Of a stretch of DNA of 64,000 nt, positions 1-64,000 are shown in pieces (within the stretch, counting starts at the first letter, position 1; each line of letters starts with the position of its first letter). Under the pieces are notes generated by a model. That model saw only the letters and a list, made by a program, of their open reading frames with translations, had not been told where the DNA came from and searched no databases. This DNA comes from Fistulifera solaris (lineage: Eukaryota > Bacillariophyta > Bacillariophyceae > Naviculales > Stauroneidaceae). Location of the stretch: NCBI GenBank assembly GCA_030295235.1, contig AP026179.1, positions 302,389-366,388 on the forward strand, read 5' to 3'. The translations under genes were made by a program, and so were the position numbers.

Positions 1-324
1 AAAAGGCGGCATGAAAATGTGCGGGTGTGGGCGACGTGTACCGTTGCATTAACAAAACAACGTGCTGCATGGCGCACCGAGATCAATTCGGGTTCCCCTC
101 AGCTGAAATAACGTCAATTGCGCCAGCGTCAAACTTGTGCCTTTGCACATTAAGCTGTTAGCTATATAAATTAAAATTCAACAAAAGTGAAAGACTTAGT
201 CTTGTTGCTGCTGTTCAGTTGTAGTCTGAGTTTCGCTCTTGATTAAAATCATGTCGTGTGTGGTCGTCAAGACAACACTTTGGTATCATTTTTAGATGCG
301 ATTAATAACCATAAACACACGTTT
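1..324. other. Non-coding left edge
   Basis: No reading frame here has recognisable protein character. The sequence is AT-rich with a TATATAA-like stretch near 161, but no gene can be tied to it. Confidence 0.4.
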
Positions 325-545
325 CCAGAATTTTTAAAACATACACATAATTGCTGTAGTACTGAAATCAACGTTTCCGGAATTTCTGGAACTTACACAG
401 ATTTTTCAGGAGGAAAATCACCGTTTTCAGAATTTCAGGATGTCAAACAGAATTTCTATACGACCGAAAACACCACTTCCAGAATTTCTATGACGTACAC
501 AGAATTTCTGTATTACCAGTATTGGGGTGTTTCTAGAAACTCGTG
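325..545. repeat. Degenerate palindromic repeat array
   Basis: About seven copies of a short near-palindrome, core (T)TCCAGAATTTCTGGA, recur at irregular 15-60 base spacing (about 331, 383, 396, 423, 448, 476 and 499). A linker like GAAAACACCAC precedes some copies. The 106-residue frame through it (256-576) is a by-product of the repeats, with recurring phrases and no domain. The same core and linker recur at 19,400-19,800. Function unknown; each core contains TTCnnGAA, the half of a heat-shock element, but this may be coincidence. Confidence 0.6.
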
Positions 546-561
546 GGACAGGAAAATTTCT

Positions 562-1899
562 CTATTGGAATATTGAGTCTATGGCTATAATATCACGATA
601 CGGAACAAGACGCCGCCGCTTGCGATTACGCTGAATGGACCGGAAATCCGAGCTCCTGTATATTGGTGACGATGTCGCTTGTCGAGACAAGCCCAATGTG
701 GCAACGGTAGGGTCTCTCATAAGTAACAGATGCAAACAGCCCAAATCGTCGCGCGCTTGTATCATGGCTTCCACTCGAACATCTTGAGAGCCATCCATCG
801 GATGTTGACGAAATCCCTCCAAGTTTTTATGAATTTGATTCAATCGTACGTGACACTGAATAAAAGCCATAGTGCTGTCGCTCCTTTTCAGGCACCAAAT
901 TATCAGCGTCAGGTCCGTGATGTTTCGATTCTGTTGCACGAGCTGCAACCAACTGCCTAAAATATCTTTGGAAAATTTTCTCTCAGTGAACAGTTGAGCT
1001 ACAGTCTGAATTGAAGGGTGCTGTCGTAAACCTTCAGTCGCCATGCGGCAAAGAACCGATTCCGTAACGTTGATTTCTTCCAAACGAATGTTGGTCAAGG
1101 ATGTATTTGATTTTAATGTGTCCACCAGTAACACATCCCATTGATCGAGCTGACTGTAACGCAGCCTTGTAGAGACTTGATGTTCGGCGACAAGTTGCAC
1201 TTTGTTTAAACTAAGAGACAGGAGTGTAGGTGAGTTGGCTACAAGATTCGTCAACACATCCAGACTGGTGATTTGCCAATTGGTCAACTCAATGGATTGC
1301 AAGAGCGGCATTTGTGGAATTATTTCCAGCAACAACCCCAAACCTTTTTTTCGGTCTTTGCATTCATTGAAATAATCGCGTGTATTGCTAAATGAAACCT
1401 TCTTGAGTGACGGAAATGCTGTGGTGTTAGGTAAAGAACGCAAAAAAGACCGCTGATTCTCTGAAAATTGTTCTACATAATCCCAACAGTGCAAAATCAG
1501 TTCTTCTAATTCCGGCTGTTGCTCAACGATCATTTGAAATGTAGAAAAAGGCACATTTCGAAACAAAATATCCATCAATCGAAGATTGCGAAGCTTCATG
1601 AGCGGCCGTAGAAAACTGGTCAACGCTACAAAAAATTCCGGCGTACTCCGTTCTCCCTGTACATTCACAAACATATCAGTGATGGAAGTATTCTTTTCAA
1701 TAGCGGCACGCAGCTGCTTTTCGTGCTCAGCAAGGCTGTCGCGATTTCCCCGCCGCCAGCTGCGTAGGCGTCGTCTTTTGTTCTTGTAATGAACGTAATG
1801 TTTTATAACATCGACTTCTTTCTCCTCGTTCTCTCGCAGTATTTGCACCAGCGAGGATAAGGATCCATCTGCATCTTCTGGGAAGGAAGTCGACATCAT
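562..1899 (-). CDS. Leucine-rich-repeat (RNI-like) protein
   Basis: An intact 445-residue single-exon frame. The start is one of two adjacent ATGs (1899 or 1896). The N-terminus is acidic and then basic (residues about 40-60 are Lys/Arg-rich). From about residue 75 to 340 there are irregular leucine-rich repeats of the ribonuclease-inhibitor type, for example LLSLSLNKVQL and LTNIRLEEINV, ending in a segment with VRLNQIHKNL. No signal peptide or membrane segment is visible, so a cytosolic or nuclear binding protein is likely. The overall plan, including a C-terminal helix containing a KLN/RLN motif followed by a D...LLM.DPTV-type segment, matches the LRR protein at 44,167-45,339, so the two are paralogues. 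Ligand unknown. Confidence 0.8.
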   Translation of the reverse strand: MMSTSFPEDADGSLSSLVQILRENEEKEVDVIKHYVHYKNKRRRLRSWRRGNRDSLAEHEKQLRAAIEKNTSITDMFVNVQGERSTPEFFVALTSFLRPLMKLRNLRLMDILFRNVPFSTFQMIVEQQPELEELILHCWDYVEQFSENQRSFLRSLPNTTAFPSLKKVSFSNTRDYFNECKDRKKGLGLLLEIIPQMPLLQSIELTNWQITSLDVLTNLVANSPTLLSLSLNKVQLVAEHQVSTRLRYSQLDQWDVLLVDTLKSNTSLTNIRLEEINVTESVLCRMATEGLRQHPSIQTVAQLFTERKFSKDILGSWLQLVQQNRNITDLTLIIWCLKRSDSTMAFIQCHVRLNQIHKNLEGFRQHPMDGSQDVRVEAMIQARDDLGCLHLLLMRDPTVATLGLSRQATSSPIYRSSDFRSIQRNRKRRRLVPYRDIIAIDSIFQ

Positions 1900-3360
1900 G
1901 AAGCATGTAGAAGTAAGATCGAACAGCTATGACGCAAATAACGAAGAAAAAAAAAACAGAACGCCGCGGCCGCCGCGGTCAGATTTCGTGACTGCAGTCA
2001 TGGTGGTTTTTGGGGCTACAGTAATTTGGGAAAGCAACTATCAACGCGATTTTGGACATCCAAAAATACAATTTCGATTCGTGATGATGTTGAAGGTTAT
2101 TTTAAAAATGGATGGTGAACTAATTTTATTGAAATGATTATTAGTAATGAAAAACAATGTGTGGCCAGCCAATTTTAAAAGGGAATTCGCGACTTAGCTT
2201 CAGTCGTGGTAAAGTTGAGAATACACTTCGGACCCATAGTAAAGTCAAAAAAGATAAGGAAGGCTTCTCACCAAAAAAGATTGAGTGTACAGAGTTAATG
2301 CCGCTGAAGGTAGAAATTGCTTCAAAAGGTTAGATGTATTCCGTTGAAGGGAAATGATTAGATGAAACTCAATGTGCTAGGAGCCGGCGTTCCAAACGAA
2401 ATTCGTGACTGAATTGTAGTCCTAAAGTAGTAGCTGGGCGAGACAAAAATACGGAATATTGTACAACCTCGGTGGGATTGTGACAGTCTGCGGTATAAGC
2501 GATCGACCAGCAATCAGAAATTTGCGCGTTTAGACTCTCTGATTTGATGTTTCATTCATGCTGTTCAAAGACATCGGTCCATTCTTTGGATCCAGCATCT
2601 AAGGTGGGTAAATAACTTCTCTGCTTTCAATTACGATAAGGTAGTTTGTACAGAGGAATCAATTTACAAACGAAGTTACAAGGAAACGCAGCTATCAGAG
2701 CTATTGCTTCTTGCCCAATTCTCTTCAAGAAAGGAAATTATCTCTGGTGGTTTATAAGGAATGCAATAGTGATACAGACCTTCATTCCTCCACGTGCTAC
2801 AAGAAGCTGCTTCGCATATGCACGTGTCATTTGCTATCAAAGAATGACACCCTCGCTTTTCCAATCTCGATTCTCGATGCCAACATATGTTTCAGAAAAG
2901 TGGTTGTGATGATTTGAGTCGTTTGCATCCGCGGAAACAGTATCGGTGTTGTTTGCTTGTCCGTGTACATCTGTGACCCGAAGTTCCAAGATCTTGTTTT
3001 TCTTCCCATTTCGTTTCCGATATTATGTCTATGTATTCGTGTCACAAGATATTTTCAGTATGTAGAAAACAAGATACAAACATCAAATTACGATTACTAT
3101 CAGCATTCTCCACGTGTCAAGGATCGTTACCATGTTCTTTCAATAGCCCCTTCCATAGCTGTGAGTTAAACTGTAGGCTATTCAGTTCCGAATTCGTGCG
3201 CGCCACCAACAAAAATGAGGTAGGAAAAGTAACACCACTTTGAAATATTGCGTATCTGCCTCATCTCCCTTTTTTTTGCGATAATCAATCCTTCGAATCC
3301 TCTTTCTATTCAATAAAAGTAGACAGTCCTTAAAGTTTAACAGAGTAGTTCGCCTGGAGA
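1900..3360. other. Intergenic region, no gene seen
   Basis: Several short frames overlap one another on both strands between 2646 and 3421, but none shows domain character and they shadow each other. No tRNA cloverleaf was found. The promoter of the LRR gene (leftward) and of the protease homologue (rightward) should lie here. Confidence 0.5.
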
Positions 3361-4811
3361 ATGCTTTCGCTGCTATCGCTCGTGTCGAGCTGCCTTTGGA
3401 TGGCCCAGCCATCGTGGGCATCTTCTGCTTACGTGAAACTCGACAACGATGTATTCACGGAAAAAGGCTCACCAAGCGTCCGATTACCAATAATGTCTTT
3501 AAAATGCCCGAAAATTCCATGGTGACTTCGACGTTACAGAATGTCGTGGGCGGAGCTCCTTCTGCGTCGGGTGATTTTCCATACAATGTTCTGTTTTCTT
3601 CACCAAGTGGCGTTTGTGCGGGTGTTTTGATTCATCCTGATATCATCTTGACGACTGTCTCGTGTTCGGCGGCACAAACCAGCGATGCACGAATTGGTGG
3701 TATTAATACGGAAACGGGTGTTGTCATTTCGGTAGCCGAAACCGTCGAACATCCCGATTACGATGCAGCTTCCTCAGAAAATGATTTGCGCATCGTGCGA
3801 CTTTCCACCACGACCAATATTACGCCCGTCCCACTCGCTACGACCGTTCCAGCGGTGGCTTCCTCTGTTACAGCCATTGGGTTTGGTGTGACGGCTGAAG
3901 ATGGAACGGCGTCGACGACATTGCAAGATGTCGATATAACAGTGTTGGATTTTATCAACTGTGAGAACTTCTTAGACGCTACGGTATTTCCTGCCAGTCA
4001 GATTTGTGCTGGAAATCTCGCCGACGGTCGAGGACATTGCGATCAAGATGAGGGTGGAGCGTTGTTAGCTGGTTCAACACTCGTCGGCTTGTTTAGTTTC
4101 AATGAAGCCTGTGGAGAAGCCGATGAGCCTTCCGTGTACACCAACATTGTCGCGTACTTGGATTTTATTGAAGCCGCTATTTGTGATATCAGCACCGTAC
4201 CACCGGAAGATTGTGAATCGGCGGCTCCGACCGTTTCGCCCGTGCCTTCGGTCTCCCCTGCTCCTTCCAGTTCTCCCACGTCTTCAGTAGCGCCGACGGC
4301 CGCTCCGACACTATCACCGCAACCGACCACCACCGCCCGACCCAGTGGCGAAAGTGGGCCTTCCCTTGTACCCACTTCCATGATGATCTCCGAGTCTCCG
4401 GGTGTCACGGCAGAACCCACAGTCACGGTAGCACCGACGTTGACACCCAGTACGCATGCACCGTCAGAGCGTAGGAAAAGATCCGGCAAGGGCAAAGGTA
4501 AAAAGGGAAAGAAGGGCAAGAAAGGCAAAAAGGGAAAAGGAAAAGGAAGTTATTCGGATAGTGGCAAAGGTAAAGGAAAAGGAGACGCCTACGATGGTAG
4601 CGGCAAAGGTAAAGGAGGAAAAGGCGACTCGTACGACTCCTACTATAGTAGCGGCAAAGGCAAGGGCAAAAAAGGCAAGGGTGATTCAGATAGCTTGGGC
4701 AGTTCCGATAGTGTAACCATTCAGGGCCGAAACGAAGCCGTTCCCTTGTACAAGCTGACCCGCCAACAACGCCGTCGAAGACGCCGTCGCCGTCGATTTG
4801 GAAATAAGTAA
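3361..4811 (+). CDS. Secreted S1 serine-protease homologue, catalytically dead, with Lys-Gly-rich tail
   Basis: I read this as two exons, 3361-3432 and 3540-4811 (about 447 residues), with a 107-nt GTGAAA...TTACAG intron. Exon 1 encodes a clear signal peptide (MLSLLSLVSS..WMAQPSWASSAY), and splicing joins it in frame to NVVGGAP, the usual start of a trypsin domain. A start at 3396 would lose the signal peptide. The fold markers are present: CAGVLIHPD, NDLRIVRL with the catalytic Asp, and CAGNLADG. The catalytic His is replaced (LTTVSCS instead of TAAHC), and the active Ser motif GDSGG reads QDEGG, so proteolysis is not expected. A Pro/Thr/Ser-rich spacer follows, then repeated SGKGKG/KKGKKGK blocks with Ser, Tyr and Asp, then an Arg-rich end. 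The tail resembles silica- or wall-associated diatom proteins; that role is inference. Confidence 0.75.
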
Positions 4812-5437
4812 TGGTGTTGCTGTTGCTCGTACAAACAGGCGGATAAAAACGAATTTTTAGTTTTACATGGTTTCATTAAGAATTGACTTATTGCTAGATG
4901 GTTCATCTTTTTAAGGCATGTATCTTTGTCGAACCTATCTGCCTCGTTTTGGGAAAACAAAGCTTTGCAAAGAATACGAGTACTAGCCGGGATGTAAGGA
5001 AGTTGTTGTAAAGTCATTTCTAATAACAGCGTCCTTTTCATCTGTTGTCTAGTTCAATTCGTTAACCAGACAGATATGTTATAAAAACGCTGTGAGACCA
5101 TATTTGCCTTGACTGCATCCTGTAATGAGTCAGCAGTCAACAGTCAACAGTCATCTACCCAGTACATAAATGCCTATACGGTCTTCGCTACACAATAACA
5201 GGAAACGTAAAATCAATAGTAATATACACTATCCTGTAGGCCCCTTTTTATCGATAGGATATTACTATGGCAGCTGTTTGCTAAGCGGGGCTAGATAAAT
5301 AACATGTGTAAGAGCGCAATTCTTGGTTCTTTTCCAAGCTCACAACAAACCACACCCTCCGACACTGCACATCTTCTTCTTGTGCTTTCACACGGCTTCT
5401 CATTCTCATCTTTATACAATTCCAATACGACACCAAC
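4812..5437. other. Intergenic region, no gene seen
   Basis: Contains only short overlapping frames. A minor tandem repeat of CAGTCAA lies near 5130-5152. It presumably holds the 3' end of the protease homologue and the promoter of the peroxidase gene. Confidence 0.4.
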
Positions 5438-7498
5438 ATGTTGACTCCTTCTTCTTTGATCTTGTGCTTCTTTTGCGTCTTCCTTCGTACATGTGACGCA
5501 TTACCGGTGAAACAAGAAGATGCCGATCTCTCGAAAGAAGTGCATTGTCGCTTGTATTGCGAAGAGTACAGCGCCATTTGTCCCCAAATTGACATTCGAT
5601 CACAAGCACGCCGCAGTGAGCAAGCCAAATTGCGTCAGCCTCTTTCTGTGGAAGCTTGCGTATCTGATTGTGTCAACGAAGCGAGATTCCGATTCAACGG
5701 AACGCCCCAAGATTTCATGAATCGGAATACCATTCAATGTCGACGCAATCATTTGCATATGCAATTACAAGAAAAACATTTAGCCACCAGTGACCACTGC
5801 TTACACGCCATGTTTGCGGGAAAAGAACGATGCAACTCCATCTTGCCTTCGACCGTTTACTATTACGGACTCATGCGCGTGGGAAAACGTTATTTTGAAA
5901 ATCCGTATAATGAACCGAAAACAACACTCTTGTTAAGTTACGGATTGGGATTGTATTACGAGGGAGCTATGCGGGGGCGTTTACAAACGCGTATGCCGTA
6001 TTTCGAAGTGCCCCGCCAGGGCGTGATCTGTCCGACAACCACGAGGAAGTATCGCACTGCCGATGGAACCTGCAATCATGTACCGATGCCGCGAATGGGA
6101 GCCGTCGATACGCCGTTGATTTCGATACTGGAACCATCGTTGCCACGCACCCTGCCGCCCGTTAAAGATGTGGCCGCCATACTGCGACGGCCTATGAATC
6201 CAACATCGGTCGCGCCATTTAATCAAATTGCCGTGGCGTGGATACAAATGATGACACACGATTGGTTTCAACATGATCCTGCGCATCCCGACCAGAAAAT
6301 GAATCGCGTGACGCATTGGTGGGATGCATCACAGTTGTACGGCAGTACACTCGCACAACAAACGGCCGTACGGGTTCCGAATACGGGAAAGGTGCGACTC
6401 GACCAACATCAGGAACTGAATTATACGACCACCGGCATTCCGATCACCGGATTTGCGGACAATTGGTGGGCCGGTTTGCACATGATGCATACACTCTTTG
6501 TAAGAGAACACAATTGGTTGGTGGATCAGTTCGAACGCCAATATCCGGGAGTTTATACGGCCAATGACAAATTTCAATTGGCACGTTTGTGTCTGTCGGC
6601 ACTTTTGGCTAAAATTCATACGGTGGAGTGGACCCCAACTTTGCTGGACAATCCCGTGGCAGCACTGGGATTGCATACAAATTGGCGGGGCGTCGATGCG
6701 ATTCTGGAATATGGGACACGGTTCGAACTGCAATTGGCGTACCGTATTGTGGGTGGAGATCAATCGGTGCCGCATGCGGGAAATGGCACCACGAGGGAGA
6801 CTCTGTACAATACAACCTTCGCCATGACAGAAGAATTTGTTGCCGTATATCGCATGCACCCTTTGCTTCCGGATGAAATGGAGATCGAAGGTAAAACATT
6901 TTCATTGAATGATCTATCGTTCGTCGATGCTCGCACATTGACCAAATCGGTGAAAACGACACAGACATTACTACAGGCATTCGGAATGACGCCAGCGAAT
7001 ACTCTCTCGCTACAAAATTATCCTCGACAATTATATGGATTGGAGAAACCGGGAATGTCACAACCTGTCAACTTGGCGGAAATCGATCTGCAACGGGATA
7101 GGGAACGAAACTTGCCGCGATACAATGACATGCGGCGACAGTTACTGCTGAAACCGTACAAGCGACTCGAAGATTTGACCGACGACGAAACAGAACTCAA
7201 TTTATTGAAAAGTGTGTACCAGGATATGGACCAAGTTGACTTGATGGTAGGGTGTCTCGTGGATAAAGACCGCCCGTACGGATTTGCTTTTGGTATTGTC
7301 CCGTTTCACGTCTTTCTGGTGATGGCTTCTCGACGCATTTTGAACGATCGATTTTTCATGGAAGATTTCAATGCAAAAGTCTATACAGACTTTGGATACG
7401 AATACGTACAGTCGGGTTCTCTAAAGAAAGTGATGGTTCGCCATTTTCCAGAATTGAAAGATCAGATACCCGACAATCCATTCATGAATTGGACCTGA
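5438..7498 (+). CDS. Secreted COX/alpha-dioxygenase-like haem peroxidase
   Basis: An intact 686-residue single exon beginning with a signal peptide (MLTPSSLILCFFCVFL..CDALP). The Cys-rich N-terminus (about 25-130) may be a small disulfide module. The animal-type haem peroxidase domain spans about residues 150-660. MMTHDWFQHD (about 270) carries the distal haem His region, followed by THWWDASQLYG (about 290) and LFVREHNWLVDQ (about 355). VYRMHPLLPDE (about 470) matches the cyclooxygenase YHWHPLLPD motif, keeping both the proximal His and the Tyr two residues before it that starts fatty-acid oxygenation. It could therefore oxidise fatty acids (oxylipin formation) or act as a secreted peroxidase. 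Substrate cannot be told from sequence. No membrane anchor or NADPH-oxidase part is present. Confidence 0.85.
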   Translation: MLTPSSLILCFFCVFLRTCDALPVKQEDADLSKEVHCRLYCEEYSAICPQIDIRSQARRSEQAKLRQPLSVEACVSDCVNEARFRFNGTPQDFMNRNTIQCRRNHLHMQLQEKHLATSDHCLHAMFAGKERCNSILPSTVYYYGLMRVGKRYFENPYNEPKTTLLLSYGLGLYYEGAMRGRLQTRMPYFEVPRQGVICPTTTRKYRTADGTCNHVPMPRMGAVDTPLISILEPSLPRTLPPVKDVAAILRRPMNPTSVAPFNQIAVAWIQMMTHDWFQHDPAHPDQKMNRVTHWWDASQLYGSTLAQQTAVRVPNTGKVRLDQHQELNYTTTGIPITGFADNWWAGLHMMHTLFVREHNWLVDQFERQYPGVYTANDKFQLARLCLSALLAKIHTVEWTPTLLDNPVAALGLHTNWRGVDAILEYGTRFELQLAYRIVGGDQSVPHAGNGTTRETLYNTTFAMTEEFVAVYRMHPLLPDEMEIEGKTFSLNDLSFVDARTLTKSVKTTQTLLQAFGMTPANTLSLQNYPRQLYGLEKPGMSQPVNLAEIDLQRDRERNLPRYNDMRRQLLLKPYKRLEDLTDDETELNLLKSVYQDMDQVDLMVGCLVDKDRPYGFAFGIVPFHVFLVMASRRILNDRFFMEDFNAKVYTDFGYEYVQSGSLKKVMVRHFPELKDQIPDNPFMNWT

Positions 7499-8578
7499 AC
7501 GTTCTCCTACCATTAATGAAAAAACGTATGTGGTCTCAAGCGGAGAAGAGTTCATCTTGTAATGAAGGGAAATCCGAACGACCCTATGACCGTTCTATGC
7601 ATATATTTGAAAGAATCCCCTTGCCGAGAACTGGATACAGGAACAAAAGCAAGATTGTGCTTGCCCCGGAATTCAATTTCAATACCTAAGCACTGAACGC
7701 GGTCTTGTCTCTCATGTAAAGATGGGAGGTCTTGAACGTGATGACATTTTGAATCAACGGATACGTAACCCATGGTCGTGAAGCAGCATTGAACCAAGAC
7801 GGCCAAAATCAATATAAGACTGCTTAATAGCAGCACTCGAGCGAACTTAGCTAATTCTAAATGCCGACTTGAAGTTTACTTCGTAGAGTTCACTTCGGGC
7901 TTGTGGGACAAGCATTAGGCAACGCTTCGGAAAACGTTTCGACATCATGAGTCGTTACGACCAGTGGAAATGCTGCTAAATGCTTTAACATGATAATAAC
8001 ATGAAGCGTAGCTTTAAAATATTCAACGGAATGAAGGTGGATTAACTGGTTGACAGTTGACAGGAATCAAGATTCATGATTGAAATCCAGTCGTGGCAAG
8101 GATCCATCTACAGTTCAGGCTATAGTTAATAGGTAGTCAACGATCCGCAAAAATCTCTTTGACATCATGAATCATCATCATCGACGCTTGCATTGCAACT
8201 ACTCCGAAAAATAACTGAATGTTGATCAGTAAGCCACGCCTGTACCTGATAGTTTTCGAAAACGAGCTCTAGCAGAACGACTCAAGTTTAGATAGCGTTC
8301 TGGATCGGAAGTCGGAAGTGAATTTTGATTCAGGACTGGTTGCACTCGGCAACTCTATAATATTATAGTATTTATTTAATGACAACAGTTTTCTCAAGGC
8401 TACTTTCACTTTCACCTTCCACGTCGTCACCAGTACACTTCGAGTCATAGTTCTTTTCGAATTAATATGATTTCGAATACGTGTCTCGTACCTGGTACCG
8501 AGCATTTGCATTCTGTCTCTTCGCCAAAGACCTCAACAATAACTTGTTTTTCTTGTTTATATTATCCACTTAACATCA
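7499..8578. other. Intergenic region, no gene seen
   Basis: Frames here are short. The longest leftward one (7552-7836) begins at GTG rather than ATG, so I do not call it. No repeat or RNA gene was recognised. Confidence 0.4.
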
Positions 8579-9022
8579 ATGAACGATACGAAAGACGAAA
8601 TACGACGGCAGATCTTCTTTGATCAGCCGACTATCGAGGACGCCCTCAAAAATCATACGAGTTGGTTCGTAGCACAAAATCAAAAAGTGGGTTCGACTCT
8701 CGAGATTCTTCAATTGACGCGGATGCTTTCCAAGTGCATCAATCAGCATATATGCTCTTTCAATACGAACAATAAACAGGATATTATCCTAGCCTCTGTT
8801 TGGAATCCTATACAGCAAGATGAAAGTCGAAAGGTTACGCAAACGTTGGGGCGAGTGGCTCTACAAGCCGTTTGGAGGCAGTTGGATCTTATATCGACGC
8901 GAAGAAAAAATGAGATAAACGCCCATGAAGAAACAGACAACAATGATATTGCTGACTCCTTCTTCAACTTCTTTGAAGCGGCGCTCTTTGCATCTCTGGA
9001 AAGGATCCATTCGCTCGCTTGA
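8579..9022 (+). CDS. Hypothetical protein, 147 residues
   Basis: An ATG-started frame just downstream of an AT-rich leader. The protein is helical-looking and hydrophilic, with motifs such as LQLTRMLSKCINQH and FFNFFEAALFASLERI near the C-terminus. No signal peptide, membrane segment or known domain is recognised. It converges with the leftward gene ending at 9262, leaving about 240 bases. It may be a whole small gene or one exon of a larger one. Confidence 0.4.
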   Translation: MNDTKDEIRRQIFFDQPTIEDALKNHTSWFVAQNQKVGSTLEILQLTRMLSKCINQHICSFNTNNKQDIILASVWNPIQQDESRKVTQTLGRVALQAVWRQLDLISTRRKNEINAHEETDNNDIADSFFNFFEAALFASLERIHSLA

Positions 9023-9261
9023 TTTGGAATACCGATCGAGGAAAGGAAGAACTAACCCGACGGGCGACTCAAAGAAAAGCGGATGCTGCTCAACGTAATT
9101 ATACTAGCAAAGATGAGACTCATCAACTCCCACAGATTGAGGAAATAGATTGAAGCACGTCAATTGTTGTCCCCAAATAAGTAATGAAAGCTCCATAACT
9201 ATGTTGGACTAAGCTTATCCAATGTAAAGTAAAAAAATAGCCAATGAAAAGCGCTTTCAGG

Positions 9262-11924
9262 TCATACTTCAGCCAAATCAACCTTCTTTTCTTCCGACGA
9301 TCCTTGTGCATTTTTGCCCCGAGATCCTCCAACTTGCATATCCAGAAAAGCGAATCGTTCTCGTCGGATGCGGCGCCAACGTTTCTTGCTAGCTTTTATT
9401 TCTTTTTGACGATTCTCTTCCTCTTCCCGTTCTTTCTTACGGGGATCTATAATAAGATCGAATGCTTCCTGCGGTGCACTCATCAGCGAGTCCCATAAGC
9501 TAAGACTTGCCTGCGTCTTCTCTTGATTGCGAAGCATTTCAGCTGCTTTCACTTTGATCATAATCTCATTTGCTTCGTCGTGTTTCTCTTGGGCCTTGAG
9601 AGATTGAGCCAAGTATTTGTACAAATTCACAGTTTCGTGATGATCGGGTCCAATGTCGGGAGATTCGATTCGCAGTCGAATCAGATGTTTGAAAATGAGT
9701 TCTGCCCAAACATCCAGTCCGTGCTTCAAAAAGATACCGGCTTCCGCAAAATAATCAAGGATTTGTTTTTCATGATACCACTCTAAATTATCCAAAGGAG
9801 TGTTCGCCACAGCTTCTTCGGCCATGACAATAAGTTCCGCCATAGTCTTGCGGTCCAGTCCATCCAAGGCATCAAATGGATCGTCGAACGTATCGGTCTT
9901 GTACTCCAAACAATGGCGGTAGTGCCGGAAACCATCTACGCCACACACCACCCACATGGGCCAGATGTGTACCTGAATTTCACAAATGTGTTCTTTGAGC
10001 TCCACATTGATAATGCAGTCACGATATCCACCCGGTTTGGCGTCGTAGTCGGACTTTAAGGACGACATTTTGACACGGCGGATTAAAGGGCCAAACGAAT
10101 CACGCGCCAGTTCGAGTAGTGCCAAGAAACTGGGAAAATCCTTTACGACCAACAAGGCTCGACAGTAATCCGTTACTTTTAGTAAATCCCCATTGTACTT
10201 TTTTCTCTGCTTTTCGAATGGCAGCATCGACATCTTTAATTGGGCCCACGCCCACCTCTTCCATGCCCAGATTTCCTGCCAGCTCTTTGCAGATTTCCAC
10301 CAAAGTTGGTAGCGCAGTCTCCGCTTTTTTGATCATAGCGCGAGCCACATCTTTGCTTGTCATTGTTTCATATTCCGGTAACTTCTTTTGTGTCACTTCT
10401 TTGTCATGATTTTTGTATCCACCATCTCCGGGATCATTGAGGCCTGTCACACTGTTCAGGTACGGGTACGTCGGATCCAGTTGCAAACGACGAAAAACTT
10501 CATCATACTTGTTGCGATCACGTAGTAAGCTACAAATCATGCGATAAAAGTCCCACGAGTCTTTGATGACAGCGCGACGCTTGGCAATGGCTTCGAGAGC
10601 TTCATCGTCATCTTCGCCAGCATACGCCCCGGCATGAACTCGTTGTGTCGTGTAATAGATACCACCCGCGCCGCCGCCATGTTTCTTTCCATCCGGTAGT
10701 GCCCCGGCGCGAATGAGATTGTGTGAATAGCCTGCCAAATTGAGATATTGATCTTCAAATTTGTCCAGCTCGTCTTTATTTAATTTCTCCTTACTCCATT
10801 GGTTCCGTGACTGCAAACAATCAAAGTATGTCAGCACAGCTCTAACTCAATTTGATGAATGTCTTTTTTAACGAGTATCATACGCACCTTTGAGTTTTTA
10901 TTGCTGTTTTTGGCCAACATAAGGTTCATGGCTTCCCACCAAGCGGTCGCAGTGCGTTGCTCACACGCCACTAGAGTCCCAACGCGACCGTCCTCGCCAA
11001 CCACTTCGAGACCACGACGCGAACGATCCGGACTTGGCCGCGCCTGTACAATGCGTAGCTCTCGGATCAGTTGGGTACGATCCGTGCGTGTATGCGGTTC
11101 CGACATGAGACTCAGTTGCTGCGTTGATGTATCCAAACGATAAATGAGAATACCTTCGGGGACACGATTGTACCGATTCTTTTCCGAAACTCTTTTTCTT
11201 TTTGCCGAATTTTTTCTTGTTTGGTTTTGGCGTGTTCCTGGCGTGCCATTTCCGCAGCCGCTTTTCGAGCGCGATACTCGATCATGGGATCAATGGTGGT
11301 GGTGACGGCTCCGGTGTCAGTCTGTTTGCCGCAGCAAAACCACCCTTTCTTTGTTTTGGGCGCAACGACATGTACAATGGCGGAAGGAGTGGGACGTACC
11401 GGCGGCGTCATGCGTGCACGCATCGTATCGGTCGTTTTGATACTGGAATCATCCAGAAATTCATTCAAAAGGGCCACTGACGCTTGTAATTCAATAGCAT
11501 TCTGACCTTCGCCGTCTTTGGGAGGCCAGGAATAAGCAGGATCGACAAATGCCGCCTCAAGAATGGTCCCTGACGGAAAAGCGAGTGACAGAGAAGTTTC
11601 ATCGGCGGCATTCTGTTGTTTCTGAGCATCAACAACGGGTTGCAGAATATTGCTGGTGCTTTCAGTACTCTTCATTTTACTGCAAGTTCTCTCTAACAGA
11701 TTGTTTTTTACGACCGATATTTCATCGCTCGCTGTATGTCTCGTACGCTCTTCATCATCATGAGATGCGACTTGAAACACGCGAACTTGATCTGGCTCCA
11801 CTTGCTGAACTTCTTCATCGTCCGACGCGGCATCATCCTCGACCGATGATTCCTTGACAATCTTTGTTGACTTTCCGAGAAATAGCTCTGTCACGGAATT
11901 AAAAATGGAAGGTTCCGTGGCCAT
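9262..11924 (-). CDS. PH-like / RelA-SpoT-like / TPR fusion protein (two suspected frameshifts)
   Basis: About 860 residues from ATG at 11924. One clear intron, 10811-10887 (77 nt, GTGCGT...TTTGCAG), joins NSK to SRNQW. An acidic N-terminus and a Lys/Glu helix lead into a PH-like domain (VPEGILIYRLD ... TATAWWEAMNLMLAK). The middle matches the RelA/SpoT nucleotidyltransferase fold: KYNGDLLKVTDYCRALL, then GGYRDCIINVE and the Glu motif CEIQVH. The C-terminus (about 640-760) is TPR-like and ends in charged helices. Two one-base shifts are needed, near 11,180 (T4 on the + strand) and 10,199-10,204 (T6). Both interrupt conserved domains, so sequencing error is the first explanation. Whether it makes ppGpp-like nucleotides is unknown; I infer only fold similarity. 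Confidence 0.65.
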
Positions 11925-12867
11925 GTTTTGTGCTTGTGCTGGAAGAGATTCAAAGTGTAGCTTTTAAATGACAAACAACAGAAGGAAGGTTTCTGTTGTT
12001 GCCGTACAAACGAAAATGATCGAGGCCAGGCGCAAAATGAATGGAATGGGGCGGTTCAAACTACGAGTATGTAACCGTTGGCCTTTTTAAGTATTCTCGA
12101 ATACATAGCAAAGCATTGGACTTTCAACGGTTTGTCATCTTTTAGTGAATGAAGGCACGAAGTACCGGATCAGAATCCTGCGAATGATTATTTAGCTGTA
12201 TGACTGTCTCAGTATCCATGAAAATTTGCACTAGGGTCCAGTGTGTAGTATCAACTTTATGTGACTGCACATCAGTCACGAGAGGCGGGTTTCAGTAACT
12301 GCGGAGTATGAGGCTGCTTCATCTGGCATGCAGCTAGGATTTTTCTTTCTCTCTACCCGGTAACGAGCGAGGCCGTTTTGACGCAACTAGTCATTCGTCG
12401 ATCAATGATTTAAACGTACGTCACGGTCGACTTTGAAAAGAAGTGACGACATGCCCGACAGCAGTCAATGACAATCACAAAAGCTAACTGACCCAAGTCG
12501 TGACCACTGGCTTGATAGGATGTAGAGGCTCGATTGGCATTGTTCCGCTAGTCTGCAGTGCTTTGCGTCGACATCCTAAACTTGATCTCAATCTTGATGT
12601 AGTCTAAAAGACTCTGGAGGAACAATATTTTACTTGTATACTTTTGTATTTTACGTGATTATTCGCAAGGATTGAGCATCGAGCTGTACTCAACCAAGCT
12701 AAAACCAAGAGCCTGGTATTATTGATCACGATATTTGTTTACCCTTGTAGTTTAACACATGTTGGTCGTAGAGTAAAAAGAAAAGGAACACGGATTTTCA
12801 CGGGGCCTAATAAAACAAAACACAACGTGACACTTGATTCTTGTTTGAAATTGCGGTGCTTATTTCG
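11925..12867. other. Intergenic region, no gene seen
   Basis: No frame with protein character. It holds the promoter side of the RelA/SpoT-like gene and runs up to the left target-site copy of the inserted element. Confidence 0.4.
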
Positions 12868-13199
12868 TAGACCTCTGTCCGTTCTCCGTTTAACAGGGAA
12901 TTCCCAACTGGGATCCCAGTTCAATTCCCTTCCTCGTTCATTTTCCCAATTCCCTGTTTAACAGGGAATGAGTGGGTGGACGTCTGACCGGCAATCAGAG
13001 ACCTTTATTCCTTTGTTTGCGCGGTAAATCAACAGAAAATCTCTAATCTAAAGCGTTAAGGATTAGGGACTGACTACCATATTTCGTAAACGGGACTCAT
13101 TAATGCGAACAGGGAATGCTCCCAGTTCACTCCTTGTTCGATCAAAATCCCTGTTCACTCCCTCCCTGTTGGAGTGAACTGGGAACGGACAGAGGTCTA
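12868..13199. mobile_element. hAT-like MITE, 332 bp
   Basis: The ends are a perfect 17-bp inverted repeat, TAGACCTCTGTCCGTTC on the left and its complement on the right. Each end is flanked by the same 8-bp sequence TTATTTCG (12860-12867 and 13200-13207), a target-site duplication of the length typical of hAT transposons. The interior has no reading frame for a transposase. It is built of sub-repeats around AACAGGGAAT and CCCAGTTCA in both orientations, giving foldback potential. It is therefore a non-autonomous element that would need a transposase from elsewhere. Family assignment rests on TIR start (TAG) and TSD length only. Confidence 0.75.
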
Positions 13200-13252
13200 T
13201 TATTTCGTACCAAGGAGGATTTTCTCGCTTCGCGGATGAATGAATAGGCCAA

Positions 13253-13287
13253 GTGAACCGTGAACCGTGAACCGTGAACCGTGAACC
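13253..13287. repeat. (GTGAACC)5 tandem repeat
   Basis: Five perfect copies of the 7-mer GTGAACC in tandem, just right of the MITE. A short simple repeat with no evident function. Confidence 0.9.
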
Positions 13288-14498
13288 GTACCTAGTAATC
13301 AGTAATCAGCGAAAAAGACCGCGCTGTTCGCTCTTCCAAGAGAAAACCATGATGGTCACGATGATGATTCATGATTCACGGAATAAGATGCAACATGCGA
13401 CAGAGACACAATCTTGAGTCTTTCTTGGAATGCAGTACACCTTCGTGCGAATCACTCGGAAGCCCAGACCTCAAAATCGGAAGCCAACGTTTCATTCGTT
13501 TGTTTCTTGGTATGTTTCGCAGTCCCGCGTACAGTCCTCCATAAGAGCGAGCATTTCGTGTGTCTCAGGTCTCAGGTCCCAGAGGGAGGAATACGATGGT
13601 GTGGTTCCTGCCCACGCAGTCTGTGGCCAAATGTACATTCTTCGCCTCCGCTTCCGCCGACGCCTTCGCAGAAAGACTCGAAGCGGCTCGGCTGCATTCA
13701 CAAGATGCATAAATGCAAAAATAAAGAGGCAGGCAGTGGGTGATAAAAATTCCATGGTTTTATGTTTAAATTTTTAATTCCTGTTAGTTATGAGTTATAC
13801 AATTATAGAGGGCAAAAGACTACGGGTGATCTTGTACAATACACTTGAACATACCATGTGAATGTCGTGTGTCGTCTTCCTCAAACGCTAACCAGGTACA
13901 GTAGAAAGAAATGTCAGGTCCAGGTCTCACTGGCTCGACGAATTTGACAGAATACGGACTACAATAAGTTCTCATCCAATTTCAGTAGAGAAAGGAGATG
14001 AAGAAATTTATCGGCGATCTCCGTTCACCGTTCACCGATCACCCCCCGCATTCACTCTTCTGATCGTCAAAGCATCCTCTACCCTCTACTCTTAGTTACG
14101 CGCGGAATAAATCAATGTCCTGTCTACGTCATTTTCCCTAATTAGGGTCGTAGAATAACTAGCAACAACACTTGATAGTTTTAGTTATTGCTCAACTTCA
14201 GTTAGTCCGATCTCCCGTGTAGAAACTTTATTGAAGTTTGGGGAAACCTGTCTTCCAGTGTTTAATGTCTCACTTTTCCGGACCAAACGACTAAGCCCTT
14301 TCTTCTACTGGATTCGGTTTTGGTGTTTTTGCGTTTCTGCACAGTTGACTCTTTCTGCTTCTTCTACTATCACATTCCCACACGAATTCAACCAACTTTT
14401 TCACCCGAAACATCACACAAAATACAAATAATAATTATCAACGACTCCATTCATTTCCTTTTTTCATCAAGATACCCAAGCACATCGCTAAAGTCAAC
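13288..14498. other. Intergenic region
   Basis: Overlapping frames at 13,414-13,777 exist on both strands but lack domain character. ACGTCATTTT occurs at 14126-14135, 373 bases before the next start codon. The 100 bases before 14499 are pyrimidine-rich, as is common in leaders. Confidence 0.4.
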
Positions 14499-15029
14499 AT
14501 GACATCTTGTCTCTACTCATCACACGAAGATCAAGAAGTAGGAAACTTCTTCTGTCAAGCTCCCCCGGAAAAGATCGAAAGCACACGAAAGCTAAACGAT
14601 GATTCCTTCCCGCGAAGACCTTTGACGATGAGCAAACCATCCAGTAGTGATTCATTCACCAAGCCATCGGGACGTCAGACTCCTCGTCTGCTGATAACGC
14701 CTTACAATGATGATGTTTTTGACGATGAGAACGATGATAACATCTCTACAGAAATCACCGAACCGGAAGCAACCCCGTGGCTGTTCCGACCGATTGCCCC
14801 ACCGGACGACTCGGCGGAGTACGATCTCAACGACCACGATACCTTTCAGCACGTTCAAGACGAAGACGAGATGTGGGATGCTTTCCTGACGGGAATACCT
14901 ATGGAAATTGAAGTCGATCCTAGGTATTGTATCGAAGATGACGACGTACAAGATAACCTCGATCGAATGCTGATTGCACTGCACGCACAAAGTCAACAGC
15001 TGATAGATATGCCCGGGCGACAATATTAG
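14499..15029 (+). CDS. Hypothetical acidic protein, 176 residues
   Basis: An ATG-started frame with low-complexity acidic segments (VFDDENDDN, DEDEMWDAFL, CIEDDDVQDNLD) and a Ser/Pro-rich N-terminal half. It has no signal peptide, membrane segment or recognised fold and is probably largely disordered. Composition and leader suggest a real gene, but it is an orphan here. Confidence 0.5.
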   Translation: MTSCLYSSHEDQEVGNFFCQAPPEKIESTRKLNDDSFPRRPLTMSKPSSSDSFTKPSGRQTPRLLITPYNDDVFDDENDDNISTEITEPEATPWLFRPIAPPDDSAEYDLNDHDTFQHVQDEDEMWDAFLTGIPMEIEVDPRYCIEDDDVQDNLDRMLIALHAQSQQLIDMPGRQY

Positions 15030-16713
15030 CTAGCCAGGCATAATTGTCTTACCTGCAGCGCTATTTTGCTTTAGTACATATTATAATTTATAAAGTTAGT
15101 TTTGCTTTCCTTTCTGATCCTGGGCTTCGTGAGTAACGTTGTTAATCGTCCGCTAGTTGACATGCTGCGACACTGTCTACTATGAAAAGGTCAACAGACG
15201 AACGATGCGGAGAGCAATAGTCATGCTGGGTGACTAAAACATCTTGACGCTAGCATCAGAGCTGCCCACAAAAAAAACCTATGTATCTCTCGAACCGTCC
15301 GCTCATCCGCCGGACATGAACACTCAAATTGCAAGTAAATCGGAAAGCTGAGTAGGATTGATGAAACTCCGAGACAGCTAAATCGTAGCTTCTCGTTTGG
15401 AGGATTGTGAGTCATTTCATTTTGAGACCCGAACTTTGATCAGATTGTCGAGCAAACCATTTTTGTCGTTCCAATCGATGGTAGATGCAACGTTTTTCTC
15501 TCTTTAGATCAAAATGATTCGACTTATAACCATCCTCTGAGCTCTTTTTGTTGCATCGATACTACGTAGTTATCACGACACCCGTCACAGTCACATGCAT
15601 GAGCACAGTAGAAAGCACAGTTTTCCTGAGCATGATCGATCCGCTTCTTCCACTACTTTCCGTGTAAGATTTTGACCGTTAACTCTCATTTTTCAAAGTC
15701 AAATACTCTTCCTTTTCTCTTTGGCTCCTAGCAGTCGATTGAGATGGTGCAGGATGCAAAAATAGGGATATCTCACTTACGAACTATGCCCCTAACAACA
15801 ATTCTTATGGCCTTCGCGATTCTTGACACTCATTCTAGTATCAAATAACAAGCTTTCATCTCGCTAAAAAGGGAATCCGATTTGCAGCGTTCTTAAACTT
15901 TCCTTGAGTTCGGAAGCTCGCCTCCGCTTTTTATTGATCGAAAAGAGAATCAATCATGTTGGTCGCTTCGTTGAAGAAAAGTCTGTAACACCAACCAAAG
16001 AGTGCGTCGCGTTGAGTTATTGCTATTCCTTGCAAATAAAAAGGCTTAATTATTTATGGGAGAATAAAGCGCATTGACAAGAACACCGACAAGAATATCA
16101 ACAACTCAAAGTGCGTAGATGCGGATCGTTGGGGACGACGATGCGGCGCGAACAATCGTGATTCGAGACGGAAGGCCAGTCGTGTCGAAAGGTAGTACTC
16201 CTATCAAGTACCAAGTCTTACTTACAAAGTAACGACCCGCAGGATCATGTTCATCCTGAGACAATGAGCGCATTCCAAATCATGCTGAAGACTGTCGCCT
16301 TAGAATAAGAAGAGAAATTCGCTTGTCAAGCTGTGGAAGGAACAATGGCTAGATAGTTATATTGTGACAGAAGAATATCAGTCATGTAGAATGGGTAATT
16401 AACGTTATTGCGTTAACAACTGATGGGCGAGAGAGCGAGATCCGGTTCGATACCAAGACAAGTGTTAAAATCAGTTCATTTGTGACAACATATGCTACGA
16501 AGGCATAAACGACAACGCAGCAGATGATTTTTCTTTACGCATCAAACACACGATGCATAAATGCCCGCTCCTCATGTAAAAAGCAGAGCATAAAAATGTT
16601 CACCAACAAGTATTGATTATTAGTTTACAATGATTGATCTCAGCGGGTCTCAAATCGCATTCTAGAACAGCTAAGATCATCAGCCATCTACAGATTTGGC
16701 GCCACCACGCGTA
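15030..16713. other. Intergenic region, no gene seen
   Basis: About 1.7 kb without a convincing frame on either strand. I saw no RNA gene, long repeat or transposon remnant. Confidence 0.4.
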
Positions 16714-16748
16714 TCACTTCAATTTCACTATCGTCGTCATCAATATCA

Positions 16749-16779
<31 letters not shown>

Positions 16780-18924
16780 CTTCTTCTTCTTCTTCTTCTT
16801 CTTCTTCTTCTTCTTCTTCTTCTTCTTCTTCTTCTTCTTCTTCTTCTTCTTCTTCTTCTTCTTCTTCTTCTTCTTCTTCATGCAGTGGGGTACTTTGTGC
16901 ATCGAATCACGATTCTCGACAGGGAAGCCCATGTCCAGGCTTCCCATAATAGACGACAAGGTGAGAGGATCCGTCCAAATTTTCTGGTTGCGGTGAATTT
17001 CCAAGTCGCGTTCCACTCCCGGGGCAATGTCAGGAAGCTGTCCAAGCAAAGCTGATTCTGTTGCTGCCTCAATCGCATTAACTTCCTGGTCCTTAGAAAT
17101 TTTTAGGGACTCGCAGTGCGCCCGCACCTTTTCCAAAGTCGATTTCAACTCTTCATTACTTGTCCAAAGCATAAAGTATTTTCGTTCCGTAGGGCACCGA
17201 CACATGAAATGACTGTGACGCAAGCAGCTCACTTTCGACTGACTACACTGGCACGCCACTGCCGAAGAGAAGCATACGTGTTTGCAAGCATGACACAATC
17301 GTCGATCATCATAACTTGCGCTCTTTTCGTCAAGTTGGTCTAAACTGTTGCGAGGAAGCGCAATGACGTCTGATACATCACGAACGCCATCATCGCTTAG
17401 CTTTTTGCGCAAACGAAGCTCTTCCTGTACCACACGTTCCAACTCATTCAACAGACGACGACAGGTCGCGTAGGATTTCACGTCTTCCAGATGATTGGCC
17501 ATCGTAAATGTCAGACGGTCCTGTGAAAATACAGCCGGCCGAGAAAAGGAGCGATAGCGTTCGTTCGCTTCAGAACCATATGAAATCCAATCTGGCGTAG
17601 CAAAGTTCACCGCTTCACCAACGTTCGGACCAAGACTAAAGCCAGAATGAAAAGACCTGGGAAACGTGACCTGTGGAAAGACAACAAGGTGAGATGATAC
17701 AATGTGGCTTCTATGCGATCCAGATCTGTAAACTTACGACAAATTCTCCTTCATATTGCAATAGCTTACTGACTACCACGTCCGCATTTTGAAGGAGTCG
17801 TGGACTAAACATGGTAGTAATGTGATGAAGCAGATCAGGAACATCTCTCATCTTCATGGAAAGATAGTTCTTAAAGACGCGCTCGAGACCTTCCGCAGCT
17901 TTCTTCTCCCCTGGAACACCGTACCACTGCTTGGGTGCGCCTTTGTGGTGATAATTGATGCTGTACATGTAGTTATCTTCATTGTGCCAGCAGAAAGTCG
18001 TAAACAACGAACCAAAGTACATCCAGGGGCAATTGACACCATTGATACCGACTTTCACATATTGCAAAACACTTCCCGGTGCACTCGGTATATTGTTTAA
18101 ATTCCACCACGTCTCCTTGTAATAATCTTCCGTTCCAAATTTGGGTTCCGGCAGATTCATCTTTTCGGCATTTCTGGTTCCGTGCACACTTCTACCCCGT
18201 TCCGACAGCGGAAAGCCCGATCCAAAGTCATGAGTATCCACATCATTCCCGTACTCGACTGCCACTTCCTTGGTGTGTGTCTCTACGACATCCCAGTAAT
18301 CACGTTCTAAATTATCGGGTGTGAATTGTCGACGACCGTCGCTCGCATCCGTGTGACGAGCCAGCAAATCATGATCCGGATAATGTGCATTTTTCCATGC
18401 TTTCGTGCGTTCACTCGAGACCTGTAAATACTCTTTTGCCGCGTAATCATTGCCATCCCCGAAGCTGACACCTTCTTGCAATCGATGTAGCATTTGCAAT
18501 TTTGTAGCGAACGTTTTCTGATTTCGATCAATGTCAATGCCTGTAGCGGAAAACGCGAAGAAATAAGAGAGAATATAAGAGATGAATAGGTAACAATGAA
18601 AAGAACAACTGACATCCTGTGCGACTAACCAAAATAGCGAGAAGGATTCCATCCTTTCGGAGGCACAATTTTACAGATGCCGTAACGTTCCGCTACTCCC
18701 TGTATCTTAGCAATATAATCCAGCGGATTGCCTTCCATCTCTTCTACCGTAGGAAAGAAAACAGGAGCCCATGGAATATCAAGTTTCCCTTGACGCGTTC
18801 GATCGAGTTTGGAATTTTGGATGGCTTGCGCTAAATAGCGCTCTTCTGTCGCGGTAGCAAATTGAAAGTAACTCGGAGGACGCCTTCTGCGTCGCTTCGC
18901 GGCGCGGTGATTCGCGGTGCTCAT
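16714..18924 (-). CDS. KDM5/JARID1-like JmjC histone demethylase with poly-lysine C-terminus
   Basis: Three exons, 18924-18630, 18540-17738 and 17670-16714, with introns of 89 and 67 nt (GTTAGT...CTACAG and GTAAGT...CCACAG), giving 684 residues. JmjN lies at about 50-95 (PVFFPTVEEMEGNPLDYIAK). The JmjC domain has FCWHNEDNYMYSINYHHKG with the His-x-Glu iron ligands, PKQWYGVP, and FPRSFHSGF with the third iron His, so it should be active on methyl-lysine (H3K4 in the family). The C5HC2 zinc finger follows: CHACKHVCFSSAVAC..C...CLRH..MCRC. No ARID, PHD or FYR domain is seen. The protein ends in 43 consecutive lysines, all AAG codons from a TTC microsatellite, then a short tail. That end is highly unusual. 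Confidence 0.85.
16751..16879. repeat. (TTC)43 microsatellite inside a coding exon
   Basis: Forty-three perfect TTC units (129 bases). On the minus strand they read as an uninterrupted AAG (Lys) run at the C-terminus of the JmjC protein. In the forward frames they spell poly-Phe or poly-Leu in 119-120 residue frames that I do not consider genes. Confidence 0.95.
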
Positions 18925-19399
18925 TGTTATGAGTGTTTCTTTTGTCTATGAAATAAGTAGATTAATGAAGTAAGAAAACTGTTACAATGAATGATACCTG
19001 GTAGCCATGCAACGCTTGTTTCCCGAATGCAAAGACTTTCGCGCCGCAGCGATGACAGTCCGGCGAAATACAACTACGCGTGCTAGCAGTGGAAAGTGGA
19101 AGTGGAACTATTTGCGGCTTGCGGCTTGCGGCTTTCATTATTTCACCGCCAACGTCCGCTCGGTGCCAGCGTGACCTACTATAGAGAAGAAAGTGCGAGT
19201 TCTTTCCGAAAAAGTCGTGAACATCCGAACCGAGCGTTGGCCAAACGGACAGACGGCGCACTCCATCGGACTGACGACGCGACGGGCTAAAACCAAAAAC
19301 ACCCTCTCACTCTCACTACCAGTACCAGTGCCAGGAACGTGAAACAGTTACGAAGTACTACGTATAATTTAACGAAGGACCTAAATTTATTATTTTTAT
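18925..19399. other. Intergenic, upstream of the JmjC gene
   Basis: Presumed promoter region of the leftward demethylase gene. It contains low-complexity runs such as GGCTTGCGGCTTGCGGCTT (near 19,120) and repeated ACCAGTACCAGTGCCAG (near 19,317). No gene seen. Confidence 0.4.
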
Positions 19400-19800
19400 T
19401 CCCTAATTTCCTAAAGTTAGAATGCAATTTTGACATTCGGACTGATTTTTTCGTTGTCCATTTTCAATGTACCGGCATTTCCGGAACGTCCACAGGATGT
19501 CTGTATGATTAATTTTACAGAACACCACTTTCAGAATTTCTGTGTGATCAATAACAAGGCTTCCTGAATTTCTAAAGATACACAGATTTTCTGTTTTGTT
19601 GAAGTTGAAATGCCACTCACCCAGATTTTCTGGTAACGTGAAAATATCCATTGTCCTGATTTTCTGGGCGCGTGAAAACACCACATCCCCAGATTCAGAA
19701 TTCAGATTCTCCTGGCTTCAGGTGACAACACCTCACTCCCAGATTTTCTGGGACGGGAAAACACCAATCCCCCAGATTTTCTACGTGAGGACGATACCGC
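19400..19800. repeat. Degenerate palindromic repeat array, second site
   Basis: Roughly nine units with the core CCCAGATTTTCTGGG or CCAGAATTTCTGT, often followed by ACGTGAAAACACC(AC), at about 30-60 base intervals. The array ends about 30 bases before the start codon of the pseudouridine synthase, so it lies where a promoter should be. The core and the GAAAACACCAC linker are shared with the array at 325-545. The small frames read through it are by-products. Confidence 0.65.
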
Positions 19801-19833
19801 ATGTAGCATAATTTATTTTGACGTTTGACGGGC

Positions 19834-20781
19834 ATGGCATTATTTTCGTCGACCACAAACGTTATGTTATCAAGCTATTCCAAATTAGAATCATTGCTCC
19901 TACTCATATTATTATTATTACTACAATCAGTTGACAGTTTACATATTCCGATTCTTTACGAATCAAAGGAAATCTTGGCGATAAACAAACCATCGGGAAT
20001 TCAACATCATTCGACAACTGACGAATTGGGCATCGTTGCACTCATTCGACAACAATACGATCAAAAACATCCGACAACGCGATTATACAGTGTTCATCGA
20101 CTTGATCGAGTGACATCGGGAATTTTGTTGTTGGCGAAGACTCCAGAGGCAGCTCGAGAATTGACCCGATTGTTTCGCGAAAAGAAAATTGTCAAATATT
20201 ATACAGCGCTGTCGTATCACAAAGCGACACAGAAAAAGCAGGGATGGATCCAAGGAGGAATGGAACGCGGTCGACGCAAGTCGTGGATGTTAGTGCGCAA
20301 AAACACTACGAATTTTGCTCAAACGCGATTCTTTAGTGCGGGCTTGGGGCAGTTGAGTGCTGCGAATGGTTTGGCTCCATTAGCTCTCTCCAATTCAAAG
20401 GAAACCACCCCTTTGGCACCCCGCACCTTGTTGCTGTTGCGACCGTACACCGGAAAAACACATCAGCTGCGTGTCGCTGCAAAAAGTGTTGGTTTACCGC
20501 TGGCGGGCGATCCCGTCTACAAGGATCGCTACGATTCATCGGCGACACTGAATCGAACCTATTTGCATGCGACTGCTTTAGAGATTCGTGCGTCAAAAGA
20601 TGATACTCCTTCATGCTTCCCGGAATGTATATCATTGTGGTGCCCGCCGCCGTTTGCACACTTTTCGCAGAATCCGGAAGAGTTCAACGAGGTTCTACAA
20701 CGATTGGTGGACAAGCATTGCGAGTCGGCAGAGCTCCGTGCTCTTTGTCGCGGGCCGTATCACGAAGAAATCTCGCCATGA
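19834..20781 (+). CDS. RluA-family RNA pseudouridine synthase
   Basis: About 315 residues. The first ATG is at 19834, and another in-frame ATG lies at 19864. A hydrophobic stretch (LLLLILLLLLQSVDSLHIP) at the N-terminus suggests a signal or organelle-targeting segment. The core is typical: ILAINKPSGIQHH, the catalytic block YSVHRLDRVTSGILLLAK with the essential Asp after Arg-Leu, and RPYTGKTHQLRVAAKSVGLPLAGDPVY near residue 220. It should convert uridine to pseudouridine in rRNA or tRNA, probably in an organelle given the leader. The catalytic domain appears complete. The repeat array directly upstream is its likely promoter region. Confidence 0.85.
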   Translation: MALFSSTTNVMLSSYSKLESLLLLILLLLLQSVDSLHIPILYESKEILAINKPSGIQHHSTTDELGIVALIRQQYDQKHPTTRLYSVHRLDRVTSGILLLAKTPEAARELTRLFREKKIVKYYTALSYHKATQKKQGWIQGGMERGRRKSWMLVRKNTTNFAQTRFFSAGLGQLSAANGLAPLALSNSKETTPLAPRTLLLLRPYTGKTHQLRVAAKSVGLPLAGDPVYKDRYDSSATLNRTYLHATALEIRASKDDTPSCFPECISLWCPPPFAHFSQNPEEFNEVLQRLVDKHCESAELRALCRGPYHEEISP

Positions 20782-21478
20782 AAGGAAATACATCTTCACT
20801 GTTGCTTTGGTGCTCAGCCGACCGGATCTTTGGAACAGGCATTTCGAAATTTGTGAAAAAGCTCGGCGTTTTGGAAGTACTTTAGTAATGGCCAGTCGGA
20901 GTAGAGGCTACTAGAGGTGTGTCGGTGGTCGGCGGCCGTTCCGCTTGTTATAGCTAAAACACGTGTTGATGATGGGGTCACGATTGCACGGAAAGTTCTT
21001 GGTTCGAATGGCCGATCCATCGGCGGAGCACATCAAGAGAGGACGAGAAAATCACTCTCGGTTCGTGGCTAGATTGCGCAAAACCACTGTGACGTCATTT
21101 TGAGTCGTGAAGTGCTGTCACGCTTACACTCCGAGTACTTTGATACCCTCTTTGTGTACTCAACGATTCCCGCGGTGTCTGTCGGTACGGCGCCTTTCTC
21201 GTGCCCTTAATTATTGAATACTTATGGATAGGCACGGATCTCCACACAGAAAGTACCAACGAGAGCGAGCCGACTACAGTAACTATGGTACAAATCCAAT
21301 CGAACCTTTCGAACGGAAATCGGAGACCATTCCGGTGAACCTTGAGCGCACTTCTGAGAAATTTCTCATTTCACAAAAAGCGTCCGTTCCTTCCTTCATT
21401 TGTGCTCACCTCTATTTGAGGCAGTAATGTTCGATTGATGAAACATCACCTCTGACAGCATCACCCCATTGTTCCATC
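20782..21478. other. Intergenic region
   Basis: No convincing gene. A 67-residue frame (21224-21427) has no recognisable features. The region holds a perfect CRE-like site and is the probable promoter of the next gene. Confidence 0.4.
21090..21097. promoter_or_regulatory. CRE-like palindrome TGACGTCA
   Basis: A perfect TGACGTCA, about 380 bases before the start of the membrane protein gene at 21479. bZIP factors bind this octamer, and related elements control CO2/cAMP responses in diatom carbonic anhydrase promoters. A single octamer could arise by chance. Confidence 0.35.
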
Positions 21479-22123
21479 ATGAAGTTCCCAACGCAACCCC
21501 GTAAAAGCCAAAAGCGGCAACAACGAACAGCCAAACCAGAACAACCGCGACGAGAAGACGAAGAAATCATCAGTATTTCGTATTCGGATATGTACACGAG
21601 TTCCACTGTGGGTGAGCCCGCTTACGATTTGGAGGCCGTGCAAGAAACATCCGAACCACAGTCCTCGATGATGGTGTTTTCTACACTTCATCCGGAGGAC
21701 ACCCCTACCGTAACATCGTTCCCTACCGACGTCCAGAGTATCATTCGCCATCAGCGTTGCACTACAGAAGAGTTCGAAGTTGTGTTTCGACAAGTCGGAG
21801 AGGACTTTACTCCGAAACAAAAGAGTCAGATGCGATTGTTTCAACTACTGACTTCGCCGACGCAGTCGAGCAATTCTTCCCATGCTCCCAAGAGCGATGA
21901 AGACGAACTCGAAACGAGTTGCTTTGGTTCTCCGTGGGAACTTACGGTCTGGACGATTTCAGCTATTCTGGTGATTAGCGTGACGGTGATTCTTTGTGCT
22001 TTACTTTACAATCGTCGCATCGGTGACGATGCTCCTGTGACGGCTGTTCCCTTTTCGGCTTCCACGATACCTCCGCAATGGACTTCAGACGCTTTGAACG
22101 TGACGACGACACCGAGTCCATGA
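21479..22123 (+). CDS. Single-pass membrane protein, 214 residues, unknown function
   Basis: An intact ATG-started frame. The N-terminus is basic (KSQKRQQR), followed by a Ser/Thr/Glu-rich segment. One membrane helix lies at about residues 160-182 (LTVWTISAILVISVTVILCALLY), followed by NRRIGD and a Thr/Pro-rich end. No cleavable signal peptide is seen, so a type II or tail-region anchor is likely. The plan (disordered basic N-terminus, one helix, Pro/Thr C-terminus) resembles the pair at 22592 and 32260, though no clear sequence similarity is visible. Confidence 0.6.
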   Translation: MKFPTQPRKSQKRQQRTAKPEQPRREDEEIISISYSDMYTSSTVGEPAYDLEAVQETSEPQSSMMVFSTLHPEDTPTVTSFPTDVQSIIRHQRCTTEEFEVVFRQVGEDFTPKQKSQMRLFQLLTSPTQSSNSSHAPKSDEDELETSCFGSPWELTVWTISAILVISVTVILCALLYNRRIGDDAPVTAVPFSASTIPPQWTSDALNVTTTPSP

Positions 22124-22591
22124 AATTTCTGTATGTTTCTATGTATCGTTGCGGAACCTCTGGCAAGCTATGGAGGTCTGCATTGATTGTTTCTGTTTTT
22201 ATGAATGGCTTCTTTGTGAGCCCGCGAACTTCACTGAATCTTTTCGCGCGCAAAATCTGCGCCAAAAAGTGAAGATTTTAGCTCTTTTCTTTCTATAGTA
22301 AATTTTAGTTAGACGTTGTTCTAGATTTTCCTTCTCAACGGCTATTGATCTGTTAAGTACAGATACTCTTTGAACTGGTTTCTGTACAAATGGAAGCTTC
22401 GCGGGCGCGCACCCAAAGACCCTGAATTTTCAAAAGCCAAGAAAGCAGAAAGCTGCCGCCCACCAAGAAAAAAAATGACTTGAAGCAACAACGCAGAAAG
22501 CTTTCCCCGTGCTATCGTTGTCTTTTTCTTTCTATCAAGACGTCAAATTTCGACCTCAGCTTCCATCAACGCCCTTCACTTTTGAAGACGA
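22124..22591. other. Intergenic; start of the duplicated block
   Basis: From about 22,400 the sequence matches that upstream of the second copy at about 32,067 (for example CCCTGAATTT followed by an AAGCCAAG stretch, and AAAAATGACTTGAAGCAACAACGC). This marks the left limit of the first duplication unit. No gene seen. Confidence 0.6.
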
Positions 22592-23620
22592 ATGACAAAT
22601 CGACAAACCGCGTTGCCTCTATTTGACGAGCCGACCTTGTCAGATATTTACATGAGCGACATGGAAGACGACGACGACGATGACTTGAGTGACGATTCGA
22701 TAGCGAGCTCTGCCGTGGAAGGCGCGTTTCCTGTACAACGGATGTCGCAACAGAATGACTCGTTACTTGCAGAACTGCCGGCGAAAAGTCTATCCATGAT
22801 ACAAACACTGCCAAGTCCTATGAAAACACCCAATCGGCATCGCTCGCGAAGATCACGTCATCGTCGACAACAACCGAGTCCAGGAGAAGATCCACCGGGA
22901 TACGAAGCTTCGAGCACATTAGATTTGACGCGCTTTATTTATACGTTACCGGACGTGCATGAAGAAGAACCTTCCAAGGCTTCGACGATGCCCAAGGACC
23001 CAAAGTTGATTGACCCGTATGTGCAGCAACGGCGCTTACATTTGTGCGTCATTTTCCTTAGCTGCATGTTCTTGTTGCTGGGGATTACGGTCGCCGTTAT
23101 CGGTTCGACCATCTATCAAGAAGATGAAGTCCCAACGGCTACCGCTGCCAGTGTCGCTCTCGAACAGGAAGATGGTGGTAGTTTACCCGCCGTGCCCATT
23201 GATCTCCCGGATAATCTTTTTAGAGTTCGTCCTCCGTCACTGTCGCCGTCTCGTGGGGATACTACATTTCCTTCGGCATTGAAAGATACTATTGCACCAA
23301 CCGCCATGCCTACGTTGCGTGTATTCGAAGTCACTCCACCCATGGCGCCTCCTAGGATGCGACCGACCGTACGACCAACCCGAGCACCCACCATGCAATC
23401 CACAGACCCACCTTCGTCGCCGCCGATCTTGGAACCTTTGGAGGTGCAAGTGTCTCCACCGTCGCGACCACCCACACGCTCATCTTTGACGGCCCGTCCG
23501 ACACCGGTTCGATCGTTCGCTCCGACCCCCAGACGCGTTGAGTGGAGGCCAGCGCCCGTAGAAGAGACGTTTGAACCCACGGTACCCGCCAAGAAACCAA
23601 AAGGAGAAAAACGGCAATAA
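22592..23620 (+). CDS. Single-pass membrane protein with Pro/Thr-rich ectodomain, copy 1
   Basis: An intact 342-residue frame. The N-terminus has a conserved LPLFDEPTLSDIYMSDME block and an Asp run. A basic Ser/Arg segment (RSRRSRHRRQQ) precedes DLTRFIYTLPDVHEEE. The membrane helix is at about 149-175 (LHLCVIFLSCMFLLLGITVA). The C-terminal half is Pro/Thr/Arg-rich (RPTVRPTRAPTM, ARPTPVRSFAPTP), as in diatom cell-surface proteins, and ends in KPKGEKRQ. It is about 90% alike to the copy at 32260-33279. All length differences between them are multiples of three, which argues that both proteins are under selection. Function unknown. Confidence 0.75.
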   Translation: MTNRQTALPLFDEPTLSDIYMSDMEDDDDDDLSDDSIASSAVEGAFPVQRMSQQNDSLLAELPAKSLSMIQTLPSPMKTPNRHRSRRSRHRRQQPSPGEDPPGYEASSTLDLTRFIYTLPDVHEEEPSKASTMPKDPKLIDPYVQQRRLHLCVIFLSCMFLLLGITVAVIGSTIYQEDEVPTATAASVALEQEDGGSLPAVPIDLPDNLFRVRPPSLSPSRGDTTFPSALKDTIAPTAMPTLRVFEVTPPMAPPRMRPTVRPTRAPTMQSTDPPSSPPILEPLEVQVSPPSRPPTRSSLTARPTPVRSFAPTPRRVEWRPAPVEETFEPTVPAKKPKGEKRQ

Positions 23621-24028
23621 GGTTTAGTAGGATATGCTTTCTTTGTTTCTAGACTCATCATTGCGGAAAAGGATCGCCCATTTGAAGTCGAACGTCACAA
23701 CCGCTTTATCACCATAGTTACTGCTCATCGGAGAATGCCTTTGTTGACGATTCAGCCGTTCTGGAGCTTCCTCCTTGTTTGTGGCTCAAATTTTGGAATC
23801 TCGTGTGTGCCAATTTCGGGATCATGTGTGTGCAATTTTCAGGCTCGATTAACTATTACGACATGCTATCCATTCACTAAAGATTCGCTATGACAGAAGT
23901 GCTTCGTCGAAAACGAATGCTACCAAGTACCCACAAAATTTCGATTGCAGCAATGGCTGAAGCCTGGCTTTCATTATCAGCCGAAGGAGACGTCCTGCTG
24001 ATTATGTTAACTGTTTCTATTTTTAATT
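23621..24028. other. Duplicated 3' flank
   Basis: The first 92 bases are identical to the flank of the second copy (33,280-33,371), then the two diverge. Sequence near 23,899 (CGAAAACGAATGCT) recurs at about 26,695 in the second unit. The 68-residue frame at 23890-24096 overlaps the neighbouring gene and is not called. Confidence 0.6.
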
Positions 24029-25604
24029 TTATTTTGGCCAGTATTGCCCGTTCAATACTTCATATGCGTACTCTTTTCCGTAATACTCACTTTTGAATTT
24101 CACGATGGTGGGTTCGATGGGATCTCCATAATAAGCAACTGAGAACACCTGTCTATATGTACGTGGCCAATATGTGGTCCCCCACTTAAATCTTCCATCA
24201 GAGTAATAAATTTTGAGGGACAAACGTTGAGTAGATGTTGGAGATGTTTTGAAACATCTCGTTGTTACATGGAACCATAACATTCGACTGTTGACGGGCG
24301 AAGGTAGAATGACAATACTTTCAATGATGCCCGGCTCCGATTGATCGACTACATGAGTTCCCATATCATAGTCGGAGAGCATGCCTGGAACAGTGGCCCC
24401 TGTCACTGTAGCTACCGTTGAAAAGTCAAAAGTAGGAAAAATAGAGGCTTGCAAGTTCCAGCGAGTTGCTGTAAATGGCTGTGGTGGCGTAATCTCCTTG
24501 CAAAGCTCTCCGACAGCATTAATAGCAGTTTCTATCACCGTACATGCTTTTTCGGCCTTATCGAGGGCCCTCTTGCAGGCAGCCGCAATGAGAATTCCCT
24601 TCTCCCGTAGGTCCAGCTGCCAGCAAGTCGATAGCTGCCCCGATTGCTACGCATGTTGTAGTTTTAAAGGTTTCAAGTTCAAGTGCGGTGCAAGTGAGGT
24701 CCACGACGTCAAGAGCAAGTTCGCAAACTTCCTCCACAGCTGTTGTATCGTCTTCCGTCTGGACATTGATCCAGAAATAATATTTGCCATTGGAGGGTGT
24801 ACCCCACACGCAACCGTCTTTTGTGTAAGATTGTGAGTCTTCTGAGAGTTCGTAACAAAGACGAAGATTTGCGTCGGTGTACGGTTCACCACACTTGATG
24901 ATTTGAAGCACGACACGTCGATAACCAGATGAAGTATCAGCGCTTCTAACAACACTGTCTTCCAACACCTCGAATTCGAGTGTATCCCCTTCCTTGGCAT
25001 CGCTCGGACTTTGAGAAACAAATCCATCAGGTTGCAAATTCACCGTCAAGTCAGCGGTACGCGAAGTGATGTTCGACGACGAAACTCGGTTCGGGCCTTC
25101 CGTGTTCAACGATGTTGCGTATCGCGTACCGTTGATCTCCACTGCAATATCAGCCTCGTTAAGAGAAGTCCAGTTAATATCCAGGATGAAATCTTCCGCG
25201 GTGTTTGAAACTCTGCCAATGCGTCCGCTCTCATCAACACGCAAATTCACTAAGTCGGAATCGCCGCCGACAAAGAAATCAGTGACCGTGCTTGCGGTGC
25301 CGTTGGTGTTCTTCGTTCCGTGAATCTCAATCTTATCTCCCTTGTATGTTGTCGAAAGTATCTTGCTTCCTGGACCTGAATCGAAAGTAAAGTCGTTAAC
25401 ATCGATCTTCTCTTCCTTCTCTTCCTTGTCGCGAGGACCCTTGAAAAAGTAGCTACGATCTAAGAAGATGGAGTCCGCCGCTGCATTCGTTGAGTAAGCC
25501 GAAAACTGCGCGACCCCTTTCAACACAAGCAGCGCAGTAGTTACGACCCCGAACAGGAGCGCAAAGCGGCCTGCATTGTAGAACTCACGTGTCGTGTTTG
25601 TCAT
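24029..25604 (-). pseudogene. Secreted/anchored orphan family, copy 1 (one frameshift)
   Basis: The least damaged of three copies, about 525 residues if the shift is ignored. The N-terminus has one hydrophobic helix (GRFALLFGVVTTALLVLKGV), a signal anchor or signal peptide. The body has beta-type repeats (VNDFTFDSGPGSKILSTTY, NTAEDFILDINWTSL) and a Cys-containing middle (IIKCGEPYT, LRLCYELSED, DGCVWGTP). The C-terminal part contains TVPGMLSDYDMGTHVV, PGIIESIVI and TTRCF. One extra C in CCC at 24597-24599 breaks the frame; the other two copies have CC there. It could be functional if that base is a consensus error. The family is not recognised. Confidence 0.65.
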
Positions 25605-26329
25605 CGTGATTATTTAGCGTTAGGAGCGGTGTTTGAGAGTAAAAAGAGGAAATAAACTTGCACAATGAGCACTGATATTATTTTTTGCGATGAATGAAAT
25701 AATGAATGCACATTGCGCGATGCGCAAACAGCAAGAGCAAAAACCCTTTTCATCACATGCGACATGCGAGCTGTGCTGTACAAGTAAGGTTACGTAGTAG
25801 TAACCTTAAACCTTACAGGGTACATCGGCTTTTGTAGCTTGCCTACAGAAGACACCACAGTACTGTAAAACAATACTACGGAGTACGTACTACGAGTAAG
25901 ACATTCAGTCACGGACGTCGTGGACTTACCAGTTATCCGGGTTCTCCTCTGTCGATAAATTTCCTTAGCAGAGCTACGTGAAATTACATAGACATTCGAA
26001 GCGTTGGATCATTCGTTCCATCATCGTTTTGTTTTCAAATCGTGGGCGACTCTTGCGTTCTGCTACGATCACGAAGCAATTACGGTGGGCATCATGAAAG
26101 GGCTAGTCTATTGTTTCACGCTTTGCAATTTTGCAGGCGAGACGTGTGAGTAGGATACATCATCATCTTCTTTTGCATCGCTGAAGAACGCTAACCTTAT
26201 CCATTAACTGTTATCGGCCCCTCGTTTTTCTCCTGCATCGTCGTCCACTTTTATGACATCGAAAGAACGAAGCAAACACCTCTTCTTCTTATGCTCCTCT
26301 TATCTGATTAATTGTTAAGTAAGCAAACG
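25605..26329. other. Intergenic within duplication unit 1
   Basis: The upstream side of copy 1 of the secreted family. Contains a perfect 8-bp stem hairpin (AAGGTTAC, 6-nt loop, GTAACCTT; 25786-25807) and TACGTAC-rich sequence near 25,880. No gene seen. Confidence 0.4.
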
Positions 26330-26690
26330 CAGGGTATTGACAGGTTGGAGTGTGAGCGTTGCAGCATCCACCGAAGCGGGGAAAAGATCTTAAGTACGAT
26401 ATCATCACGGCTTAAAAACTAACTGACAGAGAGTACCATTTATTCGAGAAAGCATGGAGAAAGATGATATTTTCGTCTCTCAATAATAAGAGATTATTCT
26501 ATCGAAGAAATATCACGATGCGGTGCGCAGCAATTCAGTCAGAAGTCAAGCTAATAATTATCAGAGAGGACACCGCGACCGAGTGCCTAAACAGCAATCC
26601 GTTTTAAAGTTTTGTTCAAGAGTCGCTGAGCGACAGCATGAGAGGCTTCTTGGTTTCTAGCCAAAACTAGGGCGATGTTTATTCCATTCG
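26330..26690 (-). pseudogene. ASPM-like gene 3'-end fragment (unit 1)
   Basis: About 350 bases closely match 29,820-30,165, the 3' flank and last exon end of the truncated ASPM copy, and more weakly 38,040-38,120 of the full gene. Shared landmarks include TGACAGGTTGGAGTGTGAGC, GAGTACCATTTATTCGAGAA and CAGCAATCCGTTTTAAA. Only the very end of the coding sequence remains. It then joins sequence like the 3' flank of the membrane-protein gene, which dates a deletion after duplication. Confidence 0.8.
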
Positions 26691-27020
26691 CCGAAAACGA
26701 ATGCTTCCTATGTCGGGACTGATTAGAAGGGGTTTAGTCGGACGAATTCGAAAAGATTGATTATTATTCGCTACCTCGTCGAGCGAGCAACCTAGGATTT
26801 ATCAATGAAGTTACTCAAACAGACTCAACGCTAAACAAAGGGATCAGCTTCATTTCGTGGTTGTTGTGGATAATAGGCGTTCAGCATTAAGGAAGACTTT
26901 AAATGAGAAATGCATTTGCTTGCTTTCCTGCTTAAAAAAGAAATTGTGCGGAAATATTGCTGGAACAGTGCCATGATAAGTATCGCAAACGCCCTAGCTC
27001 CATTGTCCCTGTTTTTTGTG
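26691..27020. other. Remnant flank of a deleted membrane-protein copy
   Basis: CGAAAACGAATGCTTCC at about 26,694 matches the flank after membrane-protein copy 1 (about 23,906). This suggests unit 2 once contained that gene and lost it. No frame remains. Confidence 0.5.
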
Positions 27021-28601
27021 TTAGGGTAGTATTGCCCCGTTCATCACTTTGTATTCGAATTCTTCTCCGTAAGGTTGACTCTTAATATTAACCAGGTCGA
27101 GAACATTGGGCCGATTTGCTAAACTATACATGGAGACCTCTCTCCTAGGATTTCCTGGAGACCAAGTTACATGCCAAATTCTTTTTCCCTCAGAGTCATA
27201 AATGTTGAACCGCATATATTGTTCACGGTACCATGGCCAAGACGTGAAACATCGCGTTGCAATTATAAATCTTAATTGCCCAGGATAAGGTGCAGGTTGA
27301 ACGACGATACTTTCAATAATGCCCGGCACAGACCAATCAATATCGTGAGTTCCCATATCAAAATCTGAGAGCATGCCTGGAACAGTTGCTCCTGTCACTG
27401 TAGCTACCGTTGGAGAAAAGTCAAAAGTAGGAAAAGTGGAGGCTGCAAGTTCCAACGAGTTGCTGTAAACGGCTGTGGTGGCGTAATCTCCTTGCAAAGC
27501 TTTCCGGCAGACATGGCTGTGATAGAAGCTGATGCCATCTGGCATACTTTATCGGCCTTATTAAGGGCCCTCTTGCAGGCAGCCGCGATAAGAATTCCTT
27601 CTCCCGTAGGTCCAGCTGCCAGCAAATCTATAGCCGCACCGATTGCTATGCACGTTGTAGTTTTGAAGGTTTCAATTTGAAGTGCGGTGCAAGTGAGGTC
27701 CACGACGTCAAGAGCAAGTTCGCAAACTTCCTCCACAGCTGTTGTATCGTCTTCCCGTCTGGACATTGATCCAGAAATAATATTTGCCATTGGAGGGTGT
27801 ACCCCACACGCAACCGTCTTTTGTGTAAGATTGTGAGTCTTCTGAGAGTTCGTAACAAAGACGAAGATAAACGTCGGTGTACGGTTCGCCACACTTGTTG
27901 ATTTGAAGCACAACGCTGTCGGTAGCCAGATGAAGTATCAGCGCTTCTAACAATACTGTCTTCCAGCACCTCAACTTCGAGTGCATCTCCTTCCTCGGCA
28001 TCGCTCGGGCTTTGAAACCCCATTCCTTCAGGTCGCATATTCACTGTTAAGTCATCCGTGACGCGAGGGTGGCATCCGGCAATGAAACTCGGTTCGGGCC
28101 TTCCGTGTTGAATGATGTTGTGTATTGCCTGCCGTTGATCTCTACAGCAATATCAGCTTCTGTAGGAGAAGTCCAGTTAATATTAAGGATGAAATCTTCC
28201 GCGGTGTTTGAAACTCTGCCAATGCGTCAGCTCTCATCAACACGCAAGTTCACTAAATCGTAATCGCCGGCCGACAAAGAAATCGGTGACCGTGCTTGCG
28301 GTGCCGTTGGTGTTCTTCGCTCCGTGAATCTCAATCTTTTCTCCCCCGTATGTTGTCGAAAGAATCTTGCTTCCTGGACCTGAATCAAAAGTAAAGTCGT
28401 TGATATCGATCTTCTCTTCCTTGTCGCTGACGGTTCTTGGAAGAAGTAGCTACGATCTAACAAGATAGAATTCTCTGCTGCATTCGTTGAAAAAGCCGGA
28501 AACTGCACGGCCCCTTTCGACACAAGCAGCGCAGTAGTTACGACTCCGAATAGGAGGGCAAAGCGGCCTGCATTATAGAGATGGGATGTTGTGTTTGTCA
28601 T
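27021..28601 (-). pseudogene. Secreted/anchored orphan family, copy 2 (several frameshifts)
   Basis: The start and signal anchor are kept (MTNTTSHLYNAGRFALLFG), but the frame shifts after the anchor (FFQEPSATRKR), again near 28,260, near 27,900-28,070 and near 27,440. Between the shifts the segments still match copy 1, for example CGEPYTDVYLRLCYELSED, AAACKRALNKADKVC and PGIIESIVVQ. The number of breaks and the divergence point to a decayed copy rather than to a few sequencing errors. Confidence 0.75.
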
Positions 28602-28816
28602 CGTGAATTTGTAGTGTTAGGAACTGCGCTTTGGAAGGGAAACAGAGGAGATGAATTCACAATGAGCACTGATATTAGTTATGAATGAAATGCGCAGCTC
28701 GCAACAGCAAGCTTAAAACTCTTTTCATCACTCGATCATCACAGGCTCTGTGCGAGGTGCGCGCTGTACGTGGAACTACACTCGAGTCTTACAGTATCTT
28801 GACATTTGAGCTACTT

Positions 28817-28888
28817 CCTACAGGGAGACACGGGAACGCACCTCTGCTTGGTACATTTTTCTACGGGGGCCTACGTGAGTGTACACTT
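28817..28888 (+). repeat. 72-bp dispersed repeat, copy 1
   Basis: Identical over 72 bases to 35534-35605 (begins CCTACAGGGAGACACGG, ends TGTACACTT). It sits upstream of secreted-family copy 2. A third, diverged, inverted copy is at about 37,336-37,395. Confidence 0.85.
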
Positions 28889-29819
28889 TTTCCCGAACCT
28901 TCCAGGAAACACTACTGTGCCTAGAGTAGTATATAAAAGTAAAATTCAGTCACGGACGTACCACGCACCAGGTACTGTACCAGGTATTGAGTAGTGAGTG
29001 GACGAGTGGACGATGATTTCTCAATACAGAACTGTACAAGTAACCTTACCTGGTACCTGGTACCTTGTACTGTAGACTGTAGACTACTGGTACTGGTAAT
29101 GAGCCTTATTACTGGAAAGGACGTTTTTTAAGACCCGGTCCGGCGAAATAAGGGTGCACGAAATTGCTAGGATTTGGTCACCCCCAAAAAACTTTTTTTC
29201 TTCGATTTCTGCAAAAAATACATCAATCGATAGCTTTTAAAAAGTTATTGCAATGTATTATTCTACTTTTGCTAGTTTTGTCGATATTAACTAATTTTTG
29301 AAGCATAAACATAGACTTTTTGTAACGGTCGAAGCATAGACAGGTACCGCTGCGCATAACAAATTGTAGAATTTCGTTTCGTTTTTGTACCGCTTCGTCA
29401 TCGCCAACGCGACTTCTCGCTCAAAAACATTCGGCCGTTGAGCAAGAAACTTGATTAAAATTGACTTGAAAGACCACTTTCAGATCCCTCTTTTGGTAAA
29501 AGATGATCACCATAACGTGGTTGATGGAATGCTACTGCTGGGGGCAATGATTTGTGCCACACGGGGACAAAAGATAAGTTTATTCTTGATTTCGTCGTCG
29601 TGAAAATCTTGGGGTCGCTCTTTCTACTTCGTTTTCTCTTTCACAGCGGCCAAAACAACAATCAACCGTCAAACATCCTCTTTAAGTGTCACTTGAGGTC
29701 TATTCTCTGTTAATTGTTTATAGAAGCAGCAGTTTTTAGAGGAGTTATGTAACGACTAATAATCACTCACATTTTGTTGTGAATTTTGTAATGGTTGTAT
29801 TTTGCTCAATTATTTTTGG
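28889..29819. other. Intergenic within duplication unit 2
   Basis: Contains GGTACC-rich repeats (28,960-29,095) and AT-rich sequence with no recognisable gene. Confidence 0.4.
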
Positions 29820-30079
29820 GTAATGACAGGTTGGAGTGTGAGCGTTGCTGCATCCACCGAGCGGGGAAAAGATCTTAAAGTATGATATAATAACTGCTTT
29901 AAAATTACTCCGTAACTGATACAGAGTACCATTTATTCGAGAAAGCATGGAGAAAGATGAAATTTTCGTCTCTCAATAATAAGAGACTATTCTATTGAAG
30001 AAATATCACGATGCGGTACGCAGCAATTCATTCAGAAGTCAAGCTAATCATTATCAGAGAGGACGCCGCGACCGAGTGC

Positions 30080-32083
30080 CTAAACAGCAATCCGTTTTAA
30101 AATCTTGTGCAACAGACGCTGAGCAACGGCATGAGAGGCTTCTTGGTTTTTAGCCAAAACTAGGCGGTGTTTGGGATCTTGTTTATTGAAACGATTGCGA
30201 TTGGAATTTTCAACAAGTATGTGAGACCGGCGCGAAGAGACGACGTCGTAAACAGCTTGCAGTCGCTTCTTGTTTTCTTTCGACTTGCAATAGTCCTGAA
30301 TAAAATGTGAGACTAACGATGGAGAAAGTTACAATAGAAGAGCAGCAAAGAAACCTACCATCAGATCCACGTTAGCCTTGACAGACTTTGACAAAAGTGC
30401 AACGGAAAGACTGAAAACAACCTCCTTGTCGCGAAACATCTGAAGCAAGTCCAAGAAGATACGGACGCCAGTAATTGTAGCGACTGAAGGTAAAAGCTCG
30501 TTGAAGCGTGCAACGTTCGACAATGTCAAAAGGATCCACTCCAAGAGCTCAACATGCGGGAGACTCCGATTGCAGCTCCTTACAAGAGAAAATAGAATAT
30601 CGGGCGCTCCTGCTTGCGTAAATGCCGTGCAACATTGGCGTGAATAACGAGTGGCACGTTCAAGAAACTGGATCGAGTCAAGTATGTCCGAAAGGCCCGA
30701 GCTCTTTCGCAGCCTGATCAAGGCTCGCTTGGTTTTGTTGCATAACCGAAGATCGGGATTCATCGTCGAGTTAATCTTTGCGACTTGAACTCTCTGCATT
30801 CGGCTTGCCGCTAAAGGATCCTTTGCGCGAACAGAAAAACCACGGAATGCACCTTGAAGTTGAACGAAACCGGCTGTCATTTTTCGGAATGCCTTCTGCA
30901 TTCGACACTGCTTCCAGCTTAAAGCTATTTTTCTGGCGGATGTGTGTTGCAACATGCGCCGAGAGTGTTCACGGTAACTGCACTGAATGATCCGAGCAGA
31001 GCGCTCTTTGCAGAAGGTCAATGCGAGATGTTCATCTCTGCAAGATTCAGCGTGCTTTCTGCCCAACCAGCCACGAAACAGAGATTGAATAGCCACGGCA
31101 GAGAGCTCCATACAAATGAAGTACGTAACACTAACATAGGCACGCCATGCTCCTTGAATTTGAGTAGCGGCGAAATGCTGCAAGGCCAAGTCTGCTCTTT
31201 GGATGTGACCGCGGACAACTCTTTGCACCTGGGTGATGGCAACTTTTCGAACAAGAAACTTTGACCGAAGAAAGAACATCCTCATTGTGGCTAGAATCTT
31301 AATTGCACTAGAAGATTGTCGTCTTAGGTGCCGTACAACCAAAGATCGTCTTGCGAATGACTGAAGGCGTACTATGTCAGCCCTTCTCTGAGCAACTTTA
31401 GATACTGCGATGAAGCGTCGGGCAGCTGCCTGGATTTGAATGCAACTCAGGATGGCCATCATGTAATCGACATGCTTTGTGTAGCATCTCCAGGTTTTCT
31501 GAAGTTTTGTGGCGGCGCGACCGCGACGTAGAGATACTCGAGTAAGGTAGCCCCGCACAAAGCGTTGAAGAACTATGGCTGCTGAGAATGCTGCACATGA
31601 CTGAGAGAAGCGTGTTTTCATGCTGTGCATACGAACGGCCGATTGAATCCTTATAATTGACTTTCTCCGCTCATTAGCCGCTCGTCTTGCCATCCACATC
31701 CGTGCAATAGACTGGACTATAACAATATCAACCAACTCGATGTAGTAATCAATTCGTGCTACATGCCCCCTGAATACACGTTGAATGTGCACGGCGCTCT
31801 TCCTCAAATTCATAGTCTCTCTTTGCACAAGATAGCCACGGAATCGGCTTTGAATGACTTGCGCGGCTCGTATTTCATTGTTTCGAGCTACGACCATCAT
31901 ATTCGTAGCGAGTTTTGCAAGCCAAACACGACACGAACATTGAATCATCAACAGATTGGCTCTTCGGTTCTCAGCCAGCCTACAGGACAACCATTTTCCG
32001 TACACAGGACTGGATTCGGATAGTGCTAGATCGAATCGGTGAATACATTTTCGTGTACGAAATGATGCGTCGCGGGCTCGCAC
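30080..32083 (-). pseudogene. 5'-truncated ASPM-like IQ-repeat gene (unit 2)
   Basis: A partial copy of the 38,039-43,610 gene lacking the CH domain and the first IQ motifs. The main exon stays open for 30359-32083 and carries many IQ motifs, for example AAQVIQSRFRGYLVQRE and AVHIQRVFRGHVARI. It is followed by a 63-nt intron (30296-30358) and a last exon ending at 30080. The IQ part is followed by an armadillo-like helical C-terminus (LLEWILLTLSNVARF). Homology to the full gene stops at about 32,050, where the next membrane-protein unit begins. It contains an open frame where the full copy has a one-base gap (near 39,565). It may still be transcribed, but has no proper 5' end. Confidence 0.75.
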
Positions 32084-32259
32084 CCGAAGACCCTGAATTT
32101 ACAAAGCCAAGGAAGGTGCCGCCAACCAAGAAAAAAATGACTTGAAGCAACAACGCAAAAGCTTTCCCCGTGCTATCGTTGTCTTTTTCTCTCTTTCAAA
32201 GCATTGATTTTCGACCGGTTTACTTGTCCTTTATCAACGCACTTTACTTATAGATACGA

Positions 32260-33279
32260 ATGACAAATCGACAAACGGCGTTGCCTCTATTTGACGAGCC
32301 GACCTTGTCGGATATTTACATGAGCGACATGGAAGACGACGACGACGATGACTTGAGTGACGATTCGATGGCGAGCTCTGCCGTGTTTCCTGTACAACGG
32401 ATGTCGCAACAGAATGATGTGTTGATTGCGGAACTGCCAGCGAAAAGTCTATCCATGATAAAAACCGTGCCAAGTCCGATGAAAACAACGAATCGCCACC
32501 ATCGCTCGCGAAGATCACGTCACTCGTACCGACGACAACAACCGAGTCCTGGAGAAGATCCACCGGGATACGATGCTACCTTGGATTTGACGCGCTTTAT
32601 TTATACGTTACCGGACGTGCATGAAGAAGAACCTTCCAAGGCTTCGACGATGCCCAAGGACCCAACGTTGATTGACCCGTATGTGCAGCAACGGCGCTTA
32701 CATTTGTGCGTCATTTTCCTTAGCTGCATGTTCTTGTTGCTGGGGATTACGGTCGCCGTTATCGGTTCGACCATCTATCAAGAAGAGGAAGTCCCAACGG
32801 CTACCGCTGCCAGTGTCGCTCTCGAACAGGAAGATGGTGGTAGTTTACCCGCCGTGCCCATTGATCTCCCGGATAATCTTTTTAGAGTTCGTCCTCCGTC
32901 ACTGTCGCCGTCTCGTGGGGATACTACATTTCCTTCGGCATTGAAAGATACTATTGCACCAACCGCCATGCCTACGTTGCGTGAAGTAACACGACCTGTG
33001 GCCCCTCCGAGTAGGCGACCGACCTTACGACCGACACGAACACCCGCCATGCAATCCACACAATCGCCTTCGTCGCCGCCGCCGATCTTGGAACTTTTGG
33101 AAGTGCAAGTGTCGCCCCCGTCGCGAGCACCCACACGCGCCCCCGTGACGGCCCGTCCGACACCAGTTCGATCGTTCGCTCCCACCCCCAAACGCGTTGA
33201 GTGGACGTCAGCGCCCGTGGAAGAGACGTTCGAGCCCACGGTACCTGGAAAGAAACCAAAAGGAGAAAAACGGCAATAA
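32260..33279 (+). CDS. Single-pass membrane protein with Pro/Thr-rich ectodomain, copy 2
   Basis: An intact 339-residue frame with the same plan as the gene at 22592: acidic N-terminus, basic linker, DLTRFIYTLPDVHEEE, one membrane helix (about 146-172), and a Pro/Thr/Arg-rich tail ending KPKGEKRQ. The central 400 bases (about 32,580-32,985) differ from copy 1 at only about two positions and the 3' flank is identical for 92 bases. The first 320 bases and the Pro-rich tail carry many substitutions and in-frame indels. That patchwork suggests gene conversion. Function unknown. Confidence 0.75.
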   Translation: MTNRQTALPLFDEPTLSDIYMSDMEDDDDDDLSDDSMASSAVFPVQRMSQQNDVLIAELPAKSLSMIKTVPSPMKTTNRHHRSRRSRHSYRRQQPSPGEDPPGYDATLDLTRFIYTLPDVHEEEPSKASTMPKDPTLIDPYVQQRRLHLCVIFLSCMFLLLGITVAVIGSTIYQEEEVPTATAASVALEQEDGGSLPAVPIDLPDNLFRVRPPSLSPSRGDTTFPSALKDTIAPTAMPTLREVTRPVAPPSRRPTLRPTRTPAMQSTQSPSSPPPILELLEVQVSPPSRAPTRAPVTARPTPVRSFAPTPKRVEWTSAPVEETFEPTVPGKKPKGEKRQ

Positions 33280-33423
33280 GGTTTAGTAGGATATGCTTTC
33301 TTTGTTTCTAGACTCATCATTGCGGAAAAGGATCGCCCATTTGAAGTCGAACGTCACAACCGCTTTATCACAGTTGTTACAGATCATCAGAAAACATTTT
33401 TTTTAAATCCGTATTGGGTCGTA

Positions 33424-34975
33424 TTGCCCGTTCATTGTTTCAAATGCGTATTCTTTTCCGTATGGCTCGCTTTTTATTTTTAACGACGGTGCGAATATTG
33501 AAATCTGTATAATAACTCCAGGAGTACACTTCTCTCGAAACACCTGCCCAAACTTTGCTAGTAAACATGAGTTTCCCATCAGAGTCGAAACGTTTTAAAG
33601 ACAAATATTGTGTGTACAATTGAGATGCTTTGAAACATCGCGTTGTTACATAAAACAACAAGAGTCCATTGTCCTTGGGTCCTGGTTGAATCACAATACT
33701 TTCAATGATGCCCGGCGCCGATTGATCGACCTCATGAGTTCCCATATCAAAGTCTGAGAGCATGCCCGGAACAGTTGCTCCCGTCACCTTAGCTACCGTT
33801 GAAAAGTCAAAAGTAGGGAAAATGGATGCTTGCAAATTCCAGCGAGTTGCTGTAAACGGCTGTGGTGGTGTAATCTCTTTGCAAAGATCTCCGGCAACCA
33901 TAATAGAAGCTGATGCCATCTGACATGCTTTTTTCGGCCTTATTGAGGGCCCTCGCAAGCAGCCGCAATCAGAATTCCTTCTCCCGTAGGTCCAGCTGCC
34001 AGTAAGTCTATAGCCGCACCGATTGCTATGCATGTTGTAGTTTTGAAAGTATCTATCTGAAGTGCGGTGCAAGTGAGGTCCAAAGTTTCAACGGCAAGTT
34101 CGCAAACTTCCTCCACAGCTGTTGTATCGTCTTCCCGTCTGGACATTGATCCAGAAATAATATTTGCCATTGTACGGCGTACTCCATACGCAACCGTCTT
34201 TTGTGTAAGATTGTGAGTCTTCTGAGAGTTCGTAACAAAGACGAAGATTTGCGTCGGTGTACGGTTCACCACACTTGATGATTTGAAGCACGACACGTCG
34301 ATAACCAGATGAAGTATCAGCGCTTCTAACAACACTGTCTTCCAACACCTCAATTCGAGTGTATCCCCTTCGTTGGCATCGCTCGGACTTTGAGAAACAA
34401 ATCCATCAGGTTGCAAATTCACCGTCAAGTCAGCGGTACGCGAAGTGATGTTCGACGACGAAACTCGATTCGGTCTTCCGTGTTCAACGATGTTGCGTAT
34501 CGCGTACCGTTGATCTCCACTGCAATATCAGCCTCATCTAGAGAAGTCCAGTTAATATCGAGGATGAAATCTTCCGCGGTGTTTGAAACCCTGCCAATGC
34601 GTCTGTTCTCATCAACATGCAAAGTCACTAAGTCGTAATCGCCGCCGACAAAGAAATCGGTGATAGTGCTTGCGGTGCCGTTGATGTTCTTTGCTCCGTG
34701 AATCTCAATCTTTTCTCCCCATATATTGTCGAAAGGATCTTGCTCCCTGGCCCTGAATCAAAAGTAAAGTCGTTGACATCGATCTTCTCTTCCTTGTCGC
34801 GACGGTTCTTGAAGAAATAGCTTCGATCTAGCAAGATGGAGTTCTCCGCTGCCTTCGTTGAGTAAGCCGAAAACGGCACGGCCCCTTTCGACACAAGCAG
34901 TAATGCAGTAGTTACGACCCCAAACAGAAGCGCAAAGCGACGTGCATTGTAGAGCTGGTGTGATGTGTTTGTCAT
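33424..34975 (-). pseudogene. Secreted/anchored orphan family, copy 3 (several frameshifts)
   Basis: The start and anchor are kept (RRFALLFGVVTTALLLVSKG). Shifts occur after SKILSTIYGEK (about 34,720), near 34,620, near 34,470, near 34,350 and at 33,950. At 33,950 two bases are missing relative to copy 2 (CCCTCGCAAG against CCCTCTTGCAGG). The last residues are also out of frame (near 33,480). From 34,180 to 34,430 it is nearly identical to copy 1, so recent exchange between copies is likely. Confidence 0.75.
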
Positions 34976-35861
34976 CGTGAATCTCTAGTCTTGGGAACGG
35001 CGTTTGGAAATGAAACAGAGCAGATAAACTCACAATGCACGCCTTTTCATGTATTTGCGATGAAATGAAATTTTTGCTCAATTGTCACAAAATCTGTGAT
35101 TGCAACAGATGTACAACGTACAGGCCGTAATGAACGTCTATTTTGCCGATCATTCAAAACCATCAAATTGTGAACAACATCCGATGAAGTTGAGCGGATA
35201 GCGTTCACATATCTATTCAACTCCAACTGTTATTGCACGTTCTCATCCATTCCAGTCCTTTCCAGGATAATCTAAGATCCTTGGCTGTTCAAATAGATGA
35301 GAACCACTACAATAGATAAACGTTAAGCCGCGCATGACTCAACCTATCATCCCGAACCCTAACAAATCAGAATTCATTTACTCTAGTGCATCATCAATCA
35401 TCAATCATCATTCATCATGCTGTTCGAGTTCGAGGTGTGAGCTGGAACGAGCTACTGTAAGGTTTACATGGAATTACAGTCAAGAGTCAAGCCAGACAGT
35501 ACTGCATGAACGCCTTTTGTTGCTTGTTGCTTACCTACAGGGAGACACGGGAACGCACCTCTGCTTGGTACATTTTTCTACGGGGGCCTACGTGAGTGTA
35601 CACTTGGTAGTATATGGTATGTCATGTTTGACCTTCATCTTCATATCATCATCGTCGTCGTAGTATCAGGTACCGGTATCCCAAACCACAAGATTCATTG
35701 AGAGGTCCAATATTGTTGCCATTAGATGAACTCCCAACTCCCAAGAGTTCACATGCGTGCGCCTAAATGCCGTGCAACACTGATGTGAACGGCGACTGGC
35801 CCGTTTAAGAAAATAAAGTGATGATGAATCGTAACTCTACTTGTGATCAATTAATGACTGA
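34976..35861. other. Intergenic within duplication unit 3
   Basis: Upstream of copy 3. Contains the second 72-bp repeat and a short stretch (about 35,765-35,800) resembling the ASPM exon sequence GTGCAACACTGATGTGAA, perhaps another tiny fragment. No gene seen. Confidence 0.4.
35534..35605 (+). repeat. 72-bp dispersed repeat, copy 2
   Basis: Identical to 28817-28888 and placed similarly, upstream of a secreted-family copy. The flanks diverge immediately on the right side. Confidence 0.85.
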
Positions 35862-37090
35862 TTACTGAGCGAATGCGTCCAAGAGAAGGACCCCCAACAC
35901 AACTCCAGCTACATGAGAATATAGATCAACGGAATTGAAGAAGGGGCCCGATCCAGACGATGCAGATGTTGTCGGTTCAGGGTTATTGTCAGACGAGTTG
36001 CTTCTCGCACCCGAGGGCGAACCCGTCGTTTCGACTGGAGCTGATTCATCCGTAGCAGTAGGTGGTGATGGTGTCACAGGATTAGCGACAGGTGCTGGTA
36101 CCGGTGCCGGTTCCGGTTCTCCCTCGACGATGCCTGCGACTGCAACGTAAATTCAAACAATTGACCGTCCGAATTGGCGGGCTCGGAAACTAAAATGTAG
36201 TACTCGATACCAGTCTCGGCGGTCCACTCGATTGTGGATCCCCATGTACTACCGGAAGTGACACAAGCGTCTCCATCGCCACTACGAGATTGGATCCCCA
36301 ACACTTCTCGGGTATTGCCGGTGGTGGCTCGCAGAGCCAGCGATTCTTGAGCATAAGTGGTAGTGTACTTGAACCAAACTCCGTTTTCACCAAACAAACC
36401 GCAGACGTCTTGAGAAAAATCCGAAAGTGCACCTACTGTGGTGAAATCCCCCCGAAAAGGAAGATCATCTTGTGTCAACGCAACAGCAGTCTCCATGCTG
36501 TCGTTTACGGGAGGCTCTAACTCTTCGACGAAAAGCGTATAGGGGTCACTCCCATCGGCGTCACTAAAGACGTAGAGGAGATACTCGACTCCAACTTCTG
36601 CTTGGAAGACCAAATCGTTAGAAGTGGCCAAGGAAGACGAATCTTCACATTTCAGAGAATCACAAGAGCCCGTAACAGCTACCGTTGCCACCGCAAAAAT
36701 AAATTCTTCCATCACTTCCACAGACACGCGGACCATGGTTGGTTTCGAAGCAATGTAACGGAACCAAAAGCCAGCTGGAAAGGCCGAAGATCCCGAGGCT
36801 AGAGCGTCATCGCAGATAGAGAGAGGAAGATAGTAGGAATTATCCACAGGTTCTACCGATGACGGAGTGAATGTAAAAGGCGCCGTAATGCTTTGTGGAG
36901 CACTGCAAGACGTTTGAGCCTGCACCAGAGCTGTCTGGAGCGTCGTCGTGAGCAACGCTAATAGTAACGACACCATCATGAAGCAGTAGTCATGGCGACG
37001 AAAGAAAGGCGAGCGATTATGAATCATTTCAACGCGTTGTACAGATGGTAAGAGGAAAATACAAATGCAAAAAGTTCTTGGTTGGCACAT
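35862..37090 (-). CDS. Secreted, probably GPI-anchored protein (one suspected frameshift)
   Basis: About 370-409 residues. The best start is the ATG at 36979, which gives a signal peptide (MMVSLLLALLTTTLQTALVQAQ); the ATG at 37090 would add 37 residues before it. Two similar beta-rich domains follow, with motifs such as GFWFRYIASKPTMVRVSV...VEYLLYVF and GVWFKYTTTYAQ...IEYYILVSEP, like bacterial-type prepeptidase C-terminal or jellyroll modules. A Pro/Glu/Thr/Ser-rich linker and a hydrophobic C-terminal end (VAGVVLGVLLLDAFAQ) follow, typical of GPI signals. The linker and end are in another frame, needing one extra base near 36,140. Both halves look natural, so I read one gene. Role unknown, likely cell surface. 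Confidence 0.6.
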
Positions 37091-38038
37091 TTTGATTTGG
37101 TTGCGATGGATTATTATTTGCGAATTGAAGTGCGAGGATGACGTTCGGGGGCAATGCTCTCTTCTGTACAGGTATAATAATGATTTATTTAGTTATGTTA
37201 AGGTTATTTTGAACTGTACTGTTGACTAACTCTAGTGACTGAAATGTCATACTGTCATACGTGGGAGGGGGGAGGGGCAATACTGAAACTACAGTAACAA
37301 TCCAATTTTGAGTTTTGACCAGGAACGTGGGGAAAAAGTGTACATTTACGTAGGCCCGCGTAGAAAATGTACCAAACACAGTTGCGTTCCCGTATCAACG
37401 TGACTGAGGTTACGAAGGATGTCGCAGAGGAGCTAACGAGACGTCTCAATTCTCCGTCCGCCATATAATACTATCAAACGAAACGAGCAACAAATCCTCC
37501 TCTTTGGCGAATGGTTTAGTGAGCGAGCAAAGAGAGGGATTAGTGAGAAGCGAAGTTTGAACGTTGTTGCTTGCGTCGAGCCTGACAATAGCTTGTCAAG
37601 TACGATAATCACGGCAATATGATGAACGGATTCCATTCTTACCAGAAGCATGAGGAAAGAGTCCCGTATCGTTTGGCAAAGGCTAAAACAACCTAAAGAT
37701 ATGACCAGACTCTCATTATTAAGATGCATAAGAATCTTCGACGTGCGGCGGTTTTGGGCAGCGAAACGATATCGCGCCTACATCTACGGCTTATTTTCAT
37801 CCCAGAACCTTACACACGAGCTACAATTGGTTTCGTCTTAGTCGATGCCGAAACGGGATGCTTCACACTTAAAGATAGGAACACTACGTTATCTCGCTCA
37901 TACAACTATGATGAATAATAGTCACACAATGTGGTGCGGCATATTATGTAATGCAGTCAACGACTAAGCTTTCAATAAAGAACGTCGCAGTCGCCATGTT
38001 AAATCACCGTCGTTGAGATCATCATACAGAAACAGAGC
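37091..38038. other. Intergenic region
   Basis: Contains the inverted, diverged third copy of the 72-bp repeat. Short frames at 37,650-37,918 have no recognised domain. The 3' flank of the ASPM-like gene occupies the right end. Confidence 0.4.
37336..37395 (-). repeat. Diverged inverted copy of the 72-bp repeat
   Basis: The reverse complement aligns with 28817-28888 over about 60 bases with several mismatches (shared TTGGTACATTTT, GGGCCTACGT and TGTACACTTTTTCCC). Confidence 0.7.
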
Positions 38039-41000
38039 CTAATCAACAATCCGTTTCAAGATCTTGTGCAACAGACGCTGAGCAACAGCGTAAGTAGCTT
38101 CTTGGTTTCTTGCCAGAACTAGGCGGTATTTCGGATCCTGCTTACTGAATCTATTGCGATTGGAGTTTTCAACAAGTATGTGAGACCGGCGAGAAGAGAC
38201 GACGTCGTAAACAGCTTGCAGACGCTTCTTGTTTTCTTTCGACTTGCAATAGCCCTGTGTAAAACGTGAGAGATAGAGATAATGCGAGAGGAGCAGCAGT
38301 AAAACGTACCATCAGATCCACGTTTTCCTTGAGAGACTTCAACAACAATGCAACGGAAAGGCTAAAAACAATTTCCTTGTCGCGGAACATTTGAAGCAAG
38401 TCCAAGTAAATTCGAACGCCAGTGAGTGTTGCGACCGAGTTTAAATGTTCGTCGAACCGTGCAACGTTCGATAATGTCAAAAGGATCCACTCCAAGAGCT
38501 CAACATGCGGAAGACTCCGATTGCAGCTTCTCACGAGAGAAAAAAGAATATCGGGCGCTCCTGCGCGCGTGAATGCTGTGCAACAGTGATGTGAATAACG
38601 AGTGGCACGTTCAAGAAACTTAATCGAGTCAAGAATGTCCGAAAGACCCGAGCTCTTTCGCAGCCTGTTCAAGGCTCGCTTAGTCTTGTTACATAACCGA
38701 AGATCAGGATTCATTGTCGAGTTATTCTGCGCGGCTTCAATTCTCTGCAATCGGCTTGCCGCTAAAGGATCCTTTGCGCGAACAGAAAAACCACGGAATG
38801 CGGCTTGAAGTTGAACGAAACCGGCTGTCATTTTTCGGAATACCTTCTGCATTCGACACTGCTTCCAGCATAAAGCTATTTTTCTGGCGGATATATGCTC
38901 CAGCATGCGCCGAAAGTGTTCTCGGTAACGGCATTGGATGATCCGGGCAGAGCGCTCTTTGCAGAAGCTTATTGCGAGATGTTCCTCTCTGCACGATTCA
39001 GCGTGCTTTCTACCCAACCAGCCACGGAACAGAGATTGGATAGTCACGGCAGAGAGCTCCATACAAATGAAATACGTAACACTGACATAGGCACGCCATG
39101 CTCCCTGAATTTGAGTAGCGGCGAAATGCTGCAATGCCAAATCTGCTCTTTGGATGTGACCACGGACAACTCTTTGCACCTGGGTGATGGCTATTTTCCG
39201 AACAAGAAACTTGGACCGGAGAAGAAACATCCTCGTTGTGGCTTGAATCTTTATAGCGCTAAATGATTGTCTCGTCAAGTGCCTTTTGACTATAGCACGT
39301 CTTGCTATTGACTGAAGACGTACTATGGCAGCCTTTCTCTGAGCACCCATCGATATTGCGATGAAGCGACGGGCAGCTGCCTGGATCTGAATGCAACTCA
39401 GGATAGCCATCATGTAATCGACATGCTTTGTATAGCATCTCCAGGTTTTCTGAAGTTTCGTGGCAGCGCGAACACGCCGCGTAGAGGCTCGAACGAGGCA
39501 GTCCCTCACAAAGCGTTGAAGAATTATGGCTGCTGATCCTTTTGCACGTGACTGAGAAAAGCGTTTTTCATTCTATACATACGAACGACCGATTGAATCC
39601 TTATAACTGAATTTCTCCGCTCAATAGCCGCCTGCCTTGCCATCCACATCCGTGCAACAGCCTGGACAATGACGATATCAACCAATTCGATGTAGTAATC
39701 GATTCGGGCCACATGCCCCCTGAATACACGTTGAATTTGGATGGCACTCACTCTCACATTCACCGTCTCTCTTCGCACAAGATAGCCACGGAATCGGCTT
39801 TGAATGTTTTGCGCGGCTCTTATCTCATTGTTTCGAGCTACGACCATCATATTCATAGCACGTTTTGCGAGCCAAACCCGGCATGCGCGTTGAATGATCA
39901 AGAGATAAGCTCTTCTTCTCACAGCCAGTTGACAAGACAACCATTTCCGTACACAGGACTGGATTCGGATTGTGCGAGATCGAATAAGTGAATACCTTTT
40001 CGTAGCTATGTATGACCGACAGATAGTTTGCGCGAAAATGATTTGCAGCCGCATAAACTGGTACTTCGTTTTTGCTGACTTTTGCCGGGTCCACGCTTGA
40101 AGAACACTAGCCGCTTTATGCAATCGCAATATTTCGTTCCTCGATCTCATTCCTCTGATGCGCGATTGTAATCTCTTGACACCCAAGTCGACTATGGGCA
40201 AAAGTTTGGTAAGATATCTGTTTCGTAAAGAATAACTTCTCCAAGTTGCTTGAAGGGAACAGGCTGCATAAACAGCATTATGAAAATGCTTACGCGCTTT
40301 CAAGCTTCGCCAATAATTTTGAATAACAGTTGCGTGTTGTCTCTTCATGTAAAAAAGCAGAACGTGCAACGTAATACCTATATGCCGTCTGTATGCGTAG
40401 GCAGGCGCGCAAGAGGATACTTACACGAGATATGGCACCGTGTCGGCGCCAAGCACTCTGGATTCGAGTGGCAGCCTGGCGTCTCGACTCTATATCCTTC
40501 TCAATAAGGATTTTTACTCGATATCGAAGATAAGCGATCTGATTTGAAGAATCAAATAAGTTCGATAAAACTGGAAATGAAATAGGATTTGTTCGGCAAA
40601 ATACATACCTGGATACAACGAGCTAAACGATTTTCTTTGTGAGCCTTGCGAGCAAGAAGATGAGTTTTGGTCTTTTTTTGCAAAAGTAATACAGCTTGAC
40701 GGCGCTTCTTATATTCCTGTCCTGCAAGGAAGCGCCTGGCTAAAGCTTGCACAGTTATAATATCGATGAATGCGAGCTGGAGATTGACCTGAGCCAGGAA
40801 CCCTTTCCAAATCCGCTGAATCTTACATGCGGATTGGACCATTTTAGTGTAACGACGAGCTCGGAAGGCTTTCCATTGCTTTAGGATAACTGATGAGGCC
40901 GCTAAGATCAGCTTTTGATGCAATCGCGAAACATTATTACGCCACCAATGCTGAATTGCGACGGCTGCATCGTCTCGAATCATTTGCTTGACCATCATAC

Positions 41001-43610
41001 GAGTCCACCACAACTGAATGATCATTGCTGCGTTAATCCTCTCCGTTACGACTCCCGTTCGTTTTGAAGCCAAGAAACGGCGTACATGTTTCTACCGAGC
41101 TGTGAGATTTACTACAACTACTATACAAATTAAAATCATGATCATTCGCTTACCTGGATAATAACCGCCTTCTGATGTGTCTGTTCACGGCTTAGTCGCA
41201 ACAGGGAAAACTTGTTCTTGTATCGGAGTACAAAGTTCTCTAGCACGGCGACTGCTTTCGCATAAGTACAGCGCTGTGAAGAATAGTACACTTCTCGATG
41301 TATCTCCCACGCACTCCAGATCAACCTTGCAGCTTCTTTTCGTCGCAGCTCCATTTTCCGCTCGCTATAAGCCCGATAGGCAAATTGAATCAAGCGGGTC
41401 GCTCGGTCTTCCGCACTGGACGAAAGTAAACGAGAGCAAAGACAAGTTAACGCAAGCAACATGGATTCTTCAGAAGGTTTAGCTGGGATGATTTGGTGCG
41501 GCATTCCACCCAAACGAACTAACACTTTGTTAGCACGCTTCGCGTTTTCCTTAGCGGAATGCTCGGAGTAGTCGATATCCTCAATACGTAGAAGCCGAGG
41601 ATGGTAATAATGTATCAATATGCAAACAGAGACTCCATCAAAGAAAGATGATGTCCAATTTTGTACAGACCGACCGAAACGACGACACACCAAATCAGCC
41701 CATATTAGCAAGCTGCCCTTGAGATCAGGTGGAACAAAGGGGAAATTCGAGAATGAACGAAGTCGCTCGAGTCGTTCAATCTCTTCGTGCACTCTTTCCA
41801 CGGGTAGCAAATCATCCAAGCAAGACTTTGCTAGAAGAGTCCACAGCAATAAGAATACTCGATCGCGATACCCATCGACAATATGATGAGCCAAAACCTT
41901 ACTGTCCGGTACAAGATGCATCAACTCTCCGAGGACACGTTGTAAATTACGTATTTTTTGCAGACGGGAGCCGGCTGGAATTTCCAATTTCTGAATCAGC
42001 TCAAATCGAGGCAAGTGCAATAGTTCTTCGGCCCAACGTGCCAAGCGTGTCCCATCTCGTAAATCAGTAGCGAGATTGACAATGCGAAAATCAAGTTCAT
42101 CGACTACCGACTGCTGATACACCACTTTCAAACCTTGTCGTTCCAGATGGCGAGCAAAATTACCCTGGCCATGGAGGACAATTCGACTCAGTGCGTTTAA
42201 AATGTCTTTCATTGCTTTGTACTTCGAATTCGCGTTGAAAAGGGGTTGGTCAAAACAATGAGCCTGCGTTGCTTCTTCCAGAAAGAAGAAAAGCACCAGT
42301 ACACGATACAATACGAGCTGCCGCATCTCCTGTTTGTAGTCCTTTTCGAAGCGACCCGAAGGGACTTTGCATTTTCCTCGTGTATACTTTTTGAGAAGTT
42401 TCCGATCGAACAGTAGACGATCCAAGATGAAATCTTTCATGGTCATCTTGTTGGGAATATCACCCAACATCGTTTCGAGACCAAGCCGAAGCCACTGCGG
42501 CTGAAAGGACTGAAGGAGCTCCATGACCTCGGCACGAACAGTGAGATCCGCGTGAATATCTTTGTCGGTGCGAATAGTGACGCGGCCAGTCGAAATTTCG
42601 GAATGGAGCGTGTCGCGCGTGGTTGACATGCTGACAAAAACGGCTCGTGCTTTCAATCGCGCCTTGGCGTATCGTTGATGCCATTGCAGCGTATCTGCTT
42701 CGTCTGGGGGACACAAAATGTAATTTAGAAATGTAGTGAAGGTTTCTTCTTGTTGACTAGCCCACGCTTCCTTGTTTTTTCTTTTCGTCGGCACTTGTGG
42801 TTGCAGTCGGAGGCATCAATTGAATCGGAGACATGATCGTTTTTGCTTTTACTTTTCCCATTCGTGCTTTTTTTCTGAGAGGAGCGACCGGGCACAAAGC
42901 TACTTTGTTTTCGAGGGATCGGTGGTTTCTTTGGTGGTCTTGTTCCCTGCGCGGCTTCGCAAAACACACTAGAGAGATCCATGCAAACCCCGGCTGACTT
43001 GGTAGTGCTGGGAGGCGTCATGACCGCTTCCATGAGCCCTTTCAACGCGGCATCAAGACTCGCATCACCTTGTGATGTAGAAATTGGTTCCGGTGGTAGA
43101 TTCTGAGGAATAGCAGACGTATCAATGACCAAAGCTGGCGCCGTCGAACTAACGATCGTCGGAGGTACATTGACTGGAGCAGGAGAGTGTCGGGGTGCTT
43201 CCGTAAATTTCTGCAAAGTTGATTTGAAAATACTTGATTTAGGTTTTGATTCTTTTATTGCGACTGGATTGCTTTCCGTAGAACCGGGTATCGCTTTGGA
43301 AGATAGTATTTTTGTTGTGTTTGTTGTCATTGTCGAGAAAACGCCCGTTGTGGGTAGCACGGAGTTGTCTACAACCGGAGAAGATAGCGAAATGAAGGAA
43401 GAGTCTCCTGACAATTGCATTTCTTGAGACAACATCGAGCGCGGTGTCAATGTCGCTCGAACAGCACGACGAAACGAAGGTGTAGCATTCTCTGTAGCCG
43501 TCCTATCTCCAAATAATTGGGATTGCTTTTTTCTTTGCTGTCGACATTTTCTCTTCCTGGTTGGTGCGGCGACCAAGCGGTTGTCGTTTAGAAGAATGTA
43601 AGGCTTCCAT
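38039..43610 (-). CDS. ASPM/abnormal-spindle-like protein, CH domain plus IQ repeats
   Basis: About 1,765 residues. The start is ATG at 43610 (MEALHSSKRQ). Introns: 41092-41153, 40539-40608, 40343-40424 and 38255-38309 (55-82 nt, all GT-AG). A disordered basic N-terminus leads into EAWASQQEETFTTFLNYIL and then an ASPM-type calponin-homology region (KGSLLIWADLVCRRFG ... FDGVSVCILIHYYHP). More than 20 IQ motifs follow (VIIQKHVRRFLASKR, AATRIQSAWRRHG, VIQNYWRSLKAR), which should bind calmodulin-like light chains. An armadillo-like C-terminus ends it. In the family these proteins focus spindle microtubule minus ends. One-base shifts are needed at 43,527-43,532 (T6), 42,775-42,780 (T6) and near 39,565; the last is intact in the truncated copy at 32 kb. 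Confidence 0.8.
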
Positions 43611-44166
43611 CATCGCGTATTTCCGTAGTCAATGGGTCAAAACGAGCAGAAAAATGCCATATCAATTGTAATGATGGCCATGGTCTTTGCGAATCAACAG
43701 AAAAATCACAATTGTTGTCGTTATCGGTCGACTGCCGGTTGCAAACAACGAGGCCGGCGACAAGAGTAGTTAAATATAGCAATTTGAATGATGTTTTCTT
43801 TTAAATGTCAAATGTCACTTCTTTTTTTACGTTTCTAGTATAGCTACACACTGTAGGCTTATATTCGATCGAAATCCGTTGGTATTGGTATGCGTTGACT
43901 GTGATTTACAATCCAACAGATTTGACTGTCCGTCGCTCCTCATGTTGACCTTTGGTGTTCGGGAGTGGATGACGTGGACCAACGAAGACACTTCTTTCGA
44001 GTTTCGAGTTCCGACGAAAACGAGAAAATGAATTTCATCGGAAGAAACAGGAGAAAAACGAAAGCAACAGTCATAAACACAAGCCGACAAAACGTTCCAT
44101 GGACAAGACGAATCTCGAACGAATCACTTTTCTCTCCCTTTCCTACCGTATAGTTCTGTCTTGATA
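43611..44166. other. Divergent promoter region
   Basis: Lies between the leftward ASPM-like gene and the rightward LRR gene. The 64-residue frame at 43588-43782 starts at TTG and overlaps the ASPM start; I do not call it. The region before 44167 is purine-rich. Confidence 0.45.
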
Positions 44167-45339
44167 ATGGCCAATTTTACCGATTTGTTACGTAGCAACC
44201 AAATGCGCTACTTTGACCCAATGGGCATGCATTTTGCCTGTTTTCAAGAAGAAACTGAAGAACTGTTGGACGCCATTCGCTCGAATGAATCGGTGATCGG
44301 CTTTTGGTTTGATCCGTTTATACCGCCAAGCGACGAAGATGACGCTCTACGACAAGACTATCTGAATTGGTGTTCTCAGTTGCTCAATGCTTGCAATCAA
44401 TTTCGCGGATTGCGACGCGCCTACATGAATACATCACATTTCCCGCTCTCTTTGAAGCAACTATGTCGGTTTGTGCAACAAGCTCGGCAATTAGAGCACT
44501 TAAGTCTTGGTTCCCTCTCGACACTTGACATGTGTGGCTCGTCGGATAGCACTTACTGGCTGGACAGTTCTATAGCACCGTTTTTGCATCGCTTGCGAGA
44601 ACATTCCCATTTATTGTGTTTCGATTTACACCTTCCGGACCAAAAGAGTGACGCTTGTAGAGAGCTTCTTGAGCAGCTTTACTCCTTATCTAACCTGCAG
44701 GAGCTGCGAGTGTCGTTTAGTCGAGCCGGTCATGGCGACCTGAATCGAAAACCTTGCTGGGTTCACTCGCTGATGCAGAATATGCCTCGGCTACAGCGTC
44801 TTTCTCTTCGGAATGTGGTTCATGATTATAGTACGAACTTTCTGATTGCTCTGCTAGATAACTCAATGTTACAAGAATTGTGTCTGATTGACAATCATGT
44901 GGATGAGCTGGGGTGGAACACATTAGCACAATCCTTGAAAACAAATTGTCGCCTTCAAATACTCCGCATTGGTCATGGAAATTTTGTTCCTGATAGATTT
45001 CTCCGTTTTTTGGCCCAGGCTTTGAGCGGCAATCAAAACACTGCTTTGCAGGAAATTCATTTTGCTGGTAGCAAGTCGGACGAGGGCTGTGACGCGCGTA
45101 TCAACGCGCTTTTACTGAACCTAATGTCAACCAATACGTCATTGCAGAGCATCGAAATTGTAAGCCATGAATTAAATGAAGTGATCGAAATGTATTTGAA
45201 ACTCAATCGCGCTGGGCGGGCGAAATGGAGGTCAGATTTTGAAGCTTGTTGGGAATGTATGGTGCAACAAGACCTTGATTGTATATATACCATGTTGCAA
45301 GAGAATCCAGTCTTGTGCAGTCAATTTGATACTTCTTGA
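44167..45339 (+). CDS. Leucine-rich-repeat (RNI-like) protein
   Basis: An intact single exon of 390 residues; the first ATG is at 44167. Leucine-rich repeats span about residues 90-340: LEHLSLGSLSTLDM, LQELRVSFS, LQRLSLRNVVHD, LQELCLIDNHVDELG, LQILRIGHGNF and LQSIEIVSHEL. The C-terminal helix LKLNRAGRAKW is followed by a D..YTMLQENPVL segment. The same arrangement closes the LRR protein at 562-1899, so the two are paralogues about 42 kb apart. No targeting signal is seen. Probably a cytosolic or nuclear protein-binding scaffold. Confidence 0.8.
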   Translation: MANFTDLLRSNQMRYFDPMGMHFACFQEETEELLDAIRSNESVIGFWFDPFIPPSDEDDALRQDYLNWCSQLLNACNQFRGLRRAYMNTSHFPLSLKQLCRFVQQARQLEHLSLGSLSTLDMCGSSDSTYWLDSSIAPFLHRLREHSHLLCFDLHLPDQKSDACRELLEQLYSLSNLQELRVSFSRAGHGDLNRKPCWVHSLMQNMPRLQRLSLRNVVHDYSTNFLIALLDNSMLQELCLIDNHVDELGWNTLAQSLKTNCRLQILRIGHGNFVPDRFLRFLAQALSGNQNTALQEIHFAGSKSDEGCDARINALLLNLMSTNTSLQSIEIVSHELNEVIEMYLKLNRAGRAKWRSDFEACWECMVQQDLDCIYTMLQENPVLCSQFDTS

Positions 45340-45767
45340 TCCCTTAAGTATGGGAATCAAAAATAAATTCTTTTCAATTCTTCTCTGTAGACTTCCGACC
45401 TTTATTAGCGAAGCGTTTGTGCCAGCTGTCCGCCAAATTTTTAACCCATGAATTTGTTGGCTCTTTACATTAAGGCACAAATCTGTCCACTTTAGCGGTG
45501 CAAAAACAAGGTGGACGAGCAACTAGAGGCCTCTAGCCGAATTGTTATTGTTTTTGTAAGCTTCAAAACGATAATGATTAACGACGAAGTCGACTGTAAT
45601 GTGAAGGTGCCCAAGGACTCATTATCCACAGACAGCACCTGTGAAAGCATCCCAATAGCTGGACAAGAACAGAAGAATCGGATTGAGGAACGTTTCAAAC
45701 TTTACTTTAGGACTCTACCAAGAAGATACTCCGTGGCGAATAATCTGCGAAGGAAACTTCTTTGACA
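45340..45767. other. Short convergent intergenic region
   Basis: The 3' ends of two convergent genes. Small frames on both strands shadow each other; none is called. Confidence 0.4.
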
Positions 45768-46196
45768 TTAAACGCTCAAGTCAATATCTTCGTCATCCTC
45801 TTTAATCAAATCCGAATCAAACTTATACAGTCGATCTTTCGGATTCTTCACATTAATTCCAGCAATACTCGCTACACCCAACAATTCCGCCATTTCTTGC
45901 TTTTTGAGATTATCTTTATCGTCTCTTACTTTTCGCATGAATTCACCCCGATCTTGCAACCGATATCCCTCAAAAGCCTTTCGTTCTCCCCTGGCAAATT
46001 CTTCCGGAACCATTTCACGACTGTTACCGAGTCCCCATCCTCCGGTTCCTTCGCCGTATAAAACAGTCCTCGAGGACGACGAAACGAAATCAGCACCGCA
46101 TTCTGAAGGAAGAAAGGCGCTGATGGAGGGAAGCAATGCCGACGCCAGTAAGAATAAAAGTCGGCACATAATAACGACACTGAGGTTACTATTCAT
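45768..46196 (-). CDS. Putative plastid-targeted small protein
   Basis: 142 residues from the ATG at 46196; longer frames upstream start at TTG. The N-terminus is a hydrophobic signal peptide (VVIMCRLLFLLASALLPS) followed by ISAFLPSE. This resembles the ASAF cleavage motif of diatom plastid proteins, with Phe at the critical position. The mature part (about 110 residues) is charged: GGWGLGNSREMVPEEFARG, RGEFMRKVRDDKDNLKKQEM, then AELLGVASIAGINV and an acidic end. I do not recognise a function. Targeting across the four plastid membranes is inferred from the presequence. Confidence 0.65.
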   Translation of the reverse strand: MNSNLSVVIMCRLLFLLASALLPSISAFLPSECGADFVSSSSRTVLYGEGTGGWGLGNSREMVPEEFARGERKAFEGYRLQDRGEFMRKVRDDKDNLKKQEMAELLGVASIAGINVKNPKDRLYKFDSDLIKEDDEDIDLSV

Positions 46197-47242
46197 TGAT
46201 CTTGAGGACGCTGGAGCAAAAGAGAAAGACGAGTAGACTAATAATAAGGTTTGTTGTCCCTTGAAGAAGTTCGCTGCCAAACACGTCGAACGCGCAACAG
46301 CAACCGACGCTTACGTCATTTTCACGACACAGCCCAGTCATCTCATAAGGTCGTCTACACTTTGGGACTATAGTGAATCTTGACTTAGGCAAAGGGGGTG
46401 GAGGAACTTCAATGCAAACAAGTGATTTCTGCGTTGAAAATAGAGAACATAGATAGGTAGCTAATTGAAGCACAAAGAACAGCTTAATGACATGGAAACG
46501 TTGGCACTTAGACCTATTTATTGGGTATTTTCATTCGCCTAATTCGTGACTGAGTCTTGTCGCTCCGAAAACGGACAACACTTCAAGGCTATAGTGCTCT
46601 TTCGACATGCTAAGTTCGAATCATTACAACTCTTTCGCTCGGCTAAATTGCGTCTCGCTCGCTACGAAAAAGGCAATAAAAAAGAAGGCGAGGTGACTCT
46701 AGTTTGATAACAAAGACTCCCTGTCGGAAACCTTGAATTAATTATTTGAAAAAATCTTTTTTTACAAAACGTAAACCCAAACTAACGATTCGCCCGACGG
46801 ACTAGGCCGTAACCTGATCTGAATCAGATGGCAGCCCCCATGATTATCACCACGGTGATGACTTGGTAATCCTTCACTAGGTGATACCTCTAGTGAAGGA
46901 TTAATGAATCTGGGAACGGCGTTAAAATTCTGCCTCGTCGTAGACGCTACGTAGAATCTTGTACTGGGAGGCAGAATTTTAACGTCCCCTTCCCTGCCAT
47001 AGGGATGGATAGGACATAAGTACGCTAAACTCTCAATTTTAATTTAATTGGTTGGAATCTCCGTGCGACAGAAGGATGCTTTTAATAATTGAACTACTAT
47101 GAACTGAAATGTAGTCTTGACCGACAGCTACGTTCCGCAGGTTCTGCAAAAGGCAAGAACATACTTCTTGTAAACCCTCAACTGTGTCATCGCATCGCTT
47201 GAAACAAAAGCAAAAGATTCAAATCAACACACTCAACTCAAC
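46197..47242. other. Intergenic region with palindromes
   Basis: About 1 kb between divergent genes. ACGTCATTTT lies at 46312-46321, 116 bases upstream of the plastid-type gene. The main feature is the cluster of inverted repeats at 46,814-46,983. No gene seen. Confidence 0.5.
46814..46983. repeat. Cluster of four perfect inverted repeats
   Basis: In order: ATCTGA-A-TCAGAT (46817-46829). ATCACC-AC-GGTGAT (46846-46859). AATCCTTCACTAG with a 9-nt loop and its complement (46868-46902). GTTAAAATTCTGCCTC with a 31-nt spacer and its complement (46921-46983). All arms are perfect. No reading frame crosses them. They may be a foldback element or a structured DNA/RNA site. Confidence 0.8.
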
Positions 47243-48446
47243 ATGAATAATATAGAAAGCAATACATCGCGTAAGAATGAGATAATTGATTTGACGGAAG
47301 CAAACCCGGCGAAGCGGCAAACGCAACAAACGATAATCGATTTGTCGATGGACGATGATGTTGGTGATGATTACACGCACAACATGATGCGGAATTTTGC
47401 AGGCTCTCGGAGAAAGCGTAAGCGTCAGATTGAGAACGAAACAGTCAATCCTATCAGTAACAATGTGGAAGTCATTGACTTAGAGGCTCTAACAGCTAAG
47501 GCCTGCTCGGAGAATACGCAACCTTCGACCACCGAGCAAGATGAGGAGACTCTCTACAAACAATCACTGGGACCAATTCGAATGGAATTCGTTTCCGATT
47601 TCAACCCAAAACACAAATTCGCGGGAACATTGCGGAATCCTACCATGAAAACGACTAAGTTGTATCAAGAGCTCCTCGAATATCAGCTCAGTTTGCCCGT
47701 ACACGCCCAAAGTTCCATTTTTGTTCGGGTCCAAGAGTCGCGACTCGATCTGCTTCGTGTTGCTATCACGGGTCCCGAGGGTTCTCCGTACGAGAATGGT
47801 GTCTTTTTCTTTGATTGCTTTTTTGCAAGATTATCCGGCACGTCCTCCGCGCGTCCAGTTCCTGACGACTGGAGGTGGAACGATTCGATTCAATCCTAAT
47901 CTCTATAATTGTGGCAAAGTGTGTCTCAGTTTACTAGGAACGTGGAGCGGTCCGGGCTGGGAACCGAACAAATCGACGCTACTACAAATTCTAATAAGTA
48001 TCCAGGCTATGGTGTTGGTCAAGGATCCCTACTTTAATGAGCCGGGTTTTCACCCAAAGCAGCGCGACGCTGCGGAGACGAGTGAACAATACAATCAGAA
48101 GATTCGCTCCTACACGACAGTCTACGCCATGCGAGACATGCTGAAACACGCTACTTCATCCGGTCTCTATTTTGAATTTGCCCCTGTACTGCGTTTGCAT
48201 TTTCAGTGCCGCGAGAAACGAATAGAGCATCAGCTGCAAGAGTGGGTGGCGAAGAATAGCAATTTGGAAACGGCAGTACAAGAAATTCGATCACTTTTAG
48301 GGAGCTTGGAACGGGTTTGTGAAAATGATTCTTTAGGTTTCATGATTGTGGATCTTTGGAGCGATTCATTGCAAGGAATTCGGAGCAGCAGGAATTCTTC
48401 CCTTTTACGTTCCTCCACATTCTGCCCGTTGGGGTGCGGCTGCTGA
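47243..48446 (+). CDS. UBE2O-like ubiquitin-conjugating enzyme with N-terminal SIM-like motifs
   Basis: About 400 residues once one T is removed from T6 at 47819-47824. That shift splits YENGVFFFDCF from LQDYPARPPRVQF, which are contiguous in E2 enzymes. The E2 core is of the large UBE2O/BIRC6 type: PEGSPYENG, IRFNPNLYNCGKVCLSLLGTWSG with the catalytic Cys (VCLSL), and a helix beginning LLQILISIQAMVL. It should accept ubiquitin from E1. The N-terminal 100 residues are disordered but carry three SUMO-interaction-like motifs (EIIDLTE, TIIDLSMDDD, EVIDLEAL) and a basic RRKRKRQ stretch that could be a nuclear signal. A helical extension follows the E2 core. Confidence 0.8.
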
Positions 48447-48636
48447 ACTAACTAATTGGTCTGTTCGAGTAGAGCTTAACAAATGATGGGAACGTTGGTC
48501 GTTGATGAGGAAGCGGAAAGGCTAGTACATTCCTTACGTTTAAACAACAGAATACAGAATCGTAGTGGTTTTGTTGTATTAAGTTTTTCACGGATGCTGC
48601 ACGAGCCCCTTAATCTTTTCGACTCGGAAGAACTAT

Positions 48637-51600
48637 CTAAACCTCTGCCTCTTTCATGAGTGATCCCATGGAATCCGTTCGACTACTATTGTGCAAACCC
48701 GATGCTTCGTAAATTTCACCCCTGTCAGCAAGAGGATCAACAGCATAGTTTGGCGGCTCGAGAGTCAAACTTTCTTCTGCTCTCATGATGGTGTTATCGA
48801 CAAGTGTCTCGGACGGTTCGGGCACATCATCCATTTCACCATTTGATGGCAGCTCTTCGCCATTCTGCACAATTTTGCTTAACTCAAGATTCCGAACAGC
48901 GTCACCTCCGTTTCCTTCCTCGATGCCTGAAGAATCCGCCGGCTCGTTTTCAAGCTTCTCTGTTGGCTGTGATTCGGAATATAAACCATCATTTTCGTTG
49001 TCGGTGGAAGCATTTTCCTTTAGCGCAATATCTGGGGTCGAAGATACACGTGTAACAAGCATTTGGGTGAGACTCAAGATCTCTTCCTTTTGCAACCGAT
49101 ACCGCCCAGCAAAACTGGCGTGATCCACTGCATTGAATGCAAATGGAAGGCATCGAAACTGGAAAACCCATTGAGCAGCTCCTTCAACAAGTCAGTAAAT
49201 TTTGCATAAATGACTTCGTCTGCGTGAGTGTGGCCATACTCTGAAGCGAGACGCTCGACCTCCAAATACTTTGCTATGAGTTTCCGCGTTTCTTCCATTA
49301 CTAGTTTCTGCCCTGTAGTTGTTCGAATTGGTTTACCGTCGTCGGAAGTGTGAGCGTCAAAACCTTCACTCCTAGCGGCAATCTGCAAAATAAAGCGATT
49401 CAGCCATTTTCTTGCATACACGGCTGTCTCAATATGGTCGGGTCTGTCAATACAAAAGGGATTTTGAGAAAAATTTGCAAAAATAGCAAGCTTTCAAGCA
49501 ATACGGTTAAAAATACTCACGCTCTCGGCAATGGCTCTTCTTTCTTCTTCGTTCCCTGTGTTAGAAGTAAAGCCGCTTTCTCCCAATCTTGGATACCCGC
49601 CCCGAGGCCTGCAATAAGAAAGAGGATCCACTTCATCGAGATGGACAGACTATTGTTTGTTAGTAGTCGTCCGACAATATAGACCGCATTGCTTCCGATA
49701 TAACGTCGACTCGTGAGCAGTTTTTCTTCTGCAACGAATTCCTCTACTGAGCTTAAATATTCCCTTTCAGCCATTTCGGTAACCTTGGCCATCGACGACT
49801 CGTCATCCGCTTGTGTTTCTTGTGTATTATTTGTGGCCACTGTCGGTTTCTCGGGGAAACCCCTCGCCGTCAAGCATCGACGCAACATGTGACAAGCCGT
49901 CGCCCAGACGTCTTCGCTACGCAGGGATTTGTCCAAATCCTTGACCAAAAATTCTTCCAATCGATAAAGGCCACGGACGGCCACAGGTCCGTTGTCCGAA
50001 ATAAGACAGTTGTTTAGAATTGCAAGAACTTCGTCAACGAGTGATGTGTCGTCAAAAACAATGATAGACCTCAAGCAGATGCTAATACACAAGTTCAACA
50101 CCACATCAAATGTCGTGTCAAGCCAATCGGTACCTGAAAAGGGAACCTCTTCGACAGCTTCGTCGACTCTGTTCTTTGTGACTTTGGGAACCAAGAAAAG
50201 ATCAATATCCTCTGGCAAAGTGGGTCGCTGACTCTCTTCGCTATCGATCCCAGTCTCAGCAAATTCCAAGACGGGAGTCAATATACCGCGAAAGATCAAT
50301 TGTAGTGTCTGCATACTGTCATCAGGACTCTTGCCTTTACATATGCAGCTCTTATCACCAGGAAAGAAATACCTGTTGATAATATGTTCGAGTGCCTCGA
50401 TAGATTTCGTTCGAATAGTTAATCGTTCATCGCCAACTGCTTTTGATAATCCAAGCAGAATTGGCCACCACAATTCCAGTTCCTTTGTAGAAATGTCCGT
50501 CTCTAACGGAATCTCGCTTGGGCGACGTCGTCCCCTTGGTATATCCGATTTGCTGGCTAGAAACTCTGCCAAGATAAGCAATTTATCAACTGCCATTGAG
50601 CTAAGATCATGGTTGGGACCGTCTACGAACCTCAAATAAGCTGTTGCACATTCAACAAAATGGTCATCCAAAACTCCGGCATGTTCCGATGTTCGACTTA
50701 GACATGGTTCAATGGCTTGATTTAGAATTTCGCTGCTCATTTCTGCAATAGACTTATCTACATCCTGTCCACCTAATCCCAAAATCGACAAGAGAGGGAC
50801 CCATCCGCTTCTCAAACCACCGCGATGAGCAGATGATTCATTTAAGTCCTCGCCGAACACATGAATGATGCGAGCAACGCAATTCAACAATAGCTCCTTG
50901 GTACTCATCTGTTTTGATCGACCCATAACAGTCTCGAGTGGTTTTAGAAATCGCTTTTGGAATTCAAACACTTCTAGTTCTTCGCGTTGCAGATACTGAA
51001 TACTCATCTGCCGAAAAGAATCGACTGCGTACATTGCAAGCGCTGGATTTGGATGTAGTGCCGTTTCGGTAAGATGCTCCGCTACAATGCTCCAGAGTTC
51101 CGCGAACAACAACCGTGGTCTCGAGTCCATGTTGTAGTGTGTAACCTCAACAAGCTTCTGCAGGTTGTAAATGTTAGGCTGGCTGTGATGAAATGGATCT
51201 TTGCCCGATCCTTTTGAGAGTTAGCCAGAAGGACGTGATGATCGCGATATGCAACTGCAGTCAAATCTGTCTTCGTCCCTAATGCAACTCCGGCCAACGC
51301 TCCAACTGATATCTCCGACTTTGATACTCGACAAAGGTGAAGAACAAACTCTTTCACTGCCCCGGGGCTTAAGGACGAAGAACGCTCGTATATGGCCTCG
51401 ATGATAGTCTCAGAAACAGCGTCGTAGACTGCTCTAGCATTTGCTTCGTCTATAGCCTTGGAATCCATTTCCTCTTCCAGTTGGAAGTCGTCGTCGTCGA
51501 AAAAGGTAGACTCGGCAAGTGAATCCTCATCAGTCGAATAAGATGCATCGGTATCGGGCCCGTTGAGCGACTCTCCATCTTCCGCCGCTGCACGGCGCCT

Positions 51601-54600
51601 TTCCTGCTCCTTTCGCTTGGCGCTCTTCGCTTCGAGCTTCGCCCGACGACGCTCGGCCGCGGCACTGGCGACGCGGTCATTTCTGGCCATCAGGTGAAAT
51701 AGCTGGTGAAATCGATTAATTTCGCTTAAAGCCTTAAACACATGCTCCCACGATCTACCAAGAAGCTCGCCGCTTTCTTTGGCCAGGCTCAACATAGTTT
51801 GCATACAGCGTAAGTGACGTGGCTCGAGTAGTCTTCCAGAACCCAGTTGAGTGAAACCAGCTAATGCGCCCATATAGGCATCCCGAGCAGTACTATTACC
51901 GCATAGACCAGACGTTGTAATGGCAAACCGAAAACCAGTCAAACAAACCTCTATCGTTTCAGCGGCATTCTCAGCAGCAATCTCTAACTCGTCATCAGAT
52001 GCAATGTTAATTAAAGAACCAGTCCCATTCGCCGACTCCATAGCAGTCGAAAATGCGGCCAATGCCGGGCCCCAAGCTACATCAAACATAGGAGAAACAT
52101 ACTCATCGCGTAAACCGCTATCTTCTGCCATAACGAACCGCTGTGTATGATGTCGACTTGGCTTGTCGGTCTTAGATTTGATATTCTTATGACTCACGTC
52201 AGACGGGCGGCGACGCTTTAGCAGTGATTCCGTGGTTCGCAAAATATGATCACGTTCTTTTGAAAGTTGCTTTCCTTTGCGCGATCAGAATCTTCTTGTG
52301 CTGCAAAAAACGAAACAGTATTCGGGAGACTGACGACAGCTGCTCTCTCTCGTGCTTCGTCATCTTCCTTCAAACTAATCGGATTTCTCTTAATTCTGTC
52401 AAATATAGATGAGAGAAGATCTTCTGGCAAATCTTTGCCATCACAAATGCCACGGTTGTTTCGAATAAAGCCCTCTTTGGTCATCCGACGTTCTTCTTTG
52501 ATAGCAGGATTGTGAAGGTCAGTGTTGAGCATTATGATCGAGAAAGACAAAATGAATGCAGCGTCCGCAGATGGGAAAACGCCAGCGTTTTGTTCGGTGA
52601 AGCGCTCTGCAAACTTTTCCATGATTCGATCAATCTAGCGAGTTGAGCGCCAAAAATAGTGTGAGCATTTTCGAGTCAGCGTCCCAAACACGCGAGACAA
52701 AGTATTGCCCTACCTTCTGAGCCTCACCCGGCAATCGAAACGAGCTGAGGAAATACCTAATGGCGTCATCAAAAGGAAGTCCTTCAAAATTTAGTAAACG
52801 CACGTATTCGTGTAAAACCTTGATCGAAAATCCGTTTTGGTATTCCACTTCACGACCAAGGTATTCACCGATTTGAGTCTTATCGAAAGCATCTTTTAGT
52901 TGTAAAGGTATTTCGCAACTTCCTTCGGATCTTCCCCGTCCAAATGTCCACACTTGACTGCATAGGCGATCCCAGCAGAAGGCTTCTGATTGAAACGTAA
53001 GATAATTTCTGTCTCCTCCTTACGTCGTTTGACCTTTGATCCGTAAATTTCAACGAGATTTCGCTTTTCATCGCCGTCTAAAGCTTCTTGGTCCAAGATC
53101 GAGCCGCCTTTCTGACTAAGAATATTTTCATCCTTTTGTTTTACATTTGCCGCCAAAGGCTCAATGATACATGCGTGTAAGCTGGCCAAAACCTGTCGGA
53201 GTGCCTTCATCGCCGTCAACCTCAACACTCGATTTTCGCTTCGCTGTTTTGCAATACGAGCTACACCTTGGCTTCCCATGAATAGTGTACTGCCGCGCGA
53301 TTGTTCTTGCAAGCCAGAACGCGAAACAGTGGATAGTGTGTTGACGATCCTGTGGAAGAGATCAACAGCGCTGAGATCGCAGTCGTAATTCAAAAGATCT
53401 CAGCTAATGTTTTCGGATCTGAACATATTTCTTCGAACGTCTTGACGACTAGTGATTTGTGTTCAGCAGGAGAGTTCTTCGAGTCGAGAATGACAAAGAA
53501 CACATTCGTGACAAACGCCTCGATTTCATTCTTGAGAATAGATCGAAAATTACGAACTAAAGGCACGAAAATGCGGAGACTCAGATTCACCACGTCTGTG
53601 TTGTCTGAAGTGCAGTTTTTCAGAAGAGAAACACAGAGATAGTTCTTGATAGCAGTGTGAAATTGCGGCCCACTTTTCTCGATGAATTCTTTTGTGACAT
53701 TCATGTGTTGAAGCACGTACAAAATGAGCTCCAATGCCAGGAGTTTTGACTCAAGAGCAGGATGAATCGCTGACGTAAAAGTAAATGCGCGTGTTCGTGT
53801 CCCGCTTCGCCTCCTCCATTGGTCAGCGTACTGCGACTACCTTGGGTAGCATCCTGTCTCTCATCCCATGTATCAGCGCTTCCACTCGCTTGCAATCCCA
53901 CAAAGAACCTGCACTGTCTACATCAGGTAGACTGCGCATACTGAGCTTGCAAAGCGACCGCAACACTAAGAACACGTCTCTGTGGTTCTCCGAAGGAAAA
54001 TGGTCTTTGGTTGGCTCCATCTTATCCGTATCTGTGAGAACCACACGGTTAAAGACGCTTGTGGTGAGCTGTTGCAACGCAGCACGTGCAGTGGTGCGAT
54101 TCGACATTGATTCGGTGGTTAAGTAAACATGGTAAAGCGTTCGAATCGATTGCAACAAATATCCACCATGGAGTAGCGCTTCTCCGTTATCTACGGTGCG
54201 ACAGCCACTAACCAAAAGAAACTTCATGGCAGCTAGTTCGTTTCGGTCAAGGCTGAGATCTGCATTGAATACGGATTGGGTAAGCATGTCAATGACGACC
54301 TTATTCTCCTGCTCGCCTACTCTACCAAGCGCCACAGATACACCATCGAGGCACCCGTGTGCCACCAGCTCCGAAGCTGCGTCGAAAACACCCAACAAGA
54401 GGAGCGAAAATTCAAGCTGACCCTTGCGGTCTTTCTTTTCGAAGTTGCGCGAGCTAGCATGGCCCCACATCGAAAATAAGTTTACAAACGCAGTAAGTGC
54501 ACGCCGAGCGCGGTCCGCTGTATCACCCGCTTCGCCCATTACAGCATTCACGACGCGATCTGATTCGTCGGGTATCTCTTCTTCTTCTCCTTCTTCAAAC

Positions 54601-55835
54601 AAGATATCCATCAATTCACGGTAAGGAACAAATACAGGATCCTCTTTTGCACGAAAAATATAGCTCATGATAGGTCTTCCTTTCTTGCCTCCGTACGTTG
54701 AAATCACATTCTGACGAGTCTTGTGCGCGAATTTCCGAAGCAAGCGAAGCGTGCCATCGGGATCCGGAATCGGCGTTTCATCTTTAATTTGACCTGGTCC
54801 AGATGAAGTTCGACGTTCATGGATAGGAAGCGGGGCAGAGGAGGGCATTTCGTTGGGCTCAGAATGATCGAATGCGTCCTCTAAGTGGTGTTTATCCTCT
54901 TCATTCATTTCTTTTCCCTGAGAGGGTGCGTCAGAAGTCTCGACAAGACCTCCGCTGTTGGTTACCGTGTCCGCTGGGCCTTGCGCCGCAACTGATTGCT
55001 GCAGTCCATTATCTTGTGATTCCGGTGACTGTTCTGGTCCAGGAAGTTGCTCGGCAGAGGGCACTTGAATAATAGCGGGACGATCACAGGGCGATTTCGC
55101 GTCAGTGACAGTCGCTTCATCAACAGAAAGCTCTGCTTCGTCTTTCTTTAACTGCTGAACCCCGTCGTCAGCAGGAGACTCCTGAACAGCCTCCTCATCA
55201 TTCGAAACCTGCACCTCATCAACTCCAGATACGTCAGGTTCTGCTGCTGCCCCTTCGGTCACGTCTTCCGTGGGTTCCGCAGCTGACGCGGGCGCTGCCG
55301 ATCCGAACCACCCGCTAAAGTAGCTAGAGTACGAACTCACTAGAGCATCAGCTGTGTTCATATTTGGCTGTGAGTCCGGGGAAACATCGTCTAGGGGAGA
55401 TTCAGCAGTAGAATCTGCAGGCTCTTCGTCGACGGGCGCATCGGATAGAGAAGGATCAGCCTGTGGCTCCTCGGCACCTTCTTCCTTGTTTTCCACGGTA
55501 GGCGGGATGTCTTCGGCAGAAGTCGCTTCTTGAGTTTCAACTCCATTCTGTTGTTCCTCTTCGGCGTGCGGAAGGGCAGGAATGGTTTCCTCAAGTGCCC
55601 CGCTTGACTCATCTTCAATCTGAGGCACCGGAAGCTGTTCTACGAGATCGTCTTCGGTAGGTCGCAGCAAAGAAGGAGCTTGAAGATTAATCGTATCACT
55701 TGGCGGCGATTGCATCGCGCGTCTACTATTGTTACTCAATCTAGGGGTTTCCTCTTCGACCGCGACAGTCAAGCCCGCAAATAATCCGGTCATTCGAACT
55801 GGCGACTCCGTAGACGAAGCGCTGTCCTGTTCCAT
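48637..55835 (-). CDS. Large Sec7-domain ARF guanine-nucleotide exchange factor (BIG/Sec7p type)
   Basis: About 2,300 residues from ATG at 55835. Introns: 53831-53908, 52635-52713 and 49444-49520. A long acidic disordered N-terminus (to about residue 340) precedes the DCB/HUS region (NYDCDLSAVDLFHRIVNTLS). The Sec7 domain has FRLPGEAQ with the Glu finger, spliced directly to KIDRIMEKFAERF, and FILSFSIIMLNTDLHNPAIK. C-terminal HDS repeats include IYNLQKLVEVTHYNM. It should load ARF GTPases at the Golgi/trans-Golgi for vesicle budding. The frame needs one-base corrections near 53,393, 52,900, 52,259, 51,213 and 49,167, nearly all missing a base in a short homopolymer. No independent nonsense change was seen, so I treat it as one functional gene. 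Confidence 0.8.
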
Positions 55836-56969
55836 TGTAAGAAGGTTGCTAGTTTTATAATAGCCTTCTTACCGAGTTAAAGTAAAATAGGCAGAATCGA
55901 AACAGTCTGCAATGAAGTCTTTTAAAGCGCTTGCTGTTTACGACTTGCGGCGCATAATGATAATCTTTTTCTCGTCGTCTCGCGTCCGTTCCGCTTTTAT
56001 TTTTCTGTCTCCCACACCTTCAGGATCCTCTCGGACGCGAGGATGACGATGACCTTTCAACATTCGGTCACACAGACGCCGCTTCGTGTGCTGTTGCGGT
56101 TGGTGCGTGACCAAAAAACAGTCGTGATAAAGTTCTGCTTACACTTCAGTCTATAGTCTATATAGTTCTCGGGAAGACAACCTCCGGGTCCCCTCTGTCG
56201 ATAGATTTCCTCTACGAGGCCAGGTGAAATGTACGGTACTTCTACAAGTACCGTACCTGGTACCGCAGGCAATCGCAGAGCAACGATGATTGAAATACAA
56301 GTACAAGATGACTACTTGTGCTCTCCTTCATTACACTCATATTCGAACATCAGTTGTGGGTATCAAGAATGGACCGTAACCGACGCTGTAATCATATTCG
56401 GCCTTCCAGATGTCGACGAGATTGCCAGCACGTTGTTCCCTGAAATCGACTCTCTTCTCCGCATGGTGTAAGCTCCATGAATAACTGGCCTATTTACAAA
56501 CTGGAGATCAATTGAAAAGATTTTTCTGCCCGCTCAAACGAATTGAGACACATTTTCATATAGTACGGTTGCTTGTTGACTGTAAGAATCTCTTCAGGCA
56601 GTGTTCGCAAAGAGCTCATTTTCCGTTTCGAACCTCGGGCGTCGTTACAATAAATCGTCCCACATGAGAAACACAAAACATAAACAAATTAGCTTCCCCC
56701 CAAAATCGTTATGTTCAACTACAGACTTGGCGAGCCAGCGTCGATGTACACAAAATAGCAGTTGCCATTAAGAAGGACCTCACATGTACTTTGTAACCAC
56801 GCGAGGCAGCCGGCTTCTCTTCAAAGTCCAACAAAGTCAACATGGTCGCAACGTGCAGAACGCCGATGACAAACAAAGAAGCTCTTTTCAAGCCTGTCCA
56901 CAAAATGTGATGGCTGTACAATCGACTACTTTGTAATATTCAAAGCAACATCAACGTTTCTCGGAAACA
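55836..56969. other. Intergenic region
   Basis: The promoter side of the ARF-GEF gene, with GTACC-rich short repeats at 56,230-56,265. An 80-residue frame (56229-56471) with no known domain is possible but unsupported. Confidence 0.4.
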
Positions 56970-58251
56970 TGGATCGACAAATTGAAACAAGCGGAAACAG
57001 TTCATGGGGACCGAATTTAGCAAACAATCAAGGTACGCGGAAAGCATGTCACAGCTGCACGGATCCTATCTTTGGAAACTTTCTCTAACAAGCCTGTTTG
57101 AATCGCTGCAACAAGGAGACTTTTCTTACAACCCTCATCAGAATTATTTACACAGCACCCACCTTGCGAGTCGAGAGGATCGTATTTCAGACAAAGACCA
57201 GCGCTATGGTAAGAGTATCCCTCGAGAAGCTGATTGCTCTTCAACGACGAACTTTAACACTAACAATCTTGTCAAAATTGACTTGAAGGCCGTGCCGAAA
57301 ATGGCGACAACGTGTTCCCTTTAGTTAACCGACAGGGAAAGGTACTCATCGACCAACACGCACGTTGTAACACAACCCATTTTCGTCGAATTCCATATCC
57401 GCCATCTGTTGGTTGTTCTGAAAGCAAAGCCGAAGAGAGTTATTTGAAAGATTCGAGGGATGAGGTCCCCTTCGACAAGTATCGACGGATGCAGATTGAC
57501 GAACAAGCAATGTACATGGAGCCCGGCCAGGGCCCTTCGAGCAATACCATTACTTCAGCAATCATCATCTTCAGCACGAAGGGAGCCACGTTAGCTATAA
57601 TTATCACCACGGCATGAGTGTCCACCCGTACTGGCAGCAAGGCGACCAAGGATGCCTTGTTGCACCTCCGCAGTATCCACCCAACGCCCATCACGGTTTT
57701 GGAGACGATCACGAACATTGCCAAGACTATCGGCATTTGATGAAAACAGCAATGACAGGAACCTCTGTTCCTCACTCTGCTCCGCTTTTCATGACTTGCG
57801 ACCACGAAAGTCTTTCCGAATATCAATGCCTCATTCGTAAACAAATTGAACTATTCTGTGCCACGAGCTCAGACATAGAGTTGACTGTCCAAGGCCGAAA
57901 CCGTCACATTGAAGCGGGACAAGTCGGCGTCCGCTGTCGCCACTGCGCCCATTTGCCGGTAAAGAAAAGAGCCCGCGGAGCCGTCTACTATCCATCAAAA
58001 CTGAGCTGCATCTACCAAGCCGCTCAAAACATGGCAACAGTTCACCTAAGTAAGCACTGCACTCTTGTCCCTTCCTTCATTCGCGCGGAACTGCTGAAAA
58101 AGATCGCAAGTCTTCGGCTGGTAGCGGTAAGGAGTACTGGGCGGTAGGGGCGCGCACGCAAGGGGTTATTGAGCTCGATGGGAGGCTCTGGTTCGAACAT
58201 AACGTTTTGGCCTCTTACAATCAACACGGATTCGGCCACTTTGGGCCTTGA
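56970..58251 (+). CDS. CRHC zinc-like family protein, copy 1 (frameshifts)
   Basis: Exon 1 starts at ATG 56970 (MDRQIETSGN) and ends before GTACGC at about 57,033. Exon 2 starts after CATCAG near 57,130. The following boundary is unclear. The last exon has a His/Tyr/Gln-rich disordered part and then the family domain: LSEYQCLIRKQIELF, VQGRNRHIEAGQVGVRCRHC, RGAVYYPSKLSCIYQAAQNM, HLSKHC. The paired Cys and later Cys/His suggest metal binding. One-base gaps near 57,525 and in A5 at 58097-58101 break the frame; repairing the second restores a KEYWAVGAR end matching copy 2, with a stop at 58251. Function unknown. Confidence 0.65.
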
Positions 58252-58648
58252 GATGGTCGTTGTTTTGTAGGTTCAATCCAATAAGACAAAAGTAAAATGA
58301 ATCGACGGTCTCGGTAATTTGTCCTTAGTAATGTAGTTCGTCGATTAATGCAGATTGCACATCCAATTGGCAGTTTCGTGAAGATAAATTCAGTCGATGA
58401 TTCCGTGAGGTCTTCGAGACGCAAAACGGTTCGCAAGTTTCGAAACAAAAAGATCCAGGAGATCGTGTTTTAGATCTGTATCAACGTACTGGGTGACGCA
58501 CTCGAATTCGCTACTCTGATGCAAGGGCTTTGCGGATCTCACTGGATTTCGGAAGGTCATTCTTAAATCGGAAGCTTCACGCGAAAACCTATCCGCCATA
58601 CACATACTTGCTTAACAGGGGAACACATAAACACATAAATCCACCAAC
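58252..58648. other. Intergenic region
   Basis: Short spacer between tandem family members; no gene seen. Confidence 0.4.
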
Positions 58649-60108
58649 ATGAACCCATACCAAAAACGAGAAGATTGTTCCCTTGCCAAGGAGGCAAAAC
58701 AGCAACTGGTTCACCAGTCGCCGCTCAAGTATCCAGGAAATGCACCAGCTGGTGATCTTTACCAGCCGTGCAACACCGAGAAGGAAAGCATCCATTTGGT
58801 TGAAGACAAAGGTATGTACAAAAGCGGAAAGAGAGCGGGGTACACCTCTCTACCGGAATATCTAACGAAGTAGCGCTGATTTCATTACTCCTGTAGCAGC
58901 AATTCACGCACAAGATTCTTGGCATACCGAGGAAAGCAGGACTAAGATTATCAGTGGTTTTACCGCATTCGATAAGGCAGAAAGGAATCATGACGAAGGA
59001 TGTGCAGGTAAGCTCAAAGCTTTTCGAGCGGTCAACGAGTACAGCCAGTTCATGCAAAGTCTCTCACAAAATTGCTTGCTTTCGTGTTGAAGGAAAGCGC
59101 CACAAATCGTGGCATCATGGGTCTAGCAACCCACCAGTCGAGGCATTTCCGGCTTTCTATGTAGGATCTTCCGTGCCGTATCCCGTTGATTTTCTCTACG
59201 CAGCGGACGAACACATGCCCGCGTTTTCCGCAGAGACAGAAGCTCCCGCCCACGCCGACATGGTTCACGGTAGTTATTCGTCGTTTCGCCTAGCCAATCG
59301 CCGATGGGGCGACCAGTGTCACCACTATCATGGTCATCTAGCCACAAGTAGCTTTCCCGAGCTCCAGGTCCACTCATTTGCAGAAGACGGTCCGCTTTCT
59401 ACTGGCTTTGAAGGAATCCATGACTACACGCAATGGATTTATCCCCCGCACACGCAACAATTTGCGTCAGTTACTCCCAATCCGTTCGCCAGCGAGTCAG
59501 ATTCGATGCAATACGGAGTTGACAACCGATTCTTGTTACCGGCGTCGAATCATACGAGTACGCAGTACTTTCATTTTCAACAAGAGACCGAGGAAGCGGT
59601 TGCCGAAGTCGAAAGTCCCCCGAGAGACTTTACCGAGTCCAGAACAACGTCTCTGTACCTTGCCTGCGACGCCGATAGTCTTTCCGAGTATCAGTGCCTC
59701 ATTCGCAAACAAATTGAATTGTTTTCCGCGACGTACTCGGATATCGAGATGACCGTTCAAGGCCGCAACCGCAAGATTCACGCGGGACAAGTCGGAGTGC
59801 GCTGTCGTCACTGCGCTGATATTCCCATCAAGAAGAGAGCTCGCGGTGCTGTCTACTACCCATCGAAACTGAGCTGTATCTACCAAGCCGCTCAGAACAT
59901 GTCGTCGGTTCATCTAGTGAAGCATTGTACGCGCGTCCCGGCTTCCATTCGGGCCGAATTGATGAAGAAAGACCGTAAATCATCGGCAGGAAGCGGCAAG
60001 GAATATTGGGCCGTCGGAGCACGCTCGATGGGCATTATTGAAATTGACGGAAGACTCTGGTATGAAAGCGATGCGCCTGCGTCTTGGAACGATGCAGTTT
60101 CGATCTGA
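58649..60108 (+). CDS. CRHC zinc-like family protein, copy 2 (intact)
   Basis: Three exons, 58649-58811, 58900-59007 and 59093-60108, with introns of 88 and 85 nt (GTATGT...GTAGCAG and GTAAGC...GTTGAAG). They join in frame to give 428 residues. Residues 1-250 are low-complexity, rich in His, Tyr, Gln and Ser. The conserved domain lies at about 275-400: LSEYQCLIRKQIELFSATYS, GQVGVRCRHCADIPIKKRARG, YYPSKLSCIYQAAQNM, HLVKHCTRVP and KEYWAVGARSMG. The pattern C-x2-C ... C ... H-x3-HC fits a metal site. No nuclear or secretory signal is obvious. I recall such proteins as expanded in diatoms without known function; that recall is unverified. Confidence 0.7.
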
Positions 60109-60800
60109 GTACTTTTCAAATCAAGAATGACGTTGTGACGACTTCAATCGTCTTTGATTCGAACTTTCTAGTTATCTTTATTTACTCATCATTTTATAAC
60201 AATACGTTGTAATACAAACAATAATGAAATGTTTTTCTCTTGTCGCGTCGTTGCTTGTTTCTTGTTTTGCTCGTTTATTCCTCGCTTGCGTTGTTTTACC
60301 AGTACAAGTTTTACTTTCTATAACCCTAACCCTAACCCGGTCAAAACGAATGACTAACTAGTACTCCGGAGTAAACCGTAACGAATAACGACGGCGAGCA
60401 ACGAAGGACGGACGCCGGAATACGGAAAGCGAAAGTTCAAAAATGCACATGCCACAGAACCACAAGGACAATGACAGAATTTCCGTGCCCGCGTTCTACG
60501 CGAGCAATGGTACTGAGAGCTGCGAGGTCGCTTAGTCATCTGCGAAGTCTTGGGAAGATTTTCGCACTTTTTAATCCACAAAAACTGTTCACCGTACGGT
60601 GTAAAGTCCTATGTAATTCTTCAAACAGCAATTATGAATATACCTTTCCGAATGTCAGTTCCGAGTCACGTGTCACGTTCTCACATTTTTCGGCGTTTCG
60701 GCTTGTGCTTTTCGTCGCCCTTCGCATTTATTTTTGCAGCCCGCAAGCGCCGCCCCAGCGGCAGGCATGTGATGAACAAACATCTCCTTGAAGAGGAAGA
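60109..60800. other. Intergenic region
   Basis: Spacer between family copies 2 and 3; holds three interstitial telomere units. Overlapping frames at 60,354-60,791 are not called. Confidence 0.4.
60321..60338. repeat. Interstitial telomere-type repeat (TAACCC)3
   Basis: Three perfect TAACCC units, in the orientation opposite to the terminal telomere, 3.5 kb from the chromosome end. Either a relic of a former end or a telo-box-like promoter motif. Confidence 0.8.
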
Positions 60801-62244
60801 ATGGAAGGTGATTATTATGACAATGAAAAGAGTTTATCAAGAAGCTTCGACGACTCGGAGCAAAATGGAAAGCATTTGGATTCTCGAAAAAGGCAACGAT
60901 TGGAAGCGCCGACCTTTTCGGACCTCAAAGGATCGCCATTGAGTGTGAACATGCCAGCACACTCGGCATCAGCTAAAGGTACGCAATCTCGTGTTCTTGG
61001 ATTAGAAAAAGACATCATCACTGTAAGAAGACATCCGGCAACTGAAGCTTTCTTACTTTGCTGTTTGTTGTTTACAAAACTTTGGCTTCACAGATCGATC
61101 GGCGTTTCACAGCAATTGTTATTCCGACGACGTAGACGGCACCAGTCCGAGTCCATCCATTCACCAGCATCCATGCTACAACTATGACTACTCAGAAAGG
61201 CGCACAAGCGGTCGCTCTTATCCAGGTGAGGCGAAATTATTGATCGTCGATTACTCCATTCTATAAGATATCTCACCATCTGTGCATTGTTTTCTGTATC
61301 TTGCAAATTCAGTTCCTCCTTACAAGCAACAACCGTTTCCGCATTATGGCGAGCATCGTGCTCCCTATTCTCAACCACTCATCAGTTCCACGGATGAAAT
61401 TGCTGGTATTGAGAGGCAGCCCTTTACCCTGACAATCCGCATCATTCAACGGGTCACTGCGCACCTGTCCAGTGGGATCCTTACAGCTATCATCACTATC
61501 AACATTTTCAACACAAGCAACAATCTTGGAGCAATCCCATTTCGAGATATCCTTCAAAGGGCGATTCCCATAAGAACGATGCAGGTCTGCATTCATCATT
61601 TCAATACCCCACCAAAGACGAGCGACATCAGGATTTTCTGCAGCCCACAACTCCTCCTTATCCATACTACTTCAACAGTTACCCTGTATACTATCCACAT
61701 CCACAAATTGCTTCCAGTTACGGGAAAGGATCGCCGCTGAACTCCTTTTATCCGGGCCCGGATGGAATGCCGACGCACTCGGAAGACATTCCCCCTCAAC
61801 GGACCATGTCACTTTACATGACATGCGACGAAGATCGTCTTTCCGAGTATCAGTGTCTGGCGAAAACAGATTGAAGTATTTTCAGCCACTTATTCCGATT
61901 TGAAGATGACAGTGCAAGGGCCTTAATCGTCAAGTCCTTCCGGGGCAAGTGGGAATCCGTTGTTGTTTTTGTTCGCATATTCCTGTCAAAAAAGCAAGCG
62001 GGCGTCAGTCTACTACCCATCCAAACTCAATTGCATTTATCAAGCAGCACAAAACATGGCGTCCGTTCATTTGGCAAAGTATTGCTCATTCGTTCCGGAA
62101 GATATTCGGGCGAGTTGCTGCGACACATGAAAGACCGAAAGTCTTCCGGCTGGAGGCGGGAAGGAGTATTGGGCAGTGAGTGCTCGGTCCTTAGGGATAG
62201 AAGAATCGCGATGGGCGACTCCGTTTAGCAACTGCAATTACTGA
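60801..62244 (+). pseudogene. CRHC zinc-like family, copy 3 (multiple breaks)
   Basis: Exon 1 starts at ATG 60801 (MEGDYYDNEKS) and ends before GTACGC near 60,979. Exon 2 (after TTCACAG near 61,094) reads DRSAFHSNCYSDD...RTSGRSYP to GTGAGG near 61,226. Exon 3 starts after AAATTCAG near 61,312. A long open stretch (about 61,470-61,873) leads to MTCDEDRLSEYQCL. The conserved domain itself is broken by about five one-base changes between 61,860 and 62,160. Pieces such as VLPGQVGIRCCFCSHIPVKK and SKLNCIYQAAQNMASVHLAK remain in three frames. RCCFC replaces RCRHC. This density of breaks suggests decay, though the neighbouring genes also carry isolated indels. Confidence 0.6.
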
Positions 62245-62404
62245 CGATTCGTCACGGGCGACCCAGCGATGATACAGCAAATATTCAACTATATGAGATT
62301 GAATCCCTAGGCGGAAGCGATCCCCTACACAGGTAACGATTGAGAGCTAGTTGACTCAACATATAGTATTTGTGAAATCAATTACCAAATTAATCATCAT
62401 AAAT

Positions 62405-63830
62405 TCAAATCATCGTATGCGTGAAAGTCGTTCCTCTCTTACAAAGTAGTGGATTAGCAAAACGGTTTACATTATCTTTGCCGTCGTCCAAATGAAATGT
62501 ACCCAGATCGATCTTTGGTACCACAAAAACTGCGAAGACTACCGTAAATCCTTGTAAAGCAGCCTTTGATTTTTGACAGATATTCGATAAAAAAAGTAAG
62601 TCAATGCAATCAAAGTAGTATTCCGAGCTTTCTATTTCACTCACCTTGCCATACTGAAACACCTCTTGTCGTGCAGACTGAGCCAGTGGACCGATTTCTC
62701 CTCCGCATAAAATCCCAGACAAGGAATATTTGGAAAAGCCTTTCGAAATCGCTTTGCATCTGCCATCTCCTCGCGTATTAAGTGGCTTGCTTCCGGTCCA
62801 CGTCCATTGCAACTAATCATGAGAGCCCCTAACAGCTTTTCATCTTTCAATGCATCTTGCAGTTGCTGCATTCGCAAATCCATATCATGTAAGCAAGCGT
62901 CTCCATCAATTTCAAATAAATCCATGTTCTTTCCTTGCAAGGACTCGCTTCCCAAAGATTCATCAAACAGTAAAAGAAGTCGACCATGCTCGAAAGTTGA
63001 TGCACATTGCATAATGTAAAGCCATCTCCATCCGAATCGCGAAGCCCCACCAGCGAAGCTCGACCAAACTGCCGCATCATTTCCATGTAAGTGTATACTT
63101 TTCCAGTAGATCGATCTTCAATACTCAATATCTGGTGATAAGGTGGTGCGGAGGAATCGGGAAATATGTATCCATCGTCGCCGAATGGTAAATACTGCGC
63201 TTCCTTGACCCAAAACGGCGTCTCGAAGCGTGGCGGGCCATTTAATGTCATACTGCGCATACCTCGTGACACCACTGATCGTACCGGCACATCTCCTCCC
63301 ATCATAATACCAAATATCCCTTCTTCTACTGTCTCAACAATGTACTGATGTCCTTGTACCATGTGCACTAAGTTTGCAACCAGGTTCTGTTTTCCTCGAC
63401 ACCAATGGTCACAGGGCAACCCAAGTTTTCATGATATCGTTCACTTCCGATTCGGACAAGTTGGCAAGGTCACCGGGCAGACTGCTGCTGGGAAGCGAGA
63501 CAAAGCCACTGGTACAGACTCCGCCTACAATTGTTGATTGTGGGTATTTGTTTTGAATGAGAAGAATAGTCGATTCAAGTTTGGCGTAGCACAAATTTTC
63601 TCCACACGCAAATATCATACACACTTTGCAGTCGAAGGAATTTGTGTCGTTGTCGTGTAAAATCTGATGGATGTTGCCTTGTTCACCACTCGTCAAAAGA
63701 AAAGGAAGTATTGTGACGTTGGGGAAGCTTCCCAACATGAGAGAATCATGGCTGCTGCACTCAACTTCAAAGGATACACAGCACTGAATACTTGCTGCCG
63801 TTACACCCAGTTGAATTGTATTGGTTGGCA
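62405..63830 (-). CDS. FIST-domain protein (FBXO22-like), 5' end cut by the telomere
   Basis: The open frame runs from inside the telomere repeat (the minus strand reads on from CCCTAA units into GVTAASIQCCVSFEV) to a stop at 62405, so the N-terminus is missing or the first ATG (63738) is used by default. Landmarks: VGGVCTSGFVSLP, FGRASLVGLRDSDGDGFTL, GALMISCNGRGP, CGGEIGPLAQ and LQGFTVVFAVFVV, typical of FIST sensory/F-box-associated domains. One intron, 62564-62644 (GTGAGT...TCAAAG). One-base shifts near 63,410, 62,975 and 62,703 are needed. In animals FBXO22 uses this domain in ubiquitin ligase substrate recognition; no F-box is left here. Confidence 0.7.
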
Positions 63831-64000
63831 GGGTTAGGGTTAGGGTTAGGGTTAGGGTTAGGGTTAGGGTTAGGGTTAGGGTTAGGGTTAGGGTTAGGGT
63901 TAGGGTTAGGGTTAGGGTTAGGGTTAGGGTTAGGGTTAGGGTTAGGGTTAGGGTTAGGGTTAGGGTTAGGGTTAGGGTTAGGGTTAGGGTTAGGGTTAGG
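63831..64000. repeat. Terminal telomere (GGGTTA)28
   Basis: A perfect GGGTTA tandem array of 170 bases to the window end, G-rich strand 5' to 3' outwards. This marks a real chromosome end and follows single-copy gene sequence with no subtelomeric satellite between. Confidence 0.97.

Follow-up and report, generated by a model that had tools for sequence, protein, structure and literature searches.

Genes and repeats at the locus

The window, by which we mean the whole 64,000-nucleotide stretch analysed, corresponds to positions 302389-366388 of contig C43, in an assembly of 51.7 Mb and 61 contigs. A block of repeated genes lies about 20-42 kb from the telomere at the end of this contig. The features of the window, several of which were compared with the partner contig C42, are as follows.

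20800..28664, no strand: block resembling C42, with a 214-aa membrane gene, TM1, secreted copies 1 and 2 and the ASPM 3' scrap
22592..23620, + strand: TM1, open reading frame of a membrane protein, 342 aa
24029..25604, - strand: secreted orphan copy 1 (dS 0.003 to the open 524-aa copy of C42)
26332..26680, - strand: ASPM 3' scrap, a gene end with its 3' flank (about 90% identical to 29818-30172)
27010..28601, - strand: secreted orphan copy 2 (dS 0.071 to copy 2 of C42)
29124..29814, no strand: dispersed repeat, within the interval that corresponds to gene G on C42 (86-89% copies on C13, C17 and C5)
30075..32055, - strand: ASPM A', 5'-truncated, 3' half only (29970-32055 is 93.6% identical to C42)
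32050..32060, no strand: junction between A' and the sequence upstream of TM2, a switch in homology
32260..33279, + strand: TM2, open reading frame, 339 aa
33403..34975, - strand: secreted orphan copy 3, a mosaic of tracts with different nearest relatives
36074..37090, - strand: gene G, secreted-like open reading frame, 338 aa (a single location on each of C43, C44 and C42)
38034..43610, - strand: ASPM-like gene B, with two CH regions, an IQ array and a C-terminal region (Pfam and PDB sequence matches)
63823..64000, + strand: telomere repeat (TTAGGG) at the end of C43

ASPM proteins are characterized by an N-terminal ASH domain and a C-terminal armadillo-like region. In gene B, Pfam identified a CH domain at 359-434, and the PDB sequence matches for the tandem CH regions were to alpha-actinin chains (216-331 or 233-331) and to a spectrin chain (233-424). 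The IQ family PF00612 matched A' (E 1.5e-32) and three open reading frames of B, and a PDB sequence search with A' returned three myosin-V sequences, which matched its IQ region. The N-terminal 283-aa open reading frame of B, where the gene model is uncertain, gave no Pfam match, and the predicted structure of A' is helical, at a mean pLDDT (39.5) too low for judging an armadillo-like region. Judged by the tandem CH regions and the IQ array, "ASPM-like" is a fair label, and a role in the spindle may be presumed. For G, the secreted protein and the TM protein, NCBIfam and a permissive Pfam search gave nothing above the curated cut-off, and the structure predicted for the secreted protein (P0001) had a mean pLDDT of 37.7. 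Rfam gave no match in the whole window at gathering scores or in 20-45 kb at E 0.01, and ARAGORN found no tRNA in the window. Among the literature matches listed, no title or abstract opening concerned this locus.

A preliminary description of this DNA had proposed three tandem units, each with a TM gene, a secreted gene and an ASPM-like gene in the same order. The parallel direct repeats implied by that proposal, across 22.4-43.6 kb, were seen both in a self-comparison and in cross-matches between the window and contig C44. The TM repeat pairs 22379-23735 with 32049-33354 (88.5%), the secreted-family repeat comprises 24020-25700, 27289-28691 and 33400-35071 (83-85%), the ASPM repeat pairs 30075-32054 with 38034-40003 (86%), and the repeat of the ASPM 3' scrap pairs 26332-26680 with 29818-30172 (89-90%). 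Kilobase-long matches of 83-89% are far beyond chance. The survey of repeat families (seed 14, length at least 60) gave no inverted repeat among the largest 20 of 26 families. The threefold recurrence of the gene order was confirmed only in part: the secreted gene is present three times, but the TM gene only twice, and the TM-flank scrap assigned to unit 2 was not seen among the largest 20 of the 26 repeat families or among the C44 matches (threshold E 1e-20). Furthermore, unit 3 carries gene G, which is single in the window and had not been described. The truncation of A' and the nature of the 3' scrap, on the other hand, were as proposed, the homology of A' stopping at about 32,055. Within 32050..32060, homology to ASPM gives way to homology to the TM-upstream sequence with little or no overlap.

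Contig C44 (51.5 kb) matches window positions 12106-64000, telomere included, colinearly and in reverse orientation, as two long pieces of about 98.4% identity. These pieces contain 98 and 47 mismatches and 291 and 182 gap openings, respectively, and 172 of 271 single-base deletions in C44 fall in runs of at least three. The gene order is the same in C44, and so is the junction between A' and TM2, where C44 differs by small deletions. This contig resembles a little-corrected long-read copy of the same molecule that spans the block; perhaps it was derived from the same reads, and it is thus support rather than proof for the order. The same deletion-rich, near-duplicate character was observed for C48 relative to C40.

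Similarity of the copies to the partner contig

On C42 we found one frameshifted TM gene, two copies of the secreted gene, a single G and a single ASPM gene, and a search with A' likewise returned one ASPM place. C42 also has the ASPM 3' scrap, which is split there by a 6.68-kb insert at the position of window 26621-26625. The insert is flanked by a 5-base duplication and has identical 213-base ends, as for a young LTR-type element, judged by its ends. The matches of C42 to the window cover 20800-26625 (96%), 26621-28664 (96%), 29970-32054 (about 93%) and 35659-37251 (90%). The left block (20800..28664) corresponds at 96% to C42:425334-431122 and C42:437805-439841; position 20800 is the edge of the query and not a measured left end of the match. 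Over aligned bases, identity was 97.4% in 21103-26625 and 96.6% in 26621-28664, with lower values over most of TM1 (89-95%) and from 28421 on (86%). Between 23.7 and 26.6 kb, spacers included, all 200-base steps but one (96%) were 99-100% identical to C42, and this near-identity suggests a recent conversion tract. Spacer identity to C42 was 89.1, 99.2 and 99.0% on the left, and 79.6 and 51.0%, with many gaps, on the right. By block, secreted copies 1 and 2 and A' were 93-100% identical to C42, and copy 3 and B 87-89%.

The ASPM gene of C42 is 92-100% identical to A' over most of the length and 78-84% identical at the 3' end. Gene B is 87.1% identical to it over 38039-42527, with 80-93% per 250 bases in both halves. 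The dS was 0.092 between C42 and A', 0.369 between A' and B, and 0.385 (IQ) and 0.502 (CH) between C42 and B. When sites at which one of the three sequences differs from the other two were counted, B was the odd one out at 183, A' at 31 and the C42 gene at 25. By these counts, A' is the sister of the ASPM gene of C42 and not of B. Changes on its own branch numbered 15 nonsynonymous and 16 synonymous for A', and 7 and 18 for C42; constraint on A' is perhaps relaxed, although not clearly neutral.

The TM genes behaved differently. TM2 has 92% amino-acid identity to TM1, and both are equidistant (93%) from the TM gene of C42, with dS values of 0.163 for TM2 and 0.142 for TM1. Because whole-length pairwise identity is 92-93% throughout this set, the TM gene alone does not mark unit 1 as C42-like and unit 3 as not. 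The nearest relative among the three switches in blocks: 136 informative sites formed 35 runs, compared with a mean of 89 and a minimum of 69 in 5000 shuffles. The secreted genes are mosaic as well, with 151 runs against a minimum of 196 in 5000 shuffles; one tract of copy 3 is 96-99% identical to copy 1 and another 96-100% identical to copy 2 of C42. Such mosaic copies point to conversion both within and between chromosomes.

Single-copy genes of the region gave low dS values to C42, 0.070 for the 214-aa gene on the left and 0.117 for G. C11 and C12 carry relatives of G at 69-70%. Near its 3' end the frame of G is altered relative to C42 by a 1-base difference, which is also found in C44. A' has no G adjoining it; the dispersed repeat in the corresponding interval also has many partial copies in addition to those listed above.

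As controls we used two stretches of C11/C12 and one of C40/C41, apparent chromosome pairs at loci known from earlier searches. Identity in these stretches was 82-92%. The dS, computed in open frames unconfirmed as genes, was 0.25-0.28 for the longest frame per stretch and 0.11-0.46 over all frames. One comparison (L050 with L052, 34% identity) does not concern a chromosome pair and did not enter the control range, and two further comparisons gave no match. Since the other pairs are more diverged, the left block looks anomalously similar to C42; alternatively, the low dS of the single-copy genes means that ASPM B may be the outlier. With two other pairs as the yardstick, the contrast in similarity to the partner is present for ASPM, the secreted copies and the spacers, absent for TM and weak for G.

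Reading frames of the repeated genes

The units had been described as standing at different stages of decay, a view that the reading frames did not confirm. TM1 and TM2 are both open; in C44, TM1 is identical over 1069 bases, and TM2 differs by five 1-base deletions but by no substitution. With the open 524-aa secreted copy of C42 as the reference, secreted copies 1, 2 and 3 have 1, 9 and 7 frameshifting indels, respectively. Twelve of these 17 are absent from C44, one is shared and four are different or unclear; absence from C44 is the weaker evidence because C44 is prone to deletions and 10 of the 12 absent frameshifts are insertions in the window. The shared frameshift lies in a G run and is also present in copy 2 of C42. 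The sole frameshift of copy 1 is absent from both C44 and C42. Six of the nine in copy 2 are absent from C44, and five copy 2 frameshifts are also absent from copy 2 of C42, which has eight frameshifting indels of its own. Three copy 2 indels common to copy 2 of C42 (reference positions 544, 1554 and 1568, two of them within the last 22 bases) may be real.

Premature stops in the reference frame numbered 0, 1 and 0 in copies 1, 2 and 3, and one each in copies 2 and 3 of C44. With every difference neutral, simulations predicted 8.5 stops in copy 2 and 7.0 in copy 3; with half of them neutral, they predicted 4.6 (P 0.057, not significant) and 3.7 (P 0.017). The dN/dS was 0.30-0.45 between diverged secreted copies, and 0.60, based on three changes, between copy 1 and its C42 counterpart. 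Neither dN/dS nor the few stops indicated a loss of codon constraint. Because the frameshifts are mostly absent from C44 and the codons are constrained, we rejected decay of the secreted copies as the main reading; the indels shared with C42 are the exception, and decay is weakly supported. In the ASPM-like genes, a 1-base insertion near the 5' end of A' is common to C44. A 1-base deletion in the IQ stretch of B, common to C43 and C44, could be genuine or stem from a run-length error in both, and a second frameshift of B differs between the two contigs. The suggestion that an amplified surface-gene pair may be under selection was not borne out by whole-gene dN/dS values of 0.25-0.28 for TM and 0.30-0.45 for secreted pairs; these averages reflect constraint, and selection at single sites may still occur.

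Origin of the tandem arrangement

Our preferred reading, held tentatively at a probability of about 0.45, is that ectopic recombination between the partner chromosomes set their two versions of the locus in tandem. Version A, of the C42 type, would comprise TM, secreted 1, the ASPM scrap, secreted 2, G and ASPM, and version B, assumed to be native to the chromosome of the window, TM2, secreted 3, G and ASPM B. An ectopic (non-allelic) recombination or a template switch would have joined a stretch of version A, cut inside ASPM, to version B at about 32,055, and later gene conversion within and between chromosomes would have homogenized tracts. The existence of two types of ASPM, the order of the genes, the junction and the mosaics are observed; the direction, the mechanism and the status of B as homoeolog of the C42 ASPM gene, as opposed to an old paralog, are inferred. 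The truncation point of A' coincides with the junction, A' is the sister of the C42 gene while B is 87.1% identical to it, and the left spacers are closer to C42 than those on the right. Against this reading, the dS of 0.117 for G, and a TM2 as near to the TM gene of C42 as TM1 is, mean that further conversion must be invoked. The dS of ASPM B (0.385-0.50) exceeds that of the longest control frames (0.25-0.28), and A' lacks a G beside it.

A close rival, and a quite possible one, is an old in-cis tandem duplication with reciprocal loss: both ASPM genes, A and B, would have stood in tandem in an ancestor, with later loss of the B unit from C42 and of the 5' half of A from the chromosome of the window. 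The single-copy neighbours (dS 0.070 and 0.117) have values like those of A' (0.092) and of secreted copy 2 (0.071), which makes B the outlier; one ASPM place was found on C42, and a deletion from inside A to the sequence upstream of TM2 would leave an identical junction. However, this history requires duplication of a whole unit and two separate losses, and the control dS of 0.25-0.28 on other pairs makes 0.07-0.12 low for C42 and C43. That two haplotypes were falsely joined in the window is unlikely: C44 does duplicate 52 kb of C43, the two differing by hundreds of small gaps, and the repeats hold unshared frameshifts, but C44, apparently little-corrected long-read sequence if perhaps from the same reads, has the same junction and order. 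Least probable of all, and improbable in itself, is a history in which three tandem units arose in place and are now decayed to different degrees, with selection on the surface-gene pair. The parallel tandem repeats, the one truncated ASPM gene, the scrap and the three copy 2 indels common to C42 agree with it. A single duplication series followed by unequal decay nevertheless fits poorly and was rejected, because A' pairs with the ASPM gene of C42 and not with B; in addition, the order secreted copy 1, scrap, secreted copy 2 recurs on C42, C44 lacks 12 of the 17 frameshifts, and whole-gene dN/dS is below 1.

Several known systems resemble this locus. Reciprocal loss (divergent resolution) of duplicates is a known kind of change, and C42 keeps an A-type ASPM gene while the chromosome of the window has B and half of A; this likeness hinges on A and B being in-cis paralogs. 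Homoeologous exchange or conversion in hybrids and allopolyploids likewise leaves a chromosome with tracts of its partner's type, whereas here the join, from mid-ASPM to upstream of TM, looks non-allelic and yields a tandem duplication rather than a replacement. For Fistulifera solaris, an allopolyploid diatom, a published study reports a GC-trend reversal at the end of chromosome 10 and interprets it as a possible crossing over (PMC5935921). Subtelomeric clusters with ectopic recombination (compare PMC6102362) similarly lie near telomeres and contain repeated genes, mosaics and mobile elements; in contrast, whole-gene averages here show no sign of diversifying selection, and a spindle-like gene is among the members.

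The locus illustrates how a tandem-duplication series within one contig can be mimicked by exchange between diverged partner chromosomes, and how uncorrected long-read errors in repeats can pass for the decay of genes. If reciprocal loss were true, the locus would be a natural case of partner chromosomes retaining different copies of a spindle-related gene. It is doubtful that it represents divergent resolution in one nucleus, with two old ASPM-like paralogs of which one chromosome keeps A and the other B and a broken A; in that event, segregants could lack one copy of a presumed spindle gene, a route to hybrid incompatibility. As minor observations, proline-rich membrane proteins and paired contigs would fit a diatom, possibly the allopolyploid Fistulifera solaris.

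Repeats in the window

The window also holds these repeats:
25934-26091, short stretch between secreted copies 1 and 2, resembling array units with a period of approximately 425 bases
28820-28906 and 37330-37396, two mutually inverted copies of an element of less than 90 bases
35107-35383, dispersed repeat flanked by secreted copy 3 and the secreted-like ORF G

The array-like units were found by sequence match on several contigs of the assembly, including C1, C11, C25, C38 and C40; the stretch in the window had no Rfam match, either at gathering scores over the whole window or at an E-value of 0.01 over 20-45 kb. A sequence search of the contigs located the short element at 99-100% identity on C5, C7, C15, C25 and C38, and the dispersed repeat at 91-92% similarity on C4 and C16.

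Comparisons between contigs

Comparison with the partner contig C42 showed that the window lacks one insertion:
C42:431123-437804, LTR-type insert, 213-base ends identical to each other

C48 and C40 form a further near-duplicate pair, resembling C44 and C43, the contig that carries the window. In comparisons of C48 stretches L001, L003 and L004 with C40 stretches L002, L005 and L053, identity was at least 99%; in each comparison, gap openings numbered 8-16 and mismatches 0-5.

A trinucleotide run

In the left part of the window, a (CTT)43 run (16750-16879) translates as poly-lysine within an ORF that has KDM5-type matches.
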